From contig NZ_JACVOQ010000001.1 in NCBI RefSeq assembly GCF_018882325.1, positions 248,001 to 312,000 on the forward strand: a stretch of DNA of 64,000 nt, given 5' to 3'. Shown piece by piece: positions 1 to 64,000 of this stretch; position 1 is the first letter of the stretch, and every line of letters begins with the position of its first letter. A program made the translations under genes and the position numbers. The stretch is from Polynucleobacter sp. 78F-HAINBA. GTDB lineage: Bacteria > Pseudomonadota > Gammaproteobacteria > Burkholderiales > Burkholderiaceae. The notes under the pieces were generated by a model, which searched no databases, was not told the origin of the DNA, and worked only from the letters and a program-made list of their open reading frames with translations.

Positions 1-2
1 CT

Positions 3-146
3 GCGGAATTTTTAGAGATTTCACTTCCTACTTTACGAAGGTATGTACAGTCTGGCAGATTAAAGCCTACATCAATCATTGGAAGAAGCCAGTTATTTTC
101 CAGCACTGACCTGAAACTACTAAAACAGAAAATCAATAAAGAGTAG
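3..146 (+). CDS. Excisionase/MerR-like helix-turn-helix protein, C-terminal end (partial)
   Basis: An open frame enters from the left edge and stops at TAG 144-146. The visible 47 residues read like a small excisionase-family DNA-binding domain: a LEISLPTLRRYVQSGRL helix-turn-helix stretch, then a wing-like segment (KPTSIIGRSQLF) and a final helix (SSTDLKLLKQKI). This follows the usual order of these domains: choose the site, read it, then a short dimerising tail. The start lies outside the window, so full length and partner are unknown. It could be a lone regulator, a toxin-antitoxin regulator or a recombination directionality factor. A competing minus-strand frame is also open here but has no ribosome binding site before its ATG at 79. 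Confidence 0.55.
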   Translation, partial: AEFLEISLPTLRRYVQSGRLKPTSIIGRSQLFSSTDLKLLKQKINKE

Positions 147-177
147 TTAAAGTCCAATACACGTCTAAAATGTAGAT

Positions 178-705
178 ATGCATGTCAATGAAAAGAACCG
201 CACCCCCAAGAAAGAAGATCTTGATGAGGGGCCAAGCAAATCCGAGCTAAAGCGCCAGATGACTGAGCGCCAAAAGCTGGCCGAGGTTCTAGCAGCACTC
301 AGCAGCGATGCTTTAAAGACCATCCCATTGGATGAGGCCATTAAGGCCGCCATCGCAGAAACGAACAAGATTAAAAGTTTTGAGGCAATTCGTCGCCACA
401 AGCAATACCTTGGCAAACTCATGCGCTTTTTGGACGAAGAAGAGTTAGATGCGATTCAGAAGCGCTTGGATGCGATTCAGGGCGTTAGCAAAGCAGAGAC
501 TGCAAAGCTCCACCATCTAGAGTCTTATCGCGATCGATTGATTGCTAACGATGAATCTTTCACCAAGATGATTGAGCAATATCCCGATATGGATATTCAG
601 AATATGCGCACCCTCATCCGTAATGCGCGCAAAGAAAAAGAAGCCAACAAACCACCTAAAGCTTTTAGAGAGATATTCCGCGTCTTAAAAGATATGGGCA
701 TTTAA
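178..705 (+). CDS. darP: Ribosome biogenesis factor DarP (YjgA, DUF615)
   Basis: The 175-residue, highly charged and mostly helical protein matches the DarP/YjgA family in length and layout. An acidic, lysine-rich N-terminus leads into a helical domain holding the family segments LAALSSDAL, IRRHKQYLGKLMR and HLESYRDRLI, and the end is FREIFRVLKDMGI. DarP binds 50S precursors in the cytoplasm and assists late assembly of the peptidyl transferase centre. The gene stands alone on the plus strand; its stop overlaps the end of an open frame from the opposite strand. The start ATG at 178 gives the normal family length. Confidence 0.9.
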   Translation: MHVNEKNRTPKKEDLDEGPSKSELKRQMTERQKLAEVLAALSSDALKTIPLDEAIKAAIAETNKIKSFEAIRRHKQYLGKLMRFLDEEELDAIQKRLDAIQGVSKAETAKLHHLESYRDRLIANDESFTKMIEQYPDMDIQNMRTLIRNARKEKEANKPPKAFREIFRVLKDMGI

Positions 706-838
706 ATTAGCTCTGCAGCCTCTTTTAACTTATCAGCAAAACCCACTAAGCCAACCCTCTCTAATAGCTCGATAAATTCTTGAGCTGTTTTTGGGTACAT
801 CACACACGCATCTAGTACGGCGATACATCTTGATGACC
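702..838 (-). pseudogene. Remnant open frame downstream of the nucleotidyltransferase gene
   Basis: Directly after the stop of the 839-1843 gene, the minus strand has an open frame of about 45 codons that reads CIAVLDACVMYPKTAQEF, then a helical tail ending in KEAAELI. The opening hydrophobic strand with an Asp resembles the start of PIN-domain proteins, but the rest does not continue as one. There is no good start codon; the only ATG is inside the frame. One extra T in the T5 run at the preceding stop would fuse it to the upstream protein. It is either the tail of a decayed gene or a frameshifted extension. Confidence 0.25.
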
Positions 839-1843
839 TTAAAAATGTGTTTTGGCTTGCTCCCTCAGATTAAACGGCAAAGCATGAATTTGCGACACAT
901 CTAAATGCGGCATTCTTTGGGAAATCAAATCAGCTACTGCTTTCGCCTGGGCAAAATCTCTACCCCTCTTTTGAGCTTCTCTATCTTTTTTCTTGGATAA
1001 CCAGGTTTTATAAATTACATAAGCCCTTGGATCAACTGTAGTCATTTCAGCCATCTTGCCGTTGACGCCAACAACTACCTCTCTAAATTTTGGGGCGCTT
1101 AACAACCAATCTGCCGTCGGAATTTTGACCGCCCAAATATCATCAGGCGCTCTACTTAGCGATTTAGGGTAACCCTCGTCCAGCGTTAAATCTTGCCTAC
1201 CGCGCCTTATTAAATCAACCATATAACCCTCGCTATTAATGGCGGTATATTTTTGATCATCAATTAATTCAAAAGATTTATCTGCCTTCTTTAAGACACC
1301 CAACAGCCCTTCCTTTTGGATTGCTTTTGTGATGGCGAGTTTGATGGACTTTCTAGAGTCCCACAAAATATCCAAGTCTAAAGTTGCCACGACATCATTA
1401 TCAAAACGCGCTGCACATTGGGTTTCATAGGCATACAAGGCATTGGTGCCAATCACCATAAAGTGATCCTTGAGGCCAGCTTTCTCGATACTATGCAATA
1501 TATCAATCAAAATATTTGGCGCACGACCCACCCGGAGGGCGCGATTCACTGCAATAGCCTGCTTCAGCTGCATCTTTAGGGACTTAAGTCTGTTCTCAGA
1601 CTCGAGCTTGCCCTTCATAAATTTATCGCGCACCTTTTCCATCCCCGAATCTCGAGGCCCCAAGCTATGCTGAGATCCCAGTGGCGATACATGAAGCAGG
1701 TAATCCGTACCATTGATGGTGCGCCACTTCATAGAGCCCCGATGAGCATAAGCTGCAGATTTTGCAGAGCCAACACCCTGCCAAACCTGCAAGGCATTGG
1801 TTAATTGCATCGCCTGGGCGTTAGAAAGGTCCGTAAAAGCCAT
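839..1843 (-). CDS. Nucleotidyltransferase of the NTP_transf_8 (GSU2488-like) type
   Basis: The 334-residue protein carries the signature of this stand-alone nucleotidyltransferase family. Near residues 130-165 it has a glycine-containing VIGTNALYAYE segment followed by TLDLDILWD, whose D-x-D would bind metal. A second acidic/basic stretch (YMVDLIRRGR) follows. Known relatives occur as solitary genes or in type IV toxin-antitoxin-like arrangements; the substrate is not established. The N-terminal 110 residues are a lysine- and arginine-rich helical region, probably for nucleic acid or target binding. The ATG at 1843 has a GAGG ribosome binding site. A strong inverted repeat lies 28-70 bases upstream, suggesting autoregulation. 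No obvious partner gene is intact on either side. Confidence 0.7.
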   Translation of the reverse strand: MAFTDLSNAQAMQLTNALQVWQGVGSAKSAAYAHRGSMKWRTINGTDYLLHVSPLGSQHSLGPRDSGMEKVRDKFMKGKLESENRLKSLKMQLKQAIAVNRALRVGRAPNILIDILHSIEKAGLKDHFMVIGTNALYAYETQCAARFDNDVVATLDLDILWDSRKSIKLAITKAIQKEGLLGVLKKADKSFELIDDQKYTAINSEGYMVDLIRRGRQDLTLDEGYPKSLSRAPDDIWAVKIPTADWLLSAPKFREVVVGVNGKMAEMTTVDPRAYVIYKTWLSKKKDREAQKRGRDFAQAKAVADLISQRMPHLDVSQIHALPFNLREQAKTHF

Positions 1844-1871
1844 ATGACCTCAGTGTATCAATAAATCTTAT

Positions 1872-1913
1872 TTTTCACAGTAAATATTGAAATTTATATT
1901 TTTACTGTGAAAA
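1872..1913. promoter_or_regulatory. Inverted repeat, likely operator of the nucleotidyltransferase gene
   Basis: Two perfect 13-base arms, TTTTCACAGTAAA (1872-1884) and TTTACTGTGAAAA (1901-1913), face each other across 16 AT-rich bases. The repeat sits directly upstream of the ATG at 1843 (minus strand), where a repressor or the gene product itself could bind. It lacks the T-run expected of a terminator. Confidence 0.5.
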
Positions 1914-1970
1914 TATAGGGTTATTTACTGACTAGAGTCACCCATAAGAGCTTTAGGTATTTGATTTAAT

Positions 1971-2000
1971 TGAATTTTATTGAATTTTATTGAATTTTGA
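1971..2000. repeat. Three tandem 10-base repeats
   Basis: TGAATTTTAT occurs at 1971-1980 and 1981-1990, followed by the near copy TGAATTTTGA at 1991-2000. The array lies between the acyltransferase stop and the nucleotidyltransferase upstream region. It is probably a slippage-prone AT-rich spacer. Confidence 0.7.
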
Positions 2001-2026
2001 AATCATAAGAAATAGCAAAATACATA

Positions 2027-3103
2027 TTAAATCTTCAGCTTGGCCGAAGGAATCTCCACTAAGCGATACATGTAGCTAGCAGAAATAGTGCTACACACCA
2101 CAACTCCCAGCATTAGTCCCATTGCGAGTAGGCCACTCTCATGAGCGTGCATTCCAGAAGCAATGTAGAGCGTATTTGCTAACAAGATAAATGCAAAGTG
2201 AATTAAGAATGCACAGTAAGAGCGGGGACTGGCCCAAGCAATTGCTCGCAGTGTTGTTACTTTCAATCCTCGCGTTGCAGTTCCAACAGAGGGATAAGTA
2301 GTATTGCCCCACACAAATAATAGTAAGGCCACAAACCAAGCCAAGAAGTTACGCAACCATACTTGTTGAAAAGTGGAAACCGCAATAACCACCCCAATAG
2401 TAATGAGTGCAAACTTGGCTAAGCCTTGAATCTTCTTATCAGCAAAGTTCTTAGCGAGATTAGCCAGCACGCCAAGGCCATAAGAGCCGATGAAGTAAAT
2501 GAAATAGGCTTCGTATTCAGCAGATCGATTGAAGTACAGCAAAGAGCTCACGGCAACAATGCTGATCAACCATATCAAGGCTTGATAAGAAGAAAAAGAA
2601 ATGAGTAATACAGCCAGTACTGAGTACAGCTGCCAGTCAATTGCCACATACCAGGCGCCGGCAGAGATCGAGTCAAGACCTAGAATGCCCTGCAGAAAAA
2701 ATAGGTGGGCAATAAATTGGCTCAGCGTCTCTTGCTCACCAACGAATTCATCATTCACCCAAAAGCGCGCAATCCAAGCGCAAAGAATCGTGAAAATCAA
2801 AGCGGCAATGTAGGGGGCAAATAAGCGTAAATAGCGATTGATGATCACTCGCAGCAAATTCTGACCACTGAATTTAGCATTTGCGAAACGCGTGAGTGAC
2901 TGAGTTGCCAAGTACCCCGCCATCACCAAAAAGATTTGCACAGCATAACGACCATACTCAAAGAGCCATGTCATCAAGCCAGGCAAGACTAAGCGCGCAT
3001 CTTCTGCTATCTGACCGTAACTAGATAGGTGATGCAGAATGATTAACAGCGCCGCGAAGACCTTGAGAAGATCAATTAAGAAAAGGGGTTGGGTTTGCTT
3101 CAA
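2027..3103 (-). CDS. Acyltransferase 3 family membrane protein
   Basis: A 358-residue integral membrane protein with about ten hydrophobic segments. The N-terminus has the family's IDLLKVFAALLIILHHLSSYG, where the HH/H residues match the proposed catalytic histidine of acyltransferase-3 proteins. It is followed by FLVMAGYLATQSL and the typical RYLRLFAPYI loop. Members transfer acetyl or other acyl groups from the cytoplasm to sugars of surface polysaccharides, lipids or antibiotics. It stands alone here, 25 kb from the polysaccharide region, so its substrate cannot be assigned. Confidence 0.8.
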   Translation of the reverse strand: MKQTQPLFLIDLLKVFAALLIILHHLSSYGQIAEDARLVLPGLMTWLFEYGRYAVQIFLVMAGYLATQSLTRFANAKFSGQNLLRVIINRYLRLFAPYIAALIFTILCAWIARFWVNDEFVGEQETLSQFIAHLFFLQGILGLDSISAGAWYVAIDWQLYSVLAVLLISFSSYQALIWLISIVAVSSLLYFNRSAEYEAYFIYFIGSYGLGVLANLAKNFADKKIQGLAKFALITIGVVIAVSTFQQVWLRNFLAWFVALLLFVWGNTTYPSVGTATRGLKVTTLRAIAWASPRSYCAFLIHFAFILLANTLYIASGMHAHESGLLAMGLMLGVVVCSTISASYMYRLVEIPSAKLKI

Positions 3104-3153
3104 AACAGAAATGGACCAGTACTCAAATTAATAAAGAGTGCTGACAAGAGTAA

Positions 3154-3342
3154 TTATTTGGATTTCTCGGGTTTTGCCTTGCCCATCAAAGAGGCCAGCA
3201 TGGGATTGCTGCTGGCGAGCTCTTTTTTAGTTTTCGCAATACGCTCTGCAGCGCCGGGCTTTGGTGTCTTAGCAGCATTTTTCATGCGCTGTGCCGTGGT
3301 TAACGCCAGGTTCTTGTAGAGATCTGTTTTTTTCATTGTCAT
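3154..3342 (-). CDS. Small basic protein of unknown function
   Basis: The 62-residue product is lysine- and alanine-rich (for example KNAAKTPKPGAAERIAKTKK), has no membrane segment and is predicted mainly helical. An AGGAA ribosome binding site precedes ATG 3342. It lies 30 bases downstream of the HdeD-like gene on the same strand and may be co-transcribed. The charge pattern suggests nucleic acid or ribosome association, but nothing specific is recognisable. An opposing plus-strand frame covers the same bases and is rejected for lack of a ribosome binding site. Confidence 0.55.
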   Translation of the reverse strand: MTMKKTDLYKNLALTTAQRMKNAAKTPKPGAAERIAKTKKELASSNPMLASLMGKAKPEKSK

Positions 3343-3372
3343 GGTGATTGAATTCCTAAATAGATCCCAGGA

Positions 3373-3951
3373 TTACTTAGTTAATGAGCCCGCTGCTAGA
3401 CCCAAGAACAACAATGACCAACCTTGCAAGAGTAATTCAATGGCGATGAGTAAGCCAGGCAACCACAGACTGCTTTCTGGATAACCATTCATGATGAGAA
3501 CACCCATCAAGATAGAAATCGCAGAAGACAATACCAACCAAAACCATTCGCGGAAATGGCGATGCTGAAATGCAGAGATTAAACGCAGAAAGCCGGTAAT
3601 AAAAAAGATTGCAGCAAGCCAGAGGGTAATTGCTTCGAGAGCGGGAATTGGGAAGGCCCAAGTGTAAACACCAGCGGCAATATACAAAACAGCCAATACC
3701 ACTTGAATACCAACACTCTTCCAGCCGGTTGATTTAAGGGCATGGGCAAATTGCACTGCACTACCAAAGATCAAGAAGGCGCCCAATACATTAATAGTGA
3801 CAAATGAAAACAATGTCTGACCAGCAATACCAATCATGCCCAAGGCAATAAAAAGAACACCCATGCCAATCAATGTGCCAGGCACTTTAGCTGCAGCACC
3901 CAGGACCGCGGCGCGGATCTCTTTAATTTGAGTCAGGGATAAATCGGTCAT
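3373..3951 (-). CDS. HdeD-family (DUF308) membrane protein
   Basis: A 192-residue inner-membrane protein of about six short hydrophobic helices. It has the repeated glycine-rich DUF308 pattern: GTLIGMGVLFIALGMIGIAG, then FLIFGSAVQFAHAL, then FITGFLRLISAF and SAISILMGVLIMNGYP. E. coli HdeD belongs to this family and is linked to acid resistance at high cell density; the biochemical role is unknown. The small basic protein gene follows on the same strand, so the two may form a short operon. Confidence 0.75.
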   Translation of the reverse strand: MTDLSLTQIKEIRAAVLGAAAKVPGTLIGMGVLFIALGMIGIAGQTLFSFVTINVLGAFLIFGSAVQFAHALKSTGWKSVGIQVVLAVLYIAAGVYTWAFPIPALEAITLWLAAIFFITGFLRLISAFQHRHFREWFWLVLSSAISILMGVLIMNGYPESSLWLPGLLIAIELLLQGWSLLFLGLAAGSLTK

Positions 3952-4135
3952 TTACAGGCTTTCGAAGAAAAATTGACTATTAAAAACTCTAGTAACTCTA
4001 TTATCTCAGGGTTTTAGAGCATAAATCGAGTTCCAAGCCCCCATAGGCAGGGCTAACCCAATTCAAAAACGGGTATTCTTACTTCTTTTATATGGCTAGT
4101 AACTAGCCGCCAGCATAAGAAAGTATTGAATTTAG

Positions 4136-4363
4136 ATGGATACCACTCTCACCGTTGTTCTTGGCATTGTTGCCATGCTATTGCCACTTGTAGTGGGTCG
4201 ATTGGTCTGGAAGCGCTTTGATCAATACTTTGGTCGTAATGACGAAGCTTATATGGATACCCTGGGATATTTCCTCAAGAAATTGGGCTTCACTATTTTG
4301 ATCGCCTTCATTCTCTTGTGGATTGGCATCAGCCTGGTATTCAGCGGCAGCCCCAATTACTAA
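4136..4363 (+). CDS. Small two-helix membrane protein of unknown function
   Basis: The 75-residue product has an N-terminal hydrophobic helix (LTVVLGIVAMLLPLVVG), a short charged loop (KRFDQYFGRNDEAYMDT) and a second helix near the C-terminus (LGFTILIAFILLWIGISLVF). It lies 40 bases upstream of another small membrane protein on the same strand, so the pair is likely an operon. No family was recognised. Confidence 0.6.
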   Translation: MDTTLTVVLGIVAMLLPLVVGRLVWKRFDQYFGRNDEAYMDTLGYFLKKLGFTILIAFILLWIGISLVFSGSPNY

Positions 4364-4403
4364 GAGCAACTAAAAGAAGAAAAACCCAGGAACACCACGC
4401 AAA

Positions 4404-4775
4404 ATGAATGATCAGCTACTCACGATTCTTAAGAAAGCAAAGCTCAACTTTGCGGTACTGGGAAGCATTCTGGTGCTTGCGGTCGTTGGCAAGATCACCA
4501 ACCCGGAGTTCACCAACGGGATCTTCTTCATGGCCGATCAGCTGGTTTCCGAACTGATTCTGCTGTTTGTTGCAATCACTTTGGGCGCATTTATCCCAAA
4601 TTTCAAGTTAGTAGTACTGGGTGCAATTGCCGCCTTTATTGCCGCAGCGATTGCCATTCAGACAGGTGTATTTACTTACCTGACGATTGACTACCTTTTT
4701 GCCGTTCTGATCGTAGTCCTGGGCTTTGCATCGATTGCTAATCTATATAGGCATTACAGAGAATTTCAGCTTTAA
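4404..4775 (+). CDS. Four-helix membrane protein of unknown function
   Basis: The 123-residue protein is almost entirely hydrophobic, with about four membrane spans between residues 13 and 115 and a short basic C-terminus (NLYRHYREFQL). It follows the 75-residue membrane protein closely. The following AbiE-type toxin gene converges on it with an 8-base gap. No conserved motif was recognised. Confidence 0.6.
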   Translation: MNDQLLTILKKAKLNFAVLGSILVLAVVGKITNPEFTNGIFFMADQLVSELILLFVAITLGAFIPNFKLVVLGAIAAFIAAAIAIQTGVFTYLTIDYLFAVLIVVLGFASIANLYRHYREFQL

Positions 4776-4783
4776 GGTCAGCC

Positions 4784-5608
4784 TTACTTATCCTTGAGAT
4801 AACCCAACACATCGTTTATCTTGGGTAAATCTTGTTCCAAGAATGAATTAAGCTCTTTGTCTGATATGGCCTGAATTGACACCTCTTTACCCCTACCAAC
4901 TGTATCGGTAAGTGCTATTGCTCTTAAGTTCTCCAAGTTTTGCCAAAGCACAGCTCTAGGCACTGAAATCTTCATTGCTGCCATGCAGCCATCCAGCAAA
5001 CCCTCTCTTGTAAATAGCCGATCGATTGCCTTTTCTAGGCTGACAATAACAATATCGCCGTATGCCACCCTTGCCTTTTCAAACGCTTGATGCAATTCTT
5101 TTTTACTTACCCTCATCATCGCCAAGTCAATTGCATCTCGGCTAAAGACACTATCATCGCTCCATCGGTCTGCATTCGCCAAAATCTTACTAGCCACTAA
5201 ATCAATTCTTGATAGAGTGACGATATCCCCTACACAATCTTTGTCATTAGGGGCGTCAAAAGCAATACGCCCCTCCGAAATAATTTCAAACTTAATATTG
5301 ATGCCACCCACACGCAGCATAGCTCGAATGCCGTATTGATCTGTACGAATTTCACGAGCCAAAACCAGCTCTCTACCGCTTTTTGTAATAGCTGCGATTC
5401 CCTCTGGTCCCGTTAGCAATTCACGTAGAGCTCGATAACCCATAAGGTCCGAAACTAAAAAATCAATATCTACCGATTCTCGATACTCACCATTCATTAA
5501 AGCAATTGCAGTTCCGCCACCAAAATAACATGCATGATTTTTTAGAATTTGGGCATCAAGCCTTTGAAGAACCTCGAAAATTTTTTGATGGTGCTCGCGC
5601 TTAAACAA
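4784..5608 (-). CDS. AbiEii/AbiGii-type nucleotidyltransferase toxin
   Basis: The protein has the nucleotidyltransferase fold markers of AbiEii toxins: FGGGTAIALMNGEYRESVDIDFLVSD (G-G-x-T-A, then a D-x-D metal pair about 16 residues later), followed by an IDLVASKILANADRW segment with the conserved Lys. AbiEii enzymes of type IV toxin-antitoxin systems act on tRNA or other targets and cause growth arrest or phage abortive infection. The frame is open upstream to a TTG at 5635. The TTG at 5608 is preferred because a GGAATGGAG ribosome binding site lies about nine bases before it and it overlaps the antitoxin stop by eight bases, typical of translational coupling. The length (274 residues) fits the family. 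Confidence 0.75.
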   Translation of the reverse strand: MFKREHHQKIFEVLQRLDAQILKNHACYFGGGTAIALMNGEYRESVDIDFLVSDLMGYRALRELLTGPEGIAAITKSGRELVLAREIRTDQYGIRAMLRVGGINIKFEIISEGRIAFDAPNDKDCVGDIVTLSRIDLVASKILANADRWSDDSVFSRDAIDLAMMRVSKKELHQAFEKARVAYGDIVIVSLEKAIDRLFTREGLLDGCMAAMKISVPRAVLWQNLENLRAIALTDTVGRGKEVSIQAISDKELNSFLEQDLPKINDVLGYLKDK

Positions 5609-6059
5609 GTAAATTCTCCATTCCTTTTTCCGCAATCAATCTTTGCATTAGAGCTCGTTCATGACTATCAATTTGTTGCATATCTAGAAAGCGTTTATTA
5701 CGCTCATAGATTCCCCTGGCCTGCTCATCAGTAATGAGTGTGTTGACGTCTAACTGCCAGGCCAAAGCTGTCAGCTGAGAGTAATCGCCAATCCGAATGC
5801 GCGTGCCTTCAGGTGTTAATTGATTTGTTGGCTGCCCTTCATCAGCAGCCAAGATCCCTAAATGGAGCCCAAGCGCGTGACACACCTGTAAATACGCGCC
5901 CAAGCTAACAGAGGTCTCACCTTTTTCAATTCGATGCAAAGTCACCCGTGAAATCCCCGCTGACCTGGCGGCAGACTGAGCGCGAACACCTAATGCCTTC
6001 CTTTGGGAGGCAATCTTTGTACCCAAATCAAGCTGCTGAGTTAGAAATGAATTGTTCAT
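5601..6059 (-). CDS. Xre-type helix-turn-helix antitoxin of the AbiEii pair
   Basis: The frame could begin at 6131, but the ATG at 6059 removes a 24-residue hydrophobic leader that is clearly promoter region. The 152-residue protein has an N-terminal helix-turn-helix (residues about 13-65, LGVRAQSAARSAGISRVTLHRIEKGETSVSLGAYL). Its C-terminal region (TALAWQLD...LITDEQARGIYERNKRFLD) probably wraps the cognate toxin. It precedes and overlaps the nucleotidyltransferase gene, so it most likely represses the operon and neutralises the toxin. Confidence 0.75.
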   Translation of the reverse strand: MNNSFLTQQLDLGTKIASQRKALGVRAQSAARSAGISRVTLHRIEKGETSVSLGAYLQVCHALGLHLGILAADEGQPTNQLTPEGTRIRIGDYSQLTALAWQLDVNTLITDEQARGIYERNKRFLDMQQIDSHERALMQRLIAEKGMENLLV

Positions 6060-6121
6060 AATGTTTCTTATTATATACAAATTATGTATTTTGTAAACTT
6101 TAAGAAACATTAAATAAGGAA

Positions 6122-6439
6122 TTACCACCAACTGTAATTAGCATCATGCCGATGAGATACCTCAAAGACTGGATCAAATTCTGGATCTCTAAACCACTTA
6201 CTCATTTGTCGATTATTTCGTGTGCGTAGTCGATGGTCATATACCTTGCGATACCAGCGCGGCGCAGTACTGCTCATCGTCATCTGACTGTCAGAGTGAT
6301 AGTGTGCAATCGCTTTTCGACCCAATACAGATCGTGGATCATGACGCGGAGATCGGACTCCTGGAATACGAGATTTCCAGTCGATTAAGACCCACTCATA
6401 GTCATGCTGCTGATTCTTTCTTCTAAATGTACGTGACAT
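6122..6439 (-). CDS. Basic, aromatic-rich protein of unknown function
   Basis: The 105-residue protein is strongly basic at the N-terminus (MSRTFRRKNQQHDYEWVL), contains RKAIAHYHSD and PRWYRKVYDHRLR, and ends in VFEVSHRHDANYSWW. The many Arg, His and Trp residues and the lack of a signal peptide point to nucleic acid contact. An AAAGGAG ribosome binding site lies seven bases before the ATG. It sits between two toxin-antitoxin operons and upstream of the AbiE antitoxin, separated from it by that gene's promoter. Similar small proteins occur in prophage-like regions, but no family can be named. Confidence 0.6.
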   Translation of the reverse strand: MSRTFRRKNQQHDYEWVLIDWKSRIPGVRSPRHDPRSVLGRKAIAHYHSDSQMTMSSTAPRWYRKVYDHRLRTRNNRQMSKWFRDPEFDPVFEVSHRHDANYSWW

Positions 6440-6682
6440 AACAAACTCCTTTTGATAGTTACGTCATGTCGATCTCCTTATTAGAATTAGTGGTTAGGAC
6501 TTAAGCGAAGCGAGCAAGTAAAAATGAATGCTGCAATCCATGAAGAGTCGGGGTGTGGCCTTCATGCTTTAAAAATTGTTTCGTATTGAAATTTTAACGA
6601 AGTAAAAACCATCTTTAGTACATGGTTTGATTTAGTCAAGAAGGTAAATTTGATAAACCTAAAAATTAGACTATTAATTACT

Positions 6683-7390
6683 TTAGTTAAATTTGTAACT
6701 ATAAGATTCTTGCTGACTTTTCAGCTGAACCGACTTTTGAGTGACCGATAAAAACCAAGCCATCACATCTATTTTTGGCTTGATATCCCCAAAGACATCG
6801 GGGTTCAATATGGCAACACACCAAGCTGGATTCTCATCTCGCACAGACTCATAGATGATTGCTTGAACATCAGTCTTTCGTGCCACTCGAGCAATCTCTT
6901 GGGTCTCGAGATAGCGATCCGGCATAGTCCAGAGTGCCTCGTCCTGGGAAAAAGGTGGGCGCCTTATATCTATAACTTGGCATGATGGTTCAGAACAAAA
7001 AACGGTGTGTGCAACCGGCCCCAGGCAATCTAGATCCACAGAATCTCTCAAAAAACGCCAGCGCCAATATCCCAATTCCGCGCCAGCAGTTCGAATAGAT
7101 TCTGCTCCATAAAAAACTCCTGGGTCTATTTCAGATCGAAATCTTGAGCCCCCTCTTTTAGGGTGGTAGCGAAATGGAGTCGCAAGTAAATAATCTAGGC
7201 TTGATGTGCCAGGCCTCATCATTGGCTTGCTACCCTCAAGCAATGCTTCTAGGGTGTGCTGCTCATCTAAGTCGTCAACCAACTTCATTGTTGACGCAAC
7301 ATGCTGTGCCTCAACAATCCGCCAAACTCTTTCCCGCCAAGGAAAAGCTTCAGACGATACCGCGTGAGGAGTCCAAGTATTGAACGACAC
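6683..7390 (-). CDS. RES-domain toxin (NAD+ phosphorylase type)
   Basis: The 235-residue protein has the RES signatures: an Arg in GGSRFRSEIDPG, the E-S stretch in VFYGAESIRTAGAELGYWR, and a late YESVRDENPAWCVAIL segment. RES toxins such as MbcT degrade intracellular NAD+ when their Xre antitoxin is lost. The 41-base overlap with the upstream Xre/DUF2384 gene (7350-7390) is the classical antitoxin-first arrangement. The N-terminal WRIVEAQHVASTMKLVDDLDEQ is typical of this subgroup. The left end of the Tn7-like element begins 73 bases beyond the antitoxin start, so this locus flanks the transposon. Confidence 0.85.
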   Translation of the reverse strand: MSFNTWTPHAVSSEAFPWRERVWRIVEAQHVASTMKLVDDLDEQHTLEALLEGSKPMMRPGTSSLDYLLATPFRYHPKRGGSRFRSEIDPGVFYGAESIRTAGAELGYWRWRFLRDSVDLDCLGPVAHTVFCSEPSCQVIDIRRPPFSQDEALWTMPDRYLETQEIARVARKTDVQAIIYESVRDENPAWCVAILNPDVFGDIKPKIDVMAWFLSVTQKSVQLKSQQESYSYKFN

Positions 7391-7727
7391 GTACCAATCC
7401 CTCCGTTGTTTGTATTAGGGTGATGGGCCTTGAATGAAGGCCGAGGTTCTCACTGATGAGCCATTGATGGGCAATCTGATCATCACTCACGATAGAGTCT
7501 AGTGATCGATATAAACGTACAAACAAGAGTGAAAAATCCCATTCTTTCCCCCCCTCCTTTAATTGATACGCCCCCTGGTATAGACGCGTAATCGTAGGAG
7601 GGCTCAGCCCAAGGACTTTTGACAACAAAGCATGAGAAATCTGTAATCTATCTGCAGCTCGAATGACTGCCTTCCCCAATACGCTGGCGGAACTTGGAAT
7701 TGGCCTAATTTGATGCGCTGATGTCAT
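7350..7727 (-). CDS. Xre/MbcA/ParS-like (DUF2384) antitoxin
   Basis: A 125-residue protein with an N-terminal helix-turn-helix (VIRAADRLQISHALLSKVLGLSPPTITRLYQG, residues about 20-53) and a C-terminal toxin-binding domain (FVRLYRSLDSIVSDDQIAHQWLISENLGLHSRP). Such proteins neutralise RES toxins and repress their own promoter. The gene is first in the operon and overlaps the RES gene by 41 bases. An AT-rich palindromic stretch (TTTCATATGAAA, 7744-7755) just before the start is a candidate operator. Confidence 0.85.
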   Translation of the reverse strand: MTSAHQIRPIPSSASVLGKAVIRAADRLQISHALLSKVLGLSPPTITRLYQGAYQLKEGGKEWDFSLLFVRLYRSLDSIVSDDQIAHQWLISENLGLHSRPITLIQTTEGLVRVVQYLDSSRGIV

Positions 7728-7799
7728 GATTTTGAGTCAATGAATTTCATATGAAATATTATTACATATAAATTCCTGTTGAAATTAATGTATACATCC

Positions 7800-7931
7800 T
7801 GTGCGTTAACACATAACCTGCAACTATAGTCTCAATAATATCAATAGGTTAGCAAATGCCCTGCCCCATATGTTGCAAGTAAGCTACCCATAAACTGCAT
7901 TAATCACTATAAAAAACACCATATGTTGCAA
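7800..7931. repeat. Left end of the Tn7-like element: terminus and four TnsB-like sites
   Basis: The terminus TGTGCGTTAACA starts at 7800. Sites: CATAACCTGCAA 7812-7823, CATATGTTGCAA 7867-7878, CATAAACTGCAT 7889-7900, CATATGTTGCAA 7920-7931. All have the same orientation, with uneven spacing of 55, 22 and 31 bases. The tniQ stop is only 39 bases further in. Confidence 0.8.
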
Positions 7932-7969
7932 GTTTCAGATTTGGGCCAAAAAAAATCTGCCTCTTGGTT

Positions 7970-8796
7970 TTAATGAGACCCCTCCAAACGAGGAAGAAAT
8001 AATTTTGAGATGAATGAAAAAGGTTTTGCCCCTGAAGCGTCCGGGAGATTAATGCTTGGGATTCGCAACTCGTCAACCTTACAAGTTAACTCATGGCTTT
8101 CGATACCGAGATAATTGGCGAGCGAAATTTCGCTAATATAGCTCTCAGTAAATTTATTTATTGAGTACTGAACAATCTGAGGTTCTTTATTGGCCATGAT
8201 CGAATCCAAAAAACCCAAGCGCACAAGCAAGTCAATAACCCATTCCGGGGAATTAATTTGCGCAACCGCGTCATCCTTTGATGTCGCCAAAAGACGATTC
8301 AACTGCCTATTCACTACGTAGTCAATCACATCCCGCGCATCAACCATGACCCCACCCAAACAATCCCCGACAACATCTAATACCTCCAACTTCTTAGCCA
8401 AGACATCACGAATAATTGCAGCCTTAATATCAAGGTCAATGTTGTCCTGACTGGCAACCTTCCTCAACACAACTCCATGACGAAGCGAGCTTATTTCTTG
8501 GTAATACGTAGGCTTGAGATCAGCAGCAGCCCTATTTACTCTATCTAACTCCTCTCGGGACCAAGGAAAAAGTGGTGTTTTTGAAGGATCTAAATTTAAA
8601 AATTCATCAAGCACGCCAGCATCCACAATCAATTCAAAAACTTTGATTGGCAACTTCAAATAGCTAGCCGCCTTTTTTTCTGAGAAGATTAATCCTAGCC
8701 GAGCAAGGTTGATTAGCTTTTCATGATTTAAATTTTCCTTACTTAAACCATTTAATTTGAGGTATTTGCTAGAAATCCCAGTTCTTGTGATCAAGG
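7970..8796 (-). pseudogene. tniQ: tniQ, C-terminal part, cut off by the IS21-family element
   Basis: This is the 3' part of the gene whose 5' part lies at 17618-18606. Reading inward from the insertion point, the frame continues from the shared 7-base target sequence as LITRTGISSKYLKLNGL and runs to the stop at 7970. The frame is also open back into the IS end as far as 8914, but that portion is IS sequence. The C-terminal half is helical and holds a helix-turn-helix-like stretch (RLGLIFSEKKAASYLKLPI) that resembles the target-recognition part of TniQ/TnsD proteins. Joined to the 5' part at one copy of the target sequence, the gene is exactly 603 codons with no shift. As it stands it probably makes no functional protein. 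Confidence 0.75.
8790..8796. repeat. Target-site duplication, left copy (ATCAAGG)
   Basis: ATCAAGG at 8790-8796 directly precedes the left IS21-family terminus and is repeated at 17618-17624 directly after the right terminus. Seven bases is within the usual 4-8 for IS21 elements. Confidence 0.85.
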
Positions 8797-8877
8797 TGTG
8801 TATTCCAGTCAAACCCGTCACCGATTCCAGTCCAAACCTGCCACTCATTCCAGCGGAAAGTAGCCCACTCATTCCAG
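8797..8877. repeat. Left terminal repeat array of the IS21-family element
   Basis: Four copies of ATTCCAG lie at 8802, 8824, 8847 and 8871, with spacing 22, 23 and 24 bases counted from the tip. They are the expected IstA-binding repeats. Confidence 0.85.
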
Positions 8878-8934
8878 TAGGGGTAGTCAGTAGCAATAAA
8901 GAAAAGCCCATCAAATGATGGGCCTCTGAGAGGG

Positions 8935-9678
8935 CTAACTTTTTGCCGGATTTTTCTTTCGCATAGACTCCCCTTTAATATCAATTCGATATGACCCGCT
9001 AACAAGTCTATCGAGAATCGCATCAGCTACAGTAGGATTTCCTCCGCTTAGATAGTCATGCCATCTTTCAACTGGCATTTGACTGGTAATGAGGGTTGAG
9101 CCTCTGCCTGTACGCTGCTCAATGACTTCTAGTAAATCGCTTCGATTGATTGGGCTCAATGTGGAAATACCCAGATCATCCAGTATTAGTAAGTCTACTT
9201 TTGCTAATTGAGCTAGCTTTTGCCGAAAGGTGCCATCTGCATGTGACATTCCAAACTCTTCTAGCAAGAGCGAGAGTCTTTGAAAAATCACACTTTTGCC
9301 TTGTCTGCACATTTGATTTCCGAGTGCGCAAGCAATCCAGGTCTTACCTCCGCCAGTGGGGCCAGTAATAATCAGGTTAGCTCCTTGCTCAATCCAAGCA
9401 CCCATGGCAAGCGAGGCAATCAGGCCTTTATCCAAACCGCGATTCGTGCGATAGTCCATATTTTCTAGGCAAGCGTTCTCGCGCAGCTTAGCCTTTGCTA
9501 GCAATCGTTTGAGTCGCCGAGCTTCTCGGTGGGTATGCTCGTGATCGACCAGCAAGCCAATACGTTCCTCAAATGCTAGATCTTGGCTTGTAGGATTTTG
9601 TAACTGCTCCTCCAGCCCCTGGGCAATGCCCAAAAGCTTCATTTCATGGAGTTTGCGGAAGGTTTCTTGTAATAGCAT
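8935..9678 (-). CDS. istB: IS21-family transposition helper ATPase IstB
   Basis: A 247-residue AAA+ ATPase. The Walker A motif GPTGGGKTW is near residue 105 and Walker B LLILDDLG near 167; the sensor-like LITSQMPVERWH and RLVSGSYRIDIKGESMRKK are typical of IstB. IstB oligomerises on target DNA and activates the IstA transposase. It follows istA by 43 bases on the same strand. The motif residues are intact, so the protein should be functional. Confidence 0.95.
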   Translation of the reverse strand: MLLQETFRKLHEMKLLGIAQGLEEQLQNPTSQDLAFEERIGLLVDHEHTHREARRLKRLLAKAKLRENACLENMDYRTNRGLDKGLIASLAMGAWIEQGANLIITGPTGGGKTWIACALGNQMCRQGKSVIFQRLSLLLEEFGMSHADGTFRQKLAQLAKVDLLILDDLGISTLSPINRSDLLEVIEQRTGRGSTLITSQMPVERWHDYLSGGNPTVADAILDRLVSGSYRIDIKGESMRKKNPAKS

Positions 9679-9721
9679 GTTGTAACCCCTTTTAAAAATT
9701 TCTCAGTTGATGGCGCCTGCT

Positions 9722-11227
9722 TTAGTGGTAATAGTTAGCACCGCGAATATTGATATGGTCAAAATTGGCTTCTTGTTCTGCAGTTGCCAATGGATTGCGA
9801 TCCATTTGGTTGGCAAGAATGATTCTTAAGCGACTAACTGACCTAACCCCCGCTTCAAGAGCAATTTTGCAGGCAGCCTCTAGTCGCAGTGCCTCATACT
9901 CTTCACATATCTTCTTTAAGGCGTGATGAGCACGCCAACCTTGCTCGCGCGCGCGTTTTTCTGCCAAGAGTTTTTCTAGAAATTGCTGAGTGCAGATGCC
10001 GATCGTTCCGGCCCAATCCAGAGCCAACCCATCATTCCACTGCGCAAGGTAGCGATGCTCTGACGGCATGTGCGCGGCATCGGTGATGATGCCTTTATCT
10101 TGTCGCACATGGCTAGCTACCCGCCTGCCTTGATACAATATTTCAACGGTGCGCACCGTTAACTGCGCCTCAACTACTTTTCGTGCCAGAGTGTGCGGTA
10201 CGCTATATCGACAATCATCAAGTTGTACATGGTAATCAAGGCCAACTTGCAATCTGTGAAACTCGACGTACTCATAGGGATTTTCGGGCAAGGATTTCAT
10301 AGCTGGGCGATCTACAGTTTCTAATAATTGCTTGCGATTGCCGTCTTGCTTTTGAAAGGGCCTGCGATTTATTTCTTCTAGTAGCTCGCTAATGGCAACA
10401 TTTAACTCGCCAAGGCTCGTAAATAAGCGCTTACGCAAAACAAACATAATCCAGCGCTCCACAATTAGCACCCCATTTTCCGCCTTAGCTTTATCTTTAG
10501 GCTTGTATGCTCTTGCGGGCAAAATCGCAGTGTCATAGTGCTCAGCCATGTTTTGATAAGTACTGTTGATGATGGGTTCTGTGCGAGAAGCTTTAGTTAC
10601 TGCCGATTTGAGGTTATCGCACACAATCACTTTTGGCACGGCGCCAATATGTTCAAAAAATTTGATGTGGGCATCAATCCAATTGGGCAGACTTTGCGAC
10701 CAATTGGCTCTGGCATAGATGTAATTTGATGCCCCAAGGACTGCAACAAAGATTTGCGCTGTTCTCACTTCTCCCGTTTGGATATTGGCAATCGAAATTG
10801 TGGGGCCGGCATAATCAACAAATGCGCGTTCTCCAGCAGGATAGGTTTGGCGCATATAGCGTTTGAGCGATAGCGTATATTTCCGGTATTGCTCACAAAA
10901 GCGGCTATAGCCAATGCCATCTGGATGTTGCTCTAGATGTTCCTGATGCAGTATGGCTAGTGTGGCACCTTTTTGTTTCATCTCACAATGCACTAGAGCC
11001 CAATCGGGCTCAGCCTTACGTGGTGCATTTGGGTCCGCTGGAAATAGGTGACTTTCCAGTTCTGCATCGCTTAAATTTTCAGGTAGAGGCCAAGCTATTT
11101 TTGCTGCAATAAATCGCTTTATATATTCGCGCACGGCTTCTTTTGAAATGCCAAGGCTTTTAGCAATAGCGCGCTGACTCAAATCACCCTCAAAATGTAG
11201 GCGTAAGACGGCCTTAATTTTTCTCAT
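9722..11227 (-). CDS. istA: IS21-family transposase IstA
   Basis: The transposase begins with a helix-turn-helix (LRLHFEGDLSQRAIAKSLGISKEAVREYIKRF). It then has a DDE integrase core: AFVDYAGPT gives the first Asp, VIVCDNLKSAV the second, and DKAKAENGVL the Glu. The C-terminal part has the LDDCRYSVPHTL beta-barrel segment common in IstA. The ATG at 11227 is preferred over 11248 because a GGAG ribosome binding site lies nine bases before it and the family normally begins MRKI. At 501 residues it is of normal length. The 270 bases between istA and the next gene contain only a terminator hairpin and a weak open frame. Confidence 0.95.
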   Translation of the reverse strand: MRKIKAVLRLHFEGDLSQRAIAKSLGISKEAVREYIKRFIAAKIAWPLPENLSDAELESHLFPADPNAPRKAEPDWALVHCEMKQKGATLAILHQEHLEQHPDGIGYSRFCEQYRKYTLSLKRYMRQTYPAGERAFVDYAGPTISIANIQTGEVRTAQIFVAVLGASNYIYARANWSQSLPNWIDAHIKFFEHIGAVPKVIVCDNLKSAVTKASRTEPIINSTYQNMAEHYDTAILPARAYKPKDKAKAENGVLIVERWIMFVLRKRLFTSLGELNVAISELLEEINRRPFQKQDGNRKQLLETVDRPAMKSLPENPYEYVEFHRLQVGLDYHVQLDDCRYSVPHTLARKVVEAQLTVRTVEILYQGRRVASHVRQDKGIITDAAHMPSEHRYLAQWNDGLALDWAGTIGICTQQFLEKLLAEKRAREQGWRAHHALKKICEEYEALRLEAACKIALEAGVRSVSRLRIILANQMDRNPLATAEQEANFDHINIRGANYYH

Positions 11228-11444
11228 ACAAATTCTCCAATTGGGCATGTATTCAAACCAATGTAATTATGAAAACCCGTTAAGGGCTTGGGCGAGTATT
11301 GGCCAAATGCCGTCGCTGGTGGCGCGTAATAGCGCACACCACCCCAATCAAATGAAAGGTATTGACAGATAAAGAAGTGCGAGAGAAAATAATCCTGAAG
11401 TTGATGGACAATATTTGACTTCATGAAGTTCTCCAGCATTGCCT

Positions 11445-11474
11445 AAACCCCAAAGTTCGCGCTTTGGGGTTTTT
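11445..11474 (+). terminator. Rho-independent terminator-like hairpin
   Basis: The arms AAACCCCAAAG (11445-11455) and CTTTGGGGTTT (11462-11472) pair perfectly around a six-base loop and are followed by T residues on the plus strand. It lies between istA and the small regulator gene. On the minus strand it would end the regulator transcript with a weaker T-run. Confidence 0.6.
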
Positions 11475-11496
11475 CATTTGGCGCTTGGCATAGTAC

Positions 11497-11754
11497 TTAT
11501 GTCATGCGATCCTCCTGCATAGCGTTTCTGGTTTTAGCGATGGATGTTCGAGGCTTAAATACGTAGCGCCCCGGCCAAAGCGCTTGGGGGGTGCTGCCCA
11601 ACAAAAGGGCAATATGCGTGGCGACAGTGTGTGCTGTGATCTGGCCACCAATGACCCTATGAACGACTTGAGGAGAAATTCCTAATTCCTTTGCAATATC
11701 CGTCTGCCTCTTACCTAAGAGGCGCAAGCGGTAGGCAATTTCAAGAGCATCCAT
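11497..11754 (-). CDS. Ner/Nlp-like small helix-turn-helix regulator
   Basis: The 85-residue protein is little more than a DNA-binding domain: AYRLRLLGKRQTDIAKELGISPQVVHRVIGGQITAHTVATHIA, then the PQALWPGRY segment seen in Ner/SfsB-type proteins, then a basic tail. Phage Ner proteins repress divergent promoters. Here the gene is divergent from an Xre regulator with an 87-base shared control region, so mutual regulation of the cargo is plausible. It is the first cargo gene beyond istA. Confidence 0.7.
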   Translation of the reverse strand: MDALEIAYRLRLLGKRQTDIAKELGISPQVVHRVIGGQITAHTVATHIALLLGSTPQALWPGRYVFKPRTSIAKTRNAMQEDRMT

Positions 11755-11841
11755 GATTTATAGGTGATTTTTCATCATTTATGGGTTAATATTTGCTTTA
11801 AATATACATTTATTTTCTCTATTGAGACAATTTTAAATCTA

Positions 11842-12510
11842 ATGAATAAAGAAAATCAAGACTTTTCGATGCCATCGCAATTAGCATTGGATGGCTTTGC
11901 TGGCCGCATAGCGCAGACTATTGTCCATTCAGGCCTAAATCAAACAGAATTTGCGGGCAAGCTAGGCGTTTCTCCTGGGTTCTTAAGTGATGTCGCCCGG
12001 GGAAATAAAAGGCCGGGAACGGAGTTTTTGTTTTCTTTGCGTAGCGTCTTTGGTATTTCGATCGACTGGTTGCTTACTGGCTTAGGCACTCGAACAGGGA
12101 CAAGTCCGATTGATCTGCAGCTATTTAAAACCATTCAACTCCAAATTGCCCTTGTGCAAGCGGCCATTGAGTGCAATAACCCCTATGCAAAAGGCTTGCT
12201 CAACTTGCTACGCAATGAAAGCATCACCGACCTGAGTAATGATGATGCGCACTATAAGGACCTTCTGAACTCATTGGATACTGACGATGCCCATCTCGAT
12301 TTGGCTTTGGGGCTTTATAACGGCTGTCTTGGCAACGCTGATACTGGCGCACGTTATAAGGATCTGCTCGAATCGGTCATTGCCTATTTTGAAACCAAAC
12401 AGCCCCTAGATAAATTATCAGCACTAATGCGCGCGCATCAGGGTGGAGCAGTCCAAATCAATTTGAATCACAATTCACGCAATGCGGGTCGCGACTTTCA
12501 CGAAAAGTAA
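11842..12510 (+). CDS. Xre-family transcriptional regulator with C-terminal RNAGRD tag
   Basis: The start is placed at ATG 11842, because the upstream open frame is AT-rich control region. The 222-residue protein has an N-terminal helix-turn-helix (IVHSGLNQTEFAGKLGVSPGFLSDVARGNKRP, residues about 24-60) followed by FGISIDWLLTG, as in phage-type repressors. A helical middle region follows (residues about 85-190). The tail reads INLNHNSRNAGRDFHEK. The same RNAGRD motif opens the next gene product. The pair is separated by 52 bases and probably co-transcribed. A regulatory or sensing role toward the membrane protein is an inference from this pairing. Confidence 0.75.
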   Translation: MNKENQDFSMPSQLALDGFAGRIAQTIVHSGLNQTEFAGKLGVSPGFLSDVARGNKRPGTEFLFSLRSVFGISIDWLLTGLGTRTGTSPIDLQLFKTIQLQIALVQAAIECNNPYAKGLLNLLRNESITDLSNDDAHYKDLLNSLDTDDAHLDLALGLYNGCLGNADTGARYKDLLESVIAYFETKQPLDKLSALMRAHQGGAVQINLNHNSRNAGRDFHEK

Positions 12511-12562
12511 TTTTCCTCAGCACTCTTTTCAAATCTTCTAACCAACCCGAAAGGATTGCAGC

Positions 12563-13126
12563 ATGTCACAAAACGAAGAATCAGTTGATATTAGTCAGCT
12601 CAATTTAGGGCAAGCCAATCGCAATGCAGGTCGCGATTACTATGAAATGCTCATTCCAGGATCAATCAAGCTGGTGCTAGCTACGCAGTCTCGTGAGCGT
12701 TTAAATGAGATGGCACAAGACAATAACTATCTTTTTAAATATCGATTTGGCTTTGAAGCAACCACACCCGTGCGCAAGCAAGTAATTGACATGCTCACAA
12801 GATATGATTTGAGTGATAAAGAAATCCGCATCCTCAAGCGCTCTGGGCAGCTAGTCATTAATCGCACAAAAGCCATATTGAAAAAACCTTCTCGCTGGAT
12901 CACCATCTTTGGCTGGGCCTATGTTGTCTTTATTGGGTTAGTTGTATTTGCGAGACTATACGCACTGACACAAAATCAAGAGCTAGAAACCGCAGAGCAC
13001 ATCTTGCAGCTCATTTTGACTTATGTCATTTTCTCAATTGTGCTTTGGGTTGTACTTAGCCTATTTATTTTGCCCGGCCGAATCCTAAAACAATCTGGAG
13101 CTGATCGGGAAGATTTACCTCTCTAG
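12563..13126 (+). CDS. Two-helix membrane protein with N-terminal RNAGRD tag, unknown function
   Basis: The 187-residue protein starts with a polar stretch (ISQLNLGQANRNAGRDYYEM) that repeats the motif at the end of the upstream regulator. A soluble charged domain follows (residues about 35-110). Two membrane helices come next (WITIFGWAYVVFIGLVVFARLY and LILTYVIFSIVLWVVLSLFIL), with a short cytoplasmic tail. AAAGGA precedes the ATG at good distance. The shared motif suggests the two proteins touch, or once formed one reading unit. The arrangement resembles a regulator plus membrane effector, but no known family was recognised. Confidence 0.65.
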   Translation: MSQNEESVDISQLNLGQANRNAGRDYYEMLIPGSIKLVLATQSRERLNEMAQDNNYLFKYRFGFEATTPVRKQVIDMLTRYDLSDKEIRILKRSGQLVINRTKAILKKPSRWITIFGWAYVVFIGLVVFARLYALTQNQELETAEHILQLILTYVIFSIVLWVVLSLFILPGRILKQSGADREDLPL

Positions 13127-13226
13127 CGGGTATTTCGCGGCATGAGAGATTTTCTGTAATAGCGGTCAAGAGTCGTTCGAGCAGAAAATATCAAGAGCAC
13201 TTGTTTATGTTTTTATGGCGCTCATC

Positions 13227-13262
13227 AAACAATTGCATCATAGGGATGCAATTGTTTTCTTG
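13227..13262 (+). terminator. Terminator-like hairpin after the membrane protein gene
   Basis: The 13-base arms AAACAATTGCATC and GATGCAATTGTTT pair perfectly around the loop ATAGG and are followed by TCTTG. It lies 100 bases past the stop at 13126, and probably separates the regulator/membrane pair from the nadB unit. Confidence 0.6.
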
Positions 13263-13462
13263 AAGTCATTAGCGATGCGCCTCTTCCTAGATTTCAGTCA
13301 TGATGCTTGCTTGAACTCGTGCAAACTCCGCTGCCCCATGTTCAAGGGATTGACTTGAATATAAAAATATTAAATTTATATTTTTCAATGATGAAAGTTA
13401 TCTTTTTATAAAAAAGTTTCTTTAAAAACTCATAAACAAGGGTAATTACTGATGAATCTATA

Positions 13463-13473
13463 GGGGGGGGGGG
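13463..13473. repeat. Run of eleven G residues upstream of nadB
   Basis: Eleven consecutive G residues occupy 13463-13473, ten bases before the ATG of a short open frame coupled to nadB. Poly-G runs of this length are slippage-prone. Here the run also supplies the purine-rich sequence in the ribosome binding position. Confidence 0.8.
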
Positions 13474-13482
13474 TGGACCATA

Positions 13483-13611
13483 ATGCAACATGCAGTGCAG
13501 CAAGAGCAAGGCAGGCTTTGTTTTAATGGGATGCAAATATCTCCGGGCCTGTATTTTCTGGGGCAACTTGACTTAGCCCTGCCAAACGAAACAACGGAGG
13601 CATTAGATTGA
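13483..13611 (+). CDS. Short leader-like open frame coupled to nadB
   Basis: A 42-codon frame begins at ATG 13483, just behind the G run, and ends in TGA 13609-13611. That stop overlaps the TTG start of nadB (13608), so the two would be translationally coupled. The product (MQHAVQQEQGRLCFNGMQIS and following) has no recognisable domain. It may be a leader peptide, a small protein or the remains of a longer gene. Support is position and spacing only. Confidence 0.3.
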   Translation: MQHAVQQEQGRLCFNGMQISPGLYFLGQLDLALPNETTEALD

Positions 13612-15146
13612 AATTTGACATCCTCATAATTGGTGAGGGACTCGCCGCCCTTTCTCTGATTTTGCATTTGCCAGGCAATTTAAAAATTGGTGTTATTTCT
13701 AGAAATAAATTTTCAGAATCTTCGAGCTTTTATGCGCAAGGCGGAATCTCAGCAGTATTCTCGACGGAAGACAATCTGGACAAGCACGTTCAAGATACGC
13801 TGATTGCCGGCGACGGAATTTGCGATGAAGTGGTAGTTAAGCAAATTATTGCAGATGGCCCATCGGCACTGCAATGGTTAATCGATGCTGGAATACCATT
13901 TACTAAGGAGGGTGGATTAATTCACCTAACCCGCGAAGGCGGTCACAGCGAAAGGCGAGTTGCGCACGTTGATGATATGACTGGCCGCGCAATCATGCAA
14001 AACCTCGTTCAAAAGGTTAGCATACTACCTAATATCGCATGGCTAAGGCAGCATGAGGTTTTGGAATTAATCACGGATGGTGAGGCAGTCTCCGGGGTTA
14101 TTACTCAAAGCTTAATTGATGGGGAAGTCTCAATTTTTTACTCCACCAAAATTGTGCTTGCAACAGGTGGAATAACGGGCCTTTATCCATATGCCACAAA
14201 TCCGAATGCCGGCAAGGGAGAGGCAATTGCAATAGCTTGGAGGGCTGGAGCTACTATAGAGAACCTTGAATTTATTCAATTTCATCCGACGGCATTTCTT
14301 ATGGATGGCAAGGTTGTCAGCCTGATTACCGAGGCAGTCAGGGGTGAAGGGGGTTATTTATACAACTCGCAGAATATTAGATTTATGGAGCAATATTCGC
14401 CACAAAAAGAGTTGGCTCCGCGAGACATTGTCTCGCGCGCTATTTACTCTGAGATGAAAATTCATAATGCCCCCAATGTATTTTTGGATATTTCTCATAA
14501 AGGGCCTCAATTTGTTGAACAACACTTTCCCAACCTCACAAAGCTAACTAACGCCTATGGGGTCGATCTCTCCACTTCGAAGGTTCCCGTTTCTCCAGCG
14601 GCGCACTATACCTGCGGGGGTATTGCTGCAGATGTGGCTGGACGCACTTCCGTTAAGGGCTTATATGCGATTGGTGAGGTTGCAAATTCTGGATTGCACG
14701 GAGCCAATCGACTAGCAAGCAACTCCTTGCTGGAATGTGTCGTGATGGGACGAGAGTGCGCTAAATCCATCGAATCATCTGAGGGTGGACGAAGTAATAA
14801 ACCGACCCCAGCTATACCAAGTCAGATTAATGCGCCATTAAGCGAATTCATTATTGATGAGCTAAGAAGCCTATTGTGGGCAAGTGCGGGTATTGTTCGC
14901 AATTCAAATGGAATGGCCTCGGGTGTAGACAAGCTTAAAGAAATTGAGATGCGACCTGCGAAATCACAGCCCTATGGTCAAGCATTGCGTAATCGCAATA
15001 CATTTGATGCTGCGAGCCTGATTATGCAAAGCGCAATTTCGCGCAACGAATCTAGGGGCGGGCACTTTAATGAAGATTTTCCAAGTCAATCCCACCCCAA
15101 TAAGACATCGATTGACGGCGTGAATAAATCCTACTATCAAGGCTAA
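13608..15146 (+). CDS. nadB: L-aspartate oxidase
   Basis: The 512-residue flavoenzyme would oxidise L-aspartate to iminoaspartate, the first step of NAD synthesis, which NadA then uses. It has an N-terminal FAD-binding motif (DILIIGEGLAALSL), the SSSFYAQGGIS loop, ENLEFIQFHPTAF, LAPRDIVSRAI, the active-site segment VSPAAHYTCGGIAAD, and GLHGANRLASNSLLECVVMG. The C-terminal helical domain ends with the SRGGHFNEDFP signature. TTG 13608 is the start because GGAGG lies seven bases upstream. It is followed four bases later by a TSUP transporter. Neither nadA nor nadC is present. Its place inside an IS21-type element suggests a transferred extra copy. Confidence 0.9.
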   Translation: MKFDILIIGEGLAALSLILHLPGNLKIGVISRNKFSESSSFYAQGGISAVFSTEDNLDKHVQDTLIAGDGICDEVVVKQIIADGPSALQWLIDAGIPFTKEGGLIHLTREGGHSERRVAHVDDMTGRAIMQNLVQKVSILPNIAWLRQHEVLELITDGEAVSGVITQSLIDGEVSIFYSTKIVLATGGITGLYPYATNPNAGKGEAIAIAWRAGATIENLEFIQFHPTAFLMDGKVVSLITEAVRGEGGYLYNSQNIRFMEQYSPQKELAPRDIVSRAIYSEMKIHNAPNVFLDISHKGPQFVEQHFPNLTKLTNAYGVDLSTSKVPVSPAAHYTCGGIAADVAGRTSVKGLYAIGEVANSGLHGANRLASNSLLECVVMGRECAKSIESSEGGRSNKPTPAIPSQINAPLSEFIIDELRSLLWASAGIVRNSNGMASGVDKLKEIEMRPAKSQPYGQALRNRNTFDAASLIMQSAISRNESRGGHFNEDFPSQSHPNKTSIDGVNKSYYQG

Positions 15147-15150
15147 TCAG

Positions 15151-15930
15151 ATGATAATTTTTATTCTTGGCGGAACTGTTGCGGGCTTATTGGCGGGTTT
15201 GTTTGGGATTGGAGGCGGGGCCTTGGTGATCCCTGTATTAATTGGCGTTTATAAGGCTGCCGATATGAGTTCAACCGACTCTATCCGTCTTGCATTTGGC
15301 ACCTCTCTAGCGATTATGGCCTTTACGGGGCTATCATCATTTTTAAGCCAGCTAAAGGCTGGCAATGTAGATTTAGGGTGGTTCAAAAAACTCTATCTTG
15401 CCTCTGGGATTGGTGCATTCATTGGGGCTTTGATTGCCACGCAGATTCCTGGGGTATGGTTAACAATCGCGCTTACGGCAATGCTCTTTTATTTTGGAAT
15501 AAAGCTTCTGGGGTTGCTGTCTGGCAACATGGAAGGCTCACCGCTTTTTGCACGTTTTTATGTTGTTGCCGGATTCTTTTCCGGGGCAACTTACTCGTTA
15601 GCAGGCCTGGGTGGCGCTTCAGTGATGACGTTTTACTTAATGAAGGTGGGTTTACCATTGCGCAAAGCCATAGGTACTGCTACAGGTGTTATTTTGCCAA
15701 TTTCTTTGGGGGCTGTGATGGGATTTGGCATCACCTCGGGAATGCCGCATGATTGGCGCTGGGGTTATATTGATCTATACGCTTTATTGTTAATGAGCTT
15801 ATGCTCAATTCCCGCCTCTAAAATAGGGGTGAAATTGGCTGGACTCATTTCAACCACCTACCTGAGAAAAGCATTTGGCTTATTGATGGTTGGGCTGGCG
15901 ATTAAAACAGCAGTGGTCAGTCTTGTGTAG
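15151..15930 (+). CDS. TSUP (TauE/SafE) family membrane transporter
   Basis: A 259-residue protein of about eight hydrophobic helices. It has the TSUP start (LGGTVAGLLAGLFGIGGGALVIPVL), a central FSGATYSLAGLGGASVMTFYL repeat of the same glycine-rich pattern, and a basic GVKLAGLISTTYLRKAFG loop before the last helix. TSUP proteins export sulfite, sulfonates or organic acids; the substrate cannot be told from sequence. The four-base gap to nadB implies one transcript, so a link to an amino or dicarboxylic acid is conceivable but unproven. Confidence 0.8.
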   Translation: MIIFILGGTVAGLLAGLFGIGGGALVIPVLIGVYKAADMSSTDSIRLAFGTSLAIMAFTGLSSFLSQLKAGNVDLGWFKKLYLASGIGAFIGALIATQIPGVWLTIALTAMLFYFGIKLLGLLSGNMEGSPLFARFYVVAGFFSGATYSLAGLGGASVMTFYLMKVGLPLRKAIGTATGVILPISLGAVMGFGITSGMPHDWRWGYIDLYALLLMSLCSIPASKIGVKLAGLISTTYLRKAFGLLMVGLAIKTAVVSLV

Positions 15931-15987
15931 CCTCATAGACCTGCTCTATGGCGATCTTTGTAGTGATATTAAATATTTAAGGTTTAG

Positions 15988-16767
15988 ATGGAAGCAATTA
16001 GCATTCAAACGTGGGAGCAGTTTATTGGACTTATTTCACAGTTTGACGGGTGGGTCTTTCGAGGTCAAGAAGATGCAAATTGGTCGCTAGATTCTTCTTT
16101 ATCTAGGTATCTAGCCCAATACATTCCCGACGCAAGGGAGTGGCCGATTCGAGAAGAGCGGGCCCTGCGTATCTTTAGGCGCAAGGCTCATAATTTTCTA
16201 GATGATCCCACTGTGCTGGATGATGATTTGCGTTGTCTAGCCTTAATGCAGCACCATGGGGCCCGCACTCGAATGCTTGATTTTACCAAGTCGCCCTTTG
16301 TGGCGGCATTTTTTGCGCTCTGTGATGCCAAAAATGATTGCGCTGTTTTTGCATTGGATACTCCAAAACTCTGGAGAAGGTCCCCAATGCAAGATCCTGA
16401 GCTAACAAGATCCACCATTGATCCAAGGGCTAAGGGCAATTTTGCCAAATATTTTTTACCTAATGCCCATGAATTGCTATGGGTTGGCGAGCCTAGGCAA
16501 ATGGATCGAAGGCTAGTAGCCCAGTCGGGTACTTTTGTGGTGCCAGGGGTATTAAATAAGACTCTTGACCAAATTATTGACAACTATCAAGCGGACCAAA
16601 GTTTGATTAAGAAAATTATTCTCTCGCAGTCCATGCGCTTTGAAGCTATGCAGGCGCTCTATCGTATGAATATTACCCATTCAACCCTATTCCCTGACTT
16701 AGATGGTCTTGCGCGATCGATGGCTTATGAGCTAGAAATGACATGGGTGGGCTATAAGAGCGATTAA
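15988..16767 (+). CDS. FRG-domain protein
   Basis: The 259-residue protein starts with the FRG core: a W-x-F-R-G-Q motif (DGWVFRGQEDANWSLDSSL, residues about 20-38), then LALMQHHGARTRMLDFTKSP, where the H-x-G and R-x-LDFT residues are the conserved set. FRG domains occur in solitary proteins and in defence or stress loci; the activity is unknown. The rest (VFALDTPKLW, LLWVGEPRQMDRRLVAQSG) fits the usual one-domain length. It lies 57 bases after the transporter gene but with its own start region. Its position among regulators in a mobile element makes a protective role possible. Confidence 0.75.
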   Translation: MEAISIQTWEQFIGLISQFDGWVFRGQEDANWSLDSSLSRYLAQYIPDAREWPIREERALRIFRRKAHNFLDDPTVLDDDLRCLALMQHHGARTRMLDFTKSPFVAAFFALCDAKNDCAVFALDTPKLWRRSPMQDPELTRSTIDPRAKGNFAKYFLPNAHELLWVGEPRQMDRRLVAQSGTFVVPGVLNKTLDQIIDNYQADQSLIKKIILSQSMRFEAMQALYRMNITHSTLFPDLDGLARSMAYELEMTWVGYKSD

Positions 16768-17070
16768 GGCTGGTTCTTAGTCAGCAGAGTCGTTGATTGA
16801 TCCTTCACAAATATTGGTAACATCACCCAAAATGATGTCTTGTTGAAAATTAAGAGTTAATCTTTTGGGGTATCCGCAATCTGTGATTGACTTCAACTAG
16901 AATAATTTAGGCTGGGGGAGTTTGATTCTTCTTGTGAGTTGCTTAATAGCCAATCAAAATTTCAATAGGGATAATTTATCGACACTCTATGTGGCGGGCT
17001 AATACAGTAACTGCGCCATGCGTCAAACCGAATCAAAATTAGACACTGTTTTTTTCATGGAGGGGGCAAT
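16768..17070. other. Spacer between the FRG gene and the last cargo gene
   Basis: These 303 bases contain one arm of an inverted repeat (16869-16890) and probably the promoter of the following gene. Open frames here are short and unconvincing. Confidence 0.5.
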
Positions 17071-17495
17071 ATGGATTGGAGTACGCTCTTTGGGGCTTTT
17101 GGAGTTGGCGCAATTATCAAAACCATACTTGACACAATACTATCTTCTAAAAAAGATAGGTCAGCCCTCCAATACCAAGAAAAGCGAGAGGCTTATCTTG
17201 GGTTATTGGATGCCCTGCATATAGCGGCGATCAGCCCAAGTGACGAAAACAGTAAGACCTTTGCGCTTTGGCAAACTAGGGTATCAATTTTTGGGTCAGA
17301 AGAAGCTAGTAAAGCTGTGCAAGGAATAATTGATACAAATGATGGGCCGCGTGAAATCCGCCACATCCATTTCGACAATCTTTTAAGAGCCATCAAAAAT
17401 GATTTATCAGTCTAACCTTTTAGGCTGTTTAAACATTACGCTGACCGACTTCTGATGGGAATTTAGTCAAAATCAATCACAGATTACGGATAACC
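16869..17495. repeat. Inverted repeat pair around the 114-residue gene
   Basis: GGTATCCGCAATCTGTGATTGA (16869-16890) is repeated in inverted orientation at 17473-17495 with one substitution and one inserted base. The arms enclose a 580-base segment with a single gene. This could be a small mobile cassette or a pair of regulatory sites. Confidence 0.6.
17071..17415 (+). CDS. Small membrane-anchored protein of unknown function
   Basis: The 114-residue protein has a short N-terminal hydrophobic helix (LFGAFGVGAIIKTILDTIL) and a soluble helical remainder with KDRSALQYQEKREAYLGLLDAL and a DNLLRAIKNDL end. GGAGGGGG lies just before the ATG, a very strong ribosome binding site. It is the only gene between two inverted repeat arms and the last cargo gene before the right IS21 end. 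The layout (anchor helix plus a short helical domain) recurs in proteins of unknown function near defence genes, but no family is named. Confidence 0.55.
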   Translation: MDWSTLFGAFGVGAIIKTILDTILSSKKDRSALQYQEKREAYLGLLDALHIAAISPSDENSKTFALWQTRVSIFGSEEASKAVQGIIDTNDGPREIRHIHFDNLLRAIKNDLSV

Positions 17496-17538
17496 ATCTT
17501 TTGCAATAAATGCATCGTTTATTGTGGCGAGTCCCACC

Positions 17539-17617
17539 GGAATTACTGGACTACTTTCCAATGGAATGACTGCCAGCTTTGAATTGGAATGAGTGGCAAC
17601 ATTCACTGTAATACGCA
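17539..17617. repeat. Right terminal repeat array of the IS21-family element
   Basis: GGAAT copies start at 17539, 17563 and 17586, with a degenerate tip copy (TGTAATACGCA) ending at 17617. Spacing counted from the tip (22, 23, 24) is the mirror of the left end. Confidence 0.8.
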
Positions 17618-17624
17618 ATCAAGG
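17618..17624. repeat. Target-site duplication, right copy (ATCAAGG)
   Basis: This is identical to 8790-8796 and directly abuts the right IS tip at 17617. Confidence 0.85.
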
Positions 17625-18606
17625 CTATCGGGCTGATTTCAAAAAGAGTATCGTTAAGTTCCCCCATCTCGTCTATGCCAAACTTAATGATTTCATCGGA
17701 GATAAAATTGCAATTCGCATCAAACCAAAGACTTTTGTTTAGCACTCTATAAAGACCCTTAAACCTTGTCCAAAAGCTTTTATCGGAATATATATGCCGA
17801 TTGTTGTCACTACGCAAAAAAGTTCTGAGGCCATTTGGCCAATCTGAAAAAATATTACATGCGGTATCTATTACATTTAGATACGCATAATTGGAATCAG
17901 AACTTGCGGAGTATTTCCTATTCAAGGTGAATGAGTTAAATGCGAACAAAATATCCAAAAATTGACCTAAAGGAATTTTTTCAAAATCACTCAATGGAAA
18001 CCCCGATTTCTGCTTTAGCGTAGAGATTGGAATGCGAGCAAGCTTTAAATGAATAATCTGCATTAGATCAACATAGCTTGATGGAGCCTTCCTCTGAGAC
18101 ACACCAGTAAGATCTGCTCCACACCTGCAAGTTGCTACCCCAAGCCTGTTCCAACTTAATGTGTTTTTACACTTAGCACATTTTGTTGTCGCGATAATTC
18201 CGTGTCGTGGGCATACTAGGGCTAATGATAGATCCCAAAACGCGCTAATATATCCATTACTACCTATGCATAATGGGCAAACCCTAGATTTAATGGATAA
18301 CCTTCTTGCATTATTTGCGCTAGAAAGATCGTGGCCAAGTAATTGAATTCTTGGATGTAATGATTGAGAAGTTTCTATGTACTTATACCGGTCCAAACTC
18401 TCTTGAGAAAACCCCAAAATCCCTGCAAGCTTTTTAACGGGTAAGTGCTTTGAATTAAATTGCTTTACAGATAGCTTTGCTAAAGGGGCAACTTCTGCTA
18501 AAGAGGTGTATCCATTTGCCTCCGAAATTCGCAGTAAATATCCAAATAAACTCTCATCCTCGAAAGGGGTCGGAGTGCGAACGAGCAATGGGAGTTGCTC
18601 ACTCAT
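17618..18606 (-). pseudogene. tniQ: tniQ, N-terminal part, cut off by the IS21-family element
   Basis: TniQ/TnsD proteins choose the insertion site and recruit TnsC. The start is ATG 18606, one base after the tnsC stop (TGAAATG). The N-terminus reads PLLVRTPTPFEDESLFGYLLRISEANGY, the TniQ signature. A zinc-binding region follows near residues 118-178 (CPLCIGSNG, VCPRHG, KCAKC, CRCG). After codon 329 the frame runs into the IS end and stops at 17551 after about 20 foreign residues. The remaining 273 residues are encoded at 7970-8796. The truncated product keeps the zinc region but loses the probable target-recognition half. Confidence 0.8.
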
Positions 18607-18607
18607 T

Positions 18608-19612
18608 TCAAAATTTACCCGAAACCAGCTGATCATCCGAGCTAAAAGGGATTTTCCTGCGTGGCAAAACGTTTGGTAATTTTGCGCAGCCAATATTTAA
18701 TGCAATGCCAATTTGCCCCTCAATATGTCTAGGCTGATAATTTTTGTCAAATGGGTTCGCCGTATCAGAAGGGGAATTGGGATCCCAAATTGATTCCTGA
18801 TACGCCTTTCGCAACCCCTCTAGAGTTATTACTTTTTGCCCACCTTCTATTGCGCCCCACACTGCATATTTTAAAAATTTACTTAAATATCCAATTAAAC
18901 CACCGGTTGCACGAAAAACCCTAAATCCCATATCCTCCTCATCAAGCCTAGGAATATCAAAATATCGGCCAATCGACCCCTGGAATGCACCCAGTATTCC
19001 AAGAAATTCCTCGCGATGCTCATCAATTCTCCAATCAAATCTTGGCATTAGCATGGGCGTAAAAAATCTTCCAGCTAGCTGTTCGTTTTGCTCCAATACT
19101 GCAAGGCCGCTAGGCAATCCAGCAACAACCAAACCACATCTATTCTCGTCAACCAAAGTTTTAAGCCAGTCAGCAACATGGTGCGCAACAACTCCATTTC
19201 GCCTGCTGCAAAAATGCTGGAACTCATCTATGACAACCATATTTGTTTTGGAATTTCGCATTAAGACTTTTAGCCGATTTGTTTTGGCAATTTCAGTCCC
19301 AGACTCATAACGAGGATCCCCCATCTTTTCAAGCATCAGCTCAGCTAAACCCTTTACAGTAGGATTGGAGGGTGTGACAACCTTAAGTACGGGGGTATAC
19401 AAACCATCTTCCTTTCTATATTCAAGGTGATTTCTACAAAACTCATCCAATACCGTACTTTTCCCAGTCCTTGATTCACCTACAATCGCAACACATGCTG
19501 ATTCTGGACTGTTAATTGTGTTGTGCATACAGCGCTCGATTCGAGCGCCTGCCTCAATAAAGGCCGAGTGCGGGACCAATGTACTCTCCACAATATATTG
19601 AGGCTTAATCAT
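18608..19612 (-). CDS. tnsC: Tn7-like transposition ATPase TnsC (TniB-like)
   Basis: A 334-residue AAA+ ATPase. Walker A is GESRTGKS (residues 45-52) and Walker B VVIDEFQHF (126-134), followed by the sensor region GLVVAGLPSGLAVLEQNEQLAGRFF. TnsC bridges the targeting protein TniQ and the TnsAB transposase. Its ATG overlaps the tnsB stop (ATGA) and its stop lies one base before the tniQ start, so the operon is translationally coupled. The length and the short C-terminus are nearer to TniB than to the 555-residue Tn7 TnsC. Confidence 0.85.
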   Translation of the reverse strand: MIKPQYIVESTLVPHSAFIEAGARIERCMHNTINSPESACVAIVGESRTGKSTVLDEFCRNHLEYRKEDGLYTPVLKVVTPSNPTVKGLAELMLEKMGDPRYESGTEIAKTNRLKVLMRNSKTNMVVIDEFQHFCSRRNGVVAHHVADWLKTLVDENRCGLVVAGLPSGLAVLEQNEQLAGRFFTPMLMPRFDWRIDEHREEFLGILGAFQGSIGRYFDIPRLDEEDMGFRVFRATGGLIGYLSKFLKYAVWGAIEGGQKVITLEGLRKAYQESIWDPNSPSDTANPFDKNYQPRHIEGQIGIALNIGCAKLPNVLPRRKIPFSSDDQLVSGKF

Positions 19613-21627
19613 AGATTCTCCTTGTTCTCAGAGTGAACCTGATTCAGTTGTGAAGTTCGCTCGCGAACAATTGGCTCAAACTTTCTCTGTTTGCGATCTA
19701 CATTAGAACTTTTAAAAGAAGATTTTCCGGGTATTGCCTCGGAAATATCCGACTCCCCTGGAATAAATTTTGCAGGTACATCCAGTACAAGAGGCGCATC
19801 CTCTTGCCTCAATATGCCGTCACCCTGGTATCGCGCGACTTTTGCTCTTTGTTTTTTCCTGCCTGATTTTGATTCGCCTTCAATAATTTCGGCAATAACT
19901 AGCTTTGCCTCCAAGTAAGATGAATCATCATTTTTACCAAAATTTCTCCAAGCATATTTCTTACACATCCTATGTTGAAATGTCGACAAGCCATTTGCAT
20001 ATTCCCCTTGCAGAGCTGGTACGATGAACATCTGCTTCTTATCAGGAGATAGAACCACAATAGATCCTAAATTGGACTCATCCACCCTGATATCCACCTT
20101 CAACTTATCCCCAAGACGTCTTCTGAGCCCAGTTAACTCGCTTGAGTTATAAAGCAACCCGCTAAATTCGATACCTTTATGGGTTAAAACACGTTTTTCA
20201 GTGTGGCCAAGGAGCGCGTCGAGTTGAGTAATATTGTCGGGAAGCAATATGTCGGATGAATCTATTGAATTCACCCAAACCAAGGAGGGACTCGCCCCTA
20301 AAGTTCGATGAGTTTCCTGATGGTAAACATCTGCAACCCATTTGTTTATAACTAACTTTAAAGTTTCAAACCGCACAACCGCATGCTTGACGGGGTCATA
20401 ATCATCTTTCTCAAAGATATTGCTAAAAGTGGTGCCAGGATTACCATGAGCGACCTGAGAATTTAATGTCCCTAAAAATCGCTCAATCTTTCCTTTAAAC
20501 CAAGGCGTCTTTCTGGCCGAATAATGAATTTCGATTCCGAGTGCATAACATGCATTTTCTAAGCTGGCACTATGAAATTCGACCCCATTATCGACAACCA
20601 ACTCTCGCATAACACCATGACTATGCCAATCATTCAAAATCTCTGGAAACTCACTCCTTAATCCCACCTTTGGCAAAATTGCTGACTTTAAACACTGCGC
20701 TACAGTACGAAAGCTCGGCGGCTCAAATCCAATAACAATACCCAATATACTTCGCGAATAATCGTCAAGACACACCGTTAGCCATGGGCGACCTCGCGGA
20801 AATCCATTGCCGTCGACAACCATTAGGTCAAGTTGAGTATGATCAATTTCAGCCCTTTCTAGCGGAGCCTGAGTAATGCGATGTGATAGTACGCTTCGAT
20901 ACTTTTTATTAGCCGCCTCCCTTCCATCTCTTGCTAATGATCTATCAAAGGCTGGAATAGTATCTATTAATCTACGAATTAATCTTAATTCCGGGATCGG
21001 CAACACCATTGAATCCGGCCGAAGCTTATTCTCTCTTGCAATTTGAGCTCGAATTAAATCCAGCACTTGCTGAACATTTTTTTGTTCACGGGTCATGTAG
21101 AACTTATCTATCCCCTCTTTTGCAAGTTGAATTACTTCACCGGGATATCTTGGAGACCTATTTCCTCGCTTCTTTTCATTGACCCCCAGAGACCTTATAT
21201 CTGATCCTGAGGCTATATATTTTTTCTTCCAGCGACACACGGTTATCCAGTGTGGCTTTTCAGATTCACCCAATTGACACGCCACATCCTCAATAACGGG
21301 TCTCATAGCAGTTTCGGAGGCCGGGATACTCAGCACACTAACTACGTATGCTCTTTTTCTCTTAAGGGCACACCATTCGCTCTCACTAAACTCATGCGCC
21401 AAAATTCTATTACTCACATCAACATCCGAACCAGATACCAGCCCATCCTCGAACCGCAGCTCCCCTAGAACATATAACTCTTGTAGTTTTTTTTCGGAAT
21501 ACTCCTTAAGCAAAAGGGTTTTACAGTCTTGCAACTGCCATATCTCGGAATTTATTTTAGATTTGAGGACGTATTTATAGGTCCCAATTTGAATGTTTGT
21601 ATTGACCCTAAATGATGAACAGCTCAC
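19609..21627 (-). CDS. tnsB: Tn7-like DDE transposase TnsB (TniA-like)
   Basis: The 672-residue transposase binds the end repeats and joins 3' ends to the target. It has N-terminal helix-turn-helix segments (about residues 60-150), an integrase core with catalytic D262 (AEIDHTQ), D346 (LVVDNGVEF) and E382 (KGKIERFLG), and a basic C-terminal tail for TnsC contact. The D346-E382 spacing of 35 residues is the classic D,D-35-E pattern. The start is GTG 21627, overlapping the tnsA stop in a GTGA arrangement. All catalytic residues are present, so the enzyme looks active. Confidence 0.9.
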   Translation of the reverse strand: MSCSSFRVNTNIQIGTYKYVLKSKINSEIWQLQDCKTLLLKEYSEKKLQELYVLGELRFEDGLVSGSDVDVSNRILAHEFSESEWCALKRKRAYVVSVLSIPASETAMRPVIEDVACQLGESEKPHWITVCRWKKKYIASGSDIRSLGVNEKKRGNRSPRYPGEVIQLAKEGIDKFYMTREQKNVQQVLDLIRAQIARENKLRPDSMVLPIPELRLIRRLIDTIPAFDRSLARDGREAANKKYRSVLSHRITQAPLERAEIDHTQLDLMVVDGNGFPRGRPWLTVCLDDYSRSILGIVIGFEPPSFRTVAQCLKSAILPKVGLRSEFPEILNDWHSHGVMRELVVDNGVEFHSASLENACYALGIEIHYSARKTPWFKGKIERFLGTLNSQVAHGNPGTTFSNIFEKDDYDPVKHAVVRFETLKLVINKWVADVYHQETHRTLGASPSLVWVNSIDSSDILLPDNITQLDALLGHTEKRVLTHKGIEFSGLLYNSSELTGLRRRLGDKLKVDIRVDESNLGSIVVLSPDKKQMFIVPALQGEYANGLSTFQHRMCKKYAWRNFGKNDDSSYLEAKLVIAEIIEGESKSGRKKQRAKVARYQGDGILRQEDAPLVLDVPAKFIPGESDISEAIPGKSSFKSSNVDRKQRKFEPIVRERTSQLNQVHSENKENL

Positions 21628-22310
21628 AGCGAAATACTCCCAATGCGTTCATCCCTAGAATCAGCCCATGTGAATAATGTTGACCCACACCATAACTTAA
21701 CTTGATCAACATGAACCACCCCCTCAAGGACCAACCGACACATAACATTTTTACTAGAGGGGCCAGCAATACCTCCTAATATCTCACTCCACAAAACACC
21801 CGCCGGTCTTGCTAAAAATAAACAACGGGCTTGCTCCCGCTCCTCTGGACTGATTTCACGCCTACCAAATTTGAGGATTGTGACTGCATTTTTCAGTCTT
21901 GGATCACTCCCCATATCGTCACTACTCACCGTCTTTAGAAAGTAGCCGTGAAACAATAACTCTTCGGACAACATATTCAAACCTTTAAGCCAATTCTTGC
22001 ATTCCAACTCTCGAGCTATTTTCCATAACTCTTTTTGGCCATTAATAACTACCAAAATATCTGGTCGCTCGATTTGTATTACCCCTTCGTATTCATAAAC
22101 AATCTCTAAAGGGCGCTCAGCAAAAGACTGGACCAAGGGATCGCAATCTAGCAATCGAAAAGCGCATAGGTGGGAAACGCTCTCCCACTGCATCATTCGA
22201 CCCATCTTCCAACTTGGAAACTTTCCAGTTGGCTTACTGTTAGACCTTTTAACTATCTCGGCTACCCTATCCTTACCTTGGTCTGGAAATCTAATTTGTC
22301 TTATTTTCAT
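21624..22310 (-). CDS. tnsA: Tn7-like endonuclease TnsA
   Basis: The 228-residue protein fits TnsA, the restriction-enzyme-like partner that cuts the 5' ends so the element leaves by cut-and-paste. The N-terminal catalytic domain shows E43 (QWESVSH), D84 in VIQIERPDILVV and E103-x-K105 in ELECKNW, the usual E-D-(E/Q)xK set. The family hallmark DCDPLVQSFAERPLEIVYEYEG lies between them. The C-terminal half is a winged-helix-like region that would contact TnsC. GAGGAATAA before ATG 22310 is a good ribosome binding site. A separate TnsA, rather than a TnsA-TnsB fusion, is the Tn7-type arrangement. Confidence 0.8.
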   Translation of the reverse strand: MKIRQIRFPDQGKDRVAEIVKRSNSKPTGKFPSWKMGRMMQWESVSHLCAFRLLDCDPLVQSFAERPLEIVYEYEGVIQIERPDILVVINGQKELWKIARELECKNWLKGLNMLSEELLFHGYFLKTVSSDDMGSDPRLKNAVTILKFGRREISPEEREQARCLFLARPAGVLWSEILGGIAGPSSKNVMCRLVLEGVVHVDQVKLWCGSTLFTWADSRDERIGSISL

Positions 22311-22331
22311 TTATTCCTCTTTAATATTGCC

Positions 22332-22343
22332 GGCAACACCTAA
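22332..22343 (-). promoter_or_regulatory. Conserved 12-base element before tnsA
   Basis: GGCAACACCTAA (plus strand) lies 21 bases upstream of the tnsA ATG and recurs at 23351-23362, 31 bases upstream of the first operon gene. Extending the match to GCnGGCAACACCTAA leaves a single difference. It is a candidate operator for self-regulation. Confidence 0.5.
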
Positions 22344-22349
22344 TTAAAT

Positions 22350-22369
22350 AAAAAAATTAGCGTCTAATT
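22350..22369 (-). terminator. Weak terminator-like hairpin at the end of the first operon gene
   Basis: On the minus strand AATTAG-ACG-CTAATT is followed by a T-run and overlaps the stop codon at 22357. The stem is short and AT-only at its base, so it may only reduce read-through into tnsA. Confidence 0.4.
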
Positions 22370-23319
22370 AACTTTGCCAAAATTGTCTTGGCTGTTACGT
22401 TCGTTTCTGATCCACCTAATGGCATATCTAATGCCGGTCTAACCACCTCAAAAACTCCATTTTTTAAGCTCAAAATCCCAACATGGGCTGGCAAGTTATC
22501 GATCCCATTTTTTTGATGGAAATTCTCAAATGCAATCCATTGAAAGTCAAAATAGGGCCTCTGCTTATCTAGCGTATTAATATTAATTTTTAACCTATTA
22601 TTTGATTTAATTTCTACTACCCCAATTTTTATCGGACTACACACATCTCCCTGTATCAATATGGCGGCGTCCACGTCGAATGCGCTCTGAGTAGAATCAT
22701 TCGGGCGAATCCGAAGATTTGGCATCACCTCAAATATTTCAGGATTGATAAAACCCGTCCAATTCTTGGGTGCTAAATTTAGAGCCATCAAAACTTGAGC
22801 CTCTGCACTTCTTTGAGCCTGAATTATATTTCCACGCTCCACTCTTGGCTTTGTGACTCCGATTCCTCTGGCTGTCTTTCCATCCAATACCTTTCTATAC
22901 GCTACCCAAGCAGCCCTCAATTCGTTTCGCTTGATTCTGCTATTGACCACCCTGCTTGCCAAATCTAAAAAAACTTCTTTTGGAGCTGCTCTTTCAATTT
23001 TTTCAAGGGTATCCAAATTCTCTGCACTAATCTTATTTGCAATCGAATCAAAAGTTGGCGCCTGAATTCCCCTATCACCCAACACCTTAAGCAGTTGAGG
23101 ATAGTACTTTCCCGCTCGGTAATAGCGCCATAGGTTACTTTCATGTATTGATAATTTTTTACTAATATCAACCAACCAGTCAGTGAAATTGCGATGGGTT
23201 TTATTCCAAATGTTGTTTTTTTCGACCTCCAAGATATAGGCCGCAACGGATGGCCACTCTCTAGCTTCATCCATGCTGAGCTCTAAAATCTGGTGAGTAT
23301 TGAGGCTTTGATTTTTCAT
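22357..23319 (-). CDS. DNA-binding/nuclease-like accessory protein of the Tn7-like element, unknown function
   Basis: ATG 23319 is chosen over an upstream GTG (23358) because GGAAAAG lies in the right place before it. The 320-residue protein has an N-terminal helical region with a probable helix-turn-helix (KKLSIHESNLWRYYRAGKYYPQLL, residues about 54-77). The C-terminal domain contains D215/D217 followed by VVEIKSNNRL (E236-x-K238), the spacing of PD-(D/E)xK-type nucleases. It is the first gene next to the crowded right end and precedes tnsA by 46 bases. The shared 12-base element before both genes suggests it controls the operon. Alternatives are a target-marking factor or a nuclease-derived regulator. 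It has no counterpart in Tn7 itself. Confidence 0.6.
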   Translation of the reverse strand: MKNQSLNTHQILELSMDEAREWPSVAAYILEVEKNNIWNKTHRNFTDWLVDISKKLSIHESNLWRYYRAGKYYPQLLKVLGDRGIQAPTFDSIANKISAENLDTLEKIERAAPKEVFLDLASRVVNSRIKRNELRAAWVAYRKVLDGKTARGIGVTKPRVERGNIIQAQRSAEAQVLMALNLAPKNWTGFINPEIFEVMPNLRIRPNDSTQSAFDVDAAILIQGDVCSPIKIGVVEIKSNNRLKININTLDKQRPYFDFQWIAFENFHQKNGIDNLPAHVGILSLKNGVFEVVRPALDMPLGGSETNVTAKTILAKLIRR

Positions 23320-23350
23320 ATTTACTTTTCCAATTTCTTTAAGTGTAGCA

Positions 23351-23362
23351 GGCAACACCTAA
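23351..23362 (-). promoter_or_regulatory. Conserved 12-base element before the accessory gene
   Basis: This is the second copy of GGCAACACCTAA (plus strand), paired with 22332-22343. Confidence 0.5.
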
Positions 23363-23467
23363 ATTGTCAAGGTGATATTTAATTCAATACTCAAGGCGTC
23401 ACTCACAAGAAGCTACATTGCTTGCGCAACAGAAAACCAAAAAAGCTCCTCCATTAATAACTTCGAG

Positions 23468-23534
23468 TTGCAATTTATGTGGTCAAAACATGCAGGTTAT
23501 GCGGTAAAACTTGCAAGTTATGCGTCAACGCACA
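23468..23534. repeat. Right end of the Tn7-like element: three packed TnsB-like sites and terminus
   Basis: Read on the minus strand the sites are CATAACTTGCAA (23511-23522), CATAACCTGCAT (23490-23501) and CATAAATTGCAA (23468-23479), 21 and 22 bases apart, followed outward by the terminus ending CGCACA at 23534. Dense packing at the tnsA-proximal end is the Tn7 pattern. Confidence 0.8.
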
Positions 23535-23656
23535 TCCCAACAAGGTCATCACTGGAGAATTTCGATCAAACTTGATCCTTATATACATATATTGATATAT
23601 AGAATCAATATTTAAGTATTTGTAGGAATAACATTAGCCCTAGACAATATGGGTCT

Positions 23657-25390
23657 ATGTACAAATATGACCACATTGACCAAACCCTTGTAGATCAACG
23701 GGTTACCCAGTTCCGAGACCAAGTTGAGCGACGCCTCAACGGCACGCTAGCCGAAGAAGAATTCCGCCCTCTTCGCCTGCAGAATGGTCTCTACCACCAG
23801 CGCCATGCTTATATGCTGCGCGTTGCCATTCCATATGGCTTGTTGAGTGCCAAGCAATTACGCACCCTCGCCTTTATTGCCGATAAATACGATCGCGGTT
23901 ATGGCCACTTTACGACCCGTCAAAACATTCAATTTAACTGGGTTGAGCTAGAACAGACACCTGACATCTTGGCAGAACTAGCCAAAGTCGAGATGCATGC
24001 CATCCAAACATCGGGGAACTGTGTTCGCAACATTACAAGCGATGCCTTTGCTGGTGTTGCCGCTGATGAATATATCGACCCAAGACCCATCTGCGAGTTA
24101 CTCCGTCAATGGTCAACCTTACATCCCGAGTTTGCTCATCTACCGCGAAAATTCAAGTTTGCAATTAATGGTGCAAAAGAAGATCGCACAGTTTTGCTTT
24201 GTCATGACGTCGGTATTGAGCTAAAGAAAAACCCAGAGATCAATAATGGAGAATTGACTGCAGACATCTATGCGGGTGGTGGCATGGGTCGCACACCGAT
24301 ACTGGGATCATTAATTAAGCAAGGCTTGCCTTGGCAAGCTCTACCAAGCTACTTAACTGCACTCCTACGTGTGTATAACCGCTTTGGTAGAAGAGATAAC
24401 TTATATAAAGCACGCATTAAGATTTTGGTGAAAGCCTTAGGTCCAGAAGAATTCGCACGCCAAGTAGAGGGAGAATGGGCTCAACTGCATAACGACACCA
24501 AGCAGAGTAAAGATAACTTCACACAAGCCGAGTGGGAACGCGTTGCTAAACACTTCACTAAGCCAAACTATAAAACCTTGCCGGCATTGAGCAATGCACA
24601 ATTACAGTCTCATGTGGAATCCAAACTAGAAGCCAATGAGAAGATTGCATTTACACGCTGGCTAGAGCGCAACATCAAACCCCATCAAGTACCCGGTTAT
24701 GCCTCAGTCATTCTGTCACTCAAACCCCATGGCACTGCTGCCCCTGGCGACGCTACTAGCGCGCAAATGAATGCCATTGCAGATTTAGCAGATCACTATA
24801 GTTTTGGTGAATTACGCGTCACCCATGAACAAAACTTAGTGCTAGCTGATGTTGAGCAAGCAGAGTTACTCAATTTGTGGCGCGCTGCTAAAAACTATAA
24901 CTTGGTATTACCTAATATTGGTTTACTCACAGACATCATTGCCTGCCCTGGTGGTGACTTCTGCTCACTAGCTAATGCCAAATCACTGCCGATTGCCAAA
25001 GCCATTCAAGAACGTTTTGATGATTTGGATTACTTGCACGATTTAGGCGATATCACTTTAAATATTTCTGGTTGCATTAACTCCTGCGGCCACCATCACG
25101 TCGGCAATATTGGCGTTCTGGGTGTCGATAAAGATGGTGAAGAGTGGTACCAAATCACCTTAGGTGGAGAGCAAGGCAATGATGCATCTATTGGCAAAGT
25201 CATTGGGCCTTCTTTCTATGCCAATGAGATTCCGGATGTGATGACTAGCCTTATTAATACCTATGTAGAGCAGATAACTGCAGATGAGCCTTTTATTGAG
25301 ACCTACCGCAGGCTTGGCGTAAACCCCTTTAAAGAGGCTGCTTATAAGAACGCTCAAAGCAAAGAAAAGCATAAAGAACCAGTAGCCTAG
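23657..25390 (+). CDS. cysI: Sulfite (nitrite/sulfite) reductase hemoprotein beta subunit
   Basis: The 577-residue enzyme reduces sulfite to sulfide with siroheme and a 4Fe-4S cluster in the cytoplasm. It has the duplicated ferrite-reductase halves (RLQNGLYHQRHAYMLRVAIPYGLL; ...GHFTTRQNIQFNW) and cluster ligands C430, C436, C473 and C477 in CPGGDFC and SGCINSCGHHH. It is a stand-alone type, without the flavoprotein subunit in the window. It opens the operon with the DUF934 protein and the siroheme methyltransferase. The Tn7-like right end stops 122 bases before it, in its promoter region. Confidence 0.9.
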   Translation: MYKYDHIDQTLVDQRVTQFRDQVERRLNGTLAEEEFRPLRLQNGLYHQRHAYMLRVAIPYGLLSAKQLRTLAFIADKYDRGYGHFTTRQNIQFNWVELEQTPDILAELAKVEMHAIQTSGNCVRNITSDAFAGVAADEYIDPRPICELLRQWSTLHPEFAHLPRKFKFAINGAKEDRTVLLCHDVGIELKKNPEINNGELTADIYAGGGMGRTPILGSLIKQGLPWQALPSYLTALLRVYNRFGRRDNLYKARIKILVKALGPEEFARQVEGEWAQLHNDTKQSKDNFTQAEWERVAKHFTKPNYKTLPALSNAQLQSHVESKLEANEKIAFTRWLERNIKPHQVPGYASVILSLKPHGTAAPGDATSAQMNAIADLADHYSFGELRVTHEQNLVLADVEQAELLNLWRAAKNYNLVLPNIGLLTDIIACPGGDFCSLANAKSLPIAKAIQERFDDLDYLHDLGDITLNISGCINSCGHHHVGNIGVLGVDKDGEEWYQITLGGEQGNDASIGKVIGPSFYANEIPDVMTSLINTYVEQITADEPFIETYRRLGVNPFKEAAYKNAQSKEKHKEPVA

Positions 25391-25423
25391 TGATCAAAAG
25401 AGTAGGCAAATAAATTACAAGTT

Positions 25424-25972
25424 ATGAACAAACAGATTATTTCTTTTCCAAAAGATGGCAAACCATCCCTCATCGCAAATGAGTGGCAGGTATGGGATGG
25501 TGAGCGCGATGAGGGTGGCATTCCCGATCTAGAACATGCGATGCATCAAGTCTTAGCGCCTTTCCATTGGTGGATTACGTATCATAAGAATGCCGATGTC
25601 ATTGAACGTGCCAATAAAGGTGAAATTGGCGTTTGGTTCGCTGCCGATGATGACATCCTCAAGCATGCTGAGCTTATTGAAGCTGGCAAGTCCTTATGGC
25701 CAGTAGTTGGTGCGCACTTCCCTATTTTTAGAGACGGTAGAAGCTTTAGTACTGCGGCCCTTTTAAGAGACCGCTTTGAATGGCAAGGTGAAATTCGTGC
25801 AATTGGCGATGTCTTAATTGATCAATTGCTACAAGGCGCTCGGGTGGGTTTTGATGCTTTTGAACTTCGTCCTGATCAAAACCTCGATGTTGCCCTCAAG
25901 CAATTTAATCTCTTCCCAGTAGTGACACAAAACAGCTGGCGTGATCAACGCAGCACCCACGAAGTCAACTAA
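25424..25972 (+). CDS. DUF934 family protein linked to sulfite reduction
   Basis: The 182-residue soluble protein matches DUF934, regularly encoded directly after stand-alone CysI in betaproteobacteria. It has GVWFAADDDIL, a VGAHFPIFRDGRSFSTAALLRDRF core and a C-terminal FDAFELRPDQNLDVALKQFN. Its function is unknown; an electron transfer or assembly role in sulfite reduction is usually proposed from this linkage. It lies 33 bases after cysI and 23 before the methyltransferase gene. Confidence 0.85.
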   Translation: MNKQIISFPKDGKPSLIANEWQVWDGERDEGGIPDLEHAMHQVLAPFHWWITYHKNADVIERANKGEIGVWFAADDDILKHAELIEAGKSLWPVVGAHFPIFRDGRSFSTAALLRDRFEWQGEIRAIGDVLIDQLLQGARVGFDAFELRPDQNLDVALKQFNLFPVVTQNSWRDQRSTHEVN

Positions 25973-25995
25973 ACGGGAAATAGCATAGGCAGACT

Positions 25996-26844
25996 ATGAG
26001 CAATATAAGCAAACTCGGTAAAGTGTATTTAGTTGGCGCAGGTCCTGGCGCCGCTGATCTCATCACCGTGCGTGGCGCGAATCTGCTAGCAAAGGCAGAT
26101 ATTGTGTTTCATGATGCCTTGGTGGATCCAGCCATGCTGGAGCTCTGCCCGCAAGCTATTAAAGAACCCGTGGGCAAGCGTTGCGGAAAGCTTTCCTCTG
26201 CACAACACTTTATCAATAAAAGACTAATTGATGCTGCAAAAAAATATCAAATCATAGTCCGCCTAAAGGGTGGCGACCCTATGATGTTTGGTCGTGCCGA
26301 TGAAGAAATCCAAGCGCTTAAGAATCACAATATCGAAGTAGAAGTGGTGCCAGGTATTACAGCGGCATTAGCAGGCGCAGCGACAATTCAACAATCGCTT
26401 ACTCTGCGCGGAGTCTCTCGTAGCGTTGCTTTTGTTACTTTGGCCCAGGGCACTGAAAATCTTGCAAATCAAGAAGATCCACAGCTGCCAATTCAAAATC
26501 CGCAAGCCGATACCTTGGTGTACTACATGGGTCGCAAAGATGCTGCAAACATTGCAAAACAATTGATAAAAAGCTCACAGTACACCAGCAATACACCAGT
26601 GCATATTCTGGAAGCAGTTAGCACCAAGAATGAGCGCCATTGGTCCAGCACGCTAGAAGAACTAGCTAATGGAAAGGCAAATGACTGGTTTGACAGCGCT
26701 TCGCCTGCGCTAATTATGGTCGGCGAAGCCTTACGAGAAAAGCTAATAATCAAACAAATTGAAGACTTACAGAGCTCTAGCGCCAAAATCAACAATAGCC
26801 TGCAAGACAGCCTCATCTTCACCGACGGCAGGCGTAGCGCTTAA
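25996..26844 (+). CDS. cobA: Uroporphyrinogen-III C-methyltransferase
   Basis: The 282-residue enzyme adds methyl groups at C2 and C7 of uroporphyrinogen III to make precorrin-2, the precursor of siroheme needed by the neighbouring CysI. The family motifs are present: KVYLVGAGPGAADLITVRGANLL, the RLKGGDPMMFGRADEEI loop, and VVPGITAALAGAATIQQSLT for substrate and SAM binding. It is the single-domain form, without the CysG dehydrogenase/chelatase part. The end overlaps the convergent chelatase gene by 78 bases. Confidence 0.9.
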   Translation: MSNISKLGKVYLVGAGPGAADLITVRGANLLAKADIVFHDALVDPAMLELCPQAIKEPVGKRCGKLSSAQHFINKRLIDAAKKYQIIVRLKGGDPMMFGRADEEIQALKNHNIEVEVVPGITAALAGAATIQQSLTLRGVSRSVAFVTLAQGTENLANQEDPQLPIQNPQADTLVYYMGRKDAANIAKQLIKSSQYTSNTPVHILEAVSTKNERHWSSTLEELANGKANDWFDSASPALIMVGEALREKLIIKQIEDLQSSSAKINNSLQDSLIFTDGRRSA

Positions 26845-27129
26845 AACTACATCGGGGAATTTTTCCTGGCAAGCAGATAGCAGCACTGGAAAGTCATTGC
26901 GTAAATGACCGCCTTGCCCAAAAAAAACGGGCACCACAACGATATTACGGGCACCAGAACCCACCAAGGAGGTAACGGCCTCTGCGAGGCTCGGCTGCAT
27001 TAACTCCAAGAAAGCTAATTCGACTCGCACCTGAGGGTGCCGAGCCCTCCAGATCAAGGCTAAACGCTCAAACGGCTCACGCCAACGGCTATCACGGGCA
27101 CCATGACCAAACAGAATAAGGGCTTTCAT
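26767..27129 (-). CDS. cbiX: Sirohydrochlorin chelatase (CbiX/SirB-like)
   Basis: A 120-residue single-domain chelatase. It starts with ALILFGHGARDSRWREPFERL, which contains the metal-binding His, and has VELAFLELMQPSLAEAV and VVVPVFFGQGGHLRNDFPVLL with the second His. Such enzymes insert iron (or cobalt) into sirohydrochlorin and complete siroheme synthesis for sulfite reductase. The gene converges on cobA with a 78-base overlap. The short length is normal for the SirB/CbiX-S type, which works as a dimer. Confidence 0.85.
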   Translation of the reverse strand: MKALILFGHGARDSRWREPFERLALIWRARHPQVRVELAFLELMQPSLAEAVTSLVGSGARNIVVVPVFFGQGGHLRNDFPVLLSACQEKFPDVVLSATPAVGEDEAVLQAIVDFGARAL

Positions 27130-27273
27130 ATCAATCTTTATAGAGCTAATGGCAAAGTACTTTAAATAATCCCAATTAAATCGTCTTAAAATAACTATAT
27201 TCAGGAAGCTATTTAATTAGCACTCCATATTAACGAGCAATTGCACTTCTCACCATAAAAGACCTAAATATTT

Positions 27274-28302
27274 ATGCCCTCTTTGGACGCACTACTGAGC
27301 CAAACTTGGTTCATCGCCTTAATGGCTACCGCTTTAATTGGAGCAGTCTTATCCGCAGTTCATCATGCGGAGGTCATTGCCCACAAGACTGGTGAGCCCT
27401 ACGGGACATTGGTGCTAGCTATTAGCGTCACTATTATTGAGGTATCCCTGATTATTGCCATGATGTTTGCTGGTCATGAGGGCTCGCAATTTATTGCTCG
27501 CGATGCCGTCTTTGCTACCGTCATGATTGTGGTGAATGGCGTCATTGGTATCTGTATCTTTATGGGGGGCTTTAACCATCATGAAATGTCTTTCCGCAAT
27601 GAGGGAACAAACTCTGCACTAGCAGTCCTCACCGCATTAGCAACATTCATTCTGGTAATGCCGATCGTTACTATGAGTACACCTGGACCAGACTTCACCA
27701 AGAGCCAACTTTCTTTTGCGGGCATTGCTTCTTTTGCTTTGTATGGCGCTTTTATCTTTTTCCAAACAGTCAGTCACCGCGACTACTACCTTCCTCATGC
27801 AGAAGACAAGAAGACAGATAGCGCAGTCCATGCAGATGAACCGAGCAACCTCAAAACTGCTGTAAGTGTTTTTCTACTACTACTATCTCTTGCGGTTGTA
27901 GTCGGTTTAGCTGAAGCTCTAAACCCAGCAATCGAGGCTGGAGTTAATGCGGCTGGTGCTCCCAAAACGGTTGTGGGCATTGCTATTGCGATGCTCGTTC
28001 TCCTCCCTGAAGGCTACGCAGCAGTCAGAGCGGCAAGAGCCAATCGTTTACAAAGTAGCTTGAACCTAGCCTTGGGCTCAGCCTTAGCCAGTATTGGCTT
28101 AACCATCCCTACTGTAGCTGCATTTGCTATATTTTTTGGCTTACCAATCAGTCTTGGTATTAGCAGCTTAAATATGACGCTGATGTACCTATCATTCTTT
28201 ATTGGTGCACTCACATTGGCTATTGGGAGAACCACCCTATTGCAGGGCGTGGTACACCTGATTATCTTCTTTGAGTACTTGTTCTTGAGTTTGGTACCCT
28301 AA
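27274..28302 (+). CDS. chaA: ChaA-type calcium/sodium:proton antiporter
   Basis: The 342-residue inner-membrane protein has two related alpha-repeats of the CaCA superfamily: GEPYGTLVLAISVTIIEVSLIIAMM (residues about 37-61), with its conserved Glu, and LLPEGYAAVRAARANRLQSSLNLALGSALASIGLTIP in the second half. About eleven hydrophobic segments surround them. ChaA exports Ca2+ or Na+ in exchange for protons at alkaline pH. The gene stands alone between the siroheme genes and the polysaccharide region. Confidence 0.85.
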   Translation: MPSLDALLSQTWFIALMATALIGAVLSAVHHAEVIAHKTGEPYGTLVLAISVTIIEVSLIIAMMFAGHEGSQFIARDAVFATVMIVVNGVIGICIFMGGFNHHEMSFRNEGTNSALAVLTALATFILVMPIVTMSTPGPDFTKSQLSFAGIASFALYGAFIFFQTVSHRDYYLPHAEDKKTDSAVHADEPSNLKTAVSVFLLLLSLAVVVGLAEALNPAIEAGVNAAGAPKTVVGIAIAMLVLLPEGYAAVRAARANRLQSSLNLALGSALASIGLTIPTVAAFAIFFGLPISLGISSLNMTLMYLSFFIGALTLAIGRTTLLQGVVHLIIFFEYLFLSLVP

Positions 28303-28427
28303 GCGCCCGGACATATGAGTACGAAAGTTCCCGCAAATCCTAGGAGCCTGCAATCTTTAAGAAAAAGCAAGGAATTAAATAAAAATTAATTTAATGCATT
28401 AATATAAATAGATTTTATAATCATCTT

Positions 28428-29510
28428 ATGAGTAATTTACTGATCGCCTTCTTTGTTTCCTGCATCATTACGATACTCATTATTCGCACACAAAAACTTC
28501 ACTGGCGCTTTACCGGCGACTCTCTGCTAGATGGGCCCCAGAAATTTCATACTCATTCCGTACCTAGAATCGGCGGGATTGGAGTAGCCTTAGGAATCAT
28601 CATTGCTATATTTGCCAACGCGAGAGGCTCCCCCAATCAAAGTCTTGAGTACACCCTACTTTTATGTGCAGTTCCCGTTTTTGCAATTGGACTAGCAGAA
28701 GACCTCAGCAAAAGAATTAGCGTTAAGACAAGATTGCTCTTTACTGCAATCGGCGCTCTACTGGCTACGATCATGATCGGAGCCCAAATCCCGCGACTGG
28801 ATATTCCGGGCATTGACTACCTTCTCACTCTCCCCGCCCTATCTATCCTGTTAACCATATTCGCTATTACCGGCGTTTCCAATGCTTACAACATTATTGA
28901 TGGATTTAATGGCCTGTCCAGCATGGTTGCAATCATCACCTTAATCGCATTGGGGTATGTCAGCATCGTCTTGGGAGATGGCTTGCTCGCCAATTTAAGC
29001 TTCACTATGGCGAGCGCAGTCTTGGGCTTCTTTATTTGGAATTACCCCAGGGGGCTAATCTTTCTTGGGGATGGCGGTGCCTACCTCATTGGATTTTGGG
29101 TGGCAACACTAAGCGTGCTGGTAGTTGCGAGACACTCTGAAGTGTCTCCTTGGTTTGCCTTAATGATCAATGGATATCCAATTCTAGAGACGCTCTTCAC
29201 CATCTACCGCAGAAAAATTCATCAAGGGAAAAGTCCGGGACAACCCGATGGCATTCACTTCCACTCCCTAATCTTCAGAAGAATTCTGAACTCGAAAGTT
29301 ATCAAAGATGAGAACGAATGGTTTAGTGCTAACGCTAAAACCTCACCATACCTTTGGATCCTGACGACACTATCTGTTATTCCAGCAATGATTTTCTGGC
29401 GCGATACCGCCATACTCATCGTATTTCTACTGCTCTTTACCTTAACGTACGTTTGGCTCTATAGCAGAATTGTTTCCTTCAAAACCCCGGGGTGGATACA
29501 CATCGAATAG
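28428..29510 (+). CDS. WecA/WbpL-like undecaprenyl-phosphate sugar-1-phosphate transferase
   Basis: A 360-residue glycosyltransferase family 4 membrane enzyme that would start repeat-unit synthesis by moving a HexNAc-1-phosphate onto undecaprenyl phosphate. Motifs include DGPQKFHTHSVPRIGGIGV, AEDLSKR, NAYNIIDGFNGLS (metal-binding Asp) and LIFLGDGGAYLIGFW, and a cytoplasmic loop with QPDGIHFHSLIFRR. About ten membrane segments are visible. It marks the left border of the O-antigen region, followed by remnants of an integrase. Confidence 0.85.
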   Translation: MSNLLIAFFVSCIITILIIRTQKLHWRFTGDSLLDGPQKFHTHSVPRIGGIGVALGIIIAIFANARGSPNQSLEYTLLLCAVPVFAIGLAEDLSKRISVKTRLLFTAIGALLATIMIGAQIPRLDIPGIDYLLTLPALSILLTIFAITGVSNAYNIIDGFNGLSSMVAIITLIALGYVSIVLGDGLLANLSFTMASAVLGFFIWNYPRGLIFLGDGGAYLIGFWVATLSVLVVARHSEVSPWFALMINGYPILETLFTIYRRKIHQGKSPGQPDGIHFHSLIFRRILNSKVIKDENEWFSANAKTSPYLWILTTLSVIPAMIFWRDTAILIVFLLLFTLTYVWLYSRIVSFKTPGWIHIE

Positions 29511-29567
29511 CAAGAATAGTTAGCGAGATACTGTTGTATTGTGGCCTAAACGGCGTGCTAGATGTAA

Positions 29568-29822
29568 GCCGCAAAATTGGGGCAGGCTAGATTAGATAAA
29601 TCGGCAATTTAGGGTATCAGCGGCCACTCTATGCGAGTAGGCGCTGCTCAGGATTTATTTAAATCTGGAGCAAGTATGCCAATTATTATGTAGCGCGGAA
29701 GATGGCCAAAAACGGATACAGTGATGAGATATCTAGAGCATAGCAGATACGCTGGCCCAGATTCAACAATCTACAGTTACACACTAAACCCCGCCGTGAG
29801 TTTACCCATAAAGTGCAAGTAG
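29568..29822 (+). pseudogene. Decayed tyrosine recombinase, C-terminal part
   Basis: One plus-strand frame reads GISGHSMRVGAAQDLFKSGA, then MPIIM, a TAG, RGRWPKTDTVMRYLEHSRYA and PDSTIYSYTLN. This is the C-terminal catalytic region of phage-type integrases: H-x-x-R, a G-W-like box and the active-site Tyr in MRYLE. Two in-frame TAG codons (29610-29612, and the one after MPIIM, likely once CAG) and missing upstream sequence show it is dead. The rest of the 525-base gap (29511-30035) holds no recognisable gene. It suggests that an integrase once brought or rearranged part of the polysaccharide region. Confidence 0.75.
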
Positions 29823-30035
29823 TCCGAATTTGAATTGACATGCCGAAAAATAAACTCAGAAGGAAATAATTTAGACACTAGAAGCGAAAGAATGTCTACT
29901 TGTAGATATAAATCCAGAAGAAAAAGTTTCGCTATCTTGAGGCTACCCACAACTAACTAATGTAGAGGAAAACAGGGGGCTCTTCTCGCGCATAATCACC
30001 AACTCGAAGATGACAGACAAAATCCCCCTCCATCC

Positions 30036-30794
30036 TCACATAACCTTACGCCTCCAAAACTGACTAACCTTTCTGATATTTTTTATTAATAACGTCCAGA
30101 CCCCGCCAATATTATTACGCCGCAGGACATCAATATCTTCCAGAGATTTGCGCACAATTGATTTTAATGATTGGTTGCTGATTCCCCCGACGCGCATTCG
30201 CACCATAACCTCAGGAATATAAATAGAACGAATTTTTTCAACCGCCAGAAATCGTAAGACCAAATCGTAGTCGGCAGCTATATGGTACCGCGCATCAAAT
30301 CCACCTAGACGTTCAAAAATGGATCTACGAACATAAAATGTAGGATGTGGTGGCATCCATCCACACTGGAAGGATTTTTCATCATATACCCCCCCTTGCC
30401 AGTAACGAAGTACGTGATTGATATTTTTGCGCGCTACATACACGAGATCGCCGTACACAGCATCAACCGCAGGGTCCGAAAATGCGGCCGCCACTTTGCA
30501 CAGCACTTCGGTATTTTGCAGAACATCATCAGCATGCAAGAAACCGACCACATCACCTGTTGCACTCTTGATGCCTTTATTGAGGGCATCGTATATTCCA
30601 TCATCACTTTCGCTAATGAATACATCAAAATATTGTCTATATCTTTCTAATATATCCAATGAGCCGTCAGTAGATGCACCATCGATCACTATCAACTCTA
30701 CAGCGGGATGACTTTGAGAAAGTATAGAAGCAAGAGCCTGCTCCAAAGTGTCCCGGCTATTGTAGACAGCTGTTATTACCGAAATTTTAATCAA
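30036..30794 (-). CDS. Family 2 glycosyltransferase
   Basis: The 252-residue cytoplasmic enzyme has a GT-A fold start (ISVITAVYNSRDTLEQALASILSQ), IDGASTDGSLDIL, and the metal-binding D-x-D in GFLHADDVL. IAADYDLVLRFL and VMVRMRVGGIS are typical of WcaA-like transferases. It would add one sugar to the lipid-linked repeat; donor and linkage are not predictable. It is the last gene of the minus-strand polysaccharide block, separated from the polymerase gene by a remnant frame. Confidence 0.85.
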   Translation of the reverse strand: MIKISVITAVYNSRDTLEQALASILSQSHPAVELIVIDGASTDGSLDILERYRQYFDVFISESDDGIYDALNKGIKSATGDVVGFLHADDVLQNTEVLCKVAAAFSDPAVDAVYGDLVYVARKNINHVLRYWQGGVYDEKSFQCGWMPPHPTFYVRRSIFERLGGFDARYHIAADYDLVLRFLAVEKIRSIYIPEVMVRMRVGGISNQSLKSIVRKSLEDIDVLRRNNIGGVWTLLIKNIRKVSQFWRRKVM

Positions 30795-30810
30795 GAGATT
30801 CTCTTTTAAG

Positions 30811-30954
30811 TTACCGAAGCCAGCGTACCTGGCGCAATATTGCTCTGGCCTTGAATAGCGCAGTTACATGATATCGCCCCAATGCTCGCTTGGAATCATA
30901 AAGGGACTCAAGAGTTACTAAGAAATGGCATGGATCAACGCGGAACAATATCAA
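30811..30954 (-). pseudogene. Short remnant frame, possible glycosyltransferase tail
   Basis: Starting at a possible TTG that overlaps the polymerase stop, 47 codons read LFRVDPCHFLVTLESLYDSK, then RALGRYHVTALFKARAILRQ and a basic end. The helical, Arg-rich tail resembles C-termini of glycosyltransferases. No good ribosome binding site is visible and it is too short to stand alone, so a deletion remnant is the best reading. Confidence 0.3.
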
Positions 30955-32000
30955 AATCCTAACAATGACAGAGACAAAGACAACACGTGCCCAGCAAGAA
31001 ATACTAATAGGTAAAAAATACTAGACTCAGGTGAAATCAAGGTTAAGTATTTATAAATCCTTAAAGATAGCCCTGCGGCAATAATACAAGGAGCCTCCCT
31101 TTTAAAAAGATAAATAACCATTAATGCGCTCGGCCAAGACATCGACTCAAGGTACTTGTAGTAACGTAAGTGAAATAATTCATTAAAACCAGTCCCTAAA
31201 TAAAATAAATAAATAAATATTAACGCTAATACCAACCTTACCCGACTGCGAAGAAAAAACCAAATGGACAATCCCCAGTATATAAAAAGCTTTAACTCCT
31301 GAGTCAGCGTAACAGCACCATCATTCTTATCGGAATATTCCATCATTTTATATTTTAATGATTCAAAATATACTTCAAAGATATAACTGTCCATAAAAAA
31401 TAAAAATACCAAACCGAAAATTGGTATTGCATATTGCCACCTTAACTCAAATTTTCTTGAGAAGATGTATGCGATTAACGCAATAGGAGAGGCGGCAAAA
31501 TGTATTAGCGTTGCTATAAGAAAATTAATTGACGGATTTTTTTCGCCCGCTATCTTTGCAAACCCCAACATAAGAAAAGCACTTGCAACATATTGTCGGG
31601 TTAGAAAAAATACAATTTGCGGATCAATATAATTTATTGCTATAAATGCAAAATACAAAACCGCAACGAATCTAAATTTATTATCTGGAAACGCCAAACC
31701 ATATAGTAATGAAAACGCTCTAAGAGTTACCGAAAAGTACAGAAACACCCAAAAATACTGGGTCAAAATACTAGAACCTAAGGCGTAGCTAGCAACTAGA
31801 GATAGGCCGCAAAATAAAGGCTCGAATGATTGGCAGCTTTGAATCCCAATAACGCCTTCATCAATCAGCTTTTGATAAAAAAGAAGGTATACCTCAGTAT
31901 CCGCGCCATCCAAACCCCTTAGGCCCGCCCAAAATGATAGAGCAAACACCAAAAGAAGGGTGGCACTCAAATACAAAGAAGTGTCAGTCCGTATTTTCAT
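30951..32000 (-). CDS. EpsG-family polysaccharide polymerase (Wzy-like)
   Basis: A 349-residue protein with about ten membrane helices and the EpsG signature near the N-terminus (FWAGLRGLDGADTEVYLLFYQKL), followed by FEPLFCGLSLVASY. EpsG/Wzy proteins join lipid-linked repeat units at the outer face of the inner membrane. The sequence is more AT-rich than the next genes, as is common for wzy. It would give the region a Wzy-type assembly step beside the ABC exporter. Confidence 0.75.
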   Translation of the reverse strand: MKIRTDTSLYLSATLLLVFALSFWAGLRGLDGADTEVYLLFYQKLIDEGVIGIQSCQSFEPLFCGLSLVASYALGSSILTQYFWVFLYFSVTLRAFSLLYGLAFPDNKFRFVAVLYFAFIAINYIDPQIVFFLTRQYVASAFLMLGFAKIAGEKNPSINFLIATLIHFAASPIALIAYIFSRKFELRWQYAIPIFGLVFLFFMDSYIFEVYFESLKYKMMEYSDKNDGAVTLTQELKLFIYWGLSIWFFLRSRVRLVLALIFIYLFYLGTGFNELFHLRYYKYLESMSWPSALMVIYLFKREAPCIIAAGLSLRIYKYLTLISPESSIFYLLVFLAGHVLSLSLSLLGF

Positions 32001-32030
32001 TGATTGATACTAAATATTTCAACAATTGCA

Positions 32031-33005
32031 TTACATACGAACAAATCTACGAATCACATTCTTTACAACGCCAGGAATATATTGTTGAATTAATCTACGC
32101 AAGGTAACCCTATGCGCTTGCTTCAATCCACCTCTAAAGTCAGGTCTTATAACTCTGACTTTAGAGAGAAGATTTTTTAATTCTTCCTCATAAATTTCAT
32201 AAATTTCAAAAGGTTCCGGGCATTCGGAAGTATAAAAACTAGATAGGCGATCAAACTTTCCGTTTTCAAGTAATTGGAATTGATGGAAGTGATAAAAGAT
32301 CAGCGGGGCACTTTCAACCATAAGGCTGCCACTCAAAGCTTTTCCAAAACGGTATTGGGCATAATTCCATGGCGCGATACCGGCACCCGGGTGCATTATG
32401 ATATGACAACCTGAGTAAAGACTTGGCCATTCATCCAGGTACTTCTGGTCTCCCATCCGCCCATCTTCTAGGCGGTAGTAACACCATTCAATACACTGCT
32501 CACGCCAGCGCGAGAGGCAAGCCAGCCCTTGATCATCGCGTTTGAAACCGACCCACTCGACACAAAATCGACCGTTAACCCCTCTGTCTTTAAGGCGCTC
32601 GGTGAAACGGTGTTCGATGATGGCGATGGATGCATCTCCGATCTCGTCAAATATGGGTTGCACATCAGAGTAAAACAGAAGATCGGCATCAACATAGGTT
32701 AAGAGATCGATTTCTGGGTAGTTTTGCATTACGTACCAAGTAAAGCATGATGAGAGCGTCCAGCAGTATTCGGCCACGCCGCGGTCGGCCTTAGCCTTGA
32801 GTAATTCGTTGTCCTCAACTTCTATCAATGAAATGCAATTGACGAAAGGCATGTTTAGCTGTTCGAGAAGAATTTTAGTCTGATCGTCCATACACAGCAC
32901 ATGAATCCTCATCTCGGGACAAAATTTCGCTAAGCTGCGTATCATCGCTAAGCCCTTGAGGAGGTAGCCACTGTCGAACAGCGTGCAGAAATAGCGTTTG
33001 GTCAT
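32031..33005 (-). CDS. Glycosyltransferase, family 8-like
   Basis: The 324-residue protein starts RYFCTLFDSGYLLKGLAMIRSL and has the metal-binding LTYVDADLLFYSDVQPIFDEIG (D-x-D), then GDQKYLDEWP, as in nucleotide-sugar transferases related to family 8. A C-terminal amphipathic basic end (LRRLIQQYIPGVVKNVIRR) probably attaches it to the membrane. The ATG at 33005 overlaps the stop of the upstream methyltransferase (ATGA), so 33023 is not the start. Confidence 0.75.
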   Translation of the reverse strand: MTKRYFCTLFDSGYLLKGLAMIRSLAKFCPEMRIHVLCMDDQTKILLEQLNMPFVNCISLIEVEDNELLKAKADRGVAEYCWTLSSCFTWYVMQNYPEIDLLTYVDADLLFYSDVQPIFDEIGDASIAIIEHRFTERLKDRGVNGRFCVEWVGFKRDDQGLACLSRWREQCIEWCYYRLEDGRMGDQKYLDEWPSLYSGCHIIMHPGAGIAPWNYAQYRFGKALSGSLMVESAPLIFYHFHQFQLLENGKFDRLSSFYTSECPEPFEIYEIYEEELKNLLSKVRVIRPDFRGGLKQAHRVTLRRLIQQYIPGVVKNVIRRFVRM

Positions 33006-33814
33006 TGGCTTTTCTTTCTGCATACATAGGTGCGGGTGGCATGGCCGAGACTGCTAAAAGCGTCCAATCTCTCCTCGCTTAGTGTATGGGTGGCAATCAG
33101 TTCAAGGCCGTGCTTATCTAGCAGATTGAGAAACTCCGGTTCATTGAAATGAATCTCCACCGTTTCAACACCATAGGCATTTTTGCGATACCACTGATCG
33201 GGCTGCCCCCAAACCACTGGTGTGCGGTGGAATATTGCGTAGCGGCGGGCTACGCGCGCAGTTTCTTCAATGGCTTTTTTATACTCTGGAATATGCAACA
33301 GGCAGCAGCCCGACACCACGATATCAAAGCTACTATCGGCGTAATGTAGTGCAGCGGCGTCTTCTACCGCGAAATCTATGGACAGGTACCTTTCCCTTGC
33401 CAACCGGATAAATGCGTCGGAATAATCGCAGCCAGAATATTTGATCGGCAGTCCGGAAATTTCAACGACTTCAGAATAGAAACCGCTAGAACAGCCGACT
33501 TCTAGCAAAGTTGTGAGCGAATCTAAATTAGGCAAGGCGCGAATAGACTCTAAGAATATATCGAAGACATCGATTCGGGCTCCAGATCGATACTGGAGCA
33601 ATTGCCGATCTACCAGTTCACGCTGCCTTTGAGGTAAAGCATCATCTTGCCAGGAATTGCGCAGGCGCCGGCCTTCCGCATTGACCTCTTCAACCTGAAG
33701 GCTGACATAATTAGAGGAAACGCCGACTTCTGGAAAAAGGTGGCCGCGTACTCGGCGTAGCACGCGCTTCAGGCTGGGAAAACGGTTTAATACAGAAATA
33801 ATGACAACTTTCAT
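33002..33814 (-). CDS. Class I SAM-dependent methyltransferase
   Basis: The 270-residue protein has LTTLLEVGCSSGFYSEVVE (motif I, E-x-G-C-x-S-G), KYSGCDYSDAFIRLA, and the post-motif segment SFDIVVSGCCLLHIPEYKKAIEETARV. It probably methylates a sugar of the surface polysaccharide. It lies two bases after the CgeB-like gene and overlaps the next gene by four bases, so it is part of one transcript. Confidence 0.8.
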   Translation of the reverse strand: MKVVIISVLNRFPSLKRVLRRVRGHLFPEVGVSSNYVSLQVEEVNAEGRRLRNSWQDDALPQRQRELVDRQLLQYRSGARIDVFDIFLESIRALPNLDSLTTLLEVGCSSGFYSEVVEISGLPIKYSGCDYSDAFIRLARERYLSIDFAVEDAAALHYADSSFDIVVSGCCLLHIPEYKKAIEETARVARRYAIFHRTPVVWGQPDQWYRKNAYGVETVEIHFNEPEFLNLLDKHGLELIATHTLSEERLDAFSSLGHATRTYVCRKKSQ

Positions 33815-33816
33815 TT

Positions 33817-34941
33817 TTACCTCATGTGGCGCTTGAGTATGGGCATTAATTCCTGCATCCGCTGCCTATAAGTATGCTCACGCAAGGTTCGTGCTTGGCC
33901 GGCTTGGGCGATGCTCGCCATCTCATCCGGATGATCGAGATAGTAACGGACCATCTCAGCGGCCTCTTCTTTACTTGAATAGGCAACGACTTCGCGGTCA
34001 ATGTCAAAAAGTTTATGAAGGTTGTCCTTGCGGTCGGTCAGCAACATGGCCCCAACCCCGGTAGCCTCATACAGCCGCATATTGTTAGCGTTATTCTCCG
34101 CTACATTTATATGGCGATTCAACGTAATTCGACTGCGTGCGAGTGCGCGGTACATATTCAATCCCCAAACTTCGCCACCGTGTCGTTGGCGCATGGGGGA
34201 GGACGAAGGGAGGCTATCGACACCATAACCGAACGCACGTATCGTGGTACGCTCTGTCAAATATTCCAGCAAAGGAATTGCCCCGCCGTGGTGGCGGCTG
34301 ATGCCACCGACAAAACTAAAGTCAATGTCCTTGTCCACATTACCTAGCAATGACAATACGCGCTCGTCAAAGCCAATGCGAAAATATTCAGATGCAACAC
34401 CAAGCGCGCGTAAGCGATCAACGAAGTGCGGAAAAGACGTCAGAATCAGATCGTAGCCTTTAAGGAAGGATTCGGGCGGCAGAGGGCAGGCTATCTGGCC
34501 AACGACTAGGCGTACATGCTGCTTTAGCTCACATAGAACCTCGCTCGGGAAAAAAGATAAGTCTTGGCAGTAAAGAATATCTGGCTTTGCAGCCTTGATC
34601 TGGGCGATGGCTACATCCATTAGGCCGGGGAGGTCGGCTAGAAATTTCCCGAATAGGGGCACACGAAACAGGCGATGGGGAATCTTCAACGCCAACTGCG
34701 AGAAGGGGAGATTATTCGCGTTTGCCCAAGCTTGTTGCAGCGTGATGCAATTTACTACTAGATCTTGGGCTTCGCAACCCAATGAATTCAGATGGCGGCT
34801 GTAGAAATCCGAAGTACCGAAGCAGGCATTCAAAAGAGCTTGTAGTTGAGTCGAGTAGTCGGTCGCCGCCAATCCATTTTGTTGCGCGTAAAAGCGAGTC
34901 AAAAAGGCTGGGTAGTAGGTATCAACGATAACAATTTTCAT
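33817..34941 (-). CDS. CgeB-like glycosyltransferase
   Basis: A 374-residue GT-B type protein. The C-terminal half has DIDFSFVGGISRHHGGAIPLLEYL, LARSRITLNRHINVAENNANNMRLYEATGVGAMLLTD and REVVAYSSKEEAAEMVRYYLDHP, the hallmark of DUF3880/CgeB-type transferases with the conserved Glu. The N-terminal half binds the acceptor. Its start overlaps the upstream transferase by four bases. Confidence 0.8.
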   Translation of the reverse strand: MKIVIVDTYYPAFLTRFYAQQNGLAATDYSTQLQALLNACFGTSDFYSRHLNSLGCEAQDLVVNCITLQQAWANANNLPFSQLALKIPHRLFRVPLFGKFLADLPGLMDVAIAQIKAAKPDILYCQDLSFFPSEVLCELKQHVRLVVGQIACPLPPESFLKGYDLILTSFPHFVDRLRALGVASEYFRIGFDERVLSLLGNVDKDIDFSFVGGISRHHGGAIPLLEYLTERTTIRAFGYGVDSLPSSSPMRQRHGGEVWGLNMYRALARSRITLNRHINVAENNANNMRLYEATGVGAMLLTDRKDNLHKLFDIDREVVAYSSKEEAAEMVRYYLDHPDEMASIAQAGQARTLREHTYRQRMQELMPILKRHMR

Positions 34942-35777
34942 GAAAGAGACCGGCGAAGTTTAAGACTCACATAAATAAGTCTTGGCAGCAGCGTCAAACA
35001 TTCCACTAAAGAACTGGCTCGCCACCAGAAAGCCAAAACGGCAGGTAAATAATAGGGAGAGCGAACTGCGAAAAATTTATCTCGCAATCCAGAAGGCTGA
35101 TATGAATTGCCGTATTCGTTTTCCGAAAGAACCGCTGTGGCTTCAGATACCAACAGCTTGTAGCCGGCATTGCGCACACGAAATGCAAGTTCGTAATCGG
35201 CCAAGTAGTGGGGAAGCCAAGTAGTCTTCATAGTGCCCGCACTACGGAAGGCTGCTATGGGATAGAGCGTACCGCGCCCACTCAAGGCATCGACAGGGTG
35301 AGGGCCCTTCGCTGTATCGCGGGGTCGCGTTTGATCCAGCTTGTCGCGTACTTTTAGTCTCCAAGTATCCAAAATCGCACCAATTGACAACAGTTGATCG
35401 GGAACTGACTCGTCGCAAATTACGCTGCCGACAGCGGCCGGAGCATAGGCACGGGCTGTATCGACCAGTCGCTGGACAAAATTTGCATCAAACTGAGTAT
35501 CATTATTAACAAGCAGAACCCAGTCTGAAAGTTGACAATCCACAAGCACACGCTGCAAACCAAGCTCGATCGCCCCACCCCACCAGAGCGAGCCATCTCC
35601 CTTGAGGACGGTAATATCCAGTTGAGCATCTAGGAAGTCTGCAGAACCGTCAGTTGATCCGTCATCAATCACGATTAGCCTGAGAGGCTCATCTACCACC
35701 TGAATTCTCAAACAGTTAAGCACTCGCCTAGTGAATTCCAGGCGGTTAAATACGGGAACCAGTACGTGGACTGTCAT
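34938..35777 (-). CDS. Family 2 glycosyltransferase (rhamnosyltransferase-like)
   Basis: The 279-residue enzyme begins VHVLVPVFNRLEFTRRVLNCL, then LRLIVIDDGSTDGSADFL, the GDGSLWWGGAIELGLQ segment typical of WbbL-like enzymes, and VLLVNNDTQFD with its acidic metal motif. The late WLPHYLADYELAFRVRNAGY is the base-containing E-D-like segment. The donor sugar is not predictable. Four-base overlaps with both neighbours make it an integral part of the operon. Confidence 0.85.
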   Translation of the reverse strand: MTVHVLVPVFNRLEFTRRVLNCLRIQVVDEPLRLIVIDDGSTDGSADFLDAQLDITVLKGDGSLWWGGAIELGLQRVLVDCQLSDWVLLVNNDTQFDANFVQRLVDTARAYAPAAVGSVICDESVPDQLLSIGAILDTWRLKVRDKLDQTRPRDTAKGPHPVDALSGRGTLYPIAAFRSAGTMKTTWLPHYLADYELAFRVRNAGYKLLVSEATAVLSENEYGNSYQPSGLRDKFFAVRSPYYLPAVLAFWWRASSLVECLTLLPRLIYVSLKLRRSLS

Positions 35778-36820
35778 TGTGTTTCTTTGATCTGGAGCTC
35801 GACCAAGATGCTGTCACCCTGTCCAACCATATCCAAAACGCGATTCAAGATGGCTAAACCAACAAATGTCGCCCGCTTCAACAGCCCTCTCAATATTCGT
35901 TGCGAGCTCAAAATAAGTGACTTGCCCAGATCGCTGGAAACGACTGGCGCAGCTGATTTCACCTCCCACATGGTACTCGGCATCCCGGGTTCAGGCGATT
36001 GGCGCACTGCCCGCAACTGAAGAATGGACCAGATGTTCGGGGTAATCGTTTTTTGGCGAATAACCCTGAAGCCATGACGTTGTGCGAAAACCTTAAAACC
36101 ATTCGCGTCAAAGTGATGAAGGTGATAGGGAATATGCCAATTTATCCACTTTGCACCGGAAAGTCTTTGCCAAAAAGAACGTCTATTGGGAAAAACTAGT
36201 ACGAGTCGCCCAGTTGGTTTTAGCCGCTCCTTCAGAGCGACCAAGGCAATACTGGGATCTGGAATGTGCTCAATTACCTGGTTGAGCACAATCAAATCGA
36301 AGCTGACACCTGGAAAAGGCTGATCATGTAGGCTGCCGATATGCACTCGAAGCCCGAGTTCGTCTGCAATACGACGGATATTGGGATCGGCCTCAATGCC
36401 ATAGGCCTCCGCTCCTAACTCTTGAGCTTCCAAAAGCGATAAGCCGCTCCCACAGCCGACATCAAGCATGACTTGACCGCGAGACACCATGTATTGACCT
36501 TGGTTATTAGTTCCACCCCACCAACGGTACAGCCGAGCCCATGGTTCTGCGGCTTCCTTGGCTACTGCAACCAAGTCTGCGGACACAACATTCTTACGGG
36601 GGTAATAAGTGCTGTATAGCCCACCAAGCTCATCCTCCTGCAAAGCTGGAGAAGTCATAATATGGCCGCAGGCATTGCATCGAACTAGGGAGAACATGTC
36701 GGGACAACCATAGCGATCGTCAAAAACTGGGCGAACAGTTGTCGTCTCAATATTGGTACATACAGGACAGCATGTGAGACCTTTTCCGAAAGCGCGATTC
36801 ACTTTTGTATTTTTTTTCAT
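35774..36820 (-). CDS. SAM-dependent methyltransferase with N-terminal zinc ribbon
   Basis: About 348 residues. An N-terminal Cys-rich ribbon (LTCCPVC, then LVRCNACGHIMTSPAL) precedes the Rossmann-like domain with MLDVGCGSGLSLLEAQELG and SFDLIVLNQVIEHIPDP. Such methyltransf_23-type proteins modify sugars in O-antigen clusters. The start could be TTG 36826, which has the better spaced AGGA. ATG 36820 is listed as the conventional choice. Confidence 0.8.
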   Translation of the reverse strand: MKKNTKVNRAFGKGLTCCPVCTNIETTTVRPVFDDRYGCPDMFSLVRCNACGHIMTSPALQEDELGGLYSTYYPRKNVVSADLVAVAKEAAEPWARLYRWWGGTNNQGQYMVSRGQVMLDVGCGSGLSLLEAQELGAEAYGIEADPNIRRIADELGLRVHIGSLHDQPFPGVSFDLIVLNQVIEHIPDPSIALVALKERLKPTGRLVLVFPNRRSFWQRLSGAKWINWHIPYHLHHFDANGFKVFAQRHGFRVIRQKTITPNIWSILQLRAVRQSPEPGMPSTMWEVKSAAPVVSSDLGKSLILSSQRILRGLLKRATFVGLAILNRVLDMVGQGDSILVELQIKETQ

Positions 36821-36901
36821 TTGCAAAGCTTTGTTTCCTGGGCGCTAAAGATCGACTTACCCAGCAATAATGATATTGCACGATAAGCTTAAAGCGGGTT
36901 A

Positions 36902-37807
36902 TCAAATCAATTCGACAAGGGGGGCCATCTCAAAATAAATGCGCTTTCCCCGCACTGGATATTTAATCCTTCCCGTGGCGTCAACGAACTCACCATTTAA
37001 ATATCGCATAGCGCCACCACCGTCGGGAGAAATTAAACAAGATTCCAGCAAGGCAATTTCTTCCTGACTTAGCGCAGATGGAGTGCTAGGCAGTCGCTCA
37101 GTTGCAATCGGTTGCCACTCGGAAACAGCTTGTCTTTCCTTGCAAAATTGAATTTCATGAACACAAACATTGGGAGAATTTTCCCAGAATTGAATAGCAT
37201 TAAAAATGTCCTGCCTTTCCCAGAAGAAAGGTTGCCATGGGTGATATTCATCCTGGCACCAGATCGACATAAAAGACGAATTCGCATGGGCTTGATGTTG
37301 ACGTTGTGTGTAGGGAAAAAAATGGAACTGGCCGTTGTCATTAACTACCTGCCAGATATGCTGATGACCTGTACCAACCAGCACGTCCTTTCCATAGGCT
37401 GGAGTTTCTAGATACCCCTTTTTTGAAATACGGCCTATTTCTGATGCGGCACTGGCCGGGTCTGGCACATGCTCAAGTACGTGCGAGCATATGGACAAAT
37501 CAAAGAACTTATCTCTTATTGGCATTCGATTCGCAGAGCAGACTATCAACGGCCGATCCTCCACCACCGGCCGTGCCCGATGGATGCTTTCATCAGGAAA
37601 GAAATCTGTGAGCACTGAGGCTATTGGAGATGGGGCCGCCCCACAGCCAATATCTATCACACGATCAGTCCCCCCAAAATTTGGCATAACGTACAGAGAT
37701 TGATACTCCCATGCTGAACGAGAAACGTATGTATTTTTTCGCTTTTCAGCTCGCCGCATCTCAAGACCGAATAACTTAAAGATACTATTTGTAAATTTCT
37801 TCAGCAT
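36902..37807 (-). CDS. Class I SAM-dependent methyltransferase
   Basis: The frame opens at 37840, overlapping the upstream stop. ATG 37807, with a GAG before it, gives 301 residues. It has VIDIGCGAAPSPIASVL (motif I), FDLSICSHVLEHVPDPASAASEIGRIS and TPAYGKDVLVGTGHQH. Like its neighbours it probably methylates the glycan. Three adjacent but dissimilar methyltransferase genes suggest several modified positions or a terminal cap. Confidence 0.75.
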   Translation of the reverse strand: MLKKFTNSIFKLFGLEMRRAEKRKNTYVSRSAWEYQSLYVMPNFGGTDRVIDIGCGAAPSPIASVLTDFFPDESIHRARPVVEDRPLIVCSANRMPIRDKFFDLSICSHVLEHVPDPASAASEIGRISKKGYLETPAYGKDVLVGTGHQHIWQVVNDNGQFHFFPYTQRQHQAHANSSFMSIWCQDEYHPWQPFFWERQDIFNAIQFWENSPNVCVHEIQFCKERQAVSEWQPIATERLPSTPSALSQEEIALLESCLISPDGGGAMRYLNGEFVDATGRIKYPVRGKRIYFEMAPLVELI

Positions 37808-37821
37808 ATCTATCTCTAGAT

Positions 37822-38511
37822 TCAGCAATGCAGCATGCAAAAATTAGTATTTTCGAAATAATCAAAGGTAGCATTTATTTGAAAGCCTTCAATAAAGAGC
37901 TTAAAGCTTTCTGGGCTCCAAAAATGGATATGCCCTTCCCAAGTATCGTTTCTGCCATCAGGAACGGTGATTGCGATCATCCCACCAGTTTTTGTTACTT
38001 GAATCATTTCCCGGACAATTTCGGCGGGATAGTCACAATGCTCAAGTACCTCCGTACAGAGAACTAGATCAAACTCTTTACGCCACTTCTGATCAGATAA
38101 ATAGCCCGGATAGAATTCCAGATTTGCACCATGAGATCGAACCTGATCTCCGGCCGCAGTTGCCGAGTCAAGCCCGACAAGGCGACCTCCAAAGCCGGAT
38201 TTACGCAATTCAGCTAGTAGGTGGCCAGTTCCGCATCCTATGTCAACGCAAGCAGCGCCAACCTTATCTCCAGTAAATAGATCGGCTACTTTACTAGCAA
38301 CCAATCGATAAAAGTCGAGTCGACTCTTTACTAGATAATGTTGTAAAAGTTGTGGGTCTGCATACATTTGCTCAAAGACTCTTTCGGTGTTGGCCGCCAT
38401 GAGCTTTTGGAATTGCACTGAATCGTCATGATATTTTTTAGAATCACGGTCTAACGCTTTAACTAAGCGACTCAATTGCCAATGACTATACTTTAAGATA
38501 CGTTTTAACAT
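37822..38511 (-). CDS. Class I SAM-dependent methyltransferase
   Basis: The ATG at 38511 shares its A with the wzt stop (TAATG), so translation is coupled. The 229-residue protein has a basic N-terminal helix, then GAACVDIGCGTGHLLAEL (motif I), FDLVLCTEVLEHCDYPAEIVREM and GGMIAITVPDGRND. Its position directly after wzt recalls chain-terminating methyltransferases of ABC-exported O-antigens, whose product Wzt recognises. That role is inferred, as no WbdD-like kinase domain is present. Confidence 0.75.
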   Translation of the reverse strand: MLKRILKYSHWQLSRLVKALDRDSKKYHDDSVQFQKLMAANTERVFEQMYADPQLLQHYLVKSRLDFYRLVASKVADLFTGDKVGAACVDIGCGTGHLLAELRKSGFGGRLVGLDSATAAGDQVRSHGANLEFYPGYLSDQKWRKEFDLVLCTEVLEHCDYPAEIVREMIQVTKTGGMIAITVPDGRNDTWEGHIHFWSPESFKLFIEGFQINATFDYFENTNFCMLHC

Positions 38512-39809
38512 TATTCTTTCGCAATGGCCCAAGAAAAATCCGCAAGAAATGTTGAGTACCCCTCAGGGGGCAATTTACCAGTTCTATAAAAATCAGCGTC
38601 TTCAATTTGAAATCTATATCCCCCTTGAAGCCAATCTGTTACTGTCCCGTTGGCGGAAAGAAACAGATTCATTGAATAGTAACCTCCGCGCAATGTCAAC
38701 CTTGGGATTGTACAAGTCAACACAGTAGCGGTATCGAGACTAGGAAGCGGCAGTCCACCTGTTTCAGTAGATAAATGGAGCACCCCTTCACCCTGTAGAG
38801 TAGTTATACCTGCAGCAAGAATCAAATTGCTGCATTTCTCAGCAACGGGATTTACGGCGATATGTAGCTGCACCTCTTGACCCGACTTTAAGATTGGTAG
38901 TCGGTTACCCTCTGTATCTGAAAACCAGACATCGGAAATCCTCGCTCTGCCATCTCCCGATCTGGGGGCGCCCTCTAAATTGATGCCCTCAGATTCTCCG
39001 AAAAACGCGTGATAGTGTTCAATACCTTCCTTAACGTTTCCGTGAAAATCGACTCGCCCATCTTTGAGCACTAAGGCCTTAGTGCAGAGGTTTTCAATAG
39101 CGGCCATATTGTGACTGACGAAAAGTATTGTGCGCCCGCTTGATCCGATGTCTTCCATCTTACCCAGACATTTTTTTTGGAAAGCGATATCTCCAACGGC
39201 AAGAACTTCATCAACGAGAAGAATTTCAGACTCTAAATGAGCCGCTACCGAAAATGCTAATCGAACGTACATTCCAGAAGAATAACGTTTGACTGGGGTG
39301 TCAATGAATTGACTGATCTCCGCAAATTCGACAATTTCGTCGAATTTGCGTGATATCTCGCGGGAGGACATTCCGAGAATTGCACCGTTCAAATAAATAT
39401 TCTCACGTCCGGTAAGCTCAGGATGAAAGCCCGTACCAACTTCGAGCAGGCTAGCGACCCGCCCGGATAGCCCGATCCAACCACCTGTGGGTGCCGTAAT
39501 TCGCGAAAGCACTTTAAGCAGGGTAGATTTTCCAGCCCCATTGCCACCAATAACACCGATAATCTCGCCACGGGAAACATCGAAACTTATTCCCTCAAGG
39601 GCCCGAAACAAATCCCCTTCAACGCGCGATTGACTGTGACTCCAAGCGCCACCTACCGTTGCATTGGGATCTGGATTGCCACGGATTTTTGCCCACCAGC
39701 TTTGTAAATCACGATAAAGGGTGCCGTGATTGATGACGCCGAGCCTATAGTGCTTACTTATATTGTGGGCGTGAATGACTATGTCCTTTGCCATGGCTGC
39801 TTCCGTCAT
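38511..39809 (-). CDS. wzt: Polysaccharide ABC exporter, ATP-binding subunit Wzt with glycan-binding domain
   Basis: The 432-residue protein joins an ATPase domain and a C-terminal beta-sandwich. Walker A is GGNGAGKS (residues 88-95), the signature is KRYSSGMYVRLAFSVAAHL and Walker B is ILLVDEVLAVGD. The extra 180 residues (from about 250) match the Wzt C-terminal domain that binds the modified non-reducing end before export. Its ATG overlaps the wzm stop (ATGA). The ATPase appears intact although its membrane partner is broken by a stop. Confidence 0.9.
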   Translation of the reverse strand: MTEAAMAKDIVIHAHNISKHYRLGVINHGTLYRDLQSWWAKIRGNPDPNATVGGAWSHSQSRVEGDLFRALEGISFDVSRGEIIGVIGGNGAGKSTLLKVLSRITAPTGGWIGLSGRVASLLEVGTGFHPELTGRENIYLNGAILGMSSREISRKFDEIVEFAEISQFIDTPVKRYSSGMYVRLAFSVAAHLESEILLVDEVLAVGDIAFQKKCLGKMEDIGSSGRTILFVSHNMAAIENLCTKALVLKDGRVDFHGNVKEGIEHYHAFFGESEGINLEGAPRSGDGRARISDVWFSDTEGNRLPILKSGQEVQLHIAVNPVAEKCSNLILAAGITTLQGEGVLHLSTETGGLPLPSLDTATVLTCTIPRLTLRGGYYSMNLFLSANGTVTDWLQGGYRFQIEDADFYRTGKLPPEGYSTFLADFSWAIAKE

Positions 39810-40672
39810 ACCGTATCCATTGCGTTCGATTCTGCGCGCGTAAATAACACCAGACCAAGAATCAACAAGCCCAAGGTAATAGAAATATTGGCAAGCCAGA
39901 TTGTAATGCCAACGCCTTCCGTGCCGAACATAAGGGCTCTAAGGCTTTCAATGGGTGCAGTCATGGGATTAAGATGGAAAAAGACACGGTACTTCTCCGG
40001 TATTTGGCTGAACGGGTAAACAACCGGAGAGGCAAACATCCACAACTGGATAACAAAACCGGTGGCGAAAGCAAGATCCCTAAACCGAACTGTTAAGGCT
40101 GATACGACCAACCCCACACCTATACCAAGGCAGGCAACATAAAACACTAGTAAAAGAACAATTGGCAACGCTTGCCAATACAAATTTAGTTCCGCCCCAG
40201 CTAATAGGAAGCCGATACTCACAACCAGTAGCAGCGCAAACTGGATAGCAAAGGCGACCATGCCGCTGATAGCAACCGAAATCGGTACTACAAGTCTAGG
40301 GAAATATACCTTACCAAAAAGCTGGGCATTTTTTTAAAACACTTCCGCATTATTGGTCAGGCATGCAGAAAAATATGTCCACACCACAATGCCGGAAATA
40401 TAAAAAATAAACGGAGGCAGTCCATCCGTAGAAATATTAGCAATTTTCCCGAATATGACGAAGTAGGTGATTGCAGTTAATATGGGCTGTATCAGATACC
40501 AAAGAGGGCCAAGAATAGTCTGCTTGTAGAACGCAATAAAATCGCGCTTGAAAAACATCCATATCAAATCACGATAACGCCATACGTTTCCTAGATTTAA
40601 GTCGACTACTTTACTCCGTGGTGCGATGACAACATCCCACTCTTTTTCCCTTAATGAACTCTCTAAACTCAT
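39806..40672 (-). pseudogene. wzm: Polysaccharide ABC exporter permease wzm, interrupted by one in-frame stop
   Basis: The gene reads in a single frame from ATG 40672 ([19 protein letters not shown], then the RDLIWMFFKRDFIAFYKQTILGPLWYLIQP start typical of Wzm) to TGA 39806. The only break is the TAA at 40334-40336, between NNAEVF and KNAQLFGKVYFPRLVVP. Relatives usually have Gln or a similar residue there, so a single C-to-T change of CAA would explain it. The repaired protein is 288 residues with about six helices, a normal length. No frame change is involved. Unless suppressed, or read from the internal ATG at 40261, export by this system should fail. Confidence 0.85.
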
Positions 40673-41778
40673 ACTTGAAGAAACCTTAATGTTGCTTTGT
40701 TGAGAACCCCACAGATAGCATGAATATCGATTTCAGTATGGCCAACTGAAATCGGCAAACTTAGCTCTGTAGCATGTAGCTCGTCAGCAATCGGCCAATC
40801 GCCACTTAAAGTCCCTTGCATCGCTTTTTGTTTGTGGGGAGGAATTGGGTAATGCACTTCAGTCTTAACTCCATTCTCCAATAGCCAGGCACGCAATTCG
40901 TCCCGTCGGGCATGGCGCACACCGAAGATATGAAAGACATCGTATTCGTCATCCCTGCGGCGCGGCAGATTTAACCAGCTTGGGAGGTCTCGGAAGTAAA
41001 TTTCTGCCATGGCGCGTTTATGCTGCGTCATCTCATCCAGATGGCGCAGCTTGACGCGCAATAATGCAGCCTGTATTTCGTCTAAACGTGAATTAACACC
41101 CACATAATTATTAACATACTTCTGTTTAGAGCCATAATTGCGCAAGTATAGTAAACGATCAGCAAGTGCATCATCGTTTGTTACAACTGCACCAGCATCC
41201 CCAATGGCGCCTAAATTTTTAGTAGGGTAAAAACTAAAGCACCCCGCATCACCAAAAGTACCCGTCATTTGACCTCTTAGTTTGGCTCCATGTGACTGAG
41301 CGCAATCCTCAATTAATCTCAGGTTATGTAAACTCGCAAATTCTCCAATCGCGTCCATACGGCAGCTTTTGCCGAAAAGATGGGTAACACAAATCGCACG
41401 CGTTTTCGACGTCATTGCTCCCATAAGATTTGCTGGGTCTATATTGTAAGTTTCAATATCCGGCTCAACCAAAACCGGCTTATGTCCTGCTCGCACAATA
41501 GCCAAAATAGTAGCAATATAAGTGTTTGAAGCGACTAAAATCTCACTACCTTTAGGTAAATCCAACGCCTCAATCGTGAGAATCAAGGCGTCTAAGCCGT
41601 TGGCGACGCCAATGCAGTGCTTGGCACCAACATACTGTGCAAACTCACTTTCAAATGCCCCAACCTCCTGTCCTAGCACATACCAGCCACCACGAATAAC
41701 ACGAGATGCCGCAGACTCCAGATCAGCCATATAGGCTGCATTTGAATTTACTAGGCTTTCGTACTCAATCATGCTCAC
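40669..41778 (-). CDS. fdtB: Sugar 3-aminotransferase of the FdtB/DegT type
   Basis: The 369-residue PLP enzyme has the DegT/DnrJ/EryC1 fold: [66 protein letters not shown] with the PLP-binding Lys in PTKNLG, and [18 protein letters not shown]. Next to an FdtA-like isomerase it should aminate a 3-keto-6-deoxyhexose nucleotide (dTDP-Fuc3N or Qui3N route). The N-acetyltransferase and rmlA/rmlB genes are not in the window. It overlaps wzm and the isomerase gene by four bases each. Confidence 0.8.
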
Positions 41779-42149
41779 CCTCCATAAGGTAAATCAATAT
41801 ATTCACTTCGATCATAGGTGTGAGAGGATAGAACCATCAATATCGAATCTGGGCCAAATGTCATGGTGTGCCAATCTTTAGGCTCTACCAACAAGCATTT
41901 ATTAGGTTGCGATAATTCAATTACTTCTTCACTAACCCCATCATTCATATATATCGAAATGCGCCCCCTCATGGCAATCAGTGCTTGTCGCGTGTACGTA
42001 TGGCGATGACCCCCACGTATTTGCCCATCTGCCTCATGAATCCAATACATCCTAACCACATCAAAAGGTAGTGCATTTTCTAAAACAGTCAGCGAACCTC
42101 GCAGATCTGTAAATGTTGGTAACTGTAACGTTATGAAATGTGATGTCAT
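41775..42149 (-). CDS. fdtA: FdtA/QdtA-type sugar 3,4-ketoisomerase
   Basis: A 124-residue cupin. It has the [27 protein letters not shown] start, [23 protein letters not shown] with the conserved His residues, and [34 protein letters not shown]. These enzymes turn dTDP-4-keto-6-deoxyglucose into the 3-keto isomer used by the next enzyme, FdtB. The ATG at 42149, behind GGGG, is chosen because the longer frame overlaps the ugd stop. Whether it makes the galacto (FdtA) or gluco (QdtA) product cannot be told. Confidence 0.8.
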
Positions 42150-42159
42150 ATATAACCCC

Positions 42160-43326
42160 TTAATCGCCACCAAATAAGTCGCGTGTATAGACTTTAACTC
42201 TCACATCCTTTAACTCATCGACTAAACGATTAGAAACAATTAATTCGGCACGCTTTTTAAATTCATTTAAATCATCAAGCACTTCAGAATTAAAGAATTC
42301 TTTTTGACCTAGGATGGGTTCATACACGATCACCTCAACACCTTTTGCCTTGAGGCGTTTCATAATCCCCTGGATACTCGATGCTCGCCAGTTATCCGAT
42401 CCCGCCTTCATAATGAGTCGATAAATGCCAACCACTTTTGGCTTGCGAGCCAAAATATCTTGTGCAATAAAATCTTTACGAGTCGAATTCGAATTAACAA
42501 TCGCCTGCATTAAGTTTTGTGGCACATCTTGATAATTCGCCAATAACTGCTTGGTATCTTTTGGCAGGCAATAGCCGCCGTATCCAAATGAAGGGTTGTT
42601 GTAGTGAGGACCCACTCGTGGATCTAAACCGACCCCCTCAATTATTTGACGGGTATCCAGGCCATGAATAGCTGCATAGGTATCGAGCTCATTAAAGTAA
42701 GCCACCCGCATCGCTAAATACGTATTAGCAAAAAGTTTTATTGCTTCAGCTTCTGTTGGATTCGTAAAGAGGGTTGGGATATCTTTCTTAATCGCGCCTT
42801 CTTTAAGGAGATCCGCAAAGACTTTCGCTCGATCAGACTGCTCACCCACCACAATGCGTGAGGGGTGCAAGTTATCGTAAAGCGCTCTGCCCTCCCGCAA
42901 AAACTCAGGAGAAAAAATAATGTTTTGACATTTGAGTTTCTTGCGCAGTTGCTCCACAAATCCCACGGGAATGGTCGACTTAATCACTATCAGCGCATTG
43001 GGATTGATTGCGATTACATCACGCGCTACCACTTCAACCGAACCCGTATTAAAGTAGTTCGTCGCCTCATCGTAATCAGTGGGCGTTGCGATAATGACAA
43101 AATCAGCCCCGACATAAGCCTCTTCTGTACTGAGAGTCGCCTTTAAGTTGAGGGTTTTGGTTTGAAGGTACTCTTCGATCTCCGCGTCCGTGATGGGAGA
43201 CACTCGGCGGTTAATAGAATCAACCCGCTGCGAAACAATATCTATAGAAACGACTTCATGGTGCTGGGAAAGTAAAATTGCATTAGAGAGTCCTACATAC
43301 CCAGTTCCGACAATTGCAATCTTCAT
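42160..43326 (-). CDS. ugd: UDP-glucose 6-dehydrogenase
   Basis: The 388-residue NAD enzyme oxidises UDP-glucose to UDP-glucuronate, a precursor of acidic surface sugars. It has the N-terminal [10 protein letters not shown] nucleotide loop, [43 protein letters not shown] and the catalytic Cys in [15 protein letters not shown]. Length and motifs match the E. coli Ugd type. It begins the minus-strand block that continues into fdtA, fdtB and the exporter. Confidence 0.9.
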
Positions 43327-43440
43327 GAAGACTTTCTGTTAATAAATGCTGATAGCTATTTTTTGATTTATTTAGTACTTAATTAAGCATGAGGCCCGCT
43401 AATGACCGATCTCACGCCAATAACTGCATGAGACCCAAGA

Positions 43441-44310
43441 TCACAATACACCAACAGATGCGCTTTTTAGCATTAACACCATCTGGCGCGCTAAGGCTAT
43501 CAGCAATCCTAAAAAGAGCCCACCCAATAGTCCGGCCGCCAAAGCCATGCGTTTTTTTGGCGCAATGGGTGTGTCGCTGGCGTAGATGGGGGCGACCATC
43601 CGGGTGGCCCGATTTTGATTGCTGGTTACGACATTTTTTAAGGCCGTGATCTCGTCTAATAAGTAGCGGATCTCATCGCGCGTTGATAGGTAACTTGCGC
43701 TCATCGCAGCGCCTGACTTGTCAGACCTAGCGACTAGGTCCTTTGCTTTTTGGAGACGCTCTTGATCATCTGCTAACTTGATTTTGGCTTCCTCAATATA
43801 AGGAGCCACAATTTGGGCCTGAGTGGTTTTAATCAACTCAAACACCCCTAGCGCACACTCCTGGGCTGCTTGCGGTGTTAGGCCAAAAGTCTTGAGCTCG
43901 ACCACGCTCGCCACCCCCTTGGCAGGTGTCAACTTAATCGACTTACTAAGAGATACGGTGGCATTTGCCTGGCCTTGCAATCCGCAGGCCGCTATTACCT
44001 CTGGTGTATAACTGGTTGGGGAAGACAGGCGCGATATCAAGAGGGCTGGCTCCTCGATATTGATTCCCGGGGGATTGATGTTGTTGTTTGTAGCACCAAT
44101 TTGCGCCATGGCGATTTGGACGCTCGCCTCATATTGCTTGGAGGTCATCGCTAGGTATGCAATAGACAGGGCTATTCCGGCAAGCCCGAAGATCGCAATC
44201 GCTTTGTAGGCACTTTTGAGAAAGCGCAGGATGTCGATGAGGGAGATATCATTATCATCGCGGCCATTAGGCGAAGAGTGAACTCCACTAGATCTGTCTT
44301 GCTGGCTCAT
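43441..44310 (-). CDS. wzz: Wzz-type chain length determinant
   Basis: A 289-residue inner-membrane protein. It has an N-terminal cytoplasmic start, a first helix (AIAIFGLAGIALSIAYLAM), a long periplasmic domain with coiled-coil-like KIKLADDQERLQKAKDLVARSD, and a second helix with the Pro-rich APIYASDTPIAPKKRMALAAGLLGGLFLGLLIAL. Wzz controls how many repeats the Wzy polymerase adds. It supports a Wzx/Wzy-type pathway with the EpsG-like protein; no flippase gene was recognised. Confidence 0.85.
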   Translation of the reverse strand: MSQQDRSSGVHSSPNGRDDNDISLIDILRFLKSAYKAIAIFGLAGIALSIAYLAMTSKQYEASVQIAMAQIGATNNNINPPGINIEEPALLISRLSSPTSYTPEVIAACGLQGQANATVSLSKSIKLTPAKGVASVVELKTFGLTPQAAQECALGVFELIKTTQAQIVAPYIEEAKIKLADDQERLQKAKDLVARSDKSGAAMSASYLSTRDEIRYLLDEITALKNVVTSNQNRATRMVAPIYASDTPIAPKKRMALAAGLLGGLFLGLLIALARQMVLMLKSASVGVL

Positions 44311-44774
44311 GCAGTATCTTTTCGAAGATAAATTCGATAATTAATTATATTGAATTTTGAGTTAATTGAGACCTATTATCTCATTATAAAATTCACAGGT
44401 ATTAATTACCTGCAACTACTTATTGGATACTTGATGATCCACCCAATCATCAGCTGCTTTTTTTTGAGCGCCCCAAGACCTATGGGCTAGATTAAAATCA
44501 AAAGCTAGCCAGAAATGCGCTTGTGAACCTAGATTTGGGTTGGTTTTTAGTGATTCGCCCTTTTATCAATGGTAGGGGATTAAATAAGATTCCAAAGATG
44601 CAGCCATAGGGTAGTGATATTGACCCCATCGTCGTTCCTTTGATGAAATTTTTTTGAACCAGTCATCTTATTTCGGCCAAATACCCAAAATACCCCTTTG
44701 AGCGCTAATCACCACCCATTATTCAACCCGGAAAGGATAAAATAACACCCACAGCTAATGATGGAAATAATTCT
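44311..44774. other. Divergent promoter region between wzz and rfbF
   Basis: These 464 bases separate the two polysaccharide operons. They include a small hairpin (CAGGTA-TTAAT-TACCTG near 44396), a minus-strand remnant frame (44416-44557) and an AT-rich stretch with a GGAAAGGATAA element before rfbF. No JUMPstart or ops sequence was found. Confidence 0.5.
44416..44557 (-). pseudogene. Remnant open frame without start
   Basis: About 46 codons, bounded by stops, read GESLKTNPNLGSQAHFWLAF, DFNLAHRSWGAQKKAADDWV and a polar end. The Trp-rich, amphipathic texture looks like real protein, perhaps the end of a polysaccharide gene, but no family was recognised and no start is visible. Confidence 0.25.
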
Positions 44775-45545
44775 ATGAAAGCAGTTCTTTTGGCCGGTGG
44801 TCTAGGCACCCGAATTTCCGAAGAAACCAACCTGCGCCCCAAGCCAATGATTGAAATTGGTGGAAAACCAATTCTTTGGCACATCATGAAAATGTATTCC
44901 AGCCATGGAGTTAATGATTTTATTGTCTGCTGCGGCTACAAGGGTTATCTCATCAAAGAATATTTTGCGAACTACTTTTTACATATGTCGGACGTAACCT
45001 TTGATATGCAAAAAAATAGCATGGAAGTTCACCAACGATTCGCCGAACCCTGGAAGGTAACCCTAGTAGATACAGGTGAAGATACGATGACAGGCGGCCG
45101 ATTGAAGCGGGTGGCTCAATACGTTAAAGGTGAAGAGGCTTTTTGCTTTACGTACGGCGATGGTGTTTCTGATATTGACATTGGAGCCTCCATTGAGTTT
45201 CATCGCAAGCAAGCAGTGCCAGCTACGTTGGCCGCAGTCTATCCGCCAGGTCGATTTGGGGCTCTTGATATTGCGGATCACAAGGTCACTACGTTTAAAG
45301 AAAAGCCTAAGGGTGATGGCGGCATGATTAATGGGGGATTCTTTGTTTTATCCCCTAGCGTCATTACCCTGATAAAAGATGATTCAACTGTCTGGGAGCA
45401 AGGACCTCTTGAGTCTTTGGCTCGCGATCATCAGATTGCCGCTTTTGAGCACACAGGTTTTTGGCAACCAATGGATACGCTACGCGATAAAAATCACCTC
45501 GAAGAGCTTTGGGCCACAGGCAATGCTCCCTGGAAATCTTGGTAA
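44775..45545 (+). CDS. rfbF: Glucose-1-phosphate cytidylyltransferase
   Basis: The 256-residue enzyme makes CDP-glucose from CTP and glucose-1-phosphate. It has the nucleotidyltransferase start [38 protein letters not shown], then [13 protein letters not shown] with the metal Asp, and [19 protein letters not shown]. It is the first gene of a plus-strand operon for a CDP-linked dideoxy sugar, and its TAA overlaps the rfbG ATG. Confidence 0.95.
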
Positions 45546-46624
45546 TGCAACCCGCTCAGGTTGACCCCGTTTTTTGGAAAGACAAAAAAGTCTTTCTAAC
45601 CGGGCATACTGGATTTAAAGGTAGCTGGTTATCGCTTTGGCTTACATCAATGGGAGCCAAGGTAACGGGCTACGCATTAGCACCCAATACAACACCAAAT
45701 TTGTTTGATGTATTGGCTATTGGCTCTCTGATTGAGAAATCCTATATCTCCGATATTCGTGATTTAGCTACTCTGCAAAAAGCCATGTTTGAGGCAAAGC
45801 CTGATGTCGTAATTCATATGGCAGCCCAGCCCTTAGTACGTTATTCCTATGCCAATCCAGTAGAGACGTACGCAACCAACGTCATGGGCACCGTGCATGT
45901 ACTTGAGAGTACGCGTGCAATTGATACAGTTCGTGCCACTGTGGTTGTGACTACCGATAAATGTTACGAGAATAAGGAGTGGATTTGGGGTTATCGAGAA
46001 AATGAACCCATGGGTGGTTATGACCCCTACAGCAACAGCAAGGGCTGCGCAGAATTAGTAACTTCCGCTTACCGCCAGTCTTATTTCTCAGGCCCCAATT
46101 CAACCAATCAGATTGCCTCTGCTAGAGCGGGTAACGTTATTGGTGGTGGAGATTGGTCTGAAGATCGTTTGATTCCTGATGCGATCAAAGCGTTTGAGGC
46201 AAATAAACCATTGATGATTCGCAATCCTTTGGCAACGCGACCTTGGCAACATGTTTTAGAGCCCCTCTCGGGCTATCTCATTTTGGCTCAAGCGCTATAT
46301 GGGCAGGATTCGAAGTTTGCCTCCGGATGGAACTTTGGCCCACGCGATGAAGATAATCGTTCTGTGCAAGAGGTGGTCGAGCTTATTACTTCTGGATGGG
46401 GTGATTCCGCTCGTTGGGAAAAAGAGGGCTCCGAGCAGCCACATGAAGCAAAACTTTTAAAGCTGGATTGCTCAAAAGCGCATGGACAACTAGACTGGAT
46501 TCCCAAATGGAATCTAGAAGTAGCCACGCAAAAAATTGTTGAATGGCAAAAAGCCTTTCAAGCAAAAGTAAATATGCAAGAAGTTAGTCTTGCGCAAATT
46601 AATAACTATATGAATTCTAAATAA
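45545..46624 (+). CDS. rfbG: CDP-glucose 4,6-dehydratase
   Basis: The 359-residue short-chain dehydrogenase forms CDP-4-keto-6-deoxyglucose. It has the NAD-binding [78 protein letters not shown] (active-site Tyr/Lys) and [20 protein letters not shown]. The start is ATG 45545 in the TAATG overlap with rfbF; the longer frame from 45509 is not needed. Confidence 0.95.
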
Positions 46625-46637
46625 CAAATACACAACA

Positions 46638-47981
46638 ATGAATACACACACTATCGACACTAGAAAACTAGAGCAGGATAAATTACGTAAGCAAATTGCT
46701 GCGCTGGTAGATCAATATGCTGCGATTGAGTTTTCTCCAAAGGCATTTGAGCCAGGGCAAACGGTTGTCCCTCCATCTGGAAAATTAATTGGCACAGAAG
46801 AACTAAAAAACATGGTGGATGCCTCTTTAGATGGCTGGCTTACTACCGGTCGTTTTAATGAGCAGTTTGAAAAGAAGTTGGCGGAATTTATTGGCGTTAA
46901 ACATGCCATTACAGTGAACTCAGGCTCATCTGCTAACTTAGTGGCTTTTTCTACATTAACCTCACCCAAGTTGGGCGATCGTGCGATCAAGCAAGGCGAT
47001 GAAGTGATTGGTGTAGCCGCCGGCTTCCCCACAACCGTAAATCCAATTATTCAATTTGGCGCTATTCCAGTATTTGTAGATGTGGATAAGCACACCCATA
47101 ACATTGCCGCCTCACAGATTGAGGCGGCAATTAGCCCTAAAACTAAAGCTATCATGCTGGCCCATTCGCTTGGCAACCCATTTAACCTAGACGTTGTAAC
47201 TGCCCTTTGCAAAAAGCACAATCTCTGGCTGGTAGAGGACTGCTGTGATGCGCTCGGCACAACTTATAAGGGTCAGATGGTGGGCACCTTTGGCGATATT
47301 GGAACGCTCAGTTTTTACCCAGCGCACCACATCACGATGGGTGAAGGTGGCGCTGTATTCACCAATAATTTTGAATTAAAACAAATTGCCGAGAGTTTTA
47401 GGGATTGGGGGCGTGACTGCTACTGCCCCCCTGGTAAAGACAATACATGCGGCAAACGATTTTGCTGGAAGCTAGGCAATTTGCCTAAAGGCTACGATCA
47501 TAAATATACCTATAGCCATTTGGGTTACAACCTCAAGATCAGCGATATGCAGGCGGCTTGTGCTTTGGCGCAATTAGAAAAAGCGCCAGCATTTATTCAA
47601 GCCCGTAAAGACAATTTTAAATTTTTGAAAGAGCGCCTTAGCACTTGTGAAGAATTTTTACAGCTTCCCGTGATTGAAGAGGGGGCAGATCCTTCTTGGT
47701 TTGGATTTCCGATTACAGTGAAAGAGGGTTCGCCCGTTTCAAGATTAGATCTAACTACTTATTTAGATCAAAATAAGATTGGTACAAGATTGTTGTTTGC
47801 CGGCAATTTGACAAGACAACCTTATATGGTGAATGCCCAATATCGCGTTAGCGGAGAATTAACCAACACAGACAACGTCATGAACAATACCTTCTGGATT
47901 GGTGTGCAACCCGCACTAACTAAAGAGATGTTGGAATTTGTTGTTGAAAAAATAGAATCCTATTTGGGCGTTAATTTTTAA
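46638..47981 (+). CDS. rfbH: CDP-6-deoxy-4-keto-glucose 3-dehydrase (E1)
   Basis: The 447-residue PMP-dependent enzyme removes the 3-hydroxyl to give the CDP-3,6-dideoxy sugar intermediate. As expected for E1, the PLP lysine of related aminotransferases is replaced by His ([18 protein letters not shown]). The 2Fe-2S cysteines are present in [22 protein letters not shown]. The partner reductase E3 (rfbI/ascD type) is not in the window. Gene order rfbF-rfbG-rfbH matches abequose, ascarylose and yersiniose loci. Confidence 0.95.
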
Positions 47982-47995
47982 TAGCCAACACAGAT

Positions 47996-48814
47996 ATGAG
48001 CCAGGAAAAAGCATTTGACCCTAAGGTATTGAGAAAGACCGTATTGGATATGGCCTATGCAGGCTCAACCGTACATATAGGTTGCGCCTTTTCTATTATT
48101 GAAATTTTGGCTGTTTTATACCGGAAATATTTGAAGTACCCTGAAAATAATCCGTTAAATGCGGGTCGTGACTATTTGGTTTTAAGTAAGGGCCATGGTG
48201 TGATGGCTCAGTATGCGTGTATGCGTGAACTGGGGTGGTTGCCAGAAGAGGCTTTTACTCAATACTTTTCGAATGGTAGCGATTTAAAAGGATTATCCGA
48301 TTCACGCATACCAGGTTTAGAGGTGACATCAGGATCATTAGGTCATGGGTTCTCAGTTGGGGTAGGACTGGCTCTTGGCGCAAAACTTCGCAATACAGCC
48401 CAGAAAACCTATGCTTTGGTGGGTGATGGTGAGATTAATGAGGGTCCAATATGGGAAGGCGCTTTATTTGCCTGTCATCATCAATTGCAAAATTTTATGG
48501 CCATCGTTGATGAGAACGGGTTTCAGGCTATGGGTGCTACCGACGAGATTCTCAACTTAGGATCTATTGAGGAAAAATTTGCTAGCTTTGGATTTGAGAG
48601 TATCACCGTTGATGGACATGATGAATCTGCTATTGATGGGGCTATTTCTGAACTTTGGGCCAGTCAATCCACCAGTCCAAAAGCATTGATTGCTAAAACC
48701 GTTAAGGGTAAAGGCGTTTCCTTTATGGAGAATGACAATATTTGGCATTACACCCGTTTGAGTGAAGATGCATATCGGCAAGCACTCTTGGAAGTAAATG
48801 GAGCCAATAAATGA
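47996..48814 (+). CDS. Transketolase-like subunit, N-terminal (ThDP-binding) half
   Basis: The 272-residue protein corresponds to the pyrophosphate-binding domain of transketolase: KGHGVMAQYACMRELG, SGSLGHGFSVGVGLALGAK, YALVGDGEINEGPIWEGALFA with the GDG-x(20+)-N metal motif (AIVDENGFQ), and a KTVKGKGVSFMEN end. The pyrimidine domain is on the next gene, overlapping by four bases. Split transketolases are common for special sugars. Placed after rfbH, this pair probably transfers a two-carbon unit onto a keto-dideoxy sugar rather than serving the pentose pathway. Confidence 0.85.
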   Translation: MSQEKAFDPKVLRKTVLDMAYAGSTVHIGCAFSIIEILAVLYRKYLKYPENNPLNAGRDYLVLSKGHGVMAQYACMRELGWLPEEAFTQYFSNGSDLKGLSDSRIPGLEVTSGSLGHGFSVGVGLALGAKLRNTAQKTYALVGDGEINEGPIWEGALFACHHQLQNFMAIVDENGFQAMGATDEILNLGSIEEKFASFGFESITVDGHDESAIDGAISELWASQSTSPKALIAKTVKGKGVSFMENDNIWHYTRLSEDAYRQALLEVNGANK

Positions 48815-49728
48815 GGGACGCATTTTCAAATACCTTGGTTGCCTTGGCTAAAGCAGATTCAAATATATTGTTATTAACTGGCGATCATGGTTACGCTCTC
48901 TTTGATGCATTTAGACGCGAATGCCCAAATCAGTACATCAACGCTGGAATTGCAGAGCAAAATATGGTGGGTATGGCGGCTGGATTAGCCCGAGCTGGAT
49001 TTAAACCTTTTGTATATGGCTTAGCCGCTTTTATACCTGTGCGCGTAATAGAGCAAATTAAGTTAGATGTAGCGCATGATAATTTACCAGTGGTATTCAT
49101 CGGGGATGGTGCTGGCTTTGTCTATAGCCACCTGGGAACTAGTCATCAGTCGACAGAGGATATTGCTTGCACCAGAGCCATTCCCAACCTGTCGGTATAC
49201 TCGCCGGCCGATGCTCATGAATTAATTACTTGCATGACATCAGCCTACCAGTCCAATTCTGCTGTGTACATTCGGATAGGGAAATCAGATCGAGGTGAGG
49301 TGCACGCTACACCACTATCGCCCAACACAGGAGATTTATTAGCAATCAAACAAATACCTCATTCAACATTAGCCTTCATTGCGACAGGGTCGCTGAGTTC
49401 GACCGCATTGGCCTTGACTAATGCCCAATATTCCGGCGCCTCCATGTGGAGTGCCCCATTCATTAAGCCCATTAACGCGAATCAGGTTATTGAAATTTGC
49501 AAACAACATCGGCAAATCATTACCCTGGAAGAGCACTCCGTATTGGGTGGTCTTGGCTCAACTATTGCAGAAATCAGTAGCGAGCATAGCCCAAGCCATA
49601 TTTTAAGAATTGGGGTGGAGGATCGTTTTTCTACCCACTGCGGCTCATATGAGTACCTGCTAAAAGAGCATGGTTTAGATGAAAGCGCAATTGCTGAAAA
49701 AATTAATCGCTTTCTGAGTCAAAAATAA
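48811..49728 (+). CDS. Transketolase-like subunit, C-terminal (pyrimidine-binding) half
   Basis: The 305-residue protein carries the second transketolase half: LLLTGDHGYALFDAFRRECPNQYINAGIAEQNMVGMAAGLARAG with the catalytic Glu in G-I-A-E-Q, VYSHLGTSHQSTEDIACTRAIPNLSVYSPADA, and the C-terminal domain (LEEHSVLGGLGSTIAEI). It must pair with the preceding subunit to form the ThDP site. Its start overlaps the previous gene (ATGA), and its last base is the first base of the next start. Confidence 0.85.
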   Translation: MRDAFSNTLVALAKADSNILLLTGDHGYALFDAFRRECPNQYINAGIAEQNMVGMAAGLARAGFKPFVYGLAAFIPVRVIEQIKLDVAHDNLPVVFIGDGAGFVYSHLGTSHQSTEDIACTRAIPNLSVYSPADAHELITCMTSAYQSNSAVYIRIGKSDRGEVHATPLSPNTGDLLAIKQIPHSTLAFIATGSLSSTALALTNAQYSGASMWSAPFIKPINANQVIEICKQHRQIITLEEHSVLGGLGSTIAEISSEHSPSHILRIGVEDRFSTHCGSYEYLLKEHGLDESAIAEKINRFLSQK

Positions 49729-50669
49729 TGATGCTCATCGCTATTTTAGGCGCTACTAGCGAAATCGCAAAAGATGTTATTAGCTTCTTGGGTAGATACC
49801 TACAATACGAATTATGCCTATTCTCTCGTCGCCCCGAGCATACCTCTCAATGGGCTTCCAGTCTAAATTTACCGACGCAACTTCAATCTCTAGCGCTAGA
49901 TGAATTCAATCACTCCCGCCATTTTGATGTAATCATTAATTTCATTGGGGCTGGCAATCCTCAGCGGATCGAACAGATTGGTGATGAGATTTTGAATGTC
50001 ACACAGCACTATGACAATATGGTCATCAACTATCTGGAGCATTTCCCAAAATGCCGATACATTTTTCTGAGTAGTGGCTCGATCTTCGGTCCAGACTTTA
50101 AATTGCCCGTCGATAACCAATCACGCGCAAATCTTCAAAATAACATGCTATCGCCATCGAACTGGTACTCAAAAGCTAAACTGGCAGCAGAATGCGGGCA
50201 TCGCTCACACAATCATTTATCCATAGTAGATGTCAGGGTTTTTAATTACTTTAGCCGCAGTCAAAATCTATCTTCTAATTACTTAATTACCGATATTGCA
50301 AGGGCCATTAAAAATCGACAAGTTTTACTAACAAATGAAAATAATATAGTACGTGACTATATTCACCCAAAAGACTTTTGCAATCTATTGATCACAGTAT
50401 TGAGCTCAGCCCCATTCAATATAGCCCTTGATTGCTATAGCCAATCACCTGTTGATAAGTTCACTTTGCTGGATGCGCTACACGAGCAATTTAATCTTCA
50501 GTTTGAGTTTACAAAATTGGGCATAAATCAGAATCTAACCGGCAATAAGAGTAATTACTACTCGCTGAATAAGACGGCAGCCAGTCTTGGCTTCGTACCA
50601 CAGTACTCATCCTTAAACGGCATCATGACAGAAATGCATGCCATCATGTCTGGCTTAACTCACTTTTAG
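49728..50669 (+). CDS. NAD-dependent epimerase/dehydratase family protein
   Basis: The 313-residue short-chain dehydrogenase has a degraded-looking nucleotide loop (LIAILGATSEIAKDVISFL), VIINFIGAGNPQRI, the SSGSIFGPDFKLPVDN stretch and SNWYSKAKLAAECG with the catalytic Tyr-x3-Lys. As the last gene of the CDP-sugar operon it probably reduces the keto group after the transketolase step. The 3' end overlaps the convergent fucosyltransferase gene by 15 bases. Confidence 0.75.
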   Translation: MMLIAILGATSEIAKDVISFLGRYLQYELCLFSRRPEHTSQWASSLNLPTQLQSLALDEFNHSRHFDVIINFIGAGNPQRIEQIGDEILNVTQHYDNMVINYLEHFPKCRYIFLSSGSIFGPDFKLPVDNQSRANLQNNMLSPSNWYSKAKLAAECGHRSHNHLSIVDVRVFNYFSRSQNLSSNYLITDIARAIKNRQVLLTNENNIVRDYIHPKDFCNLLITVLSSAPFNIALDCYSQSPVDKFTLLDALHEQFNLQFEFTKLGINQNLTGNKSNYYSLNKTAASLGFVPQYSSLNGIMTEMHAIMSGLTHF

Positions 50670-51671
50670 ATCAGATTTAATCTGATGGACGATAGCCCTA
50701 ACATAATGATCTGCATCAAACAATTGCATCCGCTCACTCTGCAGAAATTTAGCAATTGCATCTTGATATGACTGATATTGAATGGAATCAATCTTCTTAA
50801 GAAATGCATGCAATGACTCCATGCTGTCGAATGCCCTGCGGTCAATGAAGCACTCTTTAGGAATGTAACTGGCTATGTTATTTGCACCCCAATATATGGG
50901 AACGCAACCCGCCATCATGGAATCAAATATTTTCTCAGTAATATAATTGGGTAAATTTTTTACATTTTCATAGCAAAATGAAAATTTAGCATTCAAAAGT
51001 ACATCGTCTTTATTAGCTATGGGACCCACAAAGCTTGGAAATGGGCGACAACCAAACGCTTGTGAGCGCAATCTATTAACGCGTCGAAATAGCTTTTCTG
51101 AGGGAGTAAATGCAGGGCTGGGCTTATCCCATCCCAAACCATAAAGCTCGAAATCAGTTGGGTAATGAGACTCATACCAGCGAATTACACGCAGTCGCTC
51201 TTCATATAAATCATATTCACTAGAAGACTTAAAACGCTTATTTGCATTAATGAGACAAGAAAAAATTTGGCGATTCGCAAAAGTGGGGAAGGTTTGTTTT
51301 CGAACTTGATTGGGGACCATCAAAACAGTAGCGCTGGGCAACTTACCGATTTCTTCATTCCAAGTAAATACATGCTCGAATTGAAGGCAATATTCTTTAT
51401 TAGCATTTAATGTATTGATAAGGGGATTTTCTAAGGCCAATAAATATTTGTTTACCTTCTTTTCGCTTAGAGCTTGACCTTCCAAATACAGCTCGAACTC
51501 AATATCATGACAAACCCCTCTATCTGCGGTGTTAATTTCTATACCAACGACCTCAAACTCCGCCCTTAACCGCCTCATTAAATAGGTGGGATTGTATAAA
51601 TGAGTGGGATCAGTTTCTCTAAAAAGGGAGTTATCCCTATGTCCCACAGCAAAAATATTAGCGTATCGCAT
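50655..51671 (-). CDS. Fucosyltransferase-like glycosyltransferase, family 10
   Basis: A 338-residue enzyme whose C-terminal half shows the family 10 hallmark: AKFSFCYENVKNLPNYITEKIFDSMMAGCVPIYWGANNIASYIP, followed by CFIDRRAFDSM. These enzymes move L-fucose from GDP-fucose in alpha-1,3/1,4 linkage. GDP-fucose synthesis genes are 4 kb away, supporting the call. ATG 51671, with GGATGGG before it, is preferred over 51680. It overlaps its upstream neighbour by 14 bases. Confidence 0.8.
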   Translation of the reverse strand: MRYANIFAVGHRDNSLFRETDPTHLYNPTYLMRRLRAEFEVVGIEINTADRGVCHDIEFELYLEGQALSEKKVNKYLLALENPLINTLNANKEYCLQFEHVFTWNEEIGKLPSATVLMVPNQVRKQTFPTFANRQIFSCLINANKRFKSSSEYDLYEERLRVIRWYESHYPTDFELYGLGWDKPSPAFTPSEKLFRRVNRLRSQAFGCRPFPSFVGPIANKDDVLLNAKFSFCYENVKNLPNYITEKIFDSMMAGCVPIYWGANNIASYIPKECFIDRRAFDSMESLHAFLKKIDSIQYQSYQDAIAKFLQSERMQLFDADHYVRAIVHQIKSDLKVS

Positions 51672-52608
51672 TGAACCCATCCAAAGTCTTCATAATGAAT
51701 AACTCAGTCTTCACTTTGCACTTAGCCACCAAAGCGATTAGATTATAAAAAGAGGTGTGTGCACGATAAAAGGGGTCGGCCATATACCGACGTAATATTT
51801 CAAACCGCCTAGAGTCAATCACCAACCTATCTGAAGGTAGCAATTTTTTATATAAAAATTGGCGGTACAAAGTTACTAGCAAAGTATGATTTGGTAACTT
51901 ATGTTGCTTTAAATAAGCTAAAAATCGTAATCGATCTTGTCTTGACTCAAAATTACTATCATTTCCTTCATGCAGTTGATAAATGCCCATGATGGCATTG
52001 ATCCACATCATTTGACCTGTATTAGCCAGGTCTAAAAGCCATGCAACATCACTATATTTACCCATTTGAACTGAGAAACGAGTGCTACCTATTGCTGCCT
52101 TGTTATAGATATAAAAGGGGAAAGGTGCAATCCCAAGCTTATGCCTACCAAAATATTGCCAAGCTAAGACATGGGGTGTAATTGGCCCAAAATACCGTCT
52201 ACTATTAATGAAAGAGGAGTGCTCAATTCCGTTTAAGTGCCGAACCCTGGCATTGCAGCCAAAAGCAATCGCATTAGGAAAGGCTTTTTTAGCCCCCCAG
52301 AAATCAGATACATAATTAGGTAGTACCAGATCATCATCATGAAGAAGTGAAAAATATTGACTATTCACTTCAGAGATACATAAATTAAAATGGTCAAAAG
52401 CAGAAAGGCATTGGCTATTATTCCGATAGACATAAGTCAAAGAAGATCCAAAACTCCCCAACAAAACTGAAAGCCCATCATTACTTGAATTATCAGAAAC
52501 GATTAGCCTGAATCGCTGGTCAGATTGAGCCAGAATTGACCTGACAGCCTCAATAGCCTGTAGAGGACGATTGTGCGTAAGGAGGAATATTTCCAAAACA
52601 TTAGGCAT
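51658..52608 (-). CDS. Family 2 glycosyltransferase
   Basis: The 316-residue protein starts LEIFLLTHNRPLQAIEAVRSILAQ, then LIVSDNSSNDGL, and the D-x-D-like YFSLLHDDDLVLPNYV metal motif. The remainder is helical and basic. It would add one sugar of the repeat unit; the donor is unknown. It is the first gene of a two-gene minus-strand operon with the family 10 enzyme, divergent from the next transferase across 282 bases. Confidence 0.8.
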   Translation of the reverse strand: MPNVLEIFLLTHNRPLQAIEAVRSILAQSDQRFRLIVSDNSSNDGLSVLLGSFGSSLTYVYRNNSQCLSAFDHFNLCISEVNSQYFSLLHDDDLVLPNYVSDFWGAKKAFPNAIAFGCNARVRHLNGIEHSSFINSRRYFGPITPHVLAWQYFGRHKLGIAPFPFYIYNKAAIGSTRFSVQMGKYSDVAWLLDLANTGQMMWINAIMGIYQLHEGNDSNFESRQDRLRFLAYLKQHKLPNHTLLVTLYRQFLYKKLLPSDRLVIDSRRFEILRRYMADPFYRAHTSFYNLIALVAKCKVKTELFIMKTLDGFNAIR

Positions 52609-52890
52609 GGAGGATAGTATGCACTGTTTTATCCTTAAGCGATTCCCCTACAGAACTCTGACTGCCAATTAACTTGGTGATGACCTTTCAGCAGACGTAA
52701 TATATTTTTCAAAAACTTGAATTTACAAGCACTGCCACAATAACAACTTGCAAATCGTCTAGGTATTTAATGGCACATAGAGCGCTAGAAAGGAACCTTC
52801 GAAGGCTTGATCTCAATGATAGTATGGTGACCTTAAATATTAAATTATGACCCCGTCTTTAAAATTAGCTTTAAAGAGGCAAATGAAAAT

Positions 52891-53910
52891 ATGTCAACTG
52901 AAATAGCGCTAACAATTGGAATCCCTACATATAACGGCGAAGCCTACCTTGCCGAATGCCTGGATGGGGTGCGTCGTCAAATTAATTGCGCTAACCTAAA
53001 TCGAGTTGAGATTTTGATTTCCGATAACGCTTCCATCGATAAAACTGCTAGCATCGTTAGAGAATTTGAATCTAAAAATGACCTGCAAATTTCGTACCAC
53101 AAGAATGAAATAAACTTTGGATTTGATCGAAATATTGATTTGCTTTTCAAGAGGGCGGCTGGAAAATTTGTTTGGCTACTTGGAGATGATGATGTGTTGT
53201 GTGATGGCGCAATAGATTATGCATTGAGTTTGATCGATAGTCATCCAAATTTAAAAGCAATACAGGTCAATTTTGATAAATATGACTCCGCCTTAAAAAA
53301 TGTGATTGAGCGAATTGAAATTGAGAAAGATTCCTACTGTCAAAGTGCCAAAGAGTTCCATTTAAATTCAAGGGGGCGATGGGGTGCAATTTCATCTTTA
53401 ATTATTAAAAGAGAGTCTTGGAATTCTCTGGATTTATCTGCAGCACTGAGTTCACATGTTGTATTTGCCTATGGACTTTTTGAATTACTTCTACAGGGCG
53501 ATTCATTTGTCAGCAATAGATCAATCGTCAAAGTTAGAGACGGCAGTGAAAAAGCAGTAAAAATTGGTGATGGTGACTCTCGAATTGCAATCGCACTAGC
53601 ATCAGGCAAGCTCTATAAGGCGATGCGCCAGATGGGGTATGAACGAAGTTTAGTTAATTGGTATCTTCGTCAAGATAGAAAATACGCCCTTCAATCAATT
53701 CCAATCGCAAAATTTTGGGGGATTAAAGAAAGGCACCTCGTAATACGCGATCTTATTAACGTACATAATGGGCCAAGTCTTTGGTTCAAATGGATCCCCT
53801 ATATTTTGATTCCTGATCCAATATTCAAATGGTGCTATATAAATAAAAAAAAGGTAAGTTCAAAACTACGTCCCTACGAAAAAAAGTTCAAGGATTTTTT
53901 CCGAAAATAA
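52891..53910 (+). CDS. Family 2 glycosyltransferase
   Basis: The 339-residue enzyme has LTIGIPTYNGEAYLAECLDGV, ILISDNASIDKTASIVREF and the FVWLLGDDDVLCDGAIDYAL metal motif (D-D-D), typical of GT-A family 2 proteins. The long C-terminal region is basic and rich in aromatic residues, and ends KKKVSSKLRPYEKKFKDFF. It is AT-rich compared with the sugar-nucleotide genes. It precedes the family 11-like gene on the same strand. Confidence 0.8.
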   Translation: MSTEIALTIGIPTYNGEAYLAECLDGVRRQINCANLNRVEILISDNASIDKTASIVREFESKNDLQISYHKNEINFGFDRNIDLLFKRAAGKFVWLLGDDDVLCDGAIDYALSLIDSHPNLKAIQVNFDKYDSALKNVIERIEIEKDSYCQSAKEFHLNSRGRWGAISSLIIKRESWNSLDLSAALSSHVVFAYGLFELLLQGDSFVSNRSIVKVRDGSEKAVKIGDGDSRIAIALASGKLYKAMRQMGYERSLVNWYLRQDRKYALQSIPIAKFWGIKERHLVIRDLINVHNGPSLWFKWIPYILIPDPIFKWCYINKKKVSSKLRPYEKKFKDFFRK

Positions 53911-53962
53911 TATTAGAAGAAACTCATTTTTTAAAATCAGCTTGATCACTTTCTTATATCCC

Positions 53963-54766
53963 ATGTTTAATCTCAGCTCATTATTAATTCCTAAAATAAG
54001 AAAAAACAAAAAAGTGATTATCACTTTCACTGGTGGCATGGGTGCTCAAATTCTAAGTGCAGCAATTTATTTCTCTATGCGGGATTCAGGTAATGAGGTT
54101 TATGCCGACCTTAGTTATTTTGAAAATCCAGCTGAATTAGCTACCGAAGGACAAGTAGGCCAAATTTCTCAGTGGGCATGGCAACTTACTCCTTTTGGGA
54201 TTAATCCCTCAGACTTTAAAAGTTTTACCAATGGAAATATATTAAAAGAACATCTAATTGCTGATGGCCCAGATAAAATCTCGCTTGCTCTAAACGCCCT
54301 AGAAAATGATGCGACTAAACGCTATTTCTCCATTCAAAATATAACCAACAGCACCTTTGATTTGGGTCAAAATGATTATCTCTGCGCTCATATTCGCCGT
54401 GGAGACTACATTAATGTAGCTAGCCACCTCATGCCCAATGAAGTTTTCTTGAATGCTGCCAATAAATTCAATTCGTTATGCAAAACGATTGTTGTCATCT
54501 CAGACTCTAGAATTTCTCAAGAACTAAAGGATGGCTTTAATTCTAAATTTGAAAAATGTATTTTTCTGGACAGCATTGATGCCATCACCGCCCACTGTAT
54601 TATGAGAATGGCGAGTGTTCTCATTTGCTCAAATAGCCAATTTAGCCTTGTTGCTGCAGCCCTCAATACAAGGGGGGTAGTACTTCTACCCAAAAACTGG
54701 GGGGATTCAGTTGAAATTGCAGCAGTAATTAACCGGCTTGGAAACTTCCAAATGCTATATACCTAA
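53963..54766 (+). CDS. Family 11 (alpha-1,2-fucosyltransferase-like) glycosyltransferase
   Basis: The roughly 267-residue protein has VIITFTGGMGAQILSAAIYF (the G-G-x-G-x-Q start of family 11) and the key LCAHIRRGDYINVASHLMP motif (H-x-R-R-x-D) that binds GDP-fucose. VVISDSRISQELK, MRMASVLICSNSQFSLVAAAL and VLLPKNW follow. It would add L-fucose in alpha-1,2 linkage. The frame opens at TTG 53942; neither start has a good ribosome binding site, so the N-terminus is uncertain. Confidence 0.75.
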   Translation: MFNLSSLLIPKIRKNKKVIITFTGGMGAQILSAAIYFSMRDSGNEVYADLSYFENPAELATEGQVGQISQWAWQLTPFGINPSDFKSFTNGNILKEHLIADGPDKISLALNALENDATKRYFSIQNITNSTFDLGQNDYLCAHIRRGDYINVASHLMPNEVFLNAANKFNSLCKTIVVISDSRISQELKDGFNSKFEKCIFLDSIDAITAHCIMRMASVLICSNSQFSLVAAALNTRGVVLLPKNWGDSVEIAAVINRLGNFQMLYT

Positions 54767-54795
54767 ATAAGAGGTCTTACCAATTTACACAGAGA

Positions 54796-55767
54796 TTAGA
54801 GTCTATTTAGATAGGCAGCGTAAGCCTGATTCATACCATACTCAAGTGATGCGGTTGGGTACCAACCCAAAGCATTTAATTTTTTGGAATCCATCCACTT
54901 CCTTGGGGCTCCATCGGGCTTACTAGCATCAAAGCTAATCTTTCCCTGATACCCTGTTGCTCTAGCTACTGCGGTAGCTAATTCAGCAATAGTGATATCA
55001 CTGCCATAACCTACATTGAGATGACTCTCCATTGGAGATGTATGTTGATCATAGATGTCTCTATCAAGGTTCATCACAAATACTGATGCTGCAGCCATAT
55101 CGTCCACATAAAGAAATTCTCTTCTAGGGGTACCCGTCCCCCAAATCACAACCTCTGGCGCATTGCTTACTTTAGCTTCATGAAATCGTCTAATCAGGGC
55201 TGGGATGACATGGCTGTTCTCGGGATGGTAATTGTCGCCAGGTCCATACAAATTGGTTGGCATGACTGAGCGGTAATCCACCCCATGACTTTGACCATAC
55301 TGACGGTTATAGCTCTCGCACATCTTAATACCGGCAATCTTCGCCACAGCATAGGGCTCATTGGTAGGCTCTAATTTACCGGTAAGTAATGCATCTTCAC
55401 TCATAGGCTGGGGAGCTAGCTTAGGATAAATACAGCTAGACCCTAAAAACAAGAGTTTCTTTACCCCAGACAGAAAGGCTTGATGTATTACATTGTTTTG
55501 CACCATCAAGTTGTCATAGATAAATTCAGCGGGGAAGGTATTGTTGGCATGGATCCCCCCTACGCGAGCTGCCGCTAGATAGACCTGATCAGGTTTCTCT
55601 GATTCAAAGAAGGCCTGTACCGCGGCTTGATTAGTCAAATCTAATTCGCTATGAGTGCGAGTGACAATATTACTAAAGCCCTTGGCTTGTAGATTGCGAA
55701 CAATGGCTGAACCTACCATACCGCGATGGCCAGCAACGTAGATCTTTTGGCTTACCTCTGTTGGCAT
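54796..55767 (-). CDS. fcl: GDP-L-fucose synthase
   Basis: The 323-residue NADPH enzyme epimerises and reduces GDP-4-keto-6-deoxymannose to GDP-L-fucose. Motifs: [90 protein letters not shown] (Tyr-x3-Lys) and [29 protein letters not shown]. It lies downstream of gmd on the same strand. Confidence 0.95.
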
Positions 55768-55817
55768 GTTTGTGCTCTTCTCTATCCGCTCTAAGTTCTT
55801 GCTATTACTTCTAATTC

Positions 55818-56948
55818 TTAATTCTCTTTACCCACCGCTACAGAGTAGCCATGCTTTTCTAAAAGTGCATGCTGCTTGGCTTTTTCTAAATCATTGGCCA
55901 CCATCTCCACAATCATTTGATCTAAGGTAATTTCTGGCACCCAGCCCAGTTTAGTTTTGGCTTTGGTTGGATCACCCAAGAGGGTTTCAACTTCTGTAGG
56001 GCGGTAGTAGCGTGGATCGATCTGGACAATCACATCCCCAACCTTGAGTGCCGGGGCTTTATCGCCCTCAATCAAAGCTACAACAGCTTTTTCATTCTCG
56101 GCGGTACCCTCAAACTTTAAGGTAATGCCCAATTGCTTAGCACTACGGATAATAAATTCACGCACTGTGAACTGCACACCTGTGGCGATTACAAAATCTT
56201 CTGGTTTGACTTGTTGGAGCATGAGCCATTGCATGCGCACGTAGTCTTTTGCATGACCCCAGTCGCGTAGCGCATCAATATTACCCATGAAAAGGCACTT
56301 CTCCAATCCCTGAGAAATATTTGCCAAACCACGCGTCACTTTACGAGTCACAAAAGTCTCGCCACGACGCTTAGACTCATGATTAAAGAGGATGCCATTA
56401 CAGGCATACATCCCATAGGCTTCACGGTAGTTCACGGTAATCCAGTAGGCGTACATCTTAGCTACGGCATAGGGGCTACGCGGATAAAAAGGTGTGGTCT
56501 CTTTTTGAGGAATTTCTTGTACTAAGCCATAGAGCTCAGAAGTCGAGGCTTGGTAGAAGCGGGTCTTTTTCTCTAATCCCAAAATACGAATGGCTTCTAA
56601 CATTCGCAGTGGGCCCATGGCATCGACATCCGCCGTGTACTCAGGAGATTCAAAAGAAACGGCTACGTGTGACTGAGCACCTAGGTTATAAATCTCATCA
56701 GGCTGGCACTCTTGAATAATGCGGACCAAGTTACTTGTATCTGTTAAATCACCGTAATGCAAAATCAAATCAGGGTGATTGACATGTGGGTCTTGATACA
56801 GGTGATCGATGCGCTCAGTATTAAAAGAAGAGGCGCGACGTTTAATGCCGTGAACTATGTAACCTTTTTCCAGTAAGAACTCTGCGAGATAAGAACCGTC
56901 TTGACCGGTGATGCCTGTAATTAGGGCAACTTTTTGGATTTTTTTCAT
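55818..56948 (-). CDS. gmd: GDP-mannose 4,6-dehydratase
   Basis: The 376-residue enzyme makes GDP-4-keto-6-deoxy-D-mannose. It has [105 protein letters not shown] and [20 protein letters not shown], all full-length family features. Middle member of the manC-gmd paralogue-gmd-fcl block; its product feeds fcl. Confidence 0.95.
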
Positions 56949-56996
56949 ATTTTTGACTAAATGCGATTTAGCTAATTATCTGTATTTGTAAATTGA

Positions 56997-57989
56997 TTAT
57001 AAAGATTGGTACATGCTTTTAACAACCTCAACACCTTTAGTCGAAGACTCCCAAGCGAGTGCCTTTTGAGCTTTGCCAGGATCGGCGCGACCCACAGCTA
57101 AGTCCGTAGGACGAAACAAGCTAGGGTCCTGAATGACGTGATCTTTCCAATTCAGATTTGCCTGCTCAAATGCTACCTTCACAAATTCTTCGAGGGTAAT
57201 GGTAGTGCCAGTAGCAATCACATAATCCTCTGGCTTATCTTGTTGCAACATCAACCACATCGCCTCAACGTACTCAGGAGCCCAACCCCAATCTCTTGCG
57301 ATGTCCAAGCGGCCGAGTTTTAATTTCTCCTTGCTACCCTCCGCAATACGCTTCACAGCCCGAATAATTTTCTGCGTTACAAAACGCTCGGGGCGTAATG
57401 GGGACTCATGGTTGAACAAGATACCGGTACACGCAAATAGGCCATACGCATCGCGGTAGTTATTAACCAACCAATAGGCAGAGGTTTTAGCAACCGCATA
57501 AGGACTCATGGGGTAGAACGCAGTGTTCTCGTTAGCAGGTTCGCCATGGGTATCGCCGAAGCATTCACCAGAGCCTGCGTGATAGATTTTGATCGATTTA
57601 TCCATCATTCGGCAGCCCTCTAGGATATTCAAGGTGCCCAAGGTAATACTCTGAATCGTTTCAGCTGGTTGCTCAAAAGATAAACCTACGGATGACTGAC
57701 CCGCTAAATAATAGATCTCATCAGGATTGCCCTTGCGCAATGCTACTAAGACGCTCCGAAAGTCTTCGGGCACCATCGAGATGTAGCTAATTTGATCCTG
57801 AATACCTAACTTTTGATGGTTTGAGAAGGAGGATCCCTGTACATCCCTGGAAGTACCAAAAACTACATAACCTTTATCCAAAAGCAATTGAGCTAAGTAG
57901 CTTCCATCTTGACCACTGACCCCACAAATTAATGCAGTACGTTTATTTGAATTGCTGGGTTGATTCATCACTGGATTAGCGTCACTCAT
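56997..57989 (-). CDS. GDP-mannose 4,6-dehydratase paralogue
   Basis: The 330-residue protein has the same fold and motifs as Gmd: [81 protein letters not shown] and FNHESPLRPERFVTQKI. It is shorter than the gmd next to it and differs in the [11 protein letters not shown] loop, which is replaced by GSSFSNHQKLG. It may make the same keto sugar for another branch (for example GDP-rhamnose or perosamine) or act on a different substrate. Its start overlaps the manC stop by one base. Confidence 0.8.
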   Translation of the reverse strand: MSDANPVMNQPSNSNKRTALICGVSGQDGSYLAQLLLDKGYVVFGTSRDVQGSSFSNHQKLGIQDQISYISMVPEDFRSVLVALRKGNPDEIYYLAGQSSVGLSFEQPAETIQSITLGTLNILEGCRMMDKSIKIYHAGSGECFGDTHGEPANENTAFYPMSPYAVAKTSAYWLVNNYRDAYGLFACTGILFNHESPLRPERFVTQKIIRAVKRIAEGSKEKLKLGRLDIARDWGWAPEYVEAMWLMLQQDKPEDYVIATGTTITLEEFVKVAFEQANLNWKDHVIQDPSLFRPTDLAVGRADPGKAQKALAWESSTKGVEVVKSMYQSL

Positions 57990-59497
57990 TATTTAGAGCG
58001 CCCATAGTTATCTTCAAAACGCACAATGTCATCCTCACCCAAGTAGCTGCCGGACTGAACTTCAATAATTTCTAGCGGGGTTTTTCCTGGATTTGCTAAG
58101 CGATGGGTTTGCCCCTGTGGAATATACGTGCTTTGATTTTCGGTAAGCATAATCACCTTGTCACCATTAGTAATCTCTGCGGTACCTTTAACCACAATCC
58201 AATGCTCAGCACGATGGTGGTGCATTTGTAATGACAGGCTTGCCCCAGGCTTTACCTGAATACGCTTCACCTTAAAGCGCTCGCCTTCATCCACGCTGTC
58301 ATACCAACCCCAAGGTCTAGCAACCTTGCGATGTAAATTCTTCTCTTCACGCTTTTGTTGTTCTAGTTGAATGACGATACTTTTAACATCTTGACTATTG
58401 GTCCTGTCAGCAACTAAGACTGCATCAGCGGTTTCAATAATGACTAAGTTATCAATGCCTACTGTACCCACCAAACGACTGCTAGCATGAACTAATGAGT
58501 TCTTTGTATTGCTCAGCAGAGTATCGCCACTGGTAACATTTCCGTACTCATCTTTTTTACCTACTTGCCACACTGCATCCCAGGCACCAAGATCATTCCA
58601 GCCAGCATTGAGCTCAACCATCTTGATCGCAAATTGACTTGAGCTTGGGCACTTTTCAATCACAGCATAGTCAATAGATTCGCTCGGTATAACCTTGAAG
58701 AGCTCCTTATCAGGGCGCACGAAGTCGGTATCGGCCGATTGATCAATCGTTCGTGCCACCCAAGCGGTTTTGGCAGTATCTAAGATATCGGCCCGATATT
58801 CTTTTAAGGCAGCAAGCCAAGTGCTCGCACGTACTACAAACATACCGCCATTCCAAAAATAGTTACCGTTTTCTAAATACGATTTAGCTGTTTGCACATC
58901 CGGCTTTTCTGCAAACTGCTCTACGGTATATTCACCATGGACACCCTGGCTGCCACTCCTTTTGATGTATCCATAACCCGTTTCGGGTGCAGTAGCAGTG
59001 ATACCCAAAATCGCAACCGTTTTCTTGGCTGTATCTGCCGCAACCACGGAGATACATTCTTGCAGCGCTTTAGAAAAAGCTTGACCATTTTGGATGGTTT
59101 GATCGGCTGGCGTCATCACCAAAATTGGGTCGACCTCACCGCCAGACTGCTCGCCTGCATACATGGCGGCTAATGTCAGTGCCGGGGCTGTATTGCGACC
59201 CACTGGCTCAAGTAATAGCGTTGCTTTAACCTTGGGAATTTCACGCAATTGGTCAAGAACTAAGAAGCGATGCTCCTCGTTCGTGACCACAACTGTTCTG
59301 CCCAACTGAATCTCAGGTGAGCCAATAGCATTTAACCTTTCAACCGCTTGCTGAAAAAGGCTCTTGGCAGAATCATCGCCAGAGAGCACTAAAAACTGTT
59401 TTGGAAAACCAGAGCGGGATAAGGGCCACAGACGAGTTCCAGAGCCGCCACACAGAATGACTGGAATTACTTCGGTAGCTGGAATCACTTGAACCAT
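57989..59497 (-). CDS. manC: Mannose-1-phosphate guanylyltransferase / mannose-6-phosphate isomerase
   Basis: A 502-residue bifunctional enzyme. The N-terminal part has VILCGGSGTRLWPLSRSGFPKQFL (GDP-mannose pyrophosphorylase signature), VMTPADQTI and NYFWNGGMFVV. From about residue 385 the cupin-type isomerase domain reads RPWGWYDSVDEGERFKVKRIQVKPGASLSLQMHHHRAEHWIVVKGTA. It supplies GDP-mannose for gmd and is first in the block manC-gmd paralogue-gmd-fcl. Phosphomannomutase is not in the window. Confidence 0.95.
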   Translation of the reverse strand: MVQVIPATEVIPVILCGGSGTRLWPLSRSGFPKQFLVLSGDDSAKSLFQQAVERLNAIGSPEIQLGRTVVVTNEEHRFLVLDQLREIPKVKATLLLEPVGRNTAPALTLAAMYAGEQSGGEVDPILVMTPADQTIQNGQAFSKALQECISVVAADTAKKTVAILGITATAPETGYGYIKRSGSQGVHGEYTVEQFAEKPDVQTAKSYLENGNYFWNGGMFVVRASTWLAALKEYRADILDTAKTAWVARTIDQSADTDFVRPDKELFKVIPSESIDYAVIEKCPSSSQFAIKMVELNAGWNDLGAWDAVWQVGKKDEYGNVTSGDTLLSNTKNSLVHASSRLVGTVGIDNLVIIETADAVLVADRTNSQDVKSIVIQLEQQKREEKNLHRKVARPWGWYDSVDEGERFKVKRIQVKPGASLSLQMHHHRAEHWIVVKGTAEITNGDKVIMLTENQSTYIPQGQTHRLANPGKTPLEIIEVQSGSYLGEDDIVRFEDNYGRSK

Positions 59498-59717
59498 ATC
59501 GAATGGGTAAAGCCTTTATGCTTTTTGTAAATAATCCATGATTTTATAGGCTTTATGAGCCAATTCGGGCTTTATTAAGGTTTACACGGATCCTGCGAAA
59601 TTGAATAGAATTAAATTGAGCGCAAGATAGCACTCTTAAAGTCCACTGTTGTTGACTAGCCTTGAAGATATAAGGCGGTTAAAGCTGGTTTTGAAATTAA
59701 ATTATTGGAGTCAAAAA

Positions 59718-59864
59718 ATGTCTACAAGCAATATCCCAAAAATCAACGTCCGCAATTCAGTTATCGAATGCGCCCAATCCCTGAAAAAGGAAAATGCGGG
59801 CAAATATCACAATTACGGCATCAAAGATTGCATCGCTTCTATTGCAGCCACCAAGCAAAAATAA
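59718..59864 (+). CDS. Small protein of unknown function
   Basis: ATG 59718 with GGAG about nine bases upstream gives 48 residues (MSTSNIPKINVRNSVIECAQ, ending in AATKQK). It is polar, slightly basic, has two Cys and no membrane helix. A longer frame from 59649 lacks a ribosome binding site. It stands alone between manC and the HPP gene; no relatives can be named. Confidence 0.45.
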   Translation: MSTSNIPKINVRNSVIECAQSLKKENAGKYHNYGIKDCIASIAATKQK

Positions 59865-59888
59865 TTACAAGTCATTGTTTTTAAATAG

Positions 59889-60428
59889 TTAATTTGGTCT
59901 ATTGGGGTAGCGTTTACCAGTTAAGTTACTGTAAACCGCCCCAGCTATCACCAGCAATATTGAATCGACCATTACTGGGAAAAAAGCGTATCGGTAGTGC
60001 ATGACATGCCCCAGGACCACAATTAAAGCTACTGCTGCAGCTGGTGGATGCAAACAGCGCAATACAAACATCCCCAAAATCGATAGGCTAGCAGCGAGGG
60101 GCATTGCCAATAAGGGCTCACTAACTAAGTGGATGGTTGCAATACCGATTAAGGCGGATAAGGTATTGCCTGCAATTACAGCCCAGGGCTGAGCCATCGG
60201 ACTCCCTGGCAAGGCAAAGACAAGTAAAGCGCTTGCTCCTAGGGAAGCCATCAGCCACTCATCAAGTCCACTTAAATCGCCAAGGAACTTGGCGATAGTG
60301 AGTACTAACATCAAACCAATAAAAGCTCCTGCAACGGAGCGAATTTTCTCAAGCCAAGGCACATGCGGCTGATCCCCGCCAAAGTAAAAGGAGCAGTGCT
60401 TGAGTAGATTCTTGTATTGATGTCTCAT
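59889..60428 (-). CDS. HPP family membrane protein
   Basis: The 179-residue protein has an N-terminal cytoplasmic part and about four hydrophobic helices. The HPP signature is present in LRCLHPPAAAVALIVVLGH, and the ASLGASALLVFALPGSPMAQPWAVIAGN segment is typical. HPP proteins are integral membrane proteins, some linked to nitrite transport. The small Gly/Ala-rich helices match. It follows the HiPIP gene on the same strand but a terminator hairpin separates them. Confidence 0.85.
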   Translation of the reverse strand: MRHQYKNLLKHCSFYFGGDQPHVPWLEKIRSVAGAFIGLMLVLTIAKFLGDLSGLDEWLMASLGASALLVFALPGSPMAQPWAVIAGNTLSALIGIATIHLVSEPLLAMPLAASLSILGMFVLRCLHPPAAAVALIVVLGHVMHYRYAFFPVMVDSILLVIAGAVYSNLTGKRYPNRPN

Positions 60429-60497
60429 GCTTTATCTATTGATGTTCTCAAGCAATCATAAACCTGCGCACAATTGAGTCAAATCCACGCACGCAAT

Positions 60498-60523
60498 AAA
60501 AAAGCTGCCGAAGCAGCTTTTTT
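60498..60523 (-). terminator. Rho-independent terminator after the HiPIP gene
   Basis: On the minus strand AAAAAGCTGC-TTCG-GCAGCTTTTT forms a stem capped by a stable TTCG tetraloop followed by T residues, 25 bases past the stop at 60548. The symmetric A and T runs may also allow use in the other direction. Confidence 0.85.
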
Positions 60524-60547
60524 ATTGAACTCCTAACTAATCTGGCA

Positions 60548-60856
60548 TTAGGCCTTTTTAGCGTAAGCAGAGCACCAGCCTTTACCAGCAACTTGTTTGG
60601 CACCAAACAAAGAGCAACCGCCGGCAGCTGAACCAGCTTTGCCTTGGTACAGGGCGCAGTTATCGCACTGTTGACCAGCAGCATACTTAGCAAACTTTGC
60701 CTTGTCTACTTTTGAGGCATCAGCTTTGTAACCCAAAGCAGCAGCTTGTGGATCAGTTTCAGCAACCATGGCTTGAGCCTGAACTTTACCGTTCAAAGCC
60801 AAGGTGCAAGCACCAGCAGCGGACAAAATCATAAATTGGCGACGACTATTTTTCAT
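60548..60856 (-). CDS. hip: High-potential iron-sulfur protein (HiPIP)
   Basis: The 102-residue precursor has a Tat signal peptide (NSRRQFMILSAAGACTLAL) and a mature domain with four cluster cysteines C64, C67, C81 and C95 in the order C-x2-C-x13-C-x13-C, as in HiPIPs. These small periplasmic 4Fe-4S proteins carry electrons at high potential, for instance to terminal oxidases. The Tat signal fits export of the folded, cluster-loaded protein. Confidence 0.9.
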   Translation of the reverse strand: MKNSRRQFMILSAAGACTLALNGKVQAQAMVAETDPQAAALGYKADASKVDKAKFAKYAAGQQCDNCALYQGKAGSAAGGCSLFGAKQVAGKGWCSAYAKKA

Positions 60857-61004
60857 ACGTTCTCCAGAGAGTGAAATAGAACAAAGATTGCATCTGAGTG
60901 GATCATAAAACAGATCAAATTAGTCGACTATAGGCACTCTAAGCATCTGATTTGTATGACTATTTTGTTGAGAATTGTTCTCAAAATCAATTTACTGCAA
61001 ATTT

Positions 61005-61238
61005 CTAATGCCAGCCCTTGAGATTCATGCAGGCAATACGCTGTTTTACGTGGATACCTGATCCTGATTCTGGATAGGATTGCGCACAATCAAGAGCATC
61101 TTGGCGAAAAGTAGCCTTATTATTTTTGGCTGGATCGGTATTGACGTCGGGATACAAAGAGCAACCCATCAAAATAGATCCCACTGCGAATGTAAAGGTG
61201 ACTACCGTCAGATGCCAACCCAATTTAGATAGTGTCAT
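61005..61238 (-). CDS. Small putative lipoprotein
   Basis: The 77-residue product has a signal peptide with hydrophobic core and a lipobox ending L-M-G-C (Cys at residue 26), then a short polar domain with two further Cys (ALDCAQSYPESGSGIHVKQRIACM) that may form a disulfide. It is probably attached to the outer or inner membrane. It lies 14 bases downstream of folE and may be co-transcribed. No family was recognised. Confidence 0.65.
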   Translation of the reverse strand: MTLSKLGWHLTVVTFTFAVGSILMGCSLYPDVNTDPAKNNKATFRQDALDCAQSYPESGSGIHVKQRIACMNLKGWH

Positions 61239-61252
61239 GCTCTAGCTATTGC

Positions 61253-62044
61253 CTACCTTTTATCGAGAAGAGATAAAAACTCTCTACGCAAATTAGAGTC
61301 TTTTAAGAAGGCGCCTCGCATCACACTGTTCACCATCTTCGAGTCACGATCTTTTACACCGCGCCACTGCATGCAGAAGTGATCTGCATCCATCACGATT
61401 GCAACACCAATCGGCTTGATTTTCTTCTCCAGCATGTCGGCCAACTCAACTACTGCCTCTTCCTGAATTTGTGGACGGCACATTACCCACTCAGTTAAAC
61501 GTGAGTACTTTGACAAACCAATGAGAGCAGATTCTTTGCTTGGTAATACCCCAATCCAAATACGACCCATGATCGGACAAAGATGATGCGAGCAAGCGCT
61601 ACGAACAGTAATCGGGCCAATGATCATCAACTCATTGAGGCGGCTGACATTCGGAAATTTAGTCAGCGTAGGCTGCTCAACATAACGGCCATTGAATACT
61701 TCTTTAATAAACATTTTCGCAACACGCTGGCTGGTGTTCTTCGTATTGTGATCACTCTCAGTATCAATCACTAAACTTTCTAAAACAGCCTGCATCTTTT
61801 CTGCAACCTCATCCACCAAGCCCTCTAATTCACCAGGCTGAATGAATTTAGAAATATTGTCATTCGCATGAAAGCGCGCCTTTTGCGCCTCAATGCGTCG
61901 ACGAATCACTACAGACAATGGTGTCCCAGCATCGCTCTTTTTTGGAGTGGATTTTTGAGTGGCATTCTTGGCAGACTTAACGCTAGAGGTTTTCTTAGCA
62001 GGAGCCTTGGCAACCGTCTTCGTAGGAGTTTTTTTAGTGGGCAT
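61253..62044 (-). CDS. folE: GTP cyclohydrolase I
   Basis: The 263-residue enzyme opens the folate/pterin pathway by converting GTP to dihydroneopterin triphosphate. The core (from about residue 70) has SACSHHLCPIMGRIWIGVLP with zinc-binding Cys and His residues, LIGLSKYSRL and the late VIMDADHFCMQWRGVKDRDSKMVNSVMRGAF with the second zinc Cys. About 45 N-terminal residues are a Lys/Ala/Thr/Pro-rich tail (KKTPTKTVAKAPAKKTS), an unusual addition that may contact nucleic acid or simply be disordered. The core length fits the family. Confidence 0.95.
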   Translation of the reverse strand: MPTKKTPTKTVAKAPAKKTSSVKSAKNATQKSTPKKSDAGTPLSVVIRRRIEAQKARFHANDNISKFIQPGELEGLVDEVAEKMQAVLESLVIDTESDHNTKNTSQRVAKMFIKEVFNGRYVEQPTLTKFPNVSRLNELMIIGPITVRSACSHHLCPIMGRIWIGVLPSKESALIGLSKYSRLTEWVMCRPQIQEEAVVELADMLEKKIKPIGVAIVMDADHFCMQWRGVKDRDSKMVNSVMRGAFLKDSNLRREFLSLLDKR

Positions 62045-62090
62045 ATCTATTAGTTATCTCGGTGAATTTTGTAAGTTAGTTTTAGATCTA

Positions 62091-62462
62091 TTAAATCTGG
62101 AATAAGATTGCCACTACGCAAGCCAAGCCAGCAAGCCACACTATTGATCGGGTGGTTGGCCAATCCGCTACATAGCAAATTAAATAAGCAATACGTGCAG
62201 CAACAAATCCGATTGCCAATAAATCAACCCTAGCTTGCGGTGCGTTGGCTACAGTGGCAATGATGACAGCGGCGAAAAATAAGGGAAGAGATTCAAAAAG
62301 ATTAGCTTGAGCGGCATTGGCGCGCGCCCGAAATCCTGTCTGCTTCGCAAGCCATTGTCTGGGCATGCCATTGTCATAACCCTCAAATCCTTTTTTAGCA
62401 ATTCCAGCAGCAACATAGGGAAATAATCCCATGAACAGCACACACCAATAAGCAATAGTCAT
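62091..62462 (-). CDS. MAPEG family membrane protein
   Basis: A 123-residue protein with four hydrophobic helices. It has the MAPEG-type [21 protein letters not shown] segment (conserved Glu and Asn) and a [24 protein letters not shown] segment with the R-x-x-Y-motif region. Family members are glutathione- or lipid-related enzymes; bacterial examples of this short type are of unknown function. Its ATG overlaps the plsY stop by four bases, so the two are co-translated. Confidence 0.85.
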
Positions 62463-63094
62463 GATTGCGCCTTCTTCTTGGAGCCAATGCGACTTTCTTT
62501 ACCGTTGATGAGATTGTAAATATTGCTGCGATGACGCCAGATCAGCAAAAGACAAACTGCAAGCAGCGCAATGCCCATCGGCTGGAAACCAAATAAGAAT
62601 ACAAAGTAGATCGGACCAAATACTGCGGCAGCTAAAGCAGCTAAAGAAGAGTAGCGCATGAATGCCGCCACAATAATCCAGGTACCTAATGTAGCTAAGC
62701 CCAGAATCCAATTGATGCCAAACAAAATACCGCAGGCAGTTGCAACACCTTTGCCGCCTTTAAAACCGTGGAAGATGGGGAATAAGTGGCCCAGGAACAC
62801 AGCGATGACAACACCACATAACAACCAAGAGCTCAGTGTTGAAGTCAGCGATTCATCGCCTAGTAGGATTCTGGCGAGCATCACGGCAAAAAAGCCTTTA
62901 AGTGCATCGCCAATTAAGGTCAGAACGGCGGCAAGCTTATTGCCGGTGCGCAGAACATTGGTAGCACCAGGATTACCAGAGCCATAAGAGTGGGGGTCGG
63001 GCAAACGCATGCACTTACTGACCACTACCGCAAATGAAATAGATCCAATGAGGTAAGCAATTGGGATGAGCAACAGGTCTAGAGTGAAATTCAT
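62459..63094 (-). CDS. plsY: Acyl phosphate:glycerol-3-phosphate acyltransferase
   Basis: The 211-residue inner-membrane enzyme makes lysophosphatidate from acyl phosphate. The three family motifs are visible: [14 protein letters not shown] (residues about 36-49), [21 protein letters not shown] (about 96-116) and a third [20 protein letters not shown]. About seven hydrophobic segments are present. It is the leading gene with the MAPEG gene downstream, divergent from vapBC. Confidence 0.95.
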
Positions 63095-63154
63095 GCTGCT
63101 ATCTTAAACACTTATCTAACGAATTATTTTTGGATTACCAAACCTGGATCAAAT

Positions 63155-63176
63155 GCTATATACTATTGCTATATAC
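63155..63176 (+). promoter_or_regulatory. Direct repeat in the vapBC control region
   Basis: GCTATATAC occurs at 63155-63163 and 63168-63176. The first copy contains a TATACT-type -10 element (63159-63164). Repeats over the promoter are the usual docking site for VapB or VapBC autoregulation. Confidence 0.5.
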
Positions 63177-63190
63177 ATAAGGGGAGCGCT

Positions 63191-63430
63191 ATGTCCATAG
63201 CAATTAGCACAGTGTTTACCAATAATCGCAGCCAAGCAGTTAGATTGCCGGCAGAAGCCCGTTTACCGGATGAGGTGAAAAAGGTCATTGTCCGCATTCG
63301 CGGTCGAGAGCGAATTATTACGCCATTTGAAAACACTTGGGATAACTTTTTCCTAAATGGGCCATCCGTATCTAGTGACTTTATGAATGAACGCGGGGAG
63401 CAAAAACCAGTTAAGCGAGAAGACCTTTAA
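63191..63430 (+). CDS. vapB: VapB antitoxin
   Basis: The 79-residue protein begins AISTVFTNNRSQAVRLPAEAR, the AbrB/SpoVT-type swapped-hairpin DNA-binding domain of VapB antitoxins. The C-terminal half (ENTWDNFFLNGPSVSSDFMNER) would wrap and block VapC. GGGGAGCG precedes the ATG. Its stop overlaps the vapC start by one base (TAATG), the typical TA coupling. Confidence 0.9.
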   Translation: MSIAISTVFTNNRSQAVRLPAEARLPDEVKKVIVRIRGRERIITPFENTWDNFFLNGPSVSSDFMNERGEQKPVKREDL

Positions 63431-63834
63431 TGCTCAAGTATTTACTGGATACCAACATTGTTATATATGTACTCAAACGCAGACCAGCAGAAGTGTTGAA
63501 GATCTTCAACACGAATGCGAGTCGAATGGCAATTTCAAGCATCACTTTATCTGAGTTAATTTATGGCGCGGAGAAGAGTCCCAACGTCGACAAGAATTTA
63601 GAGGCAATAGAGGAATTCATTAGCCATCTAGATGTACTCCCTTATGACGCAAAAGCTTCTCAACACTACGGCCAAATTAAAGCGACGCTTGAGAGAAAGG
63701 GTGAAACGATTGGTGAGAACGATATACATATTGCTGCCCATGCAATTAGCCTGGGGCTTATTCTAGTAACGAATAATTTACGTGAATTTAAAAGGGTTGC
63801 AAACCTTGCTCTAGAGAACTGGGTTGAGACCTAA
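63430..63834 (+). CDS. vapC: VapC toxin, PIN-domain ribonuclease
   Basis: The 134-residue PIN protein starts YLLDTNIVIYVLKRRP with the first catalytic Asp, followed by the Glu in ITLSELIYGAEKS, the Asp in IGENDIHIAAHAISLG and the polar VTNNLREF. VapC toxins cut tRNA or rRNA; VapB neutralises them. All acidic residues are present, so it should be active. Confidence 0.9.
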   Translation: MLKYLLDTNIVIYVLKRRPAEVLKIFNTNASRMAISSITLSELIYGAEKSPNVDKNLEAIEEFISHLDVLPYDAKASQHYGQIKATLERKGETIGENDIHIAAHAISLGLILVTNNLREFKRVANLALENWVET

Positions 63835-63875
63835 ATTTAGAGACATGCGGTAGTAATATCCCCTGGATTAGTAGC

Positions 63876-64000
63876 TTAAGAGCCCCTAGGATGATGCTGC
63901 TGATGAATCGATTTAAGACGCTCTCTAGCCACATGGGTATAGATCTGAGTAGTAGAGATATCAGCATGTCCCAAAAGCAGCTGCACTACCCTCAAATCCG
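63876..64000 (-). CDS. xerD: Tyrosine recombinase XerD, C-terminal end (partial)
   Basis: The frame enters from the right edge and stops at TAA 63876-63878. It reads [20 protein letters not shown], then [20 protein letters not shown]. The L-L-G-H-x-x-x-x-T-T-x-I-Y-T-H-V block with the nucleophilic Tyr is the end of XerC/XerD, and the [12 protein letters not shown] tail is typical of XerD. XerD resolves chromosome dimers at dif. The rest lies beyond the window. Confidence 0.85.

Follow-up and report, generated by a model that had tools for sequence, protein, structure and literature searches.

The first gene of the transposition operon of a Tn7-like element in Polynucleobacter sp. 78F-HAINBA (here denoted acc) probably encodes an autoregulatory repressor of that operon, which would combine a KorB-like DNA-binding part with a nuclease-type scaffold and act at 14-bp dyads. 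In the 64,000-nucleotide stretch of this genome that we analyzed (the window), two such dyads flank acc, one overlapping the predicted acc promoter and the other preceding tnsA, and in related elements dyad and gene occur together.

The element spans ~15.7 kb between its ends (about 7800-23534). A minus-strand gene run from 23319 to 17551 starts with acc, as the initial annotation had it, followed by tnsA-, tnsB-, tnsC/tniB- and tniQ-like genes (Table 1); tnsA, tnsB, tnsC and tniQ/tnsD stand in one run, as in a Tn7-like transposon. The tnsA assignment runs via a protein of another acc-bearing locus (L043), which is 37% identical to the window protein and matches PF08722 (E 2.1e-7). The window protein itself has no Pfam match at E <= 1 and a weak NCBIfam match (E 0.0089), far below the cut-off. 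The real start of the tniQ/tnsD-like gene probably lies within the listed frame. Each end carries three matches to the TnsB-type site pattern CATA[AT]NNTGCAN[GC]T, with one stray match at 29807, and the two ends, in inverted orientation to each other, have termini reading TGTGCGTT(A/G)AC(A/G)CATAAC; TnsB presumably binds at these repeated end sites. There is no clean 5-bp target-site duplication: CATCC precedes the left TGT, TCCCA lies to the right of ACA, and CATCC overlaps that end by two bases (7790-7800, 23534-23545).

Table 1. Features of the Tn7-like element and of acc (window positions unless a locus is named)
Feature	Position	Strand	Basis or remark
Left transposon end, TGTGCGTTAACACATAACC...	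7800..7933	+	3 matches to TnsB-type site pattern
tniQ/tnsD-like gene	17551..18693	-	Pfam search
tnsC/tniB-like ATPase, 334 aa	18608..19612	-	Pfam search
tnsB-like transposase, 672 aa	19609..21627	-	Pfam search
tnsA-like, 228 aa	21624..22310	-	likeness to L043 homologue
Putative operator 2, TGTTGC-CG-GCAATA	22325..22338	-	acc-tnsA gap, 15-28 nt before tnsA start
acc, first gene of the transposition operon, 320 aa/codons	22357..23319	-	predicted DNA-binding N-terminus and MmcB-like PD-(D/E)xK C-terminus
acc residues 160-320, MmcB-like PD-(D/E)xK domain	22360..22842	-	profile comparison; D217, E236, K238 all kept
acc residues 1-150, helical, ParB/KorB-type DNA-binding domain by fold comparison	22870..23319	-	weak model
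Predicted acc promoter, TTGACA-17-TACACT, extended -10 (TG)	23342..23370	-	10/12 matches
Putative operator 1, TGTTGC-CT-GCTACA	23344..23357	-	in promoter spacer and on -10 box of acc promoter
Right transposon end, TGTGCGTTGACGCATAACTTGCAAG...	23466..23534	-	3 TnsB-type sites, 21-22 nt apart
TnsB-type sites near reductase gene	window 23466-23656; L006 4843-4878; L007 2224-2258; L046 742; L048 677		

Stretches of 9.5-13.5 kb by the same reductase gene in five related genomes (L044-L048) gave no alignment at E <= 1e-5 to window ~7777 to 23577, apart from window 23487-23535, to which L048 has a single short end-like match. TnsB-type sites occur just 5' of this sulfite/nitrite reductase-type gene (window 23657-25390) in five of eight loci (not in L044, L045 or L047), which suggests that attachment at this place is recurrent. 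In L048 (~620-2720) and L046 (~690-2770), short stretches next to the reductase gene that contain a TnsB-type site are possibly non-autonomous Tn7-like passengers or remnants; that of L048 holds trypsin-like and RES-domain genes, and we noticed no tns gene in it. Inside the window element we observed an IS21-type istA/istB pair near the left end (8935-11248) and apparent cargo, namely L-aspartate oxidase (nadB) and a TauE-type transporter (13608-15930). The genes for an FRG-domain protein (15988-16767) and for an Xre-HTH protein, the latter with a small neighbor without Pfam match (11764-13126), are possibly defense cargo. A small ORF (17071-17415) has an aegerolysin match slightly below the curated cut-off (20.6 vs 22 bits). 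Just beyond the left end lies a RES toxin / Xre-MbcA-ParS antitoxin pair (6683-7727).

Translation of acc probably starts at the ATG at 23319; an alternative GTG at 23358 adjoins the upstream dyad. An element shared by the regions before acc and tnsA had been reported in the initial annotation, and the 12-mer GGCAACACCTAA is indeed present there in exact copies at 22332-22343 and 23351-23362, both on the minus strand, but its ungapped extension covers 14/15 bases (TTAGGTGTTGCC[T/G]GC) or 15/17, not 15/16. These 12 bases are the longest word common to the 260 nt before acc and the gap before tnsA, a length reached by none of 100 mononucleotide shuffles (largest 10). No further copy with up to one mismatch occurs in the 64 kb (chance mean 0.34; 3/100 shuffles reach 2). 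Each copy overlaps one half of a dyad, and the two dyads combined read TGTTGC-NN-GCWAYA. The predicted acc promoter is the top-scoring promoter-like site within 22200-23660, a stretch holding four such sites against a shuffle mean of 3.9; at the second dyad, before tnsA, we saw no conserved -35 by eye. The pattern TGTTGCNNGCWAYA, derived from the two sites flanking acc, has four matches in the 2.05 Mb genome, these two among them.

In relatives the consensus dyad, also of 14 bp, is TTTAGC-NN-GCTAAA. The literal 12-mer, which was expected to recur in homologous elements, is not common to them, but an equivalent dyad is found in its place. In seven of nine other loci (L040, L041, L043, L006, L009, L064, L042) the two places share no exact word longer than chance would give, and L007 and L008 are borderline, a length of 9 being reached in 6 and 4 shuffles out of 100; in these nine loci the dyad was recognized by alignment and by a matrix, not as an exact repeat. 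The counts of dyads, dyad cores and promoters below refer to 14 non-redundant loci, L041, L008, L009, L071, L072 and L063 having been omitted as redundant. The 15-base matrix was trained without the element being scored, on seeds chosen by eye, and for the upstream analysis start codons were shifted inward in L043, L065, L006 and L067, judged by the look of the promoter. Aligned by eye, the upstream dyads include TTTAGC-CA-GCTAAA (L040), TTTAGC-GA-GCTAGA (L007), TTTCGC-CG-GCTAGA (L065), TCCCGC-CT-GCTAGA (L006) and TCTAGT-TA-ACTAGA (L062, L072); downstream dyads include TTTAGC-TA-GCTAAA (L007), TCTAGC-CA-GCTAGA (L066) and TATAGC-TG-GCTAAA (L040).

With the leave-one-out matrix, the top site downstream of acc starts 20 to 24 nt past its stop codon in 8/14 loci, exactly those eight that were found to have a transposase or recombinase gene behind acc on its strand. 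Ranked against every position of the locus (both strands), these sites stand at 477/127,972 (window), 14/32,972 (L006), 23/38,974 (L040), 2/10,504 (L043), 2/20,378 (L007), 13/21,786 (L064), 3/33,974 (L065) and 3/33,774 (L066). The top matrix site of L068 is also at +24, but its sequence forms no dyad; in L042, L067, L070, L062 and L061 the top downstream site is elsewhere, with low scores. Upstream, the top site is first or second of its locus in L040, L007, L065 and L066, ranks 14 to 49 in L006, L043, L064, L062 and L067, and is poor in L042, L070, L068 and L061. The two window dyads rank only 173 and 477 of 127,972 against the matrix of the other elements; the window half-sites have diverged.

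The core of the dyad was also counted by itself. GCNNGC occurs within 50 nt after the acc stop in 9/14 loci (shuffle mean 0.88, largest 5; 0/2000 shuffles reach 9), compared with 21/159 other ORFs of the same loci. It is absent there from five (L067, L070, L062, L068, L061); among the six loci lacking the +20 to +24 dyad only L042 has it, further on. In the 70 nt upstream it is found in 6/14 (shuffle mean 1.42, largest 5) and absent from eight, among which L043 and L064 have a core shorter by one base. A TTGACA-16/18-TA promoter is present in these 70 nt in 5/14 loci (shuffle mean 0.04). The distance between dyad and acc is maintained although the enzyme encoded next differs (TnsA, a tyrosine recombinase or IstA), and the product of acc is therefore the likely binder.

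Protein searches found relatives of acc in 5/200 related genomes, 3/399 of the order, 7/398 of the phylum and 5/74 of family f79, in overlapping sets in which the window's own genome is counted where it is a member (it lies outside f79). Homologues were also found at four loci of a genome-contig collection, including L008 and L009 of Polynucleobacter, and in 238/72,556 plasmid records, 235 of them from Enterococcus. There were none in 50,697 phage records, no relatives in viral contigs with the A1, Enterococcus, Geminocystis or L065 proteins as queries (33, 3, 54 and 2 candidate stretches), and no hit to A1 in a PDB sequence search. A tnsA-like gene follows acc on the same strand in the window and in L040, L041, L043 and L006; in L006 this gene is a 130-aa stub and tblastn detected no other tns gene. 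A tyrosine recombinase follows in L007, where the end of the contig truncates it, in L008 and, by likeness to L008, in L009. In L065, L066 and, by likeness to L066, L071, acc is followed by two or three genes of 196-821 aa and then by large tyrosine recombinases. L064 has an IS21-type istA-like gene behind acc, which may be a chance insertion; the window has an IS21 transposase of its own. In L042 a weak HTH_17 protein and a DUF5906 protein follow, and L070 ends right after acc. We found no recombinase gene directly behind acc in L067, L068 or the two Enterococcus and two cyanobacterial plasmids examined; the Geminocystis plasmid has one before acc. In the Enterococcus plasmids the homologue stands between a PemK/MazF gene (before) and fic (after).

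Two side observations concern these loci. Arrays of the same TnsB-type sites lie before acc and a tyrosine recombinase in L007 (8440-8570), L008 (9799-9835) and L009 (9744-9835), where tblastn detected no tns gene, that is, Tn7-like ends stand beside a tyrosine recombinase. The distant homologue of E. faecalis plasmids (L061 7980-8918, L063 5980-6918) has in L061 lost the catalytic lysine, and a long inverted repeat lies 5' of the gene.

Profile comparison supports the restriction-endonuclease-like core proposed for the C-terminus. Against 22 MmcB proteins (of 25 matches), the C-terminal profile of all rows scored prob 98.0, E 1.9e-13. Without the two cyanobacterial rows, which pass the PF06319 cut-off, it scored prob 96.4, E 1.2e-9, and with the seven window-type rows alone prob 95.7, E 1.1e-8, compared with E 0.053 to 0.91 for ten column-shuffled controls. 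By these profiles the C-terminus is a remote homologue of MmcB. The same profile gave nothing against TnsA, and PF06319 does not match the window protein by itself. Modeled alone (pLDDT 59.5), this part placed 3dnx, a solved MmcB relative, third in Foldseek, but at E 0.67 in a weak list with many unrelated proteins, and a structural aligner gave a best Z of 4.4. Most of the 20 aligner entries listed are restriction-type nucleases. Since no Foldseek match reached E <= 0.001, for this model or for the whole protein, and the C-terminal list holds many unrelated proteins, neither model alone proves a fold.

The predicted D...E-x-K motif is present in the window copy as D217...E236-x-K238, and its sequence makes nuclease activity in the window lineage possible. 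Across 15 homologues the aspartate is kept in 14, and all three residues occur together in six (P0001, L040, L007, L008, L062, L072), which form four groups by similarity. L006 shows a conservative change, D for E, and eight have lost the lysine, some also the glutamate or aspartate; the tnsA-linked L043 is among these eight. MmcB of Caulobacter (PF06319) is described in the accessible text of PMC9578287 as an SOS-regulated PD-(D/E)XK endonuclease. The acc domain resembles it by profile and through 3dnx in the weak fold list, but is fused to a DNA-binding region, has often lost catalytic residues and occurs in mobile-element operons.

For the N-terminus, a helix-turn-helix-like character had been suggested, and here it is a weak model that points to a DNA-binding domain of ParB/KorB type. 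AlphaFold with five sequences gave pLDDT 53.4 for the whole protein and 64-76 for residues 21-140; Foldseek found ParB chains at E 0.08 and up. When the N-terminal half was aligned to 848 chains, 1r71, the DNA-binding domain of KorB, came second (Z 6.4, rmsd 5.0 over 108 residues). The first 20 rows comprised 12 KorB/ParB/Spo0J/Noc chains and six of the Rubisco factor Raf1, one of which was first (Z 6.7), and ParB/KorB chains share their score range with designed or repeat helical proteins; with this aligner Z below 8, or below 13 for helical proteins, may reflect merely a common arrangement. An N-terminal profile compared with six KorB/ParB proteins was not significant (prob 0.8, E 0.07), PF08535 matched none of the acc homologues scanned, and the KorB family model had no hit in the window's own genome.

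The comparison with KorB of RK2 extends to the operator, a likeness that we noted after the Foldseek list of ParB chains and before the aligner placed 1r71. According to the accessible text of PMC2680271, the KorB operator OB is TTTAGC(c/g)GCTAAA, and in RK2 the korA promoter has its -10 overlapped by an operator, that of KorA; the accessible part of PMC11790492 gives this -10 as TAAACT. The dyad consensus, the N-terminal fold in the weak model and the position of an RK2 operator (that of KorA) on a promoter -10 are alike, but most acc-family dyads carry one extra central base and the C-terminus of acc is MmcB-like, and there is no significant homology to KorB at the sequence level. As modeled, the protein also appears to leave no room for the N-terminal CTP-binding clamp domain of KorB/ParB, the KorB-aligning helical region starting within the first 20 residues of the weak model with no Pfam match. 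The evidence supports a product that works like KorB at its operator; it does not support calling it a KorB.

The regulatory cycle that we propose would run as follows. The N-terminal domain, assigned to the ParB/KorB type on weak fold evidence, would bind the dyad TTTAGC-NN-GCTAAA, probably as a dimer. Binding at the dyad on the -10 box of the acc promoter would limit transcription of the operon, and binding at the dyad before tnsA would either stop read-through into tnsABC-tniQ, as a roadblock, or repress a weak internal start. On arrival in a repressor-free cell, the element would then express transposase in a burst and subsequently shut itself down. The MmcB-like domain may serve as a scaffold or as a dimerization or sensing part, catalysis being not generally needed. 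A stronger form of this proposal, to which we give a small chance, is that acc encodes a sensor-repressor common to mobile elements, whose MmcB-like domain recognizes damaged or incoming (single-stranded, branched) DNA, with binding or cutting freeing the dyads so that Tn7-like and tyrosine-recombinase genes fire. If true, a nuclease fold would have been turned into a mobility switch that responds when DNA enters or breaks.

The initial annotation left two roles open, an operon regulator on a nuclease-like fold and a nuclease acting in the choice of target or the defense of cargo. The first is now well supported, the repeat being part of a dyad tied to acc in related elements and the C-terminus being MmcB-like. 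The second fares poorly: besides the loss of the lysine in more than half of the homologues, PADLOC assigned none of five homologues to a family, and the sites lie at the operon promoter and before tnsA. An active accessory nuclease, which its N-terminal domain would guide to DNA and which would cut alongside TnsA in donor processing or target choice, is unlikely in our judgment. The intact catalytic residues of the window copy, the endonuclease described for MmcB and the placement of acc before tnsA in all four genomes with closely related TnsB would suit it; TnsA is already present, however, only 6/15 homologues keep D-E-K complete, and no acc homologue was found in the stretches covered of 12 other Tn7-like loci.

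That acc is instead a cargo or defense nuclease standing before tnsA by chance seems very unlikely. Its nuclease-type fold, the other apparent cargo of the element and the PemK/MazF and fic genes around the Enterococcus homologues could be read this way, but PADLOC found nothing for five homologues, acc is first in the operon, and the dyads are common to operons of unrelated recombinases. Nearly as improbable is a moving dyad-gene-dyad cassette, with the two sites as recombination borders that place acc before different recombinases. The downstream site does stay 20-24 nt from the acc stop although the next gene differs, and the two window sites share TTAGGTGTTGCC; the upstream site, however, lies within the promoter, the usual position of an operator, and we noticed neither a free cassette nor an empty counterpart. 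We retain the autoregulatory repressor as the preferred reading, for which both putative operators are predicted at single-base resolution.

Among Tn7-like elements, the window TnsB is 49-53% identical to those of the three other acc-bearing genomes just mentioned (G064, G078, G196). No acc homologue was found at E <= 10 in stretches of 6.2-9 kb around 12 further TnsB genes, taken from the weaker matches (<=39% identity). Six of these 12 distant loci have an Xre-type HTH gene beside tnsA or the presumed tnsA, four on the same strand and two divergent, and the best reading is that acc occupies a position taken by Xre-type genes in some other Tn7-like elements. In the texts that a literature search covered, we found no report of an MmcB-like or ParB-like gene in a transposon and nothing linking Polynucleobacter and Tn7. 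The accessible text of a survey of 6,549 Tn7-like elements (PMC8649781) uses neither 'upstream of tnsA' nor 'adjacent to tnsA', the former is also missing from that of PMC10293859, and the accessible parts of the GInt and Tsy papers name no acc-like gene.

Regulators borne by Tn7-like elements are known from CRISPR-associated ones. As far as the accessible text of the two reports goes, RtaC/RtbC are Xre regulators of I-F3 CASTs, with zygotic induction (PMC11406308), and CvkR is a MerR-type regulator of V-K CASTs whose palindromic binding sites lie at promoters of genes within the same element (PMC9938897). The acc product would resemble them as a regulator carried by a Tn7-like element, but it belongs to another protein family and would be a third, unrelated solution beside the MerR and Xre types of those reports. 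Its pairing of a KorB-like DNA binder with an MmcB-like nuclease fold recurs before TnsA and before tyrosine recombinases. In the latter respect the family recalls the GInt islands and Tsy transposons, which are multi-gene tyrosine-recombinase elements: the acc homologues of L065, L066 and L071 likewise head gene runs with large tyrosine recombinases.
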